34,591 nucleotides of DNA, taken from positions 1 through 34,591 of the forward strand of contig JAGBMJ010000081.1 in assembly GCA_017634975.1 (NCBI GenBank), read 5' to 3'. Within the stretch, counting starts at the first letter, position 1. Each line of letters begins with the position of its first letter. Shown piece by piece: positions 1 to 34,591 of the stretch. The notes below the pieces were generated by a model. That model had not been told where the DNA came from. It worked only from the letters and a program-made list of their open reading frames with translations, and did not search any database. The translations under genes and the position numbers were made by a program. The stretch is from Lachnospiraceae bacterium (GTDB taxonomy: Bacteria > Bacillota > Clostridia > Lachnospirales > Lachnospiraceae).

Positions 1-49
1 CAGAGGACTGAAAATCCTCGTGTCGCTGGTTCGATTCCGGCTCTGGGCA
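1..49 (+). tRNA. tRNA-Phe (GAA), 3' part only
   Basis: The window opens inside a tRNA. The anticodon arm has a GAGGA/TCCTC stem with a GAA anticodon in the loop CTGAAAA, followed by a T arm with TTCGATT loop closed by GCTGG/CCGGC, and the 3' acceptor strand TCTGGGC plus discriminator A at 49. CCA is not encoded. The 5' half lies outside the window. Confidence 0.9.
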
Positions 50-92
50 CTTGGAAGACGGAAAGCATAGGTTTTCCGCCTTTGTTATATAA

Positions 93-165
93 GGGCCACT
101 AGCTCAGTCGGTAGAGCACTTGACTTTTAATCAAGTTGTCGGGGGTTCGATTCCCCCGTGGCTCA
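93..165 (+). tRNA. tRNA-Lys (TTT)
   Basis: A complete 73-nt cloverleaf. The acceptor strands GGGCCAC (93-99) and GTGGCTC (158-164) pair, the D arm contains AGCTCAGTCGGTAGAGC, the anticodon loop CTTTTAA carries TTT, and the T arm is GGGGG-TTCGATT-CCCCC. The discriminator is A165 and CCA is not encoded. It lies 43 bp after tRNA-Phe. The decayed integrase pieces and toxin-antitoxin genes downstream suggest this tRNA cluster has been a target for integrative elements. Confidence 0.95.
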
Positions 166-789
166 TGTGAATTTTGGGATGAAATGCCGTTTTCATCCCA
201 TTATTTTTTGACCGTTTTTGTCAGTATTTATCGGCATTTCGGGCATTTTTGCATTGAAGTTTCAGCACCCGTAGTACAGGACGGGTGCAGGGCATCCGGA
301 CAGAATCACCCGACTACTTGATTTTGGTCAAGTGCTCGGTATAGTAACATAGTGGCGCATCTAAGCCCTCCGGGGGCGAGTAAGGAGGGGGCGACAAAAG
401 ACGTTTCTCCCCCTCACCCCCTCTTTGTCGAAATGATCTTGAACTGCAATAGCAAAAAAGCAGGTTACCAACAAGCCTAATCTTCCCTGCTATTGCATTT
501 CAAGATCATTTTGTTTACCAAAGTTACAGACAACCATACACTTACTGCCTATTTTCTACGTTTTTAGTCCGCGCCCGCTCCTACGTCTCACGCGCTCACT
601 CCTACCTGTAGAAAATAGGCCTACGGATTTACCGGATCACCTGCTACGGCTTACCGCCTGCCTAAAACCTTAGGGGCGGGGGATGGAATCTTACAGGCAT
701 TACGCCCTGGATCTTCTGGATAAGGATCCTGATTACCGGCTAAAGTTGGGGTAATCGAATTTAATTATACACATTTTTACACATTCCTA
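166..789. other. Long non-coding stretch rich in inverted repeats
   Basis: No credible gene is seen here. The stretch holds several inverted repeats: CGACAAA/TTTGTCG around 392-430; 24-nt arms at 431-454 and 488-511 that pair at 23 of 24 positions; 13-bp perfect arms at 547-559 and 609-621; and a compact hairpin at 655-680 (CCGCC-TG-CCTAA-AACC-TTAGG-GGCGG). Also present is one copy of a degenerate 80-bp repeat (295-375). It could be a structured RNA, a miniature element or debris of an integrated element. None of these can be chosen from the sequence alone. Confidence 0.6.
295..375 (+). repeat. Degenerate 80-bp repeat, copy A
   Basis: It shares ordered blocks with 1650-1735: TCCGGACAG, GATT-N3-GTCAAGTG-N-TCGG, TAGTGGC and AAGCCCTC, with variable spacing. 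Copy B sits directly upstream of an integrase fragment, so the repeat may mark element junctions. It also contains ACTTGA/TCAAGT arms that could form a small hairpin. Confidence 0.55.
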
Positions 790-817
790 TTGACATTTAC
801 ACAATATTGTGTATAAT
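790..817 (+). promoter_or_regulatory. hicAB promoter with operator palindrome in the spacer
   Basis: There is a consensus -35 TTGACA at 790-795, a 16-bp spacer, and -10 TATAAT at 812-817. A perfect 14-bp palindrome ACACAATATTGTGT (799-812) fills the spacer and touches the -10. HicB antitoxins usually autorepress through a DNA-binding C-terminus, so this palindrome is the likely HicB operator. The ribosome site GGAGGTG follows at 826-832. Confidence 0.8.
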
Positions 818-836
818 ATAATTATGGAGGTGAGAA

Positions 837-1019
837 ATGAACGCAAGAAGGCAAGCCATCAAAGAACTAAATGATAATGGATATACTCTCGTAAGAAACG
901 GAGCAAAACACGACATCTATTACAGCGAGGAAACAAAGTACACTATTCCACTTCGACACGATTTTGATGATGAGGATTTGAAGGTAATACGAAGGGAAAT
1001 CAAAAAAGGCGGGAGATAA
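837..1019 (+). CDS. hicA: HicA-type mRNA interferase toxin
   Basis: A 60-residue HicA-family protein. HicA toxins adopt a small dsRNA-binding-like fold and cleave mRNA through one catalytic histidine. Here the core reads G-Y-T-L-V-R-N-G-A-K-H-D-I-Y, which matches the family pattern GxxxxRxxGSHxxY with Lys in the usual Ser position and the His retained (His25). A positively charged tail (IRREIKKGGR) fits the family C-terminus. The start is set by GGAGGTG five bases upstream. The gene is first in a two-gene operon, with hicB 23 bp downstream, which is the usual toxin-first order. A strong promoter with a palindromic operator precedes it. Family assignment is firm; activity is inferred, and the A-K before His should be compared with active members. 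Confidence 0.88.
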   Translation: MNARRQAIKELNDNGYTLVRNGAKHDIYYSEETKYTIPLRHDFDDEDLKVIRREIKKGGR

Positions 1020-1042
1020 TCTCCCGCCGGAAAGGATAGGCT

Positions 1043-1438
1043 ATGAAATATATCTATACTGCTATTATTGAGAAAGTAAGTGATACACGTTATGAGTGCA
1101 GCGTTCCGGATCTTCCCGGTTGTATATCTTCCGGATCTAATCTTCCGGAAGCGATTGATATGATTTTGGATGCTGCCAGCGGTTGGCTTGTAGTGAACGA
1201 GGACAAAGGAAATACTATTCCAACACCTACAGAACAAGAACTCATAAAATGTCCTTCTAATGCAATTCGAACCTTGTTACAGATCGACACTATTGCATAC
1301 CGATCTGCAACAGATACACGTTGTGTACGAAAAAACGTTTCACTTCCAGCGTGGATGGCCAATATTGCTGATAAACGAAAAATGAATTGCTCACAAATCT
1401 TACAAGATGGTATAACACGATTACTGAATGTAGGATAA
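1043..1438 (+). CDS. hicB: HicB-type antitoxin
   Basis: A 131-residue antitoxin. Residues 1-70 form the HicB partial RNase-H-like domain: an opening beta strand (MKYIYTAIIEK), then the signature C-S-V-P-D-L-P-G-C-I-S-S-G and an EAIDMILDAASGWL helix. Residues 95-131 look like the ribbon-helix-helix/HTH DNA-binding tail seen in HicB (VRKNVSLP strand followed by two helices). It would bind and neutralise HicA in the cytoplasm and repress the operon through the palindrome at 799-812. It is translated from AAAGGATAGG, and a hairpin terminator starts 10 bp after its stop codon, so the unit contains just these two genes. Its location next to integrase debris fits a toxin-antitoxin pair left behind by, or stabilising, a mobile element. 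Confidence 0.9.
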   Translation: MKYIYTAIIEKVSDTRYECSVPDLPGCISSGSNLPEAIDMILDAASGWLVVNEDKGNTIPTPTEQELIKCPSNAIRTLLQIDTIAYRSATDTRCVRKNVSLPAWMANIADKRKMNCSQILQDGITRLLNVG

Positions 1439-1447
1439 ACAAAAAAA

Positions 1448-1474
1448 TGCCTGGAAGTATTCCAGGTATTTTTT
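1448..1474 (+). terminator. Intrinsic terminator of hicAB
   Basis: Stem CCTGGAA (1450-1456) / TTCCAGG (1460-1466) with a 3-nt loop, followed by a T-rich run to 1474. The T run overlaps the stop codon of the oppositely oriented integrase fragment. Confidence 0.85.
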
Positions 1475-1660
1475 ATGTGAAAATATCATCAATCTTGTAT
1501 ATATCATACTTAAGCAAATTGCATTGATAAGCCGATTGAATATAGTTTTGTGTGACATTATAGGTACTATGCCCCATGTACATCCGGAGAAATTCAAGAT
1601 TGCCCACCTGGATCATGTAGGAAGTTGCAAAAGTATGCCGGAGCAGATCCGGAAGATCCG
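1473..1660 (-). pseudogene. Tyrosine recombinase (integrase), 3' fragment, copy 1
   Basis: Reading the minus strand upward from a TAA at 1473-1475 gives the C-terminal catalytic end of a phage/ICE-type tyrosine recombinase. Visible are L-L-R-H-T-F-A-T (second catalytic Arg at 1638-1640), a helix with VGNLEFLRMYM, the G-H-S motif (catalytic His), and Y-N-V-T-Q-N-Y-I with the nucleophilic Tyr. The usual His three residues before the Arg is lost here (Asp-Leu-Leu-Arg). The protein runs on to a native-looking stop about 30 residues after the Tyr. Homology ends abruptly near 1660, where the degenerate 80-bp repeat begins, so the N-terminal four fifths are missing. Copy 2 (2342-2632) is closely similar over the first 170 bp. 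Confidence 0.85.
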
Positions 1661-1735
1661 GACAGCCGAAACAGAGTACTCGATTACAGTCAAGTGTTCG
1701 GCTACCAATATCAATAGTGGCATGCCAAAGCCCTC
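1650..1735 (+). repeat. Degenerate 80-bp repeat, copy B
   Basis: It carries the same ordered blocks as 295-375 (TCCGGACAG, GTCAAGTG-N-TCGG, ATAGTGGC, AAGCCCTC). It abuts the broken edge of integrase fragment 1. Confidence 0.55.
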
Positions 1736-1832
1736 AGTGGCTAAAGATCCCAATTATCAATATCTCTACGTTGTGGCGAGATTATGTATATACCATAACG
1801 ATGAGGGCGCAGAATAATTTCCATTTTACTAT

Positions 1833-1861
1833 TCGACATAGTAATAACACTATGATATACT
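1833..1861 (+). promoter_or_regulatory. Promoter with short inverted repeat in the spacer
   Basis: -35 TCGACA (1833-1838), 17-bp spacer, -10 TATACT (1856-1861). The inverted repeat CATAGT-N6-ACTATG (1837-1854) lies in the spacer and may be an operator, possibly for the small DNA-binding protein encoded at 2141. Confidence 0.6.
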
Positions 1862-1902
1862 GTAATTATAGCAGGCATTTGAGCGGGAAAGGAGTTAACG
1901 AA

Positions 1903-2049
1903 ATGAAGAATGACAAAATGGAGAATGAAGAAATGACAAGTGCAGTATTCAAGACACTCATCGAAATGGTTATCATAATCATCGAAAGTTCCAAGGACAA
2001 AGAAGAAGCCCTTGAAAAACTCAAGAGCTTAACAATCATCAAAAACTAA
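1903..2049 (+). CDS. Small acidic/helical protein, 48 residues
   Basis: A 48-residue protein (begins MKNDKMENEEM, ends LTIIKN) with no recognised domain. The start is chosen because AAAGGAG lies nine bases upstream; longer open frame exists upstream but without a ribosome site. Residues about 13-30 form one amphipathic to hydrophobic helix (VFKTLIEMVIIIIESS), followed by a charged helix (KDKEEALEKLKSL). This could be a small membrane-associated protein or a dimerising accessory protein. It has its own promoter (1833-1861) and is followed by a terminator-like hairpin. It lies between two integrase fragments, so it is probably cargo of a vanished element. Function unknown. Confidence 0.65.
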   Translation: MKNDKMENEEMTSAVFKTLIEMVIIIIESSKDKEEALEKLKSLTIIKN

Positions 2050-2064
2050 ACAAGGGATGAACGA

Positions 2065-2104
2065 GGGGCGGCACCCATAAACTTCCTGCAAGCCGCCCTT
2101 TACT
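2065..2104 (+). terminator. Hairpin terminator or attenuator
   Basis: Stem GGGCGGC (2066-2072) / GCCGCCC (2092-2098) with a 19-nt loop and a following T-rich tract. It separates the 48-residue gene from the small DNA-binding gene downstream. Confidence 0.7.
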
Positions 2105-2140
2105 CTTTTTATAATATACCACAGTAAAGGAGATAAATCA

Positions 2141-2323
2141 ATGGCAAATACACAAACGAAAGCAACACAGAAATACCAGGAAAAAATAGGATTGATTGCC
2201 AAGAGCTACAAGATCAGGAAGGAGCTTGCAGAACAATTTGCTCAGGTCTGCAAAGAACGCGGAGAAGGTCAGGCAGCAACAATATCTAGGCTGATGCAGG
2301 AATACATAGACCAAAAAAGATAA
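2141..2323 (+). CDS. Small Arc/CopG-like DNA-binding protein
   Basis: A 60-residue basic protein. Residues about 25-58 fit a ribbon-helix-helix-like pattern with two helices (IRKELAEQFAQVCKERGEG, then AATISRLMQEYIDQK), the kind of small repressor carried by plasmids and integrative elements. The N-terminal 20 residues are polar and rich in Lys/Gln/Thr. A strong ribosome site (AAAGGAGATAA) fixes the start. It lies between two integrase 3' fragments that form a direct repeat, so it and the 48-residue gene look like the surviving regulatory cargo of an excised or decayed element. A target could be the inverted repeat at 1837-1854, but nothing in the sequence proves this. Confidence 0.65.
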   Translation: MANTQTKATQKYQEKIGLIAKSYKIRKELAEQFAQVCKERGEGQAATISRLMQEYIDQKR

Positions 2324-2341
2324 GCTCGGAAACGGGCTTAT

Positions 2342-2632
2342 TTAAGTGAAAATATTATCAATCTTGTATATATCATACTTAAGTAGGTTGCATTGATATG
2401 CAGATTGAATATAGTTTAGAGTGACATTGTATGTACTATGACCGAGATACATCCGGAGAAATTCAAGATTGCCAACTTGGATCATGTAGGAAGTTGCGAA
2501 CGTATGCCGGAGCAGGTGAGCACGTACACGCTGGATACCGGTATTCTTGCTAAGACGAACAAAAAAATCAGGCTTTCCGGACTTCTTAAAAGAAAATTCT
2601 TTGCAATTGCTATAATGAAAAAGCCAACCGGA
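2342..2632 (-). pseudogene. Tyrosine recombinase (integrase), 3' fragment, copy 2
   Basis: On the minus strand an open frame from 2632 down to the TAA at 2342-2344 encodes about 96 residues of a tyrosine recombinase. It includes the beta hairpin before the catalytic box (KKSGKPDFFVRLSK), an intact H-L-L-R-H-T-F-A-T (His 2516-2518, Arg 2507-2509), G-H-S and the nucleophile region N-Y-I. An in-frame TGA at 2633-2635 and the lack of an N-terminal domain show it is broken. It retains the His-x-x-Arg pair that copy 1 lost, so the copies decayed independently. The shared portion with copy 1 is about 170 bp with high identity, oriented as a direct repeat 870 bp apart. Confidence 0.85.
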
Positions 2633-2650
2633 TCAAGTATGGAAAATGGT

Positions 2651-2860
2651 TTAGATTTCGAGGTTAGAGAATAGAGTTTTCTTTGACGGAGAGTTTTCCA
2701 GATGTTTTCGAAGCAGTTTGGTTCTCCATTCCGGCTGGCCTTCTGCCAGAGCAGTTAATTCATCGATATTCACATCTTTATTCAGTTCCAAAGTAAAATA
2801 CAGATCCAGATAGGTATCTCTGCGGATCGTTTCCGTAAGTAAAAAAGCAAAAATTTGCGA
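2651..2860 (-). pseudogene. C-terminal fragment of a leucine-rich-repeat (BspA-like) gene
   Basis: The minus strand encodes about 65 residues (FAFLLTETIRRD ... NLEI, stop at 2651) that align with the last 65 residues of the intact gene at 6146-6964 (FVFLLTDTIRRD ... ALEI, same stop context). Nucleotide identity is around 80 percent by eye. Upstream of about 2860 the similarity ends and the leucine-rich repeats are missing, so this is a truncated duplicate. It sits immediately next to the broken edge of integrase fragment 2, suggesting that one rearrangement cut both. Confidence 0.75.
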
Positions 2861-2963
2861 AGGAAAAGAAATTGCCAGATGCTGATAATGAGGCGGTTTT
2901 GATAGCAGACACCTATGTTTTATGGTATTATGATGAAGTAGAAGAGTAAGGAGGACAGGAAGC

Positions 2964-3983
2964 GTGAGCAGATTGACTGAGGTCATAAAAGAATATCGCG
3001 GACTTGGAATTGAGGTGCAGATAGATTATGAAAAATTCTATCTGTACTCAGTTATCACGCATTCGACTGCCGTAGAAGGTTCTACTGTAACGGAAATGGA
3101 AAACCGGCTACTTTTTGATGAAGGTATCAGTCCGAATAAACCTATTGAACAGCAGTTGATGAATTTGGATCTGAAACGGGCTTATGAAGAGGCAATCGGT
3201 TGTGCAGACCAGCATATAGACTATTCTGTTAAACTGCTATGTCATCTGGCCGGATTGGTTATGAGAAACACAGGGAAGGAATATAAAACGGCAGCGGGGA
3301 ATTTCAGCAGTGCAGATGGAGAACTTCGAAAACTGAATGTGACAGCAGGACGAGGTGGAAAGAGTTATCTGTCCTATCAGAAAGTTCCACAGAGATTGGA
3401 AGATTTTTGTAATTGGCTGAATGCGCAGCGTAAAAGTATTTGTACAGAGGATATTGATGATGTTTATGAATTAAGTTTTTTGGCACATTATAATCTCGTA
3501 TCGATCCATCCATGGGCAGATGGAAACGGAAGAATGGCCAGACTAGTGATGAATATGATACAGGCAGAATTTGGCACAGTTCCGTCAATTGTAAAAAAAG
3601 ACTGCCGGGATGAGTATATCAAAAGTCTTGCGGAATCTCAGGATACAGGTGAAGCAAAGTATTTTCTGGAGTTTATGATATGTCATCACGTACAGAATCT
3701 CGAGAAAATGATTTCAGAATATAAAGATACCGTATACAATGATACTTTAAATCTCGGAAATGATACTATAAATATGAAAAATGATACTTTAAATCTTACC
3801 GAGAAGGAGAAGCGGATCTATGAGATGATAAAGAAAGATACCACCATTTCCATAGCGCAGCTTGTGGCGGACAGCGGTTTCAGCAGACCGACCGTAACCA
3901 GAGCGATCCGCACATTGAAGGAGAAAAAGCTTATAGACAGAGCAGGAGCAAAAAAGAACGGATCCTGGTTGATCAATCCATAA
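2964..3983 (+). CDS. Fic-domain protein with C-terminal winged helix
   Basis: A 339-residue Fic protein. Fic domains transfer AMP or other phosphate-containing groups to target hydroxyls. The active-site loop H-P-W-A-D-G-N-G-R-M-A-R (182-193) keeps catalytic His182 and the anion-binding residues, with Trp in place of the usual Phe. An N-terminal S-T-A-V-E-G (34-39) fits the inhibitory motif [S/T]xxxE[G/N] of class II Fic proteins, so activity is probably autoinhibited. Residues 280-339 form a winged helix-turn-helix (ISIAQLVADSGFSRPTVTRAIRTL), implying DNA binding or dimerisation. Between these lies a linker with three near-identical N-D-T-[LI]-N units (259-278), reflecting a DNA repeat at 3738-3797. 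The start is GTG with AAGGAGG 10 bases upstream. No antitoxin gene is adjacent; the inhibitory motif is built in. The target is unknown. Confidence 0.9.
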   Translation: MSRLTEVIKEYRGLGIEVQIDYEKFYLYSVITHSTAVEGSTVTEMENRLLFDEGISPNKPIEQQLMNLDLKRAYEEAIGCADQHIDYSVKLLCHLAGLVMRNTGKEYKTAAGNFSSADGELRKLNVTAGRGGKSYLSYQKVPQRLEDFCNWLNAQRKSICTEDIDDVYELSFLAHYNLVSIHPWADGNGRMARLVMNMIQAEFGTVPSIVKKDCRDEYIKSLAESQDTGEAKYFLEFMICHHVQNLEKMISEYKDTVYNDTLNLGNDTINMKNDTLNLTEKEKRIYEMIKKDTTISIAQLVADSGFSRPTVTRAIRTLKEKKLIDRAGAKKNGSWLINP

Positions 3984-4056
3984 AAAAATACGTGTTCATC
4001 CGTATCTATCATGTAACCAATGAACGGATACAAAATGGCAAAAGGAAGATATGTAT

Positions 4057-4629
4057 ATGAAAAAAAAGATGAATGGAATGAGAAGTGCGGTAATGGCTGT
4101 GATGGTGATCGGAACTTTGTGTGCGTGCACAAACACATCGATGCGTGAGCCGGTTGAAACAACAGGGGCACCGGCGGTAGAGAACCCTGTGACAGAAGCA
4201 CCGGTTTCGGAATATCCGGAAAGTGCATCGCCGGAAGCAGAGATCCCGGTAAGCACACCGGGTGATGGACTGCCGTACGGAGCATCACCCGAGGTGGAGT
4301 TACCGGAAGAGATCGATGAATACAGCAAAGAGCTGATTATGAATGCATTATCCTGTGAAGAGAAAGAAGCAGAATCCATCTTGAGGCAAATCGATATTGT
4401 GAATCGCTTCGGTAACGGAGATATCAGGCTCTCGCTGAAAAGTGTAGAAAAAGTGGAAGAAGGTTCTGAATATTGGGAAGAGTACGGCAATGAAGAGGGG
4501 ATTGTGATCGAGGATGCGAACTCGGTGAAATACTATTTAATGCTGTATAGAGGGATTACAGGGGGCGTTGAAGTGTACGAGGCTAAAAATCTGGATACGG
4601 ATGAGATCGTTTTTGCAGTCTATGAATAG
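4057..4629 (+). CDS. Secreted lipoprotein of unknown function
   Basis: About 190 residues. A lysine-rich n-region, a hydrophobic stretch (VMAVMVIGTL) and a lipobox L-C-A-C place it as a lipoprotein. A Pro/Glu/Ala-rich linker (about residues 30-85) follows, then an acidic globular domain to the end with no recognised family. The ATG at 4057 is preferred over the in-frame ATG at 4051 because AAAGGAAG (4041-4048) would sit too close to the latter. It is 27 bp ahead of the GH114-like lipoprotein and in the same direction, so the two are probably co-transcribed and work at the cell surface. Regulation is not evident. Confidence 0.75.
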   Translation: MKKKMNGMRSAVMAVMVIGTLCACTNTSMREPVETTGAPAVENPVTEAPVSEYPESASPEAEIPVSTPGDGLPYGASPEVELPEEIDEYSKELIMNALSCEEKEAESILRQIDIVNRFGNGDIRLSLKSVEKVEEGSEYWEEYGNEEGIVIEDANSVKYYLMLYRGITGGVEVYEAKNLDTDEIVFAVYE

Positions 4630-4656
4630 GGTGATGTATGGAATAGGGGATTGATT

Positions 4657-6135
4657 ATGAACCGATGGAAGGGGATAGTACCGGTGGCACTGTTAGCAGC
4701 GACGGTAGTCTGCGGATGCGGAGCAAAAGAGAATGATGATGCGCGTGGGAGTCTGAACAATGGCGCCGGACAGGCATCATCCGCCGGAAATGCGGGCGTT
4801 GCGGGTAATGCCGGATCCGGAAATGCCGGAGCTGCAGATCATACAGGGGCCGCGGGACAAAATGGGAATACACCGGAGGGGGAGGATCGGTTTGACAAGA
4901 ATCTGGTAAGCGACGAATACCTGGTCGGGGTTGACTATTTTACGGGTGACTTTCTGGAATTTGCTCCCACTGTGATCGCTAAAGTCCGGTACGACGGGCG
5001 GTTGGAAGTGGGATTTGACCATACCTTGTCCAATGGAGACACCTGCACCGAGACAGTCTTTTTTGATCTGAGCGATCAGCAGTATCATAATATCGAAGCG
5101 GCAATTCAACTAAAAAAGCTCTACGAACTGGATCCGGAAGAAGCGGATCCGGCGGAAGTATGTGATGGCGGTTGCTCCTATCTGATCATCTATGGGAAAG
5201 ACGGAGATCCGTATAAGGTATGCGGTGGTTTCTGTCCGCATAACCGGGATTTTAATGATATGCAGCGTGCGGTTTATGAGAATCTGCCGGATAATTTTAG
5301 AGAGTATTGCGACCGGTACAAGACCGCATGGGTGCGGGAAGAAAATTTTGAACCCTATCACGGAGATCCCGGTAATACATATATATCGACATCCTACGGG
5401 GTGTTCCTCAATTACGACGGCGACCTGCAGGATCTGGGGGATTATGATTATCTGGTGATCGATGCACAATATCATGATGCATCGGAAATTGCCGGAATCC
5501 ACAAGTATGACCAGTACATATACAGCTATATCAATATCGGCTCGCTGGAGGATTTCCGGGAGTATTATGACGAATATGCAGACCTTGCACTCGGAGAGTA
5601 CGAAAACTGGGATGGCGAGGAATGGGTGGATGTATCCGATGCGCGCTGGCAGGATTTTATCTTAAACGAACTGGCACCGGAGCTTTTGGCAAAAGGGGTA
5701 GATGGATTTTTTGTAGACAATTGTGATGTGTATTACCAGTATCCGACACAGGAGACACTGGATGGTCTGTCAAAGATCATGCGGGGGTTAAAAGCGATGG
5801 GATGCGATGTGATCATCAATGGCGGCGATGCATTTCTGGATGCCTATACCGCGCAGAACGGCGACTGGAGGGATGTAATCACGGGCATTAATCAGGAGTG
5901 TGTATTCACCGCTATCGATTGGGAGGCCGATGCGCTTACGGCAGCATCGGAGGAGGATCATGAGTATTTTACCGATTATATCGAGCGTTACGGGGATCAG
6001 GGCGCGTATATTTTTCTGCTCGAATATGCTGAAGATACGGATGCAAACCGAACGCTGCAATACGATATCCGCTACTATGCGGAAGAGCATGGATATTTGT
6101 ACTATATCTCCGATTCGATCGATCTGGACCATTAG
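4657..6135 (+). CDS. GH114-like glycoside hydrolase lipoprotein
   Basis: About 492 residues. A short basic n-region, hydrophobic core and V-C-G-C lipobox mark a lipoprotein; a Gly/Ala/Asn-rich linker (about 35-70) follows. Residues 80-225 form an unassigned beta-rich domain with two C-G-G elements. From about residue 245 onward is a TIM-barrel of the GH114 / endo-alpha-1,4-polygalactosaminidase type: YGVFLNYDGD, LVIDAQYH, YSYINIGSLEDFREYY, W-x-G-E-E-W-V-D-V-S-D-x-R-W, KGVDGFFVDNCDVYY, IINGGDAF and IDWEADAL. Asp and Glu at the ends of strands (VIDA, FVDN, WEAD) are candidate catalytic residues. The ATG at 4657 is chosen over TTG at 4651 because AGGGGA ends at 4650. It likely acts outside the cell on an aminosugar polymer, such as an exopolysaccharide; the substrate is inferred from the family. 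Confidence 0.85.
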   Translation: MNRWKGIVPVALLAATVVCGCGAKENDDARGSLNNGAGQASSAGNAGVAGNAGSGNAGAADHTGAAGQNGNTPEGEDRFDKNLVSDEYLVGVDYFTGDFLEFAPTVIAKVRYDGRLEVGFDHTLSNGDTCTETVFFDLSDQQYHNIEAAIQLKKLYELDPEEADPAEVCDGGCSYLIIYGKDGDPYKVCGGFCPHNRDFNDMQRAVYENLPDNFREYCDRYKTAWVREENFEPYHGDPGNTYISTSYGVFLNYDGDLQDLGDYDYLVIDAQYHDASEIAGIHKYDQYIYSYINIGSLEDFREYYDEYADLALGEYENWDGEEWVDVSDARWQDFILNELAPELLAKGVDGFFVDNCDVYYQYPTQETLDGLSKIMRGLKAMGCDVIINGGDAFLDAYTAQNGDWRDVITGINQECVFTAIDWEADALTAASEEDHEYFTDYIERYGDQGAYIFLLEYAEDTDANRTLQYDIRYYAEEHGYLYYISDSIDLDH

Positions 6136-6145
6136 AATCTGTGGT

Positions 6146-6964
6146 TTATATTTCAAGAGCAGAAAGCAAGGTATTTCCCTGCGGACGGTTTTCCAAATGC
6201 TTCTGCAAAAGCTTTGCTTTCAATTCCGGCATGTTGTCTGCCAGAGCAGTTAATACATCGATATTCACATCCGTATTCAGTTCCAAAATGAAGTACAGAT
6301 CCAGATAGGAATCCCTGCGGATCGTGTCTGTGAGCAGAAACACAAAAGCCGCAGACGGATTGTGGCTCTGCAGCCAATGGATACAGGTTTGCTTTATTTT
6401 TTCTGCGAGGGTGTATCCCCGTGTTTCTGCCAGCAGGCGTTCATAGATCAGCTGCGTTTTCAGAAATTGACGTTTCTTTTGAAACGCAGCTGCCGCATCG
6501 TCTACAATATAATCCTCCTCGCCACCGGCGAGAAAAGGTACAAAACCACTGCTGTCATCCTCTTCGAGAAAGTTTTCTAACCGGCTATCCGTATATTGTA
6601 AAAAAACAGATTCTGTCTTTGCATGCTGTATCAGCAGATTGGTTTCTTTGGGATAGCATTTTAAGACGGTAGCAAGCAATACCGGATCGGCAGTCGTCTT
6701 TGCCAGAGAAAACGTAGTATTTCCGGTATCATACAGATATAGCTGTTCCATGGCAGCACAATTCAGAAAAGCTTTTTCGGATACCTCACGTATCGTATAA
6801 GGCATCCACACTTCCTTCAGGCAGCAGCAGTTCGCAAAAGCCCAGTCTTCTATGATTTCACAAGAAGGATCAACTATGGCTTTCACAAGTTTCCGGTCAC
6901 CCATATAGGTTTTCTTACGGATCGTCGTTCCGTGACATTCTTTTATCATAGGAATATTATACAT
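6146..6964 (-). CDS. Leucine-rich-repeat (BspA-like) protein
   Basis: A 272-residue protein without signal peptide. Residues about 28-75 contain one to two BspA-type leucine-rich repeats (CEIIEDWAFANC, LKEVWMPYTIREVSEKAFLNC). The rest is helical, with a C-terminal region (FVFLLTDTIRRDSYLDLYFILEL) that also survives as a fragment at 2651-2860. The function of this family is not established. It is convergent with the GH114 gene with only 10 bp between stops and no clear terminator. The annotated start (6964) has a weak ribosome site, and a TATAAT hexamer overlaps it at about 6958, so translation may begin at a later Met such as the MIKECHG position. It is probably cytoplasmic. Confidence 0.75.
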   Translation of the reverse strand: MYNIPMIKECHGTTIRKKTYMGDRKLVKAIVDPSCEIIEDWAFANCCCLKEVWMPYTIREVSEKAFLNCAAMEQLYLYDTGNTTFSLAKTTADPVLLATVLKCYPKETNLLIQHAKTESVFLQYTDSRLENFLEEDDSSGFVPFLAGGEEDYIVDDAAAAFQKKRQFLKTQLIYERLLAETRGYTLAEKIKQTCIHWLQSHNPSAAFVFLLTDTIRRDSYLDLYFILELNTDVNIDVLTALADNMPELKAKLLQKHLENRPQGNTLLSALEI

Positions 6965-7191
6965 TCTTTGAAGGGCATTGCGAAGAGGAAATAGAATTAC
7001 AGAACCTATTCAATGCCTAAATCGCGTATTAGTTACCATAAGCACAGAAGAATAAGTGAAATTCTTAAAAGCATATTAGCAATAGGAAAAAACGAAATCA
7101 AATAGGAAAAATCCCACCGGACAATCGTTGCGTCCGGCGGGATTTTCTATTCAATTGTTTTCTTTGTTTCAATGGGAGACATCTGTACCAT
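6965..7191. other. Intergenic gap with one terminator
   Basis: Apart from the terminator at 7110-7144 no gene, promoter or repeat is recognised here. Confidence 0.5.
7110..7144 (-). terminator. Terminator of the XRE/membrane protein operon
   Basis: Arms AATCCCACCGGAC (7110-7122) and GTCCGGCGGGATT (7132-7144) pair with a single mismatch around a 9-nt loop. Read on the minus strand the stem is followed by a T run, placing it after the HTH gene that ends at 7192. Ts also follow on the plus strand, so it may work both ways. Confidence 0.8.
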
Positions 7192-7395
7192 TTACACCGT
7201 GATGTCATCCCAGAACAGTTCATCCAGAGTTTTGCCTAATACATGGCAGATGCTGATGCAAAGGTTGATCGTCGGGTTGTAGTCACCTTTTTCGATCGCG
7301 TTGATGGTCTGACGGGAAACGCCTACTGCCTTTGCCAGGTCATCCTGAGAGAGATCTTTTCCGGCTCTGGCTGCTTTTAATCTTAAATTTTTCAT
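7192..7395 (-). CDS. XRE-family transcriptional regulator, minimal
   Basis: A 67-residue single-domain helix-turn-helix protein (MKNLRLKAARAGKDLSQDDLAKAVGVSR..., recognition helix RQTINAIEKG). It resembles the very short Cro/CI-like repressors of Firmicutes that control a neighbouring membrane protein gene. Its start lies 3 bp after the stop of the membrane protein gene and its ribosome site GAGGAGGTG is formed by the last codons of that gene, so translation is coupled. It is third in a minus-strand operon with promoter at 8322-8350 and terminator at 7110-7144. It probably represses its own operon; the purine-rich repeats just downstream of the promoter are candidate sites. Confidence 0.88.
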   Translation of the reverse strand: MKNLRLKAARAGKDLSQDDLAKAVGVSRQTINAIEKGDYNPTINLCISICHVLGKTLDELFWDDITV

Positions 7396-7398
7396 GGC

Positions 7399-7929
7399 TC
7401 ACACCTCCTCGGATTCTTCGGCAATATCCTGCTTATGCTTGATGAAGAGAACAATTGCGATCACCAGAAAACATATGCCGCACAGAAGGTTTGCAAAGGA
7501 GTCGCGCACCATACCGTTTTCCAGCAGACCGACGGTTGTGATCGAACCAATGCCGATTATCAGGTTGAGAAGTGCGATGAAGGTACTGATGATGGCAAAT
7601 CTCTTCGGGTTGGTATTCAGGCCGATATAGGCATCGTTCCAGATGCTATAGATGGCGTGTACCATAACAGCAATAATGATCCCGATAAACTGAAGCAGGT
7701 AATTGCTGCTGCGCAGATCCAGATTGCAACCATCTGCGATGATCAGGAGCGCTTCATAGATCAGCAGTATCCAGAAGGCGTACTTGTATGCGCGGCCACG
7801 TACCAGCTCCTGCATTTCATCATATTTCGTTTTCATCTTACCATCTTTGTTAAAGGCTTTGATCACAAACAGGGAAATGATGATCCCGATAATAAGTCCC
7901 ATTGCCATTCCTATATTTTTTCCGTTCAT
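7399..7929 (-). CDS. Polytopic membrane protein, 176 residues
   Basis: Five hydrophobic segments can be seen: about residues 6-24 (GMAMGLIIGIIISLFVI), 48-68, 78-96, 108-130 and 146-164. Between the first and second is a conserved-looking soluble motif (MKTKYDEMQELVRGRAYKYAFW) seen in small clostridial membrane proteins adjacent to XRE regulators. The family has no assigned activity that I can support. The ribosome site AAAGGAGG sits 7-8 bases before the start. It is second in the operon, 26 bp after the 79-residue membrane gene and 3 bp before the regulator. Confidence 0.8.
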   Translation of the reverse strand: MNGKNIGMAMGLIIGIIISLFVIKAFNKDGKMKTKYDEMQELVRGRAYKYAFWILLIYEALLIIADGCNLDLRSSNYLLQFIGIIIAVMVHAIYSIWNDAYIGLNTNPKRFAIISTFIALLNLIIGIGSITTVGLLENGMVRDSFANLLCGICFLVIAIVLFIKHKQDIAEESEEV

Positions 7930-7955
7930 TATGGTTTCCTCCTTTTCTGTGGTTC

Positions 7956-8195
7956 TTATGATTCTTCCTGAATATAGCCCTTATACTTGTTCATCAAAAT
8001 GATGTTGGTCCAAACGGAAATGTTGCAGAGGATCATTTCCAGCAGGTGATGATCACCGATCTTCCCGAAGAGCTCCAGACCGATCATTATGATGGCTGCC
8101 ATCGCGATCGTAAAGGAAGCGATCCACATCATCTTTGCTGCGGTCGGCAGGTTCTTGTAGTTTTTGCGAAACATCTTGTTTGTCATTGTCTTCAT
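7956..8195 (-). CDS. Small membrane protein, 79 residues
   Basis: The first gene of the minus-strand operon. A basic N-terminus (MKTMTNKMFRKNYKNLP) precedes two hydrophobic segments, about residues 22-42 and 50-67. It has a good ribosome site GAAGGAGATA. No family is recognised. It shares its operon with another membrane protein and an XRE regulator, so it likely works together with the larger protein in the membrane. Confidence 0.75.
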   Translation of the reverse strand: MKTMTNKMFRKNYKNLPTAAKMMWIASFTIAMAAIIMIGLELFGKIGDHHLLEMILCNISVWTNIILMNKYKGYIQEES

Positions 8196-8321
8196 ATTGC
8201 TATCTCCTTCGCTATTTGAAATGGTTTATGGTTTTTAACACTCTGTCCGCTGATCAGTTCGGACACCCGGTTTTTCGTTTCCGTCTCTGTTTCTATGTTT
8301 CCGTTCCCCGTTTCTGAGATG

Positions 8322-8350
8322 ATAATACTACCCGCCTAACAAAATGTCAA
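8322..8350 (-). promoter_or_regulatory. Promoter of the XRE/membrane protein operon
   Basis: On the minus strand -35 TTGACA (8345-8350), a 17-bp spacer and -10 TATTAT (8322-8327). The transcript leader between this and the first gene is 125 nt and contains several GGAAAC/GAAAC-type repeats (about 8265-8316), which may be operators for the XRE protein or a structured leader. Confidence 0.8.
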
Positions 8351-8470
8351 GTATATATTACAAAAATATTTTAATATTTTACAACAAGGGTGATATATCA
8401 TTCAAAATGTAAAGTTAAGGCTGGATATGAGGACGAATTGGAATACGAGGTTCAGTTGCAGAAACAGCAA

Positions 8471-8498
8471 GAGGGCGGATCCCGTAAGATCCGCCCTC
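8471..8498 (-). terminator. Terminator after the VWA lipoprotein gene
   Basis: A 10-bp perfect stem GAGGGCGGAT (8471-8480) / ATCCGCCCTC (8489-8498) with an 8-nt loop. It lies 32 bp beyond the stop of the minus-strand VWA gene. The remaining part of the 8351-8529 gap shows nothing else. Confidence 0.75.
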
Positions 8499-8529
8499 TT
8501 TAGAGAAAGGGTAAAAAGGCTGGTATTGA

Positions 8530-9774
8530 TTATGGCTCGTAATCCTTGATCAGTCTTACAATGATATCGTGCAGGGATTCTACCGTGTAATTGCCGATGA
8601 TCGGCTCGAGGTGAGAGTCGCCCACACCGGAATCGTCCGTCAGGAATACATATTCCGAATTGGTCATAATGGCCAGGGCACGTCCGAAGAGCTCTGTGTC
8701 GCGTTCTGCATTGGAAGCTACCACCGGGATCACGTGAATGCCCTGTGCTGCAGCGGCGCGAACCGCAGCGTCGATCTGCTTTTCGGTACCGTCATGAGGC
8801 GGTGCGTCAAAGATTATAAAAGCAACTTTGCGATAGCCGTCTTTCCAGTCGGCCTGCACCATGGTTTCGTAGAGAATATCGGCTACGGCTTCCGGCGTAT
8901 CGCCGCCGCCTCTGGCGTCTTCTACGTCAAACTGCTGCTGAACGGTCTGGGTATTTGAGGTAAAGGGATTGCATTTTGTTACATATGCATCCCCCTGGTC
9001 ACGGTAGAAGTTGGCGGAGAACAGGAAATTTTTACCGCTCACTTCATTTACAATCTCCGTAAAGTCTTCCTTCAGATAGTTCAGCTCATCGCCCATAGAA
9101 CCGGTGGTATCCAGGATGAACATTACCTGCAGACCGGTATCCTGCTGTACACTTGAGCTGCTGACAAAAGATACTTCATCTGCAAAGGCTATATCCTGAC
9201 CACCGGTAGATACGGTAGCGGGGGTAGCATTGGTATCATAGAATAACCAGGCTTTTCCCTCTCCGTCGGTAATGGTTTCCCACAAGGTGGCACCCTGCCC
9301 ATCCAGGAGGGTAACGGTCTCACCGGCAAGCGGCTGCTGGTTGTTATCGGTTACGGTAACGGAGACTGCGTTGGTCGGATCCAGACCGTATGCGGGGAAA
9401 GAGATCTTCTGATCCTGTACCAGTTCTTTGAAAAAGTCCCAGTTCTCCAGATCGCTGTATTCGGCAGCAGTCAGCACACCGCTGAGTCCCGGCTGCTGGG
9501 TACTCGTACCGCCATTCGGCTGTTTTACACCGGTGGTATCCATCTTTGCGGCAGCAGATGCCGGGGCTTCAGCAGCAGCTGCTGCGGGTTCTGAAAAACC
9601 ATAATCCATCGTTGATTCCGATGCGACCGATTCGGCCGGAGTGTAGGTCTCTACGGCAGCAGCGCCTCCGGTGGCTGCATTGTCGGCGACCTCAGCCGGG
9701 GCAGTACCTGAAGATCCACAGCCGGACAGCATCACCATTCCGATCGCGCATAGAGCAAATAATCGTTTCTTCAT
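8530..9774 (-). CDS. VWA-domain lipoprotein
   Basis: A 414-residue secreted lipoprotein. The signal peptide ends in L-S-G-C (Cys19). An Ala/Ser/Thr-rich linker runs to about residue 95. Residues about 135-200 look like an Ig/carboxypeptidase-regulatory-like fold (VSVTVTDNNQQPLAGETVTLLDGQ). The von Willebrand factor A domain starts near 217, with the metal-ion-dependent adhesion site D-T-T-G-S (222-226), and continues through FYRDQGD and the T-P-E-A loop (RGGGDTPEAV) to FIIFDAPPH. The third-motif Asp is present in IIFDAPP. It probably binds a protein or matrix ligand through a divalent cation at the cell surface. GGGAGG upstream fixes the start. It is divergent from the lipoprotein gene at 10095 and shares TGTTAA/TTAACA motifs with it. 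Confidence 0.88.
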   Translation of the reverse strand: MKKRLFALCAIGMVMLSGCGSSGTAPAEVADNAATGGAAAVETYTPAESVASESTMDYGFSEPAAAAAEAPASAAAKMDTTGVKQPNGGTSTQQPGLSGVLTAAEYSDLENWDFFKELVQDQKISFPAYGLDPTNAVSVTVTDNNQQPLAGETVTLLDGQGATLWETITDGEGKAWLFYDTNATPATVSTGGQDIAFADEVSFVSSSSVQQDTGLQVMFILDTTGSMGDELNYLKEDFTEIVNEVSGKNFLFSANFYRDQGDAYVTKCNPFTSNTQTVQQQFDVEDARGGGDTPEAVADILYETMVQADWKDGYRKVAFIIFDAPPHDGTEKQIDAAVRAAAAQGIHVIPVVASNAERDTELFGRALAIMTNSEYVFLTDDSGVGDSHLEPIIGNYTVESLHDIIVRLIKDYEP

Positions 9775-10094
9775 AATCAGTTCCTCCCTTTTAACACATT
9801 GTTAAGTTTCAGAATACTTTTTCATTTCGTCCCATTTTCAATCGTCCTGTTTCAGATACGGACTTCGTTTTCTTTTTTTATGGCAGATTGCAAAAAAAAA
9901 TAAAAAAAATTTGCAATTCTCGGAAATTGCAGAACGGTATGATATATGTTAACATGAGAAGGAATGGTTCATATAGAAAAATTTTCTATTTTGACGAAGG
10001 ATTTTCTGATATCGGGCTACGTCGTTTTTTTGATTGCCGCAGATGGACAGAAAGACAGTTCCTTAGTCGACAGACCATACGAGGGAGGAGCATT
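9775..10094. promoter_or_regulatory. Divergent intergenic region with TTAACA/TGTTAA sites
   Basis: A perfect inverted repeat TTAACA-CAT-TGTTAA occurs at 9791-9805, just before the VWA gene, and a palindrome ATGTTAACAT at 9946-9955, on the side of the opposite gene. ATTGCAAA/TTTGCAAT arms flank an A-rich stretch (about 9886-9917). A possible plus-strand promoter is TTGCAG - 17 bp - TAACAT around 9928-9952. The shared half-site suggests one regulator for both genes, which is inference. Confidence 0.4.
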
Positions 10095-11741
10095 ATGAAA
10101 AAGAAGACGGTATACAGACTTTTAGGAGTGGCATTGAGTGTATCCATGCTGTTCTCTATAGCCGGCTGCGGGAAAGAAGAGCCGTCCACACGGGGGAGCA
10201 TTTCGGATCATTTCGGCGGTGAGGAGGATACCAAACCGGAGGAACCGACCCCGACGGAGGAGCCGGTTCCCACGATGCTGGACGGACCGGGAACGATCCA
10301 AACGCCGCCGGAAGAAGAGGAGGATGATCTTTTAAGTGAGCTTTCCGACTGGAGTTTTTATTTCTCCAGTGGGGCAGGTGGTTGGGGAACAAGCCTGTAT
10401 TTTGAACCGGATGGCAGTTTCCACGGTGATTATCATGACAGTGAGATGGGTTCGACCGGCCCGGGCTATGATTTCGGAACGGTGTATACCTGCGTTTTTA
10501 ATGGGAAGATCGATACCTGTGAGGAGATCTCGGGAGGCATATATCGTCTGCATATTGACAGCCTGGAATATGATGAGGAAGATGTCGAAACGATCGAAGA
10601 TGATATCCGTTACATCACATCCACACCTTACGGATTGGAAAATACGGATGAGCTGATCGTTTATATGCCGGGGGTACCGTTGGATGAGCTGGCCGATTCT
10701 TATATGGATTGGATCGGACACCTGCATTTCAGCCAGTATGTAGGGCCGGACTTTGACTGGTACGAGGATTATCCGGAGGAGCTGCCTTTTGTCGGCATAT
10801 ACAATCCGGCAGATGAAGGCTATGGTTTTTACGGATTTCCGGATTGTGATGAGAACAAGATGTGCATAAAGAACATGGCAAAACTGCCGGGGCTGCACAA
10901 TCAGGAGCTGACCATTCAGGAGGACGGCACCTATTATTGTGAAGATATGGATGATTATGGCTATATCGTAGTCAAGAGTGTATGTATCCCGCTGGACGAT
11001 ACGTATCCGAGTGCTTATGATGATATGGAGGCACTGATCGACAAATGCATCCGGGCGATCCCGGGAGAATCCGCACCGAAGAGTCTGTATGCGCCGGATG
11101 ATGAGTATATGGATTATTCTTTGCGATATATCAACGGGGAACCGGTCCGGTATGCATTCTGGAATGAGGGAAGTAATGAAGATGAGCGCTGGTGCGGCGG
11201 GGTTTTCCATTTTGAGTATTCTTATGATGAAGACGGGAACACTTCCAACGGCTATGCGTTGATCTATATGTACAGCGTGGATCCGGATGGGGAGATCGTT
11301 TCCAATGAATTTATGAATCAGTACCTGCATTCGCTGGCCTATTCCGGATCCTTTACAGGGCTGTCTTCCGAATCTTCGGAAACCGGAGAGCGCTGGATCA
11401 TGGCGGAAGTAAGCGGCGGTGACAGTAACAGCGGGATCCTCGCTGATGAAGTGGAATGGATCAGCGGCGACGATCTTGAAAAACTGGAAGAATACGGGAT
11501 CGATCCGATGGATGTGAGCAATGATTATGCGATCGGCGGAGCGGACGGCGATTTTGAAAGCTATGAGCTCAGTCCGGACTGCCCGATCTACTTCCGTTTT
11601 CCGGACAACATTTTTGAACGTTATCAGAGCTATGATCAGTTCTGTGAGACGATGGAGGATTCCGGAGATTCCCGTCTGTTCTGTCTGCTGCTTGACAGTA
11701 ATGACAAGGTAGTAGCGATGTACGAACCGTATACCCCGTAA
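10095..11741 (+). CDS. Large acidic lipoprotein of unknown function
   Basis: 548 residues from the ATG at 10095; an in-frame extension upstream is rejected because GAGGGAGGAG directly precedes this ATG and a signal peptide then begins (MKKKTVYRLLGVALSVSML...). The lipobox is I-A-G-C. A Pro/Glu/Thr-rich linker (about 30-75) follows. The rest is very rich in Asp, Glu, Tyr and Gly, with a repeated theme of beta-strand-like segments (LSDWSFYFSSGAGGW, DGSFHGDYHD, VYTCVFNGKID). No enzymatic motif is recognised. It probably sits on the outer face of the membrane. It is followed by a strong bidirectional terminator and transcribed alone, divergently from the VWA lipoprotein. Confidence 0.8.
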   Translation: MKKKTVYRLLGVALSVSMLFSIAGCGKEEPSTRGSISDHFGGEEDTKPEEPTPTEEPVPTMLDGPGTIQTPPEEEEDDLLSELSDWSFYFSSGAGGWGTSLYFEPDGSFHGDYHDSEMGSTGPGYDFGTVYTCVFNGKIDTCEEISGGIYRLHIDSLEYDEEDVETIEDDIRYITSTPYGLENTDELIVYMPGVPLDELADSYMDWIGHLHFSQYVGPDFDWYEDYPEELPFVGIYNPADEGYGFYGFPDCDENKMCIKNMAKLPGLHNQELTIQEDGTYYCEDMDDYGYIVVKSVCIPLDDTYPSAYDDMEALIDKCIRAIPGESAPKSLYAPDDEYMDYSLRYINGEPVRYAFWNEGSNEDERWCGGVFHFEYSYDEDGNTSNGYALIYMYSVDPDGEIVSNEFMNQYLHSLAYSGSFTGLSSESSETGERWIMAEVSGGDSNSGILADEVEWISGDDLEKLEEYGIDPMDVSNDYAIGGADGDFESYELSPDCPIYFRFPDNIFERYQSYDQFCETMEDSGDSRLFCLLLDSNDKVVAMYEPYTP

Positions 11742-11766
11742 ATATGAGGGGGGAGCCAAGAGAGTA

Positions 11767-11803
11767 AAAAAAGCCGATTGTCCGGGCGACAATCGGCTTT
11801 TTC
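11767..11803. terminator. Bidirectional intrinsic terminator
   Basis: AAAAAGCCGATTGTC (11768-11782) pairs perfectly with GACAATCGGCTTTTT (11788-11802) around a 5-nt loop. It has A and T tracts on both sides and lies between two convergent genes, serving both. Confidence 0.92.
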
Positions 11804-11824
11804 TATGCTTACAGAAATATCAGC

Positions 11825-12601
11825 TTACATACAGGTATATCCGCCGTCTACCGGAAGAATCACACCGGTCACATAGGAAGAAGCCTGTGAGGAAAGGAAG
11901 ATCGCGGTAGTATCCAGCTCGCCTTCCTTACCGTAGCGTTCCAGCGGGATCATGGTCTTTGCATTCTGCTGGAAGAAATCACTGTCCAGAGTTTCCTGCG
12001 TCAGCGGAGTGTAGAAATAACCCGGGCAGATGGAGTTTACGGTGATGCCGTATTTGCCCCATTCTGCAGCAAGTGCTCTGGTCAGGTTTACGACGCCGCC
12101 CTTTGCTGCGTGATACGGTGCGGAGCCGGCGATCTTGTTGCCGACCATACCGTACATAGATGCGATGTTGATCACGCGGCCGTATTTTGCCGGGATCATT
12201 GCCTTCTTTGCAACGGCACGTGCCATCTTGAAGGTACCGGTCAGGTCGATATTGATCTCGTTTAAGAACATTTCATCAGGAACATCCTCAGCCGGCGTCA
12301 CGCCACCGGTTCCGGCATTGTTGATCAGGATATCGATGCGTCCGAATTCTGCCAGTACCTGATCAATGGCAGCCTCTACACGTGCTGTGTCGGTGATGTC
12401 GCAAGGGACGCCGATCGCTTTTACGCCGTATTCTTTTGCGATATCCGCAGCCACGGCATCGATCAGCTCCTTACGTCTGGCCAGTGCCACGATGTTTGCT
12501 CCCTGGCTTGCTAATGCTTTTGCCATCTGTACCCCCAGGCCCGTAGAGCAACCGGTTACGATCGCTACCTGTCCGGACAGATCAAAATAGTTCTTGCTCA
12601 T
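11825..12601 (-). CDS. SDR-family dehydrogenase (gluconate 5-dehydrogenase-like)
   Basis: A 258-residue classical short-chain dehydrogenase/reductase, a cytoplasmic NAD(P)-dependent oxidoreductase. It has the Rossmann motif T-G-C-S-T-G-L-G (16-23), the adenine-site D-I (68-69), N-N-A-G (94-97), catalytic Ser148 and Y163-x-x-x-K167 (YHAAK), and the C-terminal VDGGYT. Overall it resembles gluconate 5-dehydrogenase / 2-deoxy-D-gluconate 3-dehydrogenase (IdnO/KduD) proteins, which act on sugar acids, but the substrate cannot be fixed from motifs. GAGGAGG gives a firm start. A promoter is present at 12648-12676. It is a single-gene unit divergent from the PHP/Gfo genes, which also suggest carbohydrate or polyol metabolism. 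Confidence 0.9.
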   Translation of the reverse strand: MSKNYFDLSGQVAIVTGCSTGLGVQMAKALASQGANIVALARRKELIDAVAADIAKEYGVKAIGVPCDITDTARVEAAIDQVLAEFGRIDILINNAGTGGVTPAEDVPDEMFLNEINIDLTGTFKMARAVAKKAMIPAKYGRVINIASMYGMVGNKIAGSAPYHAAKGGVVNLTRALAAEWGKYGITVNSICPGYFYTPLTQETLDSDFFQQNAKTMIPLERYGKEGELDTTAIFLSSQASSYVTGVILPVDGGYTCM

Positions 12602-12647
12602 TTCATGCCTCCTCGTTGAAGAATTTTATTAAACTTACTAAACATGT

Positions 12648-12676
12648 ATTATAGTGGATTCCCTCCGGAATGTGAA
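12648..12676 (-). promoter_or_regulatory. Promoter of the SDR gene
   Basis: On the minus strand -35 TTCACA (12671-12676), 17-bp spacer, -10 TATAAT (12648-12653). Confidence 0.75.
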
Positions 12677-12739
12677 GATAGGTAAGTGCTTACAAAATAG
12701 AAAAAAGGTTCCGGAATACCGGCTGACAAAATCTGATAA

Positions 12740-12768
12740 TTGAAAGGACAAAGAAAAGTGTGTAAAAT
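12740..12768 (+). promoter_or_regulatory. Promoter of the PHP/Gfo genes
   Basis: -35 TTGAAA (12740-12745), 17-bp spacer, -10 TAAAAT (12763-12768), 37 bp before the PHP start codon. Confidence 0.65.
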
Positions 12769-12804
12769 GTGGAAGATAACAGTATAGTAAAAAGGGAGAG
12801 GAAC

Positions 12805-13572
12805 ATGAAAGGCTATTTATACGAAACACATTCCCACACCTCCGAGGCCAGTGCATGCGGAAAGGTTTCCGGCGCAGATTATACGGATTTTATGAAGAAG
12901 CGTGGCTTTCAGGGGATGATCATAACGGATCATTTTTTTAACGGAAACAGTGCGATCGACCGGAGCCTGCCGTGGAACGAACGTGTGGCAGGGTATGTGA
13001 GCGGATACAAAAAAGCGCTTGCGGCAGCAGAGGGTAAGGATTTTGATGTGCTCTTCGGTGTGGAATTCAATTTTGAGGGCGATGAGTATCTGATCTACGG
13101 GATCGATGAGCAATGGCTGCTGGAAAACGAAGACATTATGACCATGACACGCAAAGAGGTGTATGAGCGTGTACATGCCACGGCAGATGCGGTACTGATC
13201 CAGGCGCATCCGTACCGGGAGAGGGGATACCTGAAGGATATCAAACTGACTCCGGAGATCTGCGACGGGATCGAGGTGTATAATGCGGCCAATCCGGACT
13301 ATCAGAATGCGCTGGGCTATCAGTATGGCAGGAAACTGGATCTGCCGATGACCGCAGGCTCGGACATACATTTTTATAACGACGATCCTATGGGCGGGAT
13401 GCTGCTCCCGCACAGGATCACGGACATTTCGGAGTATGTGGATATGATCCGCAAACGGGAAGGGATCCCGGTACGCATTACTCTGGAAGGAGAGATGACG
13501 GCAGTTTCGGAGATCGAAGAACTGACGGTCCCGACCAGGGAGCCAGATTTGGAAATAAAATATGTGCTGTAA
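12805..13572 (+). CDS. PHP-domain phosphoesterase
   Basis: 255 residues from the ATG at 12805, chosen for GGGAGAGG just upstream. The PHP metal-binding signature is complete: H-S-H (9-11), T-D-H (41-43), a Glu in GVEFNFEG, H in QAHPYRERGY, and G-S-D-I-H near the C-terminus. PHP enzymes hydrolyse phosphoesters (histidinol phosphatase, small nucleotides) using a trinuclear metal site in the cytoplasm. It is shorter than polymerase-associated PHP proteins and stands alone. It lies 63 bp ahead of a Gfo/Idh/MocA gene in the same direction with no terminator, so co-transcription is likely. The substrate is not determined. Confidence 0.85.
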   Translation: MKGYLYETHSHTSEASACGKVSGADYTDFMKKRGFQGMIITDHFFNGNSAIDRSLPWNERVAGYVSGYKKALAAAEGKDFDVLFGVEFNFEGDEYLIYGIDEQWLLENEDIMTMTRKEVYERVHATADAVLIQAHPYRERGYLKDIKLTPEICDGIEVYNAANPDYQNALGYQYGRKLDLPMTAGSDIHFYNDDPMGGMLLPHRITDISEYVDMIRKREGIPVRITLEGEMTAVSEIEELTVPTREPDLEIKYVL

Positions 13573-13635
13573 CAGACAGGGCATCCGATGCTCTGCAAAA
13601 TAACAGATCAAAGCATCAAAAAAAGGAGAGAAGGT

Positions 13636-14634
13636 ATGGGAAAAACCGTAAAATGGGGTGTACTCGGAACCGCAGGGATCGCAAGAGGCTGTACGATCCC
13701 GGGGATGCAGAAGGCAGAAGGGTGCGAGCTGTATGCGATCGCAGGCAGGAGCCTCGCAAAAGCGAAGGAGTTTCAGGAACAGTTTGGTTTTGCAAAGGTC
13801 TACGAAGGCTACGATGCATTGCTGGCGGATCCGGAGGTGGAAGCGGTCTATATTCCTCTGCCCAACCACATCCACTGCGAGTGGGTGGTAAAGGCACTGC
13901 AGGCACATAAGCACGTGCTGTGCGAGAAGCCTATGGCAATGAATACCGAAGAAATGAAAAAAATGTTTGCGGCAGCCCGGGAGAACGGTGTGATCCTGAT
14001 GGAAGCCTACGCATATCTTCACAGTCCTTATGTACAGGCGCTGAAGCAGATCGTGGACAGTGGTGAGATCGGGAAAGTGGATTATATCGATACCGCATTT
14101 CTGACCCAGGGATATTCGGAAGATTTTCGTCTGCACAAAGAGTATGGCGGCGGCGGGATCTACGATGTGGGATGTTACTGCACCACGATGATCCTGTCTC
14201 TGATCGATTCGCCCATTTCTTATGTAAAAGCGGATGCCGAGCTGGACGATACCGGCGTGGATCATATGGCATCGGTACTTTTGAAGTTTGCAAACGGCGC
14301 AAGAGCATCCTTTCATGCCGGTATGATCCTGGGGACGGATACATGTGACCGCTATGACCGGCTCTTTATCCATGGCTCCAAGGGCTATATCCGCTCGGAT
14401 GTGGAATACAACCAGGAAGGCGAGCTTTCGTTTAATGTATGGGTAAAAACAGAGAACGGTGAGCGGCCGGTACATACCGTAACGGTGAGTGCAGCTTCCA
14501 ATTACAGTCTGGAGCTGGAACAGCTGAACGCCTGCATCCGCGGAGAGGAAACACCGCACATCAGCGAGGCTTTTTCCATACGCAATATGGAGCTGCTGAA
14601 CCGGATCCTGGATCAGGTCGGTTACCGCGATTGA
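13636..14634 (+). CDS. Gfo/Idh/MocA-family oxidoreductase
   Basis: 332 residues from ATG 13636, preceded by AAAAGGAGAGAAGG. The N-terminal Rossmann domain starts WGVLGTAGIA (a GxxGxA variant), with PLPNHIHCEWVVKAL and the family C-E-K-P-M-A motif. The C-terminal alpha/beta domain contains GGGGIYDVGCYC, matching the D-x-G-x-H/Y region of this family. These NAD(P)-dependent enzymes oxidise or reduce sugars, inositols and related polyols. Together with the PHP phosphoesterase upstream and the SDR enzyme divergent from it, a small polyol or sugar-acid pathway is plausible, but the substrate is unknown. Confidence 0.88.
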   Translation: MGKTVKWGVLGTAGIARGCTIPGMQKAEGCELYAIAGRSLAKAKEFQEQFGFAKVYEGYDALLADPEVEAVYIPLPNHIHCEWVVKALQAHKHVLCEKPMAMNTEEMKKMFAAARENGVILMEAYAYLHSPYVQALKQIVDSGEIGKVDYIDTAFLTQGYSEDFRLHKEYGGGGIYDVGCYCTTMILSLIDSPISYVKADAELDDTGVDHMASVLLKFANGARASFHAGMILGTDTCDRYDRLFIHGSKGYIRSDVEYNQEGELSFNVWVKTENGERPVHTVTVSAASNYSLELEQLNACIRGEETPHISEAFSIRNMELLNRILDQVGYRD

Positions 14635-14647
14635 CCGGAATATCGTA

Positions 14648-14674
14648 AAATGTTACAATAGCATAGTAACATTT
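14648..14674 (+). promoter_or_regulatory. Perfect 9-bp inverted repeat before the cyclase-like gene
   Basis: AAATGTTAC (14648-14656) and GTAACATTT (14666-14674) are separated by 9 bp. It lies 24 bp before the start codon. It could be an operator or a weak terminator after the Gfo gene; the modest T content after the stem makes an operator slightly more likely. Confidence 0.5.
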
Positions 14675-14697
14675 GTTAAGGAGCGGGGGGCTTTCCG

Positions 14698-15819
14698 ATG
14701 ATCAACAGACACGATATTACCAGGGATCAATGCCAGCTGTTCGGACGGCAGGCGAAGTGCGGATATGACTGGTGGTGGCATTCCTTTACCGGAAGAAATG
14801 CCAGGACCGGGGAGGAGAAAGCATTCTTTATCGAGTTTTTCCTATGCAATCCGGCGTATGGAAAAGAGGAGCCGGTTTTCGGACAGTTAGAAGAGAATCA
14901 GAAAAGAGGGATCAAGCCGTCTTATCTGATGGTCAAAGCCGGTGCCTGGGGCAAGGATAAGGCACAGCTGCATCGTTTCTTTGGATGGAAGCAGATTAAA
15001 GTTTCTATGAAGGCACCTTACCGGATCAAAGCTGCAGACTGCGCAGCAACAGAGAAAAGGCTGCAGGGACGCATCCGGATCACGGAGGAAGAAGCGGCGG
15101 CGCATCCGGAGTGGATGTGTGATGCGGGCGCTATGGAATGGGATCTGCACATCAATAAGCAGATCGCCTATAATGTCGGTTACGGTGCATCCAGGCCGAT
15201 GCGCCTGCTGCAGGCGTTTGAGATGTTCTGGCACGCGGAAGGGATGAAGTCTGCCTATTCCGGGGAAGTGATCTGGAATGGGGAAAAGTATATCATCTCT
15301 CCCAACAGCTCGTATGGTTATGCGGATAAAAACTGGGGACAGGATTTTACCTCACCGTGGGTGTGGATCAGTTCCTGCAATCTGACCAGTGAGCTTACCG
15401 GGAAGAAACTGAAGAACAGTGTTTTCGATATCGGCGGCGGACGGCCGAAGATCGGACCGGTAGCCTTGCCACGCAAGCTGCTCTCAGCTTTCTGGTATGA
15501 AGGGCAGTCGTTTGAGTTTAACTTTTCCAAGTTCTGGACCGGGACACGGACGGAATTTGAGTGCAAAGAAACGGATACACAGATCGTATGGCAGATCGAG
15601 CAGAGTACCTGGCGTAACCGTATGGTCACGGAACTGGTCTGTGACAAAGCGGATATGCTGCTTGTTAATTATGAAGCACCGAACGGGAAGAAGCGTCACA
15701 ACCGTTTGTGGAACGGAGGTAACGGATGGGGCAGGGTGTGGCTGTACCGTGACGGCAGGCTGATCGATCGCATTCGGGTAGAGAATGCAGGCTGCGAGTA
15801 CGGCGAGTACGACAGATAA
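14698..15819 (+). CDS. Tocopherol-cyclase-like / lipocalin-type protein
   Basis: A 373-residue protein without signal peptide or membrane helix. It carries hallmarks of the tocopherol cyclase/CrtC-like family: an early W-W-W-H (DWWWHSF), then a central S-G-E-V-x-W-N-G-E-x-Y element and the block SSYGYADKNWGQDFTSPWVW, which is the most conserved part of the family. In plants and cyanobacteria members cyclise tocopherol precursors; the anaerobic Firmicute homologs have no established reaction, so the cyclase name should not be taken as function. It has many Trp and Tyr residues, fitting a beta-barrel binding a lipid or polyketide-like ligand. It is transcribed after the Gfo gene, with an inverted repeat in between and a terminator after it. 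Confidence 0.78.
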   Translation: MINRHDITRDQCQLFGRQAKCGYDWWWHSFTGRNARTGEEKAFFIEFFLCNPAYGKEEPVFGQLEENQKRGIKPSYLMVKAGAWGKDKAQLHRFFGWKQIKVSMKAPYRIKAADCAATEKRLQGRIRITEEEAAAHPEWMCDAGAMEWDLHINKQIAYNVGYGASRPMRLLQAFEMFWHAEGMKSAYSGEVIWNGEKYIISPNSSYGYADKNWGQDFTSPWVWISSCNLTSELTGKKLKNSVFDIGGGRPKIGPVALPRKLLSAFWYEGQSFEFNFSKFWTGTRTEFECKETDTQIVWQIEQSTWRNRMVTELVCDKADMLLVNYEAPNGKKRHNRLWNGGNGWGRVWLYRDGRLIDRIRVENAGCEYGEYDR

Positions 15820-15840
15820 ATCCAAAATGTAAGGAAATTG

Positions 15841-15876
15841 ATTTCCCCGGATTCTGCGGATGAAGGGGATTTTTTA
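15841..15876 (+). terminator. Intrinsic terminator after the cyclase-like gene
   Basis: TCCCC (15844-15848) pairs with GGGGA (15865-15869) as part of a longer imperfect stem, followed by a T6 run and a T/A-rich tail. Confidence 0.65.
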
Positions 15877-15885
15877 TATTTTTCC

Positions 15886-15944
15886 TTGACAATGTATTTC
15901 GCAGGTGTATAATAGAATCAAACATATGAATAAATGCTCATATG
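15886..15944 (+). promoter_or_regulatory. Promoter and ArsR/SmtB-type operator of the metal export unit
   Basis: -35 TTGACA (15886-15891), 16-bp spacer, -10 TATAAT (15908-15913). Immediately downstream, over the expected start of transcription, lies the inverted repeat CATATGA-N8-TCATATG (15923-15944). This form, an interrupted ATGA/TCAT repeat, is typical for ArsR/SmtB repressors. The only such repressor in the window is encoded at 18440, after the ATPase, so it is the probable ligand of this site. Confidence 0.8.
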
Positions 15945-15970
15945 ATAAAAAGAAAACAAGGAGAAATGAA

Positions 15971-16189
15971 ATGAAGAAATCTTACAAGATCGAAGTGGAT
16001 TGTGCAAACTGTGCGAATAAGATGGAAGATGCGGCAAAGAAGACCGCAGGCGTAAAAGATGCGGTAGTAAATTTCATGGCGCTGAAGATGAATGTGGAGT
16101 TTGAGGAAGGTGCAGATCCGAAGGCTGTTATGCAGGATGTACTCAAAAATTGCAAGAAGGTTGAGGATGACTGCGAGATCTATCTGTAA
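15971..16189 (+). CDS. Stand-alone HMA metal-binding protein
   Basis: A 72-residue heavy-metal-associated domain with ferredoxin-like fold. The metal site is C-A-N-C (D-C-A-N-C-A-N-K-M), differing from the copper-type MxCxxC by having Asp/Ala context, which suits zinc, cadmium or lead. The C-terminus adds a further D-D-C-E. AAGGAG eight bases upstream fixes the start, and a longer upstream frame lacks a ribosome site. The gene is 33 bp before a P1B ATPase that lacks any HMA domain, so this protein most likely hands metal to that pump as a detached N-terminal domain. Confidence 0.88.
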   Translation: MKKSYKIEVDCANCANKMEDAAKKTAGVKDAVVNFMALKMNVEFEEGADPKAVMQDVLKNCKKVEDDCEIYL

Positions 16190-16222
16190 GTAAGTTGGAG
16201 ATTTAAGGAAAAGGCGGGAACT

Positions 16223-18241
16223 ATGAACAAGAAACAAAAGAAAATGCTGCTCCGGATCATTATAGCGGCGGTATTGATGATCGTATTGCGGATCGCTTAT
16301 GCATTTCTCGGAGAGGATGAGACGCAGACGCGTGAAGCGGTGATCCGCGAGCCGTTCTGGTTCCTGCTTTATATGATCCCGTATCTGGTGATCGGATACG
16401 ATATCCTAAAGAAGGCGGGCAAGGGCATCTTAAACCGCCAGATGTTTGATGAGAATTTCCTGATGGCAGTGGCTACGGTAGGCGCCATCGCGATCGCACT
16501 GGTAGAGCAGAACGGGGATTATACCGAAGCCATTGCCGTAATGCTCTTTTACCAGATCGGCGAACTTTTCCAGAGTTATGCAGTGGGCAAGAGCCGCCGA
16601 AATATCTCGGCTTTGATGGATATCCGACCGGACTACGCCAACGTGGAGCGGGACGGAGAGCTGGAGCAGGTAGATCCGGATGAAGTGGAGACCGGAACGA
16701 TCATCGTGGTACAGCCAGGGGAAAAGATCCCGATCGACGGTATCGTTACGGAAGGACGTTCGACATTAAATACCAGCGCGCTGACCGGTGAGAGCCTGCC
16801 GCGCGAGGTACAGCAGGGCGATGAAGTGATCAGCGGATGCATCAATATGACCAGTATGATCCGCGTGAAGACTACGAAAGAGTTTGGCGAATCTACGGTC
16901 TCTAAGATTCTGGATCTGGTAGAGAATTCTTCCTCCAGAAAGTCGCAGTCGGAAAACTTTATTTCCAAGTTTGCGAAGGTGTATACACCGGCGGTCTGCA
17001 TCGGGGCACTGGCGTTGGCGTTGCTGCCCCCGCTGGTGATGCTTCTGATCGGAAAAGCACCGATGTGGAGCACCTGGATCTACCGCGCACTGACCTTCCT
17101 GGTGATCAGTTGTCCGTGTGCATTGGTGATCAGTATCCCGCTGACATTTTTTGCTGGGATCGGCGGGGCAGGCCACGCGGGTATCCTGGTGAAAGGTTCC
17201 AACTATCTGGAGCAGCTGGCCAGGACCAAAGTCGTTGCGATGGATAAGACCGGTACCATGACCAAAGGTGTCTTCGAAGTGGGCGGTATCCATCACAGCA
17301 GCATCGATAATGAAAAACTGCTGGAGTACGCGGCACATGCGGAATGCTATTCCACACATCCGATCGGCAAGAGCATACAGAAAGCGTATCTGAGCGGTAT
17401 GCTGTGGAAGGTGGATGAAACAAGTGGGGAAGCCAGACCGGTACCAAATCCGGCGGAAAAGGATAATCCTTCCAAGAGAGAGATCGACCGCGGACGTGTA
17501 GGCAGTGTGGAAGAGATCGGCGGCAACGGTATCCTCGCACAGGTGGACGGAAAAAAGATCGCCATCGGAAACCGCAAACTGATGGAACGGCAGGGGATCG
17601 AATTTTCCAAGTGTCATCACGTGGGGACGGTTGTACACGTTGCGATCGATGGTGTATACTCGGGACATATCGTGATCTCGGATGTACTGAAACCTACGGC
17701 AAAAGAGGCGATCGCTGCGATGCGTGCCGCAGGGGTTTCCAAAACCGTGATCCTGACCGGTGATGCCGCCAATGTTGCGGAAGATGTCGCAAAAGAACTG
17801 GGGGTGGATGAAGTTCATTCCGAACTGCTTCCGGCGGATAAAGTAACCGCAGTGGAAAAACTGCTGGACGAAAAGAATCAAAAGAATGGAAAAGATGTAC
17901 TGGCATTTGTCGGTGACGGCATCAATGATGCACCGGTACTTTCCAGAGCGGATATCGGGATCGCTATGGGAGCGCTCGGATCGGATGCAGCCATTGAAGC
18001 GGCGGATGTGGTGTTGATGGATGATGATCCGTTAAAGATCGCACAGGCGGTACGCATTTCCCGTAAATGCATGCGCATTGTATACGAGAATATTTACTTT
18101 GCGATCGGCATCAAAGTACTGTGCCTGATCCTCGGCGCCATCGGCTTCGCCAATATGTGGATGGCCATCTTTGCCGATGTCGGCGTAATGGTGCTGGCAG
18201 TACTCAATGCGATCCGGGCACTGTTCGTGAAGCGGCTGTAA
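16223..18241 (+). CDS. Zn/Cd/Pb-exporting P1B-type ATPase
   Basis: A 672-residue metal-transporting P-type ATPase that moves divalent metal out of the cell by ATP hydrolysis. Eight membrane helices are expected. Visible motifs: actuator T-G-E (188-190), membrane metal site C-P-C (297-299), phosphorylation motif D341-K-T-G-T, the H-P pair in THPIGKS of the nucleotide domain, and GDGINDAPVL. In the last membrane helix the A-D-V-G segment provides the Asp typical of the Zn/Cd/Pb subgroup. A soluble HMA domain is missing at the N-terminus and is encoded separately just upstream. The insertion in the nucleotide domain (DETSGEARPVPNPAEKDNPSKRE) is longer than usual. It is co-regulated with the HMA protein and with the ArsR gene downstream. 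Confidence 0.93.
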   Translation: MNKKQKKMLLRIIIAAVLMIVLRIAYAFLGEDETQTREAVIREPFWFLLYMIPYLVIGYDILKKAGKGILNRQMFDENFLMAVATVGAIAIALVEQNGDYTEAIAVMLFYQIGELFQSYAVGKSRRNISALMDIRPDYANVERDGELEQVDPDEVETGTIIVVQPGEKIPIDGIVTEGRSTLNTSALTGESLPREVQQGDEVISGCINMTSMIRVKTTKEFGESTVSKILDLVENSSSRKSQSENFISKFAKVYTPAVCIGALALALLPPLVMLLIGKAPMWSTWIYRALTFLVISCPCALVISIPLTFFAGIGGAGHAGILVKGSNYLEQLARTKVVAMDKTGTMTKGVFEVGGIHHSSIDNEKLLEYAAHAECYSTHPIGKSIQKAYLSGMLWKVDETSGEARPVPNPAEKDNPSKREIDRGRVGSVEEIGGNGILAQVDGKKIAIGNRKLMERQGIEFSKCHHVGTVVHVAIDGVYSGHIVISDVLKPTAKEAIAAMRAAGVSKTVILTGDAANVAEDVAKELGVDEVHSELLPADKVTAVEKLLDEKNQKNGKDVLAFVGDGINDAPVLSRADIGIAMGALGSDAAIEAADVVLMDDDPLKIAQAVRISRKCMRIVYENIYFAIGIKVLCLILGAIGFANMWMAIFADVGVMVLAVLNAIRALFVKRL

Positions 18242-18300
18242 GTGCTTGAGAAGATAGAGAACATATAACTTAAAACTCCTGCCTTATCTTAGGAGAATAA

Positions 18301-18425
18301 AATAACATATCCCTTGGCTTCCCCCTGGGGGACCAGTTCCTGCTTAACGAACAAAGTGAGTTTAGCAGGACTGTATGCCGTAGCGGGAAGCTGTCAGCGA
18401 AGCTGACTGATGAGGGGGAGTGTAG
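18301..18425 (+). repeat. Interspersed hairpin repeat before the ArsR gene
   Basis: A cluster of nested inverted repeats: TCCCCC-T-GGGGGA (about 18319-18331), TCCTGCT (18338-18344) with AGCAGGA (18364-18370), and GTCAGC-GAA-GCTGAC (18393-18407), closed by GAGGGGGAG. The last part resembles a dispersed intergenic repeat that I know from many Clostridia genomes. It could form a large RNA fold that sets arsR expression relative to the pump, or be inert. Confidence 0.65.
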
Positions 18426-18439
18426 GGAGACGATAAACC

Positions 18440-18811
18440 ATGAATAAACATGAACACAACACCGACTGTTGCGAAACACCGGAGGTACACAAAGACCTTC
18501 TGAAGATCGTTGCCGAGACTATGCCGGAAGAGACGGAACTTTATGACCTGGCAGAACTCTTCAAGATCTTCGGAGACTCTACGCGTATCCGCATCCTTTT
18601 CGTATTGTTCGAAGCGGAAGTATGTGTTTATGACATAGCAGAGGCTCTGAATATGACGCAGTCTGCGATCTCGCATCAGCTGCGCATCCTGAAGCAGAGC
18701 CGCCTGATCAAAGGCCGTCGCGAAGGGAAGCATATCTTTTACTCGCTGGCAGACGATCACGTCCGCTCGATCATCGCCGAAGGCAGGGAACATATCGAAG
18801 AAGATCATTGA
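18440..18811 (+). CDS. ArsR/SmtB-family metal sensor repressor
   Basis: A 123-residue winged helix repressor. The recognition helix region is ALNMTQSAISHQLRIL. The alpha-5 metal site is fully conserved: Asp105, His107, His118 and Glu121, spaced exactly as in SmtB (D-x-H-x10-H-x2-E), which senses zinc across the dimer. The alpha-3 motif reads E-V-C-V-Y-D, keeping just one Cys of the ELCVCD arsenic/cadmium motif, so an alpha-5 zinc sensor is favoured. An N-terminal HEHNTDCCE segment might form an auxiliary site. It should bind the repeat at 15923-15944 and release it when zinc is bound, inducing HMA protein and pump. The gap to the ATPase holds an interspersed repeat. Confidence 0.9.
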   Translation: MNKHEHNTDCCETPEVHKDLLKIVAETMPEETELYDLAELFKIFGDSTRIRILFVLFEAEVCVYDIAEALNMTQSAISHQLRILKQSRLIKGRREGKHIFYSLADDHVRSIIAEGREHIEEDH

Positions 18812-18835
18812 TCTCATGGGCACTATTGCAAGACA

Positions 18836-18886
18836 CATAACGATGTGCTACTTTTATAGTATATCCTAATTGGAGACATCGTTATG
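18836..18886 (+). promoter_or_regulatory. 11-bp inverted repeat spanning the kinase start codon
   Basis: CATAACGATGT (18836-18846) and ACATCGTTATG (18876-18886) are perfect inverted arms separated by 29 bp. The right arm contains the ATG start codon of the kinase gene (18884) and the ribosome site TGGAG lies just before it. TATAGT at 18855-18860 could be a -10 inside the loop. It may be an operator around a promoter, or an RNA hairpin that hides the start codon. Confidence 0.6.
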
Positions 18887-19564
18887 ACCTTGCAGGAAGA
18901 ATGCAGACTGTCCTACTATGAAGAAGTGAGACAGTTGAGCCAAAATCATAATGTTTTTCTGGTGCGGCATCAGGAATCGCAGCAGTTGTTTGTACGCAAG
19001 GTTTTGACAGCGTATAATCTCGAAATCTATCATTATCTGAAAGATCATCCGATTGATAATACACCGAAAATCTATGATCTGATCGAAGACGAAGGACGTC
19101 TGATCGTGATCGAAGAATATATTGCAGGTGAGACGTTGCAGAAAATCCTAATGGAACATGGGACGCCACCGCAAGCATGGGTATGCGGGATCATGCATCA
19201 ATTATGCTGTATTGTAGAAGAATTACATGCGGTTCAGCCACCAATTATACATCGGGATATCAAGCCATCCAATATCATTGTTACAGACCTTCAGGAAGTG
19301 AAACTGCTGGATATGAATGCTGCTCATCTGTCGCATCCGGATAAAAAAGAAGATACCGTACTGATGGGAACCAGGGGGTATGCAGCTCCGGAACAATATG
19401 GTTTTGGACAGTCGGATGTACGTACGGATGTATATGCGCTTGGCAAACTAATGGAACAGATGGGAGCCGGAAACGGAAGGTATGCAAGGATTATAAGGAA
19501 AGCTACACAGGTGGATCCTAAGAGACGATACCAAAGTGTGATGCAATTAGAAGCGGCACTGTAA
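18884..19564 (+). CDS. Short cytosolic Hanks-type Ser/Thr protein kinase
   Basis: A 226-residue kinase domain with no membrane helix or extracellular part. Motifs seen: Lys39 of subdomain II (FVRKV), hinge EEYIAGETL, catalytic H-R-D-I-K-P-S-N (123-130), D143-M-N in place of D-F-G, and G-T-R-G-Y-A-A-P-E-Q-Y-G followed by D-V-R-T-D-V-Y-A-L-G. The metal-binding Asp143 is kept, so activity is expected despite the D-M-N. The glycine-rich loop is degenerate (LSQNHNVFLV). The A-A-P-E-Q-Y-G clade is common in Lachnospiraceae. It is the first gene of a run with HTH-A (22 bp downstream) and membrane proteins. Unlike PrkC-type kinases, it has no PASTA repeats of its own; a PASTA-like domain occurs in the product at 22955. 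Confidence 0.9.
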   Translation: MTLQEECRLSYYEEVRQLSQNHNVFLVRHQESQQLFVRKVLTAYNLEIYHYLKDHPIDNTPKIYDLIEDEGRLIVIEEYIAGETLQKILMEHGTPPQAWVCGIMHQLCCIVEELHAVQPPIIHRDIKPSNIIVTDLQEVKLLDMNAAHLSHPDKKEDTVLMGTRGYAAPEQYGFGQSDVRTDVYALGKLMEQMGAGNGRYARIIRKATQVDPKRRYQSVMQLEAAL

Positions 19565-19586
19565 TCATTTTCTTGCGAGGGGTGTT

Positions 19587-20051
19587 ATGAAACAGGAAAC
19601 AACAACGGATCATCTGGATGAACTGCTGGAATCGGCAAGTGCCGAATCGTTGGACAGATATCTGAAAACACAGGTTGATCATATGATCGCATCAGATAAC
19701 GCGTTTGGCGAGTATGTGAAAAAACTGATCCGTGAGAAAAAAATGACACAGAAAAATGTATTTCTCGGTGCAGGGATCGATGAAAAAACAGGATATAAAT
19801 ATCTTTCCGGGGAAAAGCATACAAGTCAGAGGGACATTATCATAAGAATCTGCCTGGCTTCGCACATGTCGTTAAAAGAATGCGAACGAGCTTTGAAATT
19901 GTACGGTATGTCGCCGCTATACGCAAAAGTTGACAGGGATGCGGCGCTGATCATTGCTTTTAATAAGAGATGCTATGAAATCGGAGATGTGAATGAGATC
20001 CTGAACAGATACCACTTGGAGCCGTTGTATGAACCGTTTATATCGGAATAA
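19587..20051 (+). CDS. Helix-turn-helix protein HTH-A1
   Basis: A 154-residue probable DNA-binding protein. Residues about 40-110 form an XRE-like helical bundle with the signature F-G-E-Y-V, T-Q-K-N-V-F-L-G-A-G-I-D-E-K-T-G-Y-K-Y-L-S-G-E-K-H-T. It ends with a conserved C-terminal part (ALKLYGMSPLYA..DRDAA.IIAF, DVNEIL, LEPLYEP). The N-terminal 35 residues (TTDHLDELLESASAESLDRYL) are also conserved in the paralog at 29808. A third, shorter paralog is at 21486. GAGGGG upstream gives a good start. It follows the kinase by 22 bp, so it is a likely phosphorylation target or partner. A sequence-specific role at the C5-G5 promoter elements is inferred, not shown. Confidence 0.8.
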   Translation: MKQETTTDHLDELLESASAESLDRYLKTQVDHMIASDNAFGEYVKKLIREKKMTQKNVFLGAGIDEKTGYKYLSGEKHTSQRDIIIRICLASHMSLKECERALKLYGMSPLYAKVDRDAALIIAFNKRCYEIGDVNEILNRYHLEPLYEPFISE

Positions 20052-20080
20052 TACCTATAGAAAGATGATGCACGGAGATA

Positions 20081-21349
20081 ATGCTTAAAGAGAAAGAATG
20101 CGACACATATTATAGTGAGGGCATTGAAAAAATGCGCCTTATCGAAAAGGCGCAGAGACGTCCGCGTAAGAGCAGGGGCGGATATGTGGTTGGTGGGATA
20201 TTCCTGCTGTTTTTTGTTGTGGGCGGGATCATTATAATTACCGGGAAGACACGTAACGAGACTGCAACAGAGCGAGGCCGTATAGCAGAGAAGGTATCGG
20301 AAGAAATTGTAGAGGAGACAGATCAGGCAGAGACTGTGGAAGAAGAGAAGACGGAAATTGTATTTGAATCGCTTCTGGAACCATCTTCCGGAAAAGAGGA
20401 AGATCAGGATTTTGACCACGCGAGAAATCGAAGAATAGATATTCAGGGAATGACGATAGAAGTTCCGGCAGTATGGACGGTTTATCAGGATACCAATTAT
20501 TTCATTGAAACAGGAGCGGAGACGACCATGTTTCAATGGAGAGTGTGCGATGAAAAAAGACATGCCGAGATCCGTACAGAAGAGGAAATGCTGGAGAAGG
20601 CAGAAGATTTTGCTCAACATTGGAATAAGAATATGGAGGAAACGCAGATTGAAGAAGTGAAAATGGTAGAATATAATGGGCGCAAATATTCTTTGGTCCG
20701 TTTTCGGACAGCAATTATTGCAGAAGGAGAGAGAACCGATTTTGAATGTGAACTAGGATTGTTTTTTCATCCGCAGATCCGATATGCTGTCGGAATGATA
20801 ATGATGCAGAGCACGGAGAGCGCATACGATCATTTTGAAGATTTTCATAAGGTGATGGCAAGCGTGATCGAAACCGAACAGGCTCTGCCGCAGGATACAG
20901 CGGATATTGTTGAGATAGGAGATTTACAGTATTATCTGCCGAAGTACTATGATATCAGGAATGATGATTCTACAGACAATTATCAGAAGTATTCATCATC
21001 TTATGAGGGGTATGATGTTACTCTGATCCTTTCCTATGAAGAGGGGATAGGCGATTTTAAGGAAAAAACCGATGAGGAGATTGCAGAACAGTTTTTCAGA
21101 GGAGAACAGTATATGATACTGAAAACAGAGGATGCCATGGCAAATGATCTTCTGTGCAGGAATCTGTATTTGCTGATCCAAAGTGAGGATGGAGATCCTA
21201 CGCACTGTTATATCTCTTATGAGTATGACGAAAAACTTCATAGAAACAATTATGAGGTATTGTTTTCGCAGGTGATTGAAGTGGATGGTGTGGATTTCTT
21301 TAATGATTTTATTGATATGGTAGAGGGTGTGGAGCATATTCAGCCGTAA
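20081..21349 (+). CDS. Single-pass membrane protein with extracellular domain
   Basis: A 422-residue protein. The N-terminal 33 residues are charged and cytoplasmic (rich in Lys/Arg/Glu). One membrane helix follows (about 34-55, GGYVVGGIFLLFFVVGGIIII), then an acidic Glu/Thr stalk to about residue 110 and an extracellular region of about 310 residues. This region seems to hold two similar halves, each starting with a beta-rich segment (IDIQGMTIEVPAVWTVY; VEIGDLQYYLPKYYDI) and including a Phe/Tyr-rich core, like the secreted domains of unknown function next to clostridial kinases. No family name can be supported. It is 29 bp after HTH-A1 and probably belongs to the kinase operon as its envelope-facing sensor or effector. 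Confidence 0.75.
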   Translation: MLKEKECDTYYSEGIEKMRLIEKAQRRPRKSRGGYVVGGIFLLFFVVGGIIIITGKTRNETATERGRIAEKVSEEIVEETDQAETVEEEKTEIVFESLLEPSSGKEEDQDFDHARNRRIDIQGMTIEVPAVWTVYQDTNYFIETGAETTMFQWRVCDEKRHAEIRTEEEMLEKAEDFAQHWNKNMEETQIEEVKMVEYNGRKYSLVRFRTAIIAEGERTDFECELGLFFHPQIRYAVGMIMMQSTESAYDHFEDFHKVMASVIETEQALPQDTADIVEIGDLQYYLPKYYDIRNDDSTDNYQKYSSSYEGYDVTLILSYEEGIGDFKEKTDEEIAEQFFRGEQYMILKTEDAMANDLLCRNLYLLIQSEDGDPTHCYISYEYDEKLHRNNYEVLFSQVIEVDGVDFFNDFIDMVEGVEHIQP

Positions 21350-21357
21350 AATGGGAA

Positions 21358-21405
21358 AATTCCCCCTTTTTGGGGGCAATACGGAAATGTAAAATCTGCT
21401 AAACT
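21358..21405 (+). promoter_or_regulatory. C5-G5 / CAATACGG promoter element, copy 1
   Basis: AATTCCCCC-TTTTT-GGGGG (21358-21376), then CAATACGG (21377-21384) and an extended -10 TG-C-TAAACT (21397-21405). There is no good -35, so an activator bound at the C5/G5 repeat is likely. The distance from the last G to the -10 is the same as in the copies at 21861 and 30305. Confidence 0.75.
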
Positions 21406-21411
21406 GAATAC

Positions 21412-21457
21412 TGGCAGGAAGGAAGAGTGGAAGATATAAAGTCTGCCACTCTTTTTC
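21412..21457 (+). promoter_or_regulatory. Leader with competing hairpins (attenuator-like), copy 1
   Basis: Transcription from the extended -10 should begin near 21412. Two stems are possible: TGGCAG (21412-21417) / CTGCCA (21443-21448), and AAGAGTGG (21423-21430) / CCACTCTT (21446-21453) followed by T5. They share CCA at 21446-21448 and exclude each other; the second has terminator form. The leader is conserved at 30361-30405. Confidence 0.65.
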
Positions 21458-21485
21458 TATAGATGAATGGAGCGAGGGGGAGCAG

Positions 21486-21845
21486 ATGGTATCGGAGTTT
21501 ACGGCTTATATGAGAAAAATGCTGCAGAAGAAAGGCGTATCACAACAGCAAATGTTCCGGTCGGCGGATATCTCGGAAAAATTCGGTTATAAACTGATCT
21601 CCGGAGAGAAGCATACGATACAACGGGATATACTGATCAAACTTGGAATCGCTGCGCATTTCACAGAGGCAGAACTGTCAGAGGCACTGATCCTATATGG
21701 GATGGCGCCATTATATAAGCAGAACGGAAGAGATGTAGTGTTGATACAGGCGTTACAAGATGGCCTGCGTGAGATCGCCGATGTAAATGAATTGCTGGAA
21801 CAGGCAGGATTTGAAAGATTGTATGAATCTAAAAGAGAAAAATAA
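21486..21845 (+). CDS. Helix-turn-helix protein HTH-B
   Basis: A 119-residue shorter paralog of HTH-A1. It shares the core Q-Q-x-M-F-R-S-A-D-I-S-E-K-F-G-Y-K-L-I-S-G-E-K-H-T, the R-D-I-L-I-K helix, A-L-I-L-Y-G-M-A-P-L-Y-K, R-D-V-V-L-I and D-V-N-E-L-L, but lacks the N-terminal extension. The ribosome site GAGGGGGAG fits the ATG at 21486. It is encoded after the attenuator-like leader and directly before the third C5-G5-like promoter part. In the second locus only its first codons remain (30437-30484). This suggests that HTH-B is linked to the leader and controls the zinc-ribbon genes downstream. The DNA target is not known. Confidence 0.8.
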   Translation: MVSEFTAYMRKMLQKKGVSQQQMFRSADISEKFGYKLISGEKHTIQRDILIKLGIAAHFTEAELSEALILYGMAPLYKQNGRDVVLIQALQDGLREIADVNELLEQAGFERLYESKREK

Positions 21846-21860
21846 CAAAATTTTCACACA

Positions 21861-21908
21861 ATTACCACCGGAATGGGGGCAATACGAAATGCAATTATCT
21901 GATAGAAT
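21861..21908 (+). promoter_or_regulatory. C5-G5 / CAATACG promoter element, copy 3 (degenerate)
   Basis: ATTACCACC-GGAAT-GGGGG (21861-21879), CAATACG (21880-21886) and extended -10 TG-A-TAGAAT (21900-21908). The left C half-site is degenerate, the rest matches copies 1 and 2, and the last-G to -10 spacing is identical. No attenuator hairpins follow. Confidence 0.65.
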
Positions 21909-21952
21909 TAAATATATGCAGGAATTCAAAACGGATAGTGAGGAGGTGCAAG

Positions 21953-22939
21953 ATGAAGATTATCACATTAGAGTGTACGAATTGTGGTGGACACATAAAG
22001 GTTAATTCATCGTTGAAACAGGGAGTGTGTAATTTTTGCGGAACACCTTTTATGGTAGACGATGAAGTAAAACGTGTAAAAATCGATTTTGATGATGCTA
22101 CTCAAGTCGGGTATGATTTTGAAAAGGGAAGAATGAATGCGCAGAATGATGGTGCGGATCCGGCTTTGATTCAGGCTGTGCAGGCGTTGATAGAGCCGGT
22201 ATGTGGTTTGGATCCGTTAAGAGAACAAACGGCTATGCTTCGGAAGCAGTTGGAAAAGGATACCAGACAGGCGGAGTTTCTGCAAACAGATATGGGACGT
22301 TTTCTTCCGGCAGCGGTAGGTGCAGGTTTGATCATGCTGATCACTATAATGGGGACTGCCTCGGGTGGGGGGATATCGACCTTTTTTGGAGGATTGTTTT
22401 TTGCGACAGCTGTATTTGCCGGTATATTTTTTGGACAGAAAGTCTATGTCCGGGATCTGGAAAAAAAGAATGCACAAAATGTGTACGATATAGATAACAA
22501 TGATCAGGAAATAGAATATTTTCAAGAGGTATTAAAGCAGTATGATGTTAGTATAATACCGAAAAAATATAGAAATCGCGATGCGATGACCTATATTCAT
22601 CAAGTGTTGGAATGCAGGCAGGCGGTTACAATGCAGCAGGCAGTGAATCTTTACGAAGATGAATTGCGCAGAAGAGAAGAAGCAGCTCGCAGAGAGCGTG
22701 AATTGGAAATACAAAGGGAACAATTAGAATTACAGCGCCAACAAATGGAAGAACTGCAGTTGGCAGAGGAAGAGAGAAGAAGCAAAGAAACAAACAAAAA
22801 AGTTGCAGGGGCAGTTGCAACAGGTGCGTTGGCAGTCGGTGGGGCTGCAGTTGTTGGCGCAATGTCAAACAAAAAAGTAAGGAAGGCTGCCGGAAAAGTA
22901 GCCGGAAGCGTGGTGAAGGGAATTATCAGTCACCTGTAG
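21953..22939 (+). CDS. Zinc-ribbon / coiled-coil membrane protein
   Basis: About 328 residues from ATG 21953, which AGGAGGTG precedes; an upstream in-frame Met lacks a ribosome site. An N-terminal zinc ribbon has C-T-N-C-G (8-12) and C-N-F-C-G (26-30). Residues about 115-165 form two hydrophobic segments (VGAGLIMLITIMG; GGLFFATAVFAGIFF). A charged coiled coil follows (about 235-285, many R-R-E-E/Q-L-E units), then a Gly/Ala/Val-rich hydrophobic tail (VAGAVATGALAVGGAAVVGAM) and a Lys-rich end. It probably resides in the membrane with the zinc ribbon inside the cell. It is 15 bp from the next zinc-ribbon gene and shares its promoter. Function unknown; a scaffold between kinase or HTH proteins and the envelope is a guess. 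Confidence 0.75.
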   Translation: MKIITLECTNCGGHIKVNSSLKQGVCNFCGTPFMVDDEVKRVKIDFDDATQVGYDFEKGRMNAQNDGADPALIQAVQALIEPVCGLDPLREQTAMLRKQLEKDTRQAEFLQTDMGRFLPAAVGAGLIMLITIMGTASGGGISTFFGGLFFATAVFAGIFFGQKVYVRDLEKKNAQNVYDIDNNDQEIEYFQEVLKQYDVSIIPKKYRNRDAMTYIHQVLECRQAVTMQQAVNLYEDELRRREEAARRERELEIQREQLELQRQQMEELQLAEEERRSKETNKKVAGAVATGALAVGGAAVVGAMSNKKVRKAAGKVAGSVVKGIISHL

Positions 22940-22954
22940 GGAGGGTAGATATCT

Positions 22955-24577
22955 ATGGCTATGATTAAATGTTCATCTTGTGGAAGAGATGTATCGGATC
23001 AGGTTGAAACATGTTTATATTGCGGAAATAGAATAACAAAAGGAACTTCCTGGGTTCCGTTATCGTCGGATGGTGTTCAAAAGAATAGTGGGGAATGGAA
23101 ATCAACAGGAACTCAATCAGAGCGTAAAAATATGAATACAGGAACCGGTTTATCAAATGCAGGAGGAAATCTGTGGGAAAAGTTTATGGGATTATCCAAC
23201 AGTAAGAAAATTCTTACGGTATTTCTTGTCATTTTTCTGGGAATCCCTTTTTTGAAAGGATTTTTTGGAGCGTTCTCAAGTTATGGATCGTCAGGTTCCA
23301 GATCATATAATTATTCATCAACTACTCCTGCAAGTTCGACGCCGGAAGCAGTGCAGACAACTGCGGAAGACGATGGAAAAATTGCGATGCCGGTTACTTC
23401 ATCCTCCCTTTATGGAGAAAACTATGTAGATGTTGAAAAGATATTGAGGGGGGCCGGTTTTCAGAATATTTCTATGGAGCCGATTGATGATCTTGTAACA
23501 GGATGGATGGTAAGTGACGGTGATGTAGAAAAAGTGTCTATGGGAGGATATACATCATTTGATACATCCAGTCGCTTTGCCGCAGATACAGAGATCGTGA
23601 TCAGTTATCATACGTTTCCGGAAGATACGGATACAAAAACTGTCGCAAGTGCGGATGATACGGATTACATGAAAGAAGCGACAGATCTTTTGCAATCCAT
23701 ATATGAAGAAAACATGTCAGATATTGATTATGTGAAAGAAGCCACAGACTTGATCAATTCTGTAACAGGAAGTTCTTCAAACGGAAGCGGACAGATTTAT
23801 CAGTGTATAGGAATAGATTTTCCCATGCCGGATTATTACATACTTGAAGAAGATACTTCGGAAGAAGGTGATTTTCTTTATTTTGATGATGGAATAATAT
23901 TTGTTTTCCGCGGCCAGTCAAATAACTCGGATATTCTGGACAAAGATAATCTGCAAGAGGTTGTAAAAGAAATGGGAATGGATGGTAATTATAAGCTTAC
24001 CGGAGATTCACCTATTACTGTAGCAGGACAATCAGCAGAATTAATAGAATATGAAGATAAAGGCGGTGAGCTTGATATCATTGGAGCAGCAGTAGGAATT
24101 AAGAATGGAAACAATATTGCTATGCTTGTTGGAATGTGGGAAGAAGCAAACAGTAAGACGTATCTGGAAGATTTTTATCAGATGCTGAATAATGCGAAAA
24201 AGAGTTCCGGTACTGTAGCAGGAAACAGTAATGGAAGTAATACAAATACATCTGGTATGACTATGTCGCAAAAGAATGCTGTTCAGTCGGCAAAAGACTA
24301 TCTTGAGTTTATGGCGTTTTCAAGGAAAGGATTGATCGAGCAATTATCGTCCCAATATGGAGATGGATATTCGGCGGCAGATGCTACATTTGCAGTTGAT
24401 TATCTTGAGAAGAATGGTCTGGTGGATTGGAATGAACAGGCAAAAAGATCAGCACAGCAATACCTTTCTATAATGTCATTTTCTAAACAGGGGCTGATCG
24501 ACCAACTGACATCAGACTATGGAGATGGTTTTACGAAAGAACAGGCAGAGTATGCGGTTAGGGCGTTAGGCTACTAA
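22955..24577 (+). CDS. Zinc-ribbon membrane protein with PASTA-like and Ltp-type repeats
   Basis: A 540-residue protein. N-terminal zinc ribbon C-S-S-C-G (6-10) and C-L-Y-C-G (20-24); one membrane helix at about 88-108 (ILTVFLVIFLGIPFLKGFF). Then, outside: a PASTA-like domain (about 145-225: GENYVDVEKILRGAGFQNI, LVTGWMVSDGDVEKVSMGGY, VISYHTFPED), a middle domain (about 285-410) and two C-terminal Ltp-type repeats (about 435-540), each with A-x-x-Y-L-x-x-M-x-F-S-[RK]-x-G-L-I-[ED]-Q-L followed by Y-G-D-G-[YF] and A-x-[FY]-A-V. Ltp repeats occur in surface lipoproteins, including a streptococcal prophage protein that blocks phage DNA entry. PASTA domains of PrkC-type kinases bind peptidoglycan. 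Here the putative sensor is detached from the kinase encoded 4 kb upstream. Confidence 0.82.
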   Translation: MAMIKCSSCGRDVSDQVETCLYCGNRITKGTSWVPLSSDGVQKNSGEWKSTGTQSERKNMNTGTGLSNAGGNLWEKFMGLSNSKKILTVFLVIFLGIPFLKGFFGAFSSYGSSGSRSYNYSSTTPASSTPEAVQTTAEDDGKIAMPVTSSSLYGENYVDVEKILRGAGFQNISMEPIDDLVTGWMVSDGDVEKVSMGGYTSFDTSSRFAADTEIVISYHTFPEDTDTKTVASADDTDYMKEATDLLQSIYEENMSDIDYVKEATDLINSVTGSSSNGSGQIYQCIGIDFPMPDYYILEEDTSEEGDFLYFDDGIIFVFRGQSNNSDILDKDNLQEVVKEMGMDGNYKLTGDSPITVAGQSAELIEYEDKGGELDIIGAAVGIKNGNNIAMLVGMWEEANSKTYLEDFYQMLNNAKKSSGTVAGNSNGSNTNTSGMTMSQKNAVQSAKDYLEFMAFSRKGLIEQLSSQYGDGYSAADATFAVDYLEKNGLVDWNEQAKRSAQQYLSIMSFSKQGLIDQLTSDYGDGFTKEQAEYAVRALGY

Positions 24578-24614
24578 TGGAAGTGTCATCTTTGGCGGTT
24601 ATTTATGTATGGAG

Positions 24615-24662
24615 ACAGGTGAGTCTGTCGCACTGTTTTAGCGCGGCAGACTCACCTGTTTT
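24615..24662 (+). terminator. Strong terminator closing the first kinase/HTH locus
   Basis: ACAGGTGAGTCTG (24615-24627) and CAGACTCACCTGT (24647-24659) form a 13-bp perfect stem followed by Ts. It separates the zinc-ribbon genes from the AAA gene. Confidence 0.9.
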
Positions 24663-24664
24663 AC

Positions 24665-24693
24665 TTGACAATAACGAACGCACTTTCTAAAAT
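24665..24693 (+). promoter_or_regulatory. Promoter of the AAA/PD-(D/E)XK gene
   Basis: -35 TTGACA (24665-24670), 17-bp spacer, -10 TAAAAT (24688-24693). A strong ribosome site AAAGGAGG precedes the start at 24733. Confidence 0.85.
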
Positions 24694-24732
24694 ATATGAA
24701 AGAAGAGCAAACTGAGGAAAGGAGGTCTGAAA

Positions 24733-26355
24733 ATGGGGACATATTTAAATCCGGGCAATGGTGGATTTGAAAGAATTGTTTCAAGTGATTATGTGGATAA
24801 GACAGGGTTGATCAGTCTTATTAATGGGACAATTGGTACTACAAAGAGTCTTACCTGTATCAGCAGACCTCGCCGTTTTGGAAAATCCTATGCAGCTAAA
24901 ATGCTGTGTGCATATTATGATAAGACCTGCGATTCACATGATCTTTTTGATCGGTATGAAATTTCAGGAGATGAGAGTTATGAGAAACACATTAATAGGT
25001 ATCATGTGATCAATCTGGATATTTCCGGTTTTATTTCATCTGCAAAGTCGTCAGAGAAGCCGATAAGAAATGTACCCAAAGATATAGATAAAGCACTCCT
25101 GCAAGAAGTCAGATCTGTATGTTCGGAACTGAAGGAAAAGAATAATCTGAATGAATGTCTGCTTGAATTGGTAAGGAGCACCCAAACAAAGATTGTATTT
25201 ATCATCGATGAATGGGATTCCATGATCAGGGAGGCGAAGGATGATCCGGAAGCACAGGAAATCTATCTGAATTTGCTCAGAGGCTGGTTTAAGAATAATA
25301 ACTTTACCCCGGAAGTAGTAGCGGCGGCTTATATGACCGGAATACTTCCGATCAAGAAGGATGGATCGCAGTCGGCTATATCGGATTTTCAGGAATACTC
25401 TGTTTTGGAACCATTGCAGTTTGCAAAATATGTCGGTTTTACGGAGGAAGAAGTCCGAAACCAATGCGAAAAGATGCATAAAAGCTTTGAGAGTATGAAG
25501 AAATGGTATGATGGATATACCGTTGGCGACTGTCATTCTATTTATAATCCGTATTCAGTGATGCAGGCGCTGGAAAGCGGAAAATACAAATCATACTGGA
25601 AGAAAACCTCCGCGGCAGAAACATTAATGACATATATTGATATGGATCAGGATGGGCTGCAGGATGACATAGCAAGGTTGATCGCCGGAGAGACGATCGT
25701 GGTAGACACGGATTTCTTCCAAAATGATGTTGAGACGTTTACTTCAAAGGATGATGTGCTGACGCTTCTTATCCACCTGGGATATCTGACTTACGAAGAG
25801 GTATCCGAATCCTATGATGAAAATGATGAGCAGCTTACCGGATTGGCTCATATCCCGAATGAAGAGGTCAGATCTGAGTTTGAAAAAATACTCCGTAAAG
25901 CAAAGCATAAGGAACTGATCCGGTTGGTACAGAAATCAGACCGACTGCTTCAGGATACGATCGAAGGTAATGAAAACGCGGTTGCATGTGCAATTCAGGA
26001 GGTTCATGACTCTGAGTATGCTCCAAATTTCTATAATAATGAGCAGAGTCTGCGGTATGTGATCAAAATGGCATATCTTTCCTGCGTGGACCAGTATGCG
26101 AAGGTTGAGGAACTGCCGTCAGGACATGGGCTGGCGGATGTGGTATTTCTGCCGAACAGAAGATCATCTCTTCCGGCTATGATCATTGAGTTGAAATGGA
26201 ATAAGAGCGAAGAGGGAGCGATTCGCCAGATTTTGGACAAAAATTATCCGAAGATATTGGAACAGTTTGGAGGAAAGATCCTGCTCGCGGGGATTAATTA
26301 CGATGAAGAAACGAAAAAGCATAGTTGTAAGATCGTTTGCCATCAAAAAGTGTAA
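24733..26355 (+). CDS. AAA-ATPase-like protein with PD-(D/E)XK nuclease-like domain
   Basis: A 540-residue protein of the AAA-ATPase_like / PDDEXK_9 type common in Bacteroidetes and Clostridia. The N-terminus carries the family opening (NPGNGGFERIVSSDYVDKTGLI), a P-loop R-P-R-R-F-G-K-S and Walker B-like IVFIIDEWD. The C-terminal 110 residues show a nuclease-like core: GHGLADVVFLP (Asp), then MIIELKWNK (E-x-K), and a Gln in IRQILDKNY. Both the ATP and metal-binding residues are kept, so it may be active. The biological role of this family is not settled. Its own strong promoter and a terminator on each side make it an independent unit. Confidence 0.9.
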   Translation: MGTYLNPGNGGFERIVSSDYVDKTGLISLINGTIGTTKSLTCISRPRRFGKSYAAKMLCAYYDKTCDSHDLFDRYEISGDESYEKHINRYHVINLDISGFISSAKSSEKPIRNVPKDIDKALLQEVRSVCSELKEKNNLNECLLELVRSTQTKIVFIIDEWDSMIREAKDDPEAQEIYLNLLRGWFKNNNFTPEVVAAAYMTGILPIKKDGSQSAISDFQEYSVLEPLQFAKYVGFTEEEVRNQCEKMHKSFESMKKWYDGYTVGDCHSIYNPYSVMQALESGKYKSYWKKTSAAETLMTYIDMDQDGLQDDIARLIAGETIVVDTDFFQNDVETFTSKDDVLTLLIHLGYLTYEEVSESYDENDEQLTGLAHIPNEEVRSEFEKILRKAKHKELIRLVQKSDRLLQDTIEGNENAVACAIQEVHDSEYAPNFYNNEQSLRYVIKMAYLSCVDQYAKVEELPSGHGLADVVFLPNRRSSLPAMIIELKWNKSEEGAIRQILDKNYPKILEQFGGKILLAGINYDEETKKHSCKIVCHQKV

Positions 26356-26384
26356 GGGGCATCTCATAGATGGGGATGCCTTTT
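26354..26384. terminator. Terminator between convergent genes
   Basis: AAGGGGCATC (26354-26363) pairs with GATGCCTTTT (26375-26384) with two G-T pairs and an 11-nt loop; the Ts continue afterwards. It lies between the AAA gene and the convergent nuclease gene. Confidence 0.75.
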
Positions 26385-26392
26385 CTATTTTT

Positions 26393-27424
26393 TCAGAACG
26401 GGTGACAGCGCCCGCAGGCTTTGTAGCCCTGTTCCAGCAGGCCTGTGACATCGCCGCTGAATTCCTGACGATTGGAAGGTTTCATTTCGTTTACGGAAGA
26501 GCAGGTCGGGAGATGGATACGTTTGGTATTGGTATTCAGGATGTAGGTGCATTCCGTGCGCGCGGAAACAGAAGACTGCGACGGAGTGGTGACCTGCGAT
26601 GCAGTAGTAGGAGTTGTTGTAGGAGCAGGTAATTGCGCAGCGGCATTCGGATCAGCAGCACTGCCACCGGCAGCATAGTCGATCATGATCCCTGGTTGTA
26701 CGTTATAACACCATACGCAGAAAGAGATGCGTGTATCTTCTATGGATTCGGCTTCCATCAGGACGCCTCTGGCAACAAGTTCTTTTCCGACAAAGTACGG
26801 AGTGACCCTATACAGAACATGATTGCCGGTACTTCGTACGTAATCCGCCACCGTATTTTCATAGGGGAGCATTCCGGTTACATTCAGATATCTGGTCCCG
26901 GTGATCAGATTTTTTTCATTTGCATTTTCATTGCCCAATTGCCATCCGATCAGATGACAGCGGTTGTACAGATACAGATCATCGATCAGCTCAGGATATT
27001 TTACAGTTTGCCAACCGGAGGGCTTGACCATGCCGATGGAACCACGTGTTTCATTAGCACCGGGCATGGTCTCAAGGCCGATGCAGGCATAAGCTGTACC
27101 ACAGCGTCCCAGATCATCCATTTCGGAATAAACCTCGGTTCCGGCAGTCCAAGCAGCGCGTTCCTGTGCAGTAAAGTAAGGGATGTTGTTATTGACTATG
27201 ACGGATGCCTGGCCACAGTATTCCGGAAGCTCGGCGAAATCATCTGCGTTGAAGGAGTCATTCTGCCGGACAATGGTATCCGCTGTGGTATTATAAGACG
27301 ATAACGCTGTTTGGGAAAGAATGGATGAGTCCGGCTGCGGCGCAAGAATGCCGCTGATCATGGTATTTCCCGTGATCAGAGCAAAGATCCCGAATAAACC
27401 TGTGATAGTAGCAATTTTACGCAT
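26393..27424 (-). CDS. Secreted DNA/RNA non-specific endonuclease
   Basis: About 343 residues from the ATG at 27424, supported by GGAGG five bases upstream; an earlier in-frame Met is not. An N-terminal hydrophobic segment (about 4-26) is a signal peptide or anchor. Residues about 70-260 match the beta-beta-alpha-metal nuclease of the EndA/Spd type: the catalytic motif is N-R-C-H-L-I-G-W-Q-L (His157), with a Cys where D/N-R-G-H or N-R-S-H is usual, and the metal-site N-E-K-N-L-I-T-G-T-R-x-L-N. A Pro/Thr/Ser-rich linker leads to a C-terminal domain (about 295-343) with a Cys-rich pattern (YILNTNTKRIHLPTC..., GYKACGRCHPF). That tail is shared with the divergent gene at 27590. Likely role: degrading extracellular nucleic acid. 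Confidence 0.88.
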   Translation of the reverse strand: MRKIATITGLFGIFALITGNTMISGILAPQPDSSILSQTALSSYNTTADTIVRQNDSFNADDFAELPEYCGQASVIVNNNIPYFTAQERAAWTAGTEVYSEMDDLGRCGTAYACIGLETMPGANETRGSIGMVKPSGWQTVKYPELIDDLYLYNRCHLIGWQLGNENANEKNLITGTRYLNVTGMLPYENTVADYVRSTGNHVLYRVTPYFVGKELVARGVLMEAESIEDTRISFCVWCYNVQPGIMIDYAAGGSAADPNAAAQLPAPTTTPTTASQVTTPSQSSVSARTECTYILNTNTKRIHLPTCSSVNEMKPSNRQEFSGDVTGLLEQGYKACGRCHPF

Positions 27425-27442
27425 ATCTGCCTCCATATACTT

Positions 27443-27537
27443 ATTATAGTAAATCACACAAAGATGTCTATTCTACAAAATAAACATAAATTATGTTGAA
27501 TACACAACAATATGTCGTATTGACAAAAAGAACGACA
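27443..27537. promoter_or_regulatory. Divergent promoters of the nuclease and surface protein genes
   Basis: Minus strand: -35 TAGACA (27465-27470), 16-bp spacer, -10 TATAAT (27443-27448). Plus strand: -35 TTGACA (27520-27525) with an AT-rich -10 near 27543. An inverted repeat TGTCGT (27514-27519) / ACGACA (27533-27538) flanks the plus-strand -35 and is a candidate operator. Confidence 0.65.
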
Positions 27538-27589
27538 ATATGATATGCTTATCAGTGTAGTGATGATATACATGACGGAGGTAGATTTT

Positions 27590-28315
27590 ATGGCGAACAG
27601 AGCAGGACAGACGATCAGGGCACTGGTAGGATTAGGGATTTTTCTGTTGTTTTTGGGAGTAAAACTGGATGCGAATGCAGCGCCGGTAACTATGCCGGAC
27701 GGCGGAACCTTTGATGCGGAGTATTATGCACAGAATAATCCGGACGTGGTGGCGATACTCGGAACGGACGCAAATGTTCTTTACCAGCATTATCTGACCA
27801 GCGGCAGACTGGAAGGGCGGAAACCGTATGCAGATAACGCACAGGCAGGGACCGTTGCAGCGACAGGAGCTTATGTGACTTTAGCGGATGGAACACTTTT
27901 TGATCCGGTATATTATGCGGCAGCCAATCCGGATATAGCAGCAGTTTTGGGCACAGATGCAGCAACTTTGGCACAGCATTATGTAACTTCCGGTAAGTTG
28001 GAAGGAAGAAAGCCGAACGGAACTACGGTGAACCAAAGTACAGCAACGGTACCAACATCCCAGAAGAATAGTAACACGGTATCAAATCCGTCTTCGTATG
28101 TGCCGGCTCAACAAAGCAACGCCTCAACATCGACAGTTTCAGCACCTGTGTCACAGAGGACGAATTCCGGGAACCAGACAGTATATTTGCCGGCAACAGG
28201 GCATTGCTATCATAGTATACCCGATTGCGGAAGAATGAATCCTAATAAGGCAACAAGGACTACAGAGAGTAAGGCAATCAGTCTTGGATATGACCGATGT
28301 TCAAAGTGCTTTTAA
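27590..28315 (+). CDS. Secreted repeat protein with cysteine-rich tail
   Basis: About 241 residues from ATG 27590, chosen for GGAGG just upstream. A signal peptide runs to about residue 32 (cleavage likely near A-N-A-A). Two tandem repeats of about 42 residues follow, each with F-D-x-x-Y-Y-A-x-x-N-P-D-[VI]-x-A-[IV]-L-G-T-D-A-x-x-L-x-x-H-Y-[LV]-T-S-G-[RK]-L-E-G-R-K-P, a repeat found in clostridial surface proteins. A Ser/Thr/Gln-rich linker leads to a tail with H-C-Y-H-S-I-P-D-C-G and C-S-K-C-F, resembling the tail of the adjacent nuclease and suggesting a common metal-binding or anchoring domain. It probably works outside the cell with the nuclease. Confidence 0.78.
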   Translation: MANRAGQTIRALVGLGIFLLFLGVKLDANAAPVTMPDGGTFDAEYYAQNNPDVVAILGTDANVLYQHYLTSGRLEGRKPYADNAQAGTVAATGAYVTLADGTLFDPVYYAAANPDIAAVLGTDAATLAQHYVTSGKLEGRKPNGTTVNQSTATVPTSQKNSNTVSNPSSYVPAQQSNASTSTVSAPVSQRTNSGNQTVYLPATGHCYHSIPDCGRMNPNKATRTTESKAISLGYDRCSKCF

Positions 28316-28346
28316 TATTGATAAAGTATATTTATGAGTACAGATT

Positions 28347-28392
28347 TGGCGGATTATCTCAATATTAGTGTGTGATGATCCGTCAGTTTTTT
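28347..28392 (+). terminator. Intrinsic terminator of the surface protein gene
   Basis: TGGCGGAT (28347-28354) pairs with ATCCGTCA (28378-28385) including one G-T pair, followed by GTTTTTT. Confidence 0.75.
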
Positions 28393-28433
28393 GAGTATCT
28401 TTACAAAACAGCACTATTACGATATAAAGATTA

Positions 28434-28510
28434 AGGTGTCAAAAGTCGTTTTAAACTAAAGCATTCTACTCACCAAGTGCATTTATAGTAAAAAAGTACT
28501 TTTGACACCT
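28434..28510. repeat. 77-bp element with 13-bp terminal inverted repeats
   Basis: AGGTGTCAAAAGT (28434-28446) and ACTTTTGACACCT (28498-28510) are perfect inverted arms flanking 51 bp of AT-rich sequence without a gene. No target-site duplication is evident (flanks TTA and AAA). It could be a miniature element or a regulatory hairpin upstream of the cation exporter. Confidence 0.6.
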
Positions 28511-28615
28511 AAATCATATTATATAAAGAAAAAATCTGTGAGATTGAAATAAGAGAAGACGTTTATGGGAGATTCCTTCCAGACGTTCTTTGAGGTAAAG
28601 AGGAGAAGAAGACGA

Positions 28616-29755
28616 ATGGAAGATTTTAAAAGTGATACAGCACGGCGGCAAAGGATCATTATCCGTACCAGCATTACGGGGATCCTGGCCAATTTGTTTC
28701 TGGCGGGGTTTAAGGCTGTGGTGGGAGTGCTCAGTCATTCCATTGCCATTGTTCTGGATGCTGTCAACAATTTATCGGATGCGTTGAGCTCTGTGATCAC
28801 TATCGTCGGTGCCAAACTGGCCGGGAGGGAACCGGATCGGAAGCATCCCTTTGGTTACGGCAGGATCGAATACCTGAGCTCATTGGGGATCGCCTTTATC
28901 GTGCTGTATGCCGGTATTACTTCCCTGGTGGAATCCATAAAGAAGATCATTCACCCGGAGGTGCCGGAATATTCGACGGTTTCCTTAGTGATCGTCGGTA
29001 TGGCTGTGATCGTCAAGATCGGATTGGGGATTTATGTGAAAACCACCGGTGAAAAAGTGAATTCCGATTCCCTGGTCAATTCCGGCAAGGATGCACTGCT
29101 GGATTCCGTGATCTCGACAGCCACTCTGGTGGCAGCACTGGTATTCACTTTTGCGCATGTCTCCCTGGAGGCATATCTCGGTGCGATCATTTCGATCGTG
29201 ATCATTAAGGCAGGATTTGAGATGCTTTCCGAAACGGTATCCAAACTGCTCGGAGAACCGGGCGATGTGGAACTGCTGCAGGCGATCAAAAAGACGACCT
29301 GCAAGATCCCGGAAGTAAAGGGGGCCTATGATCTGATCCTGCACAATTACGGACCGGATACCTATAACGGATCGATCCATATTGAACTGGATGATACCTG
29401 CACCATGGAACGTCTGGATCAGATCACCAGACAGATCACGGAAGATGTTTACAAGAGCCATCAGGTGATCCTGACAGCGATCGGGATCTATTCCGTCAAT
29501 ACCCGTGATGAAGAGGTGAAGAATAAGCAGACAGAGATCCGCAAGAAGGTACTGGCGCACAAGTATGCGAAGCAGATCCACGGTTTCTTCTACAACAAAG
29601 AGGAAAACGCCATGCGATTTGATGTGGTGATCAGTTTTGATGCCCCCAGCCGGTATCAGGTGTATACAGAGATCCTGGAGGATTTAAAAGGTGCTTATCC
29701 GGAGACCGATTTTGTACTGAACATGGATATGGACTACGGCGAGATCATTTCATGA
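28616..29755 (+). CDS. Cation diffusion facilitator (CDF) exporter
   Basis: About 379 residues from ATG 28616, preceded by GAGGAG; an upstream in-frame ATG at 28565 has a poorer site. The protein has six membrane helices. The transport site reads D-A-V-N-N-L-S-D in helix 2 and K-D-A-L-L-D-S in helix 5, so the common H/D-xxx-D pair of zinc members is replaced by Asn-Asp with Asp-Asp, as in manganese-type CDFs. H-P-F-G-Y-G-R-I-E-Y after helix 2 is typical of the family. The C-terminal half holds the cytoplasmic dimerisation domain and an additional about 80-residue extension (HGFFYNKEENAMRFDVVISF). It would exchange divalent metal, tentatively Mn, for protons. Confidence 0.88.
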   Translation: MEDFKSDTARRQRIIIRTSITGILANLFLAGFKAVVGVLSHSIAIVLDAVNNLSDALSSVITIVGAKLAGREPDRKHPFGYGRIEYLSSLGIAFIVLYAGITSLVESIKKIIHPEVPEYSTVSLVIVGMAVIVKIGLGIYVKTTGEKVNSDSLVNSGKDALLDSVISTATLVAALVFTFAHVSLEAYLGAIISIVIIKAGFEMLSETVSKLLGEPGDVELLQAIKKTTCKIPEVKGAYDLILHNYGPDTYNGSIHIELDDTCTMERLDQITRQITEDVYKSHQVILTAIGIYSVNTRDEEVKNKQTEIRKKVLAHKYAKQIHGFFYNKEENAMRFDVVISFDAPSRYQVYTEILEDLKGAYPETDFVLNMDMDYGEIIS

Positions 29756-29807
29756 TCAGAATGGATGGCATCGGAGAAACGGGCTTCAGTGCTCAAGTAT
29801 ATTTACT

Positions 29808-30284
29808 ATGGATAAAAAGAAAGAATCAACAACTGATCGATTAGAAGAGATACTGGAACAGTCCGGGGCAGATAAGCTGACGGAATATCTGACGCAGGAA
29901 AAGGTGAATTCGGCCGACCGAGAAGATCTGTTTGGCGAATACGTCAAATCTGTGATACGTGAAAAAGGATTCAAGCAGAAGGATGTTTTTCTTCGGGCAG
30001 GAATTGATGAAAAGTCAGGATATAAATATCTTTCCGGTGAAAAGCATACAAGCAACCGTGATCTGATCATTCGGATCTGCTTGGCGACACACATGACACT
30101 GAAGGAGAGTGAGCGTGCCTTGAAACTGTATGGGCTGTCGCCTTTGTATGCCCGGCTGGAAAGGGATGCGGTATTCATTATAGCGTTCAACCGAAGGATC
30201 TACGATATTGACGAGGTTAACGAGATTTTGAAAAGCCACGGATTAGAAGCGCTTTACGAACCTAAAATGCAGGATGGGAATTAG
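29808..30284 (+). CDS. Helix-turn-helix protein HTH-A2
   Basis: A 158-residue paralog of HTH-A1 (19587). It has the same N-terminal extension (TTDRLEEILEQSGADKLTEYL), the core F-G-E-Y-V-K-S-V-I-R-E-K-G-F-K-Q-K-D-V-F-L-R-A-G-I-D-E-K-S-G-Y-K-Y-L-S-G-E-K-H-T-S, and the C-terminal ALKLYGLSPLYA, RDAVFIIAF and EVNEIL blocks. No kinase gene lies next to this copy. There is no Shine-Dalgarno site before its ATG, while TATATT lies at 29798-29803, only 4 bases upstream, so a leaderless transcript or a different start is possible. It is followed at once by promoter copy 2 and the zinc-ribbon genes. Confidence 0.8.
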   Translation: MDKKKESTTDRLEEILEQSGADKLTEYLTQEKVNSADREDLFGEYVKSVIREKGFKQKDVFLRAGIDEKSGYKYLSGEKHTSNRDLIIRICLATHMTLKESERALKLYGLSPLYARLERDAVFIIAFNRRIYDIDEVNEILKSHGLEALYEPKMQDGN

Positions 30285-30304
30285 ATTTTGTCAAAAAAAG
30301 ATAG

Positions 30305-30354
30305 AATTCCCCCCTAATTTGGGGGCAATACGGCGTTGTAAAATCTGATAAACT
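30305..30354 (+). promoter_or_regulatory. C5-G5 / CAATACGG promoter element, copy 2
   Basis: AATTCCCCCC-TAATTT-GGGGG (30305-30325), CAATACGG (30326-30333) and extended -10 TG-A-TAAACT (30346-30354). It agrees with copy 1 in all parts and in spacing. Confidence 0.75.
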
Positions 30355-30360
30355 GAATAT

Positions 30361-30405
30361 TGGCAGGGAAGAAAGAGTGGAAGATGAAAAGTCTGCCACT
30401 CTTTT
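30361..30405 (+). promoter_or_regulatory. Leader with competing hairpins (attenuator-like), copy 2
   Basis: TGGCAG (30361-30366) / CTGCCA (30393-30398) competes with AAGAGTGG (30373-30380) / CCACTCTT (30396-30403) plus T5. Stem sequences are the same as in copy 1 while linkers differ slightly, which suggests selection on pairing. The predicted transcript start coincides with the first stem. Confidence 0.65.
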
Positions 30406-30436
30406 TCTGCATATAGAGGGAATGAGGGGCGAACAG

Positions 30437-30484
30437 ATGGCAACTGAATTTACAGAGTATATGGAAAACATTGACAGTAAGTGA
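30437..30484 (+). pseudogene. 15-codon stump of an HTH-B gene
   Basis: MATEFTEYM- aligns with the start of HTH-B (MVSEFTAYM-) and follows the same leader, but a stop comes after 15 codons and the zinc-ribbon gene starts 16 bp later. The rest of HTH-B was deleted. It may now act as a short leader peptide that brings ribosomes to the next gene. Confidence 0.7.
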
Positions 30485-30500
30485 GGGGGGGAGATGGCAT

Positions 30501-31586
30501 ATGGCACTTATTATATGTACAGAATGCGGCAAGGAAATATCGGATAAGGCGAAGGTATGTCCGGGGTGTGGGTTTCCAATTGGTCAATCATATTTAGAAC
30601 AGTATATCGAATATAAGTCACAAGAAGGTAAGAGCGATGATCAGTCGGTTGATGATTTCAAAGAACCAAAGAGTGGTACATCGAAAAAGTCAATGATTAT
30701 AATTGGATCTGTAATACTTGGTTTAATTCTGATTACTGGAGTCGTTATTGCTATGGTGGTTAATAACAACCATAAGAAGGCGATGTATATTGCAGCTGTT
30801 GGAATGGTTGAAGATGGAAAGTATGAAGACGCAAAGGAAATATTTGAACAGCTACATGGATATAGGGACTCAAAAGAAAGAATCCTCTCTATTGATCTGG
30901 TTCTTGAAACAATGAATAAAGAGGATTTATATAAACTTGCTGAACGTAGTTTGAAAATGGGAAACTATGAAGAGGCGCTTTCACAGTTTACGGCATTAGG
31001 GGATTTTGGCGATTCTGCTGAAAGGGTAAGCTATGTGGAGGCATTGCAATATTGTGATATTGGAAACTATGAAGCGGCATACGATGTATTGGTTGGGGTT
31101 GCTCAAACAGAAGAAGTGAAGCTGTTGTTGAAACAGATATATAACGAAACACGTTTTTTTGAAGGGCTTACAGAATATCGTTCCTGGCTAAAAAATCCTG
31201 ATTCAATAACGGTGAATACGGTTAATGTTTATTACACTGATGAAGGAAAGGGCATGCCAGTTTTCATTGCGACAGCGGGAGGCGAAAATGGATTTGGAGG
31301 ATATAGTTCGGGTTATCTATTGATAAAAGCAGATGATACGAATAGTAATAAGTATATTTGTGTTGGAGCTTGTGACAGTTTGGATCCCGATGACTATACT
31401 TCATCAGATGATCTGTATGAGGGATTAATAGCGGTTATGATAACAGCGGTCCAAGAACATGCCAGTTTAGATGAAAATGGTGTTGATATAAACAGAGTTG
31501 AAAAGATCGTTAGCGGAGGAAACTTTAGCAGAATAACCATTGTTAAAGAGCTTACACTAAACATGTTTGAAGCAGCACAATTGTGA
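30501..31586 (+). CDS. Zinc-ribbon membrane protein with TPR-like repeats (1)
   Basis: About 361 residues from ATG 30501, with GGGGGGGAG upstream. An N-terminal zinc ribbon has C-T-E-C-G (6-10) and C-P-G-C-G (19-23). A polar linker leads to a membrane helix at about 68-91 (MIIIGSVILGLILITGVVIAMVV). Outside or in the periphery, three TPR-like units of the form G-[KN]-Y-E-[DE]-A-x-x-x-F-x-x-L-x-x-[YF]-x-D-S follow (about 105-210), then an unassigned 140-residue C-terminal domain. It is transcribed from promoter copy 2, after the HTH-B stump, and is 13 bp from the next gene. Codons ATA, AGA and TTA are frequent compared with the 10-18 kb region, hinting at a separate origin. Confidence 0.78.
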   Translation: MALIICTECGKEISDKAKVCPGCGFPIGQSYLEQYIEYKSQEGKSDDQSVDDFKEPKSGTSKKSMIIIGSVILGLILITGVVIAMVVNNNHKKAMYIAAVGMVEDGKYEDAKEIFEQLHGYRDSKERILSIDLVLETMNKEDLYKLAERSLKMGNYEEALSQFTALGDFGDSAERVSYVEALQYCDIGNYEAAYDVLVGVAQTEEVKLLLKQIYNETRFFEGLTEYRSWLKNPDSITVNTVNVYYTDEGKGMPVFIATAGGENGFGGYSSGYLLIKADDTNSNKYICVGACDSLDPDDYTSSDDLYEGLIAVMITAVQEHASLDENGVDINRVEKIVSGGNFSRITIVKELTLNMFEAAQL

Positions 31587-31599
31587 GGGAGGATAAAAA

Positions 31600-33150
31600 A
31601 TGGCTTTGATTAAATGCCCGGAATGTGGAAAAGAAATTTCTGATGCGTGCCTGTCTTGTCCGGGATGTGGTTATCCGATAACGGAGGAAATGAAGAACAA
31701 TCCCGTAAGTGTTTCAAAGAAAAACAACAAAAAAAGAAATATCAAATTAATAGTTGGTATTTGCATGGGAATTATTCTGACCGGTGTACTTATTGTCGTT
31801 ATTTTTGTATATAATTCGCCAAGTTCAAAATATAGCCGGGCAAATAATGCATTCGAAGCCGGAGATTACGAAAAAGCGATAAAGATATATTCCGGGCTTG
31901 GAAGCTATCTGGATTCATCTGATAGATTATTGCTGGCTACACAAAATTACAATTATGCAGAAGGAAATGAGGCTTTAAACAATGGAGACTATGATGGTGC
32001 AATTCAATTTTTTGAACAATGTCTGGAATTTGAAGATGCTTCAATTCTGATACAGAATGCACATTACCAAAAAGGACTTAAACAGGCAGAAAACGGAGAG
32101 TACAACAGTGCTATGGAGTCTTTTCGGAATGCGGGTGATTATGAGGATTCCGGGGAACAAATAAAGAGATGTTTCTATGAAATAGGAATTGATTATATAT
32201 CAAGTAATGAAATAGAATCAGCGGCTGAATGTTTTAAAAATGCTGAAGGATATAATGATGCTGAGGAACAGATAATATCATTAGGCGATACATATACAAA
32301 TAATGGAGAATATGAAAGCGCCATTAGAATGTATTCATATTCAGCGCACCCTACGAGCAGTAAATACTACTATTATGCAAAGGGGATGATCAGCAGAGAT
32401 AAGTTAGATTATGATGCTGCCAAAGATGCATTTAAGAGTGCCGGTGATGTATTGGATGCAAAGGAGCGATATGAGGAAAGCTTATATCGTTGGGCGAAGG
32501 AGGAGTTTAATTCTAAAGCATATGATCAGGCAAGATCTGATTTTAGTAGCTTGGGAGCATATGAAGATTCTATGATGATGGTCACTGCGTGTGACCTAAT
32601 GACGGCAAAAAGTGAAATGAATAATGGAAATCTTAATGCGGCAAGCAAAATTCTTTCTAATATCCCTGATGATTATGAGTATAATGGGGTTAAAGCGGCT
32701 GATTATAAAAAAATATTACAGGAGTGCGCCGGATGGGTGACCTTATGTGGACGATGGGTTAATACATCTCTCTATTTTGAAACAAATCAAGTTTATGACC
32801 GTACAGGAAGCAAAGACAGGTGGTCAGTAACAATAGATGATTCTACAGTTGCATATGTAGAAATACGATTGAAGATAGCCGATAATGGTTTCAAAACATT
32901 AAGCCTGGTTGGAACGGTATTGGTGCCCGATAATTATTCTTCAATAAAAGATTATCTTGATTATGAAGAACACAAATTCAGCTATTATGAAAGGGTTGAT
33001 TCTATAGGTACTGTGACTGCAGACAGTTATACAAAAGTTGTATTGGGATCGACAGTAAAAATAAATTATCATAAAGTGAATAATACATCAATGCATTTCA
33101 CAGAAAACTATATTTCGAATGCTACACTGTCCTTGCAATCGAGTTATTAG
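31600..33150 (+). CDS. Zinc-ribbon membrane protein with TPR-like repeats (2)
   Basis: A 516-residue protein. The zinc ribbon is C-P-E-C-G (6-10) and C-P-G-C-G (20-24); a Lys/Asn-rich linker precedes a membrane helix at about 48-70 (LIVGICMGIILTGVLIVVIFVY). About seven TPR-like units with [GN]-[DE]-Y-[ED]-x-A-[IM]-x-x-[FY]-x-x-[AL]-[GE]-x-[YF]-x-D-[AS] fill residues 80-350. The last 150 residues are a beta-rich domain (RWVNTSLYFETNQVYDRTG; SSIKDYLDYEEHKF). TPRs bind proteins or peptides, so it probably collects an envelope signal or partner. GGGAGGA precedes the start and a terminator follows 36 bp after the stop. It is a paralog of the product at 30501 by domain order. Confidence 0.78.
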   Translation: MALIKCPECGKEISDACLSCPGCGYPITEEMKNNPVSVSKKNNKKRNIKLIVGICMGIILTGVLIVVIFVYNSPSSKYSRANNAFEAGDYEKAIKIYSGLGSYLDSSDRLLLATQNYNYAEGNEALNNGDYDGAIQFFEQCLEFEDASILIQNAHYQKGLKQAENGEYNSAMESFRNAGDYEDSGEQIKRCFYEIGIDYISSNEIESAAECFKNAEGYNDAEEQIISLGDTYTNNGEYESAIRMYSYSAHPTSSKYYYYAKGMISRDKLDYDAAKDAFKSAGDVLDAKERYEESLYRWAKEEFNSKAYDQARSDFSSLGAYEDSMMMVTACDLMTAKSEMNNGNLNAASKILSNIPDDYEYNGVKAADYKKILQECAGWVTLCGRWVNTSLYFETNQVYDRTGSKDRWSVTIDDSTVAYVEIRLKIADNGFKTLSLVGTVLVPDNYSSIKDYLDYEEHKFSYYERVDSIGTVTADSYTKVVLGSTVKINYHKVNNTSMHFTENYISNATLSLQSSY

Positions 33151-33186
33151 ATTGAGAACTTCCGACGATGAAATTTACAGGAATAG

Positions 33187-33220
33187 AAAAAAGACACTTG
33201 CAAATCGCATGTGTCTTTTT
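33187..33220 (+). terminator. Terminator of the second zinc-ribbon operon
   Basis: AAAAAAGACAC (33187-33197) pairs with GTGTCTTTTT (33211-33220) around a 13-nt loop, ending in T5. Confidence 0.85.
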
Positions 33221-33314
33221 AGCATTTAAAAAAGCAGGGACAGAATAAGTGCACAAATATATCAAACTTGAAAATGCTATTATGATCTCAGTGAGAAAAA
33301 AGGAGGAAATCGGA

Positions 33315-33431
33315 ATGAAAAACATTATGCGTAACGCGAATGGACTTATGGGATATGTACGATACAGGCTAGCCTTGTTCAAGGTGTTATGCTGCACTTT
33401 TTACTTCCTCGAAATCCTATGGCTCAAGTGA
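33315..33431 (+). CDS. Possible small peptide, 38 residues
   Basis: A short open frame starts with ATG at 33315 after a very good ribosome site (AAAAGGAGGAAATCGG). The product is basic at the N-terminus (MKNIMRNANGLMGYVRYR) and hydrophobic after that (LALFKVLCCTFYFLEILWL), resembling a membrane peptide such as a type I toxin or a leader. No homolog is recognised. It may instead be debris of a larger gene. Confidence 0.35.
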   Translation: MKNIMRNANGLMGYVRYRLALFKVLCCTFYFLEILWLK

Positions 33432-33467
33432 TTACTTCTATGAATTTTCCAATGTGTTTGCAAGACT

Positions 33468-33506
33468 AAATTCCACTCTATTTTTGCTCAAAACAAAGTG
33501 GAATTT
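33468..33506. repeat. 10-bp perfect inverted repeat
   Basis: AAATTCCACT (33468-33477) and AGTGGAATTT (33497-33506), 19-nt loop. It lies 50 bp past the minus-strand nuclease stop and may be its terminator, although the T run is short. Confidence 0.5.
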
Positions 33507-33556
33507 ACATTTTCACTTCAGCTATTTTTCAGTTGTTTAGCGACTTTTCACTTCGT

Positions 33557-34453
33557 TCATAAGCGTTTCTTAGTTCCTATTGTGCCACTTTCAGGATTTG
33601 TATCCGTGTTATTTGCTTCTGCTTGTTGCTGCGACCAGTATTCTTGAAATACCTGCTCCGGATCATAATCAGGAGCATATTTTCTGGAAAAATCGTAGAA
33701 GGGAAGGATTTCGTTTTCTGTTAATTCACACTCATCAGCAATTTGGGATAGGTTCTTTCCCTTAGCAAGCTTTTTGCATACAAGAGTAATGCGTGTTTTG
33801 GCGGTTACTTGTTGAGTAACCTCTTCCGTAACCTTTCTTACTGAGTATCCGGATTGATTGAAGTATTTCATAAATTCGCCCATATTTCCTCTCCTCATCA
33901 TAGATGTAATTTCAGTAATCTGGTCTTCTGTTACTTCGATTTTTCGTAACATTACAGATATGATCTTTGCCATAACGTCCAACACATCAGCAGAAGAATC
34001 TGTTGTTACTTTTTCAACATAGGATTGTGGTAAATTCAGTTCATTGTAATCCTGTATTTCTTTCAGTTTGTTAATCATCATCAGGAAGGACAGTTCATCT
34101 TTTTTTGCCAACAGTACATCCTGAGTATAATCGTGCAATCGCACCAGTTTGTATTCGAAATCCGGTGTAAATCCTATGATCTGACTAATCGGTTGGATAC
34201 GGTCTTTTAAATGTGCCGGAGCTGTCCATTCTCCGGATCCTTCAAAGTACACGATTGGCAGGATCGCAGGATATCGAAAGTCCTTCGTTTTAGTTATACC
34301 GTGATGCAGTTTTTCGCATTCTAATGCATAGTCGTGCCAAATGAAGGCCATGTAGTAGAATAACTGCATAGCTACATTATAGTCTACATCGGACTTATGT
34401 TCAATAAGTGAAATAAGGAAAATGTCCTCGCCAGGGAGGTGTATACGGTTATG
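33557..34453 (-). pseudogene. Rpn-family PD-(D/E)XK nuclease/transposase-like, 5' truncated
   Basis: The minus-strand frame is open from 34453 down to 33557 (about 298 residues) with no start codon at the proper place. Starting directly after the break it reads HLPGEDIFLISLIEHKSDVDYNVAMQLFYYM, which is the nuclease core of Rpn/PDDEXK_2-type proteins (E-H-K-S, normally L-x-E-H-Q-S). The leading 50-70 residues with the first catalytic Asp are missing. An internal Met (34367-34369) could only give a protein without the core. The C-terminus has a helical region, and VCKKLAKGKNLSQIADECELTENEI, a helix-turn-helix-like segment. The frame stops where IS-like terminal sequence starts, so an insertion has cut the gene. 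Rpn proteins are linked to DNA cleavage and horizontal transfer. Confidence 0.8.
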
Positions 34454-34591
34454 TTAGCGTCGGGAGATTTTAACCACTTAGAGTCGGAAAGATACAACCA
34501 TTACGGGTCGGGAAGGAATAACCAATCTTGGTCAATCAGAAAAAGCCATTGTTCTTTTTGAAATATGAAATATACTGATGTATGCCAATGC
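34452..34591. mobile_element. Probable insertion-sequence end with 24-bp direct repeats
   Basis: Starting TGTTAGCGTCGGG at 34452, three degenerate 24-bp units follow: 34459-34482, 34483-34506 and 34507-34530, each with GTCGG-[GA] followed by ATTTTAACCA, GATACAACCA or GAATAACCAA; a fourth begins at 34531. Multiple terminal repeats with TG at the tip are typical of IS21-type elements, which is recalled, not verified. The transposase would be outside the window. Confidence 0.55.

Follow-up and report, generated by a model that had tools for sequence, protein, structure and literature searches.

A Ser/Thr kinase and helix-turn-helix gene pair with a recurrent palindromic promoter element: a candidate signalling system of Clostridia

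Introduction

The PASTA kinases PknB, PrkC and StkP carry a Hanks-type catalytic domain on one chain with a transmembrane (TM) segment and PASTA domains. PknH-EmbR and AfsK-AfsR each pair a Ser/Thr kinase with a DNA-binding protein that is encoded nearby and under its control; the regulators of these two systems contain FHA or large regulatory domains. Lambda CI, when it acts at PRM, is a Cro/C1-type helix-turn-helix (HTH) protein with an operator centred near -42. TcaA/YvbJ-like proteins combine an N-terminal CxxC..CxxC zinc ribbon with a TM segment. Llmg_0524, which shares these features, is described in a published account as binding zinc and contributing to cell-wall integrity (PMC4628341). 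As outlined in one review, the average bacterial genome encodes few Ser/Thr kinases, and their targets are pleiotropic rather than exclusive (PMC4601284).

The locus examined here resembles each of these systems in part. Its kinase has the Hanks-type domain, with the HRD Asp and the Lys, in common with PknB, PrkC and StkP, but at 226 aa it carries neither TM segment nor PASTA domain; DFG is replaced by DxN in 55 of 68 surveyed relatives, and an HTH protein is its likely dedicated partner. The close spacing of genes for a Ser/Thr kinase and a DNA-binding regulator is analogous to that of PknH-EmbR and AfsK-AfsR, whereas the regulator is small (150 aa) and Cro/C1-like, carries an N-terminal Thr and is encoded next to a putative operator. 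HTH type and operator position recall lambda CI at PRM, a relation drawn through a sub-threshold match to HTH_26, and unlike CI the HTH protein would have a kinase as partner. The zinc-ribbon proteins share the N-terminal ribbon and TM segment of TcaA/YvbJ-like proteins and Llmg_0524, but have Ltp, TPR or DUF outer domains and genes that lie behind the putative operator. A literature search found no published description of this kinase-HTH-operator system, and the arrangement may be an undescribed route from signal to gene.

Results

Gene content of the locus

The window, as we term the whole stretch analysed, comprises 34,591 nucleotides from a Lachnospiraceae bacterium. The features of positions 18884..24577 are as follows.

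18884..19564, plus strand: kinase; Hanks-type Ser/Thr kinase, cytosolic, 226 aa, DMN in place of DFG (Pfam PF00069, E 9e-23)
19587..20051, plus strand: HTH-A; Cro/C1-type regulator with conserved N-terminal Thr7
20081..21349, plus strand: M422; single TM segment and ectodomain, candidate sensor (hydropathy; homologue at the same place in genome G028)
21358..21405, plus strand: putative operator/promoter 1; CCCCC-N5-GGGGG, then extended -10 TGCTAAACT, the right half starting 28 nt before the -10 hexamer
21417..21458, plus strand: leader hairpin, then T run; terminator- or attenuator-like, fold z-score -3.2
21486..21845, plus strand: HTH-B; HTH-A family, without N-terminal extension or Thr7
21861..21908, plus strand: putative operator/promoter 2; CCACC-N5-GGGGG, then extended -10 TGATAGAAT at 28 nt
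21953..22939, plus strand: ZR333; zinc ribbon CxxC..CxxC, hydrophobic segments/TM calls, long charged tail
22955..24577, plus strand: ZR540; zinc ribbon, one TM segment, ectodomain with two Ltp repeats

A reading made earlier from the sequence only had placed six co-directional genes at these coordinates. Reading frames (all six are open), Pfam matches and hydropathy agree with that reading, and with its account of a cytosolic 226-residue kinase, of M422 as a single-pass membrane protein, and of two zinc-ribbon membrane proteins, ZR333 and ZR540. By hydropathy the kinase has no TM segment; ZR333 and ZR540 each have CxxC..CxxC and TM segments. For ZR333, ATG 21953 was judged by eye to be the best start.

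In an alignment of its relatives, the kinase retains the HRD Asp and the N-lobe Lys despite DMN, as had been claimed. The solved structures nearest to it by sequence are the protein kinase 4eqm, which we take to be Staphylococcus aureus PknB, and PknB chains presumably from Mycobacterium tuberculosis; against the PASTA-kinase model NF033483 it scores 92 bits, where the cut-off is 450. Clostridioides difficile CD2148, described in one report as without PASTA domains and without catalytic residues (PMC9674922), was set aside as a relative on that published description alone. Of the 68 surveyed kinases, 25 carry a zinc ribbon fused at the N-terminus, and 35 have two to four TM segments behind the kinase domain. 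A kinase from genome G032 (L031:7096-8751), 80% identical to that of the window, is fused to a TM segment and an ectodomain. These TM fusions lend weight to the earlier proposal that the sensor is detached from the kinase in the window. The PASTA-like identity that it gave to the sensor is not supported.

That identity had been assigned to ZR540, for which Pfam shows no match to PASTA (PF03793) at E<=1; five related proteins (two of locus L109 and one each of L114, L045 and L038) show none at E<=0.1, and ZR540 was rejected as a PASTA protein on these missing matches. The Ltp-type domain also read there is confirmed in two stretches (PF07553, Lipoprotein_Ltp, E 1.8e-38). The ZR540 zinc ribbon matches PF13248 below the cut-off (E 7.8e-6), and the protein also matches 4eqq (E 1.7e-8). 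The outer domains of the zinc-ribbon proteins are of Ltp, TPR, DUF4352, DUF5067 and DUF6591 types. M422 has no match among solved structures at E<=1, and since it has a single homologue among 80 loci, its role as a sensor is weakly founded.

HTH-A and HTH-B are 47% identical over 111 aa and belong to one family. Both match HTH_26 (PF13443) just under the gathering score of 22 bits (HTH-A 20.5, HTH-B 21.4, and 19.2 for the paralogue HTH-C described below); among solved structures, the family has matches only at E 0.19 or worse. At the position of Thr7, 67 of 71 alignment rows have Thr and one has Ser. Among 101 HTH proteins whose gene neighbours a kinase gene, 98 have the N-terminal Thr; among 26 lacking such a neighbour, 12 do. 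Thr7 opens a helix-like stretch and could alternatively be a helix cap. HTH-C and others carry Thr7 though no kinase gene is adjacent.

A second cluster in the same window

The sequence-only reading overlooked a paralogous cluster at 28565-33150 and a cis element that is repeated in the window.

29808..30284, plus strand: HTH-C; HTH-A paralogue, 64% identity
30308..30355, plus strand: putative operator/promoter 3, ahead of the zinc-ribbon genes of this cluster
30363..30410, plus strand: leader hairpin, then T run, like that of the first cluster; fold z-score -5.1
30437..30484, plus strand: 15 codons resembling HTH-B at its start (MVSEFTAYM), taken as a remnant; read by eye
30501..31586, plus strand: ZR371; zinc ribbon, TM segment, TPR-like ectodomain
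31600..33150, plus strand: ZR516; zinc ribbon, TM segment, TPR ectodomain

Linkage of kinase, HTH and zinc-ribbon genes

The gene set is more than a chance neighbourhood, and the kinase-HTH gene pair is present in many Clostridia, rumen bacteria included. Searching with the HTH family gave 80 named loci, and in 67 of these a Hanks-type kinase gene lies less than 500 bp from the HTH gene. Carriers include the cultured Oscillibacter valericigenes Sjm18-20 (locus L073) and Lacrimispora saccharolytica (L114). A second survey covered 295 genomes of the order and counted neighbours at up to 1 kb: 80 of 128 HTH hits had a kinase gene in this range, and 79 of 134 kinases, including 48 of the 50 best, had an HTH gene. 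Zinc-ribbon membrane genes show an approximately tenfold enrichment at up to 1.5 kb from the HTH gene. The p-values of the analysis ignore shared ancestry. Recurrent linkage of the three kinds of gene was the point on which the earlier proposal had been staked, and it is found.

A palindrome at fixed distance from an extended -10

On the 3' side of the HTH gene lies a palindrome, CCMCC-N5-GGKGG; an extended -10 element comes 28–29 nt after the first base of its right half. With the offset between palindrome and -10 left free from 15-44 nt, the layout at 28/29 nt was seen after 43 of the 73 HTH genes; of 443 other genes, 6 are followed by it and only 22 have the palindrome at all. The same test on the opposite strand gave 43 weak sites of 49 and scattered offsets in the other six. 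The full layout is missing from 30 of the 73 HTH genes, and a profile search near weaker HTH genes, many of them still adjacent to a kinase gene, found a site in none of 20 loci (L141-L160).

If the -10 hexamer is taken to start at -12, the palindrome is centred at about -43, and 40 aligned sites show no -35 consensus. A position near -41.5, a weak -35 region and fixed spacing are the layout expected of a class II activator, to judge from sequence. In the genome of origin (4.36 Mb), four strong sites occur, three of them the training sites in the window (operators 1, 2 and 3, with E 2.3e-6, 1.5e-4 and 1.3e-5). Among weak genome-wide hits, several fall in coding sequence or in hairpins with a T run, and for this reason only sites at E<=1e-3 or stricter were counted; by this measure a site is present in 12 of the 14 genomes of the genus that have a strong HTH vs 4 of the 21 others. 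Even so, some genus-wide sites, including the one by which genome G014 was counted, are hairpin-like or inside coding sequence.

Covariation between operator bases and recognition-helix residues has its top values outside the helix, an indication that ancestry dominates. An XRE regulator is encoded downstream of 12 of 50 surveyed sites. A membrane or secreted product is encoded by one of the first two genes after 43 of the 50, a count that has no base rate and carries no weight in what follows.

Discussion

A reading that we hold slightly better than even is that the kinase and HTH protein form a dedicated Ser/Thr signalling pair, in which the kinase phosphorylates the HTH protein, which then activates genes for membrane and secreted proteins. 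Linkage, palindrome, spacing, orientation and Thr conservation were computed; for phosphorylation, DNA binding, direction of control, the signal and the place of M422 as sensor we infer the following steps. The kinase would receive its signal from a membrane or metal-binding part, supplied in relatives by the fused TM helices or zinc ribbon and in the window probably by the separate single-pass M422. It would phosphorylate its partner, most likely on Thr7. A dimer of the HTH protein would bind CCMCC-N5-GGKGG near -43, beside the consensus-free -35 region, and from this class II position would activate the extended -10 promoter. The predicted output is a small regulon of a second HTH protein (here HTH-B) with zinc-ribbon membrane and secreted proteins, and from these products probably an envelope response.

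Whether the HTH protein activates or represses is the closest of the alternatives. Many Cro/C1-type proteins are repressors, and the site abuts the -35 region; on that reading phosphorylation would release the HTH protein from the palindrome. The sites found here precede the core promoter at an unvarying 28/29 nt and lack a -35 consensus, whereas a repressor is more often bound over the promoter or start, at variable positions; we regard repression as unlikely. It is less probable still that no operator exists and that the palindrome ends transcription of the HTH gene, with an ordinary promoter behind it. A T run follows 23 of 49 palindromes, by eye mostly in the group with zinc-ribbon kinases, and there the palindrome may also be the terminator. 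Twenty-six of the 49 and all three window palindromes have no such run, however, and the spacing to -10 is fixed and confined to one strand; the palindrome is rare after other genes, and sites also occur before zinc-ribbon and HTH genes distant from the HTH stop codon (L045, L038 and L041).

The sequence-only reading had instead made the zinc-ribbon proteins a cytoplasmic link from sensor to kinase or HTH protein. Their recurrence beside these genes stood, and the ribbon fused to 25 of 68 kinases leaves room for an upstream role. In the window and its relatives, however, the membrane zinc-ribbon genes are preceded by the conserved operator with its promoter, which most simply makes them outputs, and they are found in only 28 of 80 loci, some cut by contig ends. 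On this sequence layout they are likely outputs of the HTH protein, and we consider the link improbable. We give hardly any credence to a toxin-antitoxin or phage-defence module in which the HTH protein holds a toxic kinase. The kinase and Xre-type HTH resemble by analogy the layout of HipBA, which consists of such a pair, and the Ltp repeats of ZR540 recall those of a phage exclusion lipoprotein. PADLOC models for the PD-T4-6 kinase match as well (E 8e-29), but over only about 140 of 327 model positions, in the generic kinase core. Among the Pfam matches of the kinase at E<=1, Hanks-type families appear and HipA is absent, and the putative operator usually precedes third genes, not the kinase-HTH pair.

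Returning to the activating pair, we put at about even the broader reading of a Ser/Thr counterpart of two-component systems across Lachnospiraceae, Oscillospiraceae and other Clostridia. A Hanks kinase would take its input from interchangeable sensors, be it TM helices, a zinc ribbon or a detached ectodomain, and would phosphorylate a cognate HTH response regulator on a single N-terminal Thr, and a conserved class II operator would drive envelope genes. Sequence by itself here points, in many genomes, to a kinase, the regulator likely dedicated to it, a likely target residue for phosphorylation and a likely operator. The question of how Ser/Thr kinases reach specific promoters becomes testable with two small proteins and 48 bp of DNA, and, if the reading is true, a widespread set of unnamed genes in Clostridia gains a function.

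Some further features may be recorded. In genomes G186 and G209 the site is on the other strand and faces the end of the HTH gene. An Rfam search of positions 18300-33500 gave no match at the gathering score. The leader hairpin at 21417..21458 is kept in three other copies folded there, and a possible promoter 5' of the kinase gene was read by eye only.

Linkage of kinase and HTH genes

The six-gene set that a sequence-only reading had placed in cluster 1 (18884-24577) was borne out, in that all six ORFs are open, lie where it put them and run in one direction. The kinase has 226 residues and no transmembrane (TM) segment, and it retains HRD and Lys intact with DMN at the DFG position. HTH-A and HTH-B form a single family on sequence comparison. 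The membrane protein ZR540 carries an N-terminal zinc ribbon, one TM segment and two Ltp repeats; the PASTA-like domain that had also been proposed was not confirmed. Directly upstream of the kinase lie a Cd/Zn-type P-type ATPase and an ArsR-type regulator (16223-18811), and directly 3′ of ZR540 an AAA-ATPase_like/PDDEXK_9 gene (24733-26355), preceded by a promoter-like site of its own (24665-24693).

A search of named genomes with a 21-row HTH alignment found 141 stretches, of which 127 were confirmed and 80 loci kept; these loci represent the nearest relatives, with some redundancy among them, and the three nearest to the window belong to Lachnospiraceae of sheep omasum and roe deer rumen. 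A kinase ORF lies less than 500 bp from an HTH gene in 67 of the 80 (35 on the same strand, 32 on the opposite one) and at up to 2.5 kb in two more; the 11 loci with no kinase include contig ends. In a less biased sample of 295 genomes drawn from the order, the HTH family (E ≤ 1e-8) occurs in at least 89 genomes (43 of 130 genera) and the kinase (E ≤ 1e-40) in at least 100. Among the matches listed, 80 of 128 HTHs have a kinase within 1 kb and 79 of 134 kinases have an HTH; the two are therefore not mostly apart, and the recurring linkage that had been predicted is found in this neighbourhood survey. Pairs less than 1 kb apart occur in at least 58 genomes, and 48 of the 50 best-scoring kinases have an HTH within 1 kb. 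This partnership is the firmest step of the proposed mechanism. By title and abstract no paper on such a pair was found, with subscription journals mostly outside the scope of the search, and novelty is thus unproven.

A probable palindromic operator at fixed distance from a -10 element

Three exact copies of GGGGGCAATACG lie in the window (upstream of HTH-B, upstream of the zinc-ribbon gene ZR333 and in cluster 2), and no exact copy is present in the rest of the 4.36 Mb source assembly, of which the window is one contig. Every copy contains the right half of a palindrome, and this half begins 28 nt upstream of an extended -10 hexamer (TGnTAnnnT) in all three and in three relatives. In many other loci, the palindrome CCMCC-N5-GGKGG with the same -10 layout lies shortly 3′ of the stop codon of the HTH gene. 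When the offset was left free between 20 and 36 nt, 55 of 82 HTH genes had a palindrome within 200 nt; the offset was 28 in 39 cases and 29 in 11, four were weak and one lacked room. The rest of the loci contain 194 palindromes in 851 kb, a background of 0.046 per 200 bp. In a second count, on called genes, the palindrome accompanied 49 of 73 HTH genes and 22 of 443 other genes with a gap after them, and the full layout 43 and 6, respectively (Fisher 2e-36, ancestry ignored). HTH-B comes next after one of these six non-HTH genes (L053), and a kinase after two (L105, L120). On the opposite strand, a good -10 is lacking for 43 of the 49 palindromes, and the remaining six show six different offsets. 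If the hexamer starts at -12, the dyad lies at about -43; no -35 consensus is apparent across 40 aligned sites. Sites distant from an HTH stop codon, upstream of zinc-ribbon or HTH genes, occur in L045, L038 and L041.

A profile built from 40 operator sites finds four strong sites in the source genome, three of them the window's own and part of the training set. The fourth (C51:154; L188:154-1811) sits at the end of a contig, about 1 kb upstream of a zinc-ribbon TM gene and separated from it by no clear gene, and the next match (E 0.06) is the site before ZR333 on the other strand. Of the 35 genomes searched in the genus, 18 carry a site at E ≤ 0.01. At E ≤ 1e-3, sites occur in 12 of the 14 genomes that have a strong HTH hit (E < 1e-15) versus 4 of the 21 others (Fisher 1.4e-4), although some of the 12 contributed to the training set and in G014 the site lies away from the HTH. 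Among the best 20 candidates per genome in the order sample, strict filters left nine sites at 1e-4, seven of them no more than about 500 bp from an HTH-family gene. Of the seven, two are the window's own and were used in training, three lie 3′ of an HTH on the same strand (G170, G216, G299), and two lie on the other strand and face the end of the HTH gene (G186, G209). The other two sites are that on C51 and one in G060. In the order search, a site at E ≤ 1e-4 is present in nine of the ten loci whose HTHs score best (L131-L140; the window is L131), against none at E ≤ 0.1 in 20 loci with weaker HTHs, and the operator therefore belongs to the core of the HTH family.

A conserved threonine and the proposed mechanism

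Among 71 aligned HTHs, whose N-terminus is otherwise variable, 67 have Thr at position 7 and one has Ser. Among 137 distinct HTHs, Thr7 is present in 98 of 101 with a kinase within 600 bp, in 7 of 10 with a kinase farther away and in 12 of 26 with none (Fisher 3e-9, ancestry ignored); this last group contains some divergent or ragged sequences and some loci at contig ends. The three kinase-adjacent exceptions are a truncated protein, one without the extension and the second HTH of its locus; the three with a farther kinase are HTH-B forms. Among loci that lack a kinase, L090, L102 and L103 have clearly lost the Thr. Thr7 is a candidate phosphosite, and linkage together with this residue suggests that the kinase phosphorylates the HTH. 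Adjacency, co-occurrence and rarity of the palindrome suggest that the HTH binds it, and the operator position would suit an activator of the promoter. Because HTH-B lacks the N-terminal extension, it may bind the operator free of the kinase and so act as a feed-forward arm. The kind of products points to a role at the envelope.

Genes behind the operator

The first ORF after 50 sites encodes an XRE-type HTH in 12 cases, a secreted or single-TM protein in 11, a zinc-ribbon TM protein in nine, a multi-TM protein in seven, an HTH-family member in two and other products in seven, with contig ends in two. Pfam names among scanned products are DUF4352, DUF5067, tRNA_anti-like, DUF6591 and zinc ribbons; some have none. 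As had been proposed, zinc-ribbon membrane genes recur beside the HTH: in the 80 loci they number 24 in the 222 kb lying within 1.5 kb of it (1.08 per 10 kb), against 0.47 per 10 kb at 1.5-3 kb and five in the 498 kb farther than 3 kb away, an enrichment of 10.8. They are present in 28 of the 80 loci.

Cluster 1 reads operator, hairpin, HTH-B, operator, ZR333, ZR540. The hairpins and the second cluster are as follows.

21417-21458: leader hairpin and T run between operator and next gene
30363-30410: leader hairpin and T run between operator and next gene
28565-33150: paralogous cluster 2, with CDF zinc-type exporter, HTH-C, operator, hairpin, HTH-B remnant and two zinc-ribbon TPR membrane proteins

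This structure, seen also in the relatives L051 and L052, is retained in the four copies folded (z -3.2 to -5.1) and has no Rfam match in the window; it is a possible attenuator.

HTH-C (29808-30284), 64% identical to HTH-A, lies downstream of the CDF metal exporter and is followed by genes for two zinc-ribbon TM proteins that contain TPR repeats. In the interval that separates HTH-C from them, a 15-codon remnant resembles, by eye, the start of HTH-B, and for this reason clusters 1 and 2 look like duplicates. Both are flanked by metal genes (P-type ATPase/ArsR and CDF exporter, respectively). At 26393-28315 lie a DNA/RNA non-specific endonuclease and a secreted protein, each with a terminal CxxC motif (CGRCHPF, CSKCF); L031 has genes matching this pair in length and order, and the L038 cluster contains proteins with a similar ending.

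Kinase forms and the sensor

Regular-expression and hydropathy criteria were used to class the 68 kinases that score above 200 bits in the 80 loci. An N-terminal zinc ribbon is present in 25, two to four TM segments follow the kinase domain in 35, two have one TM segment and six are bare, a figure that includes truncated genes and cases that the regular expression missed. The DFG position reads D-x-N in 55, with five not read.

The suggestion that the window's sensor is detached from its kinase is supported by G032, whose kinase (L031:7096-8751), 80% identical to the window's, runs on into a TM segment and ectodomain; the window counterpart is a separate kinase and the single-TM protein M422, a candidate sensor. 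A point against this suggestion is that M422 has only a single homologue across the 80 loci, in L053. The gene of L031 recurs in L051, and its fused ectodomain there did not match M422 (phmmer, E ≤ 0.01). By eye, the first 80 kinase residues and about 55 bp upstream in L031:7040-8751 are identical to the window and the remainder has diverged, which may reflect a recent exchange within the kinase gene.
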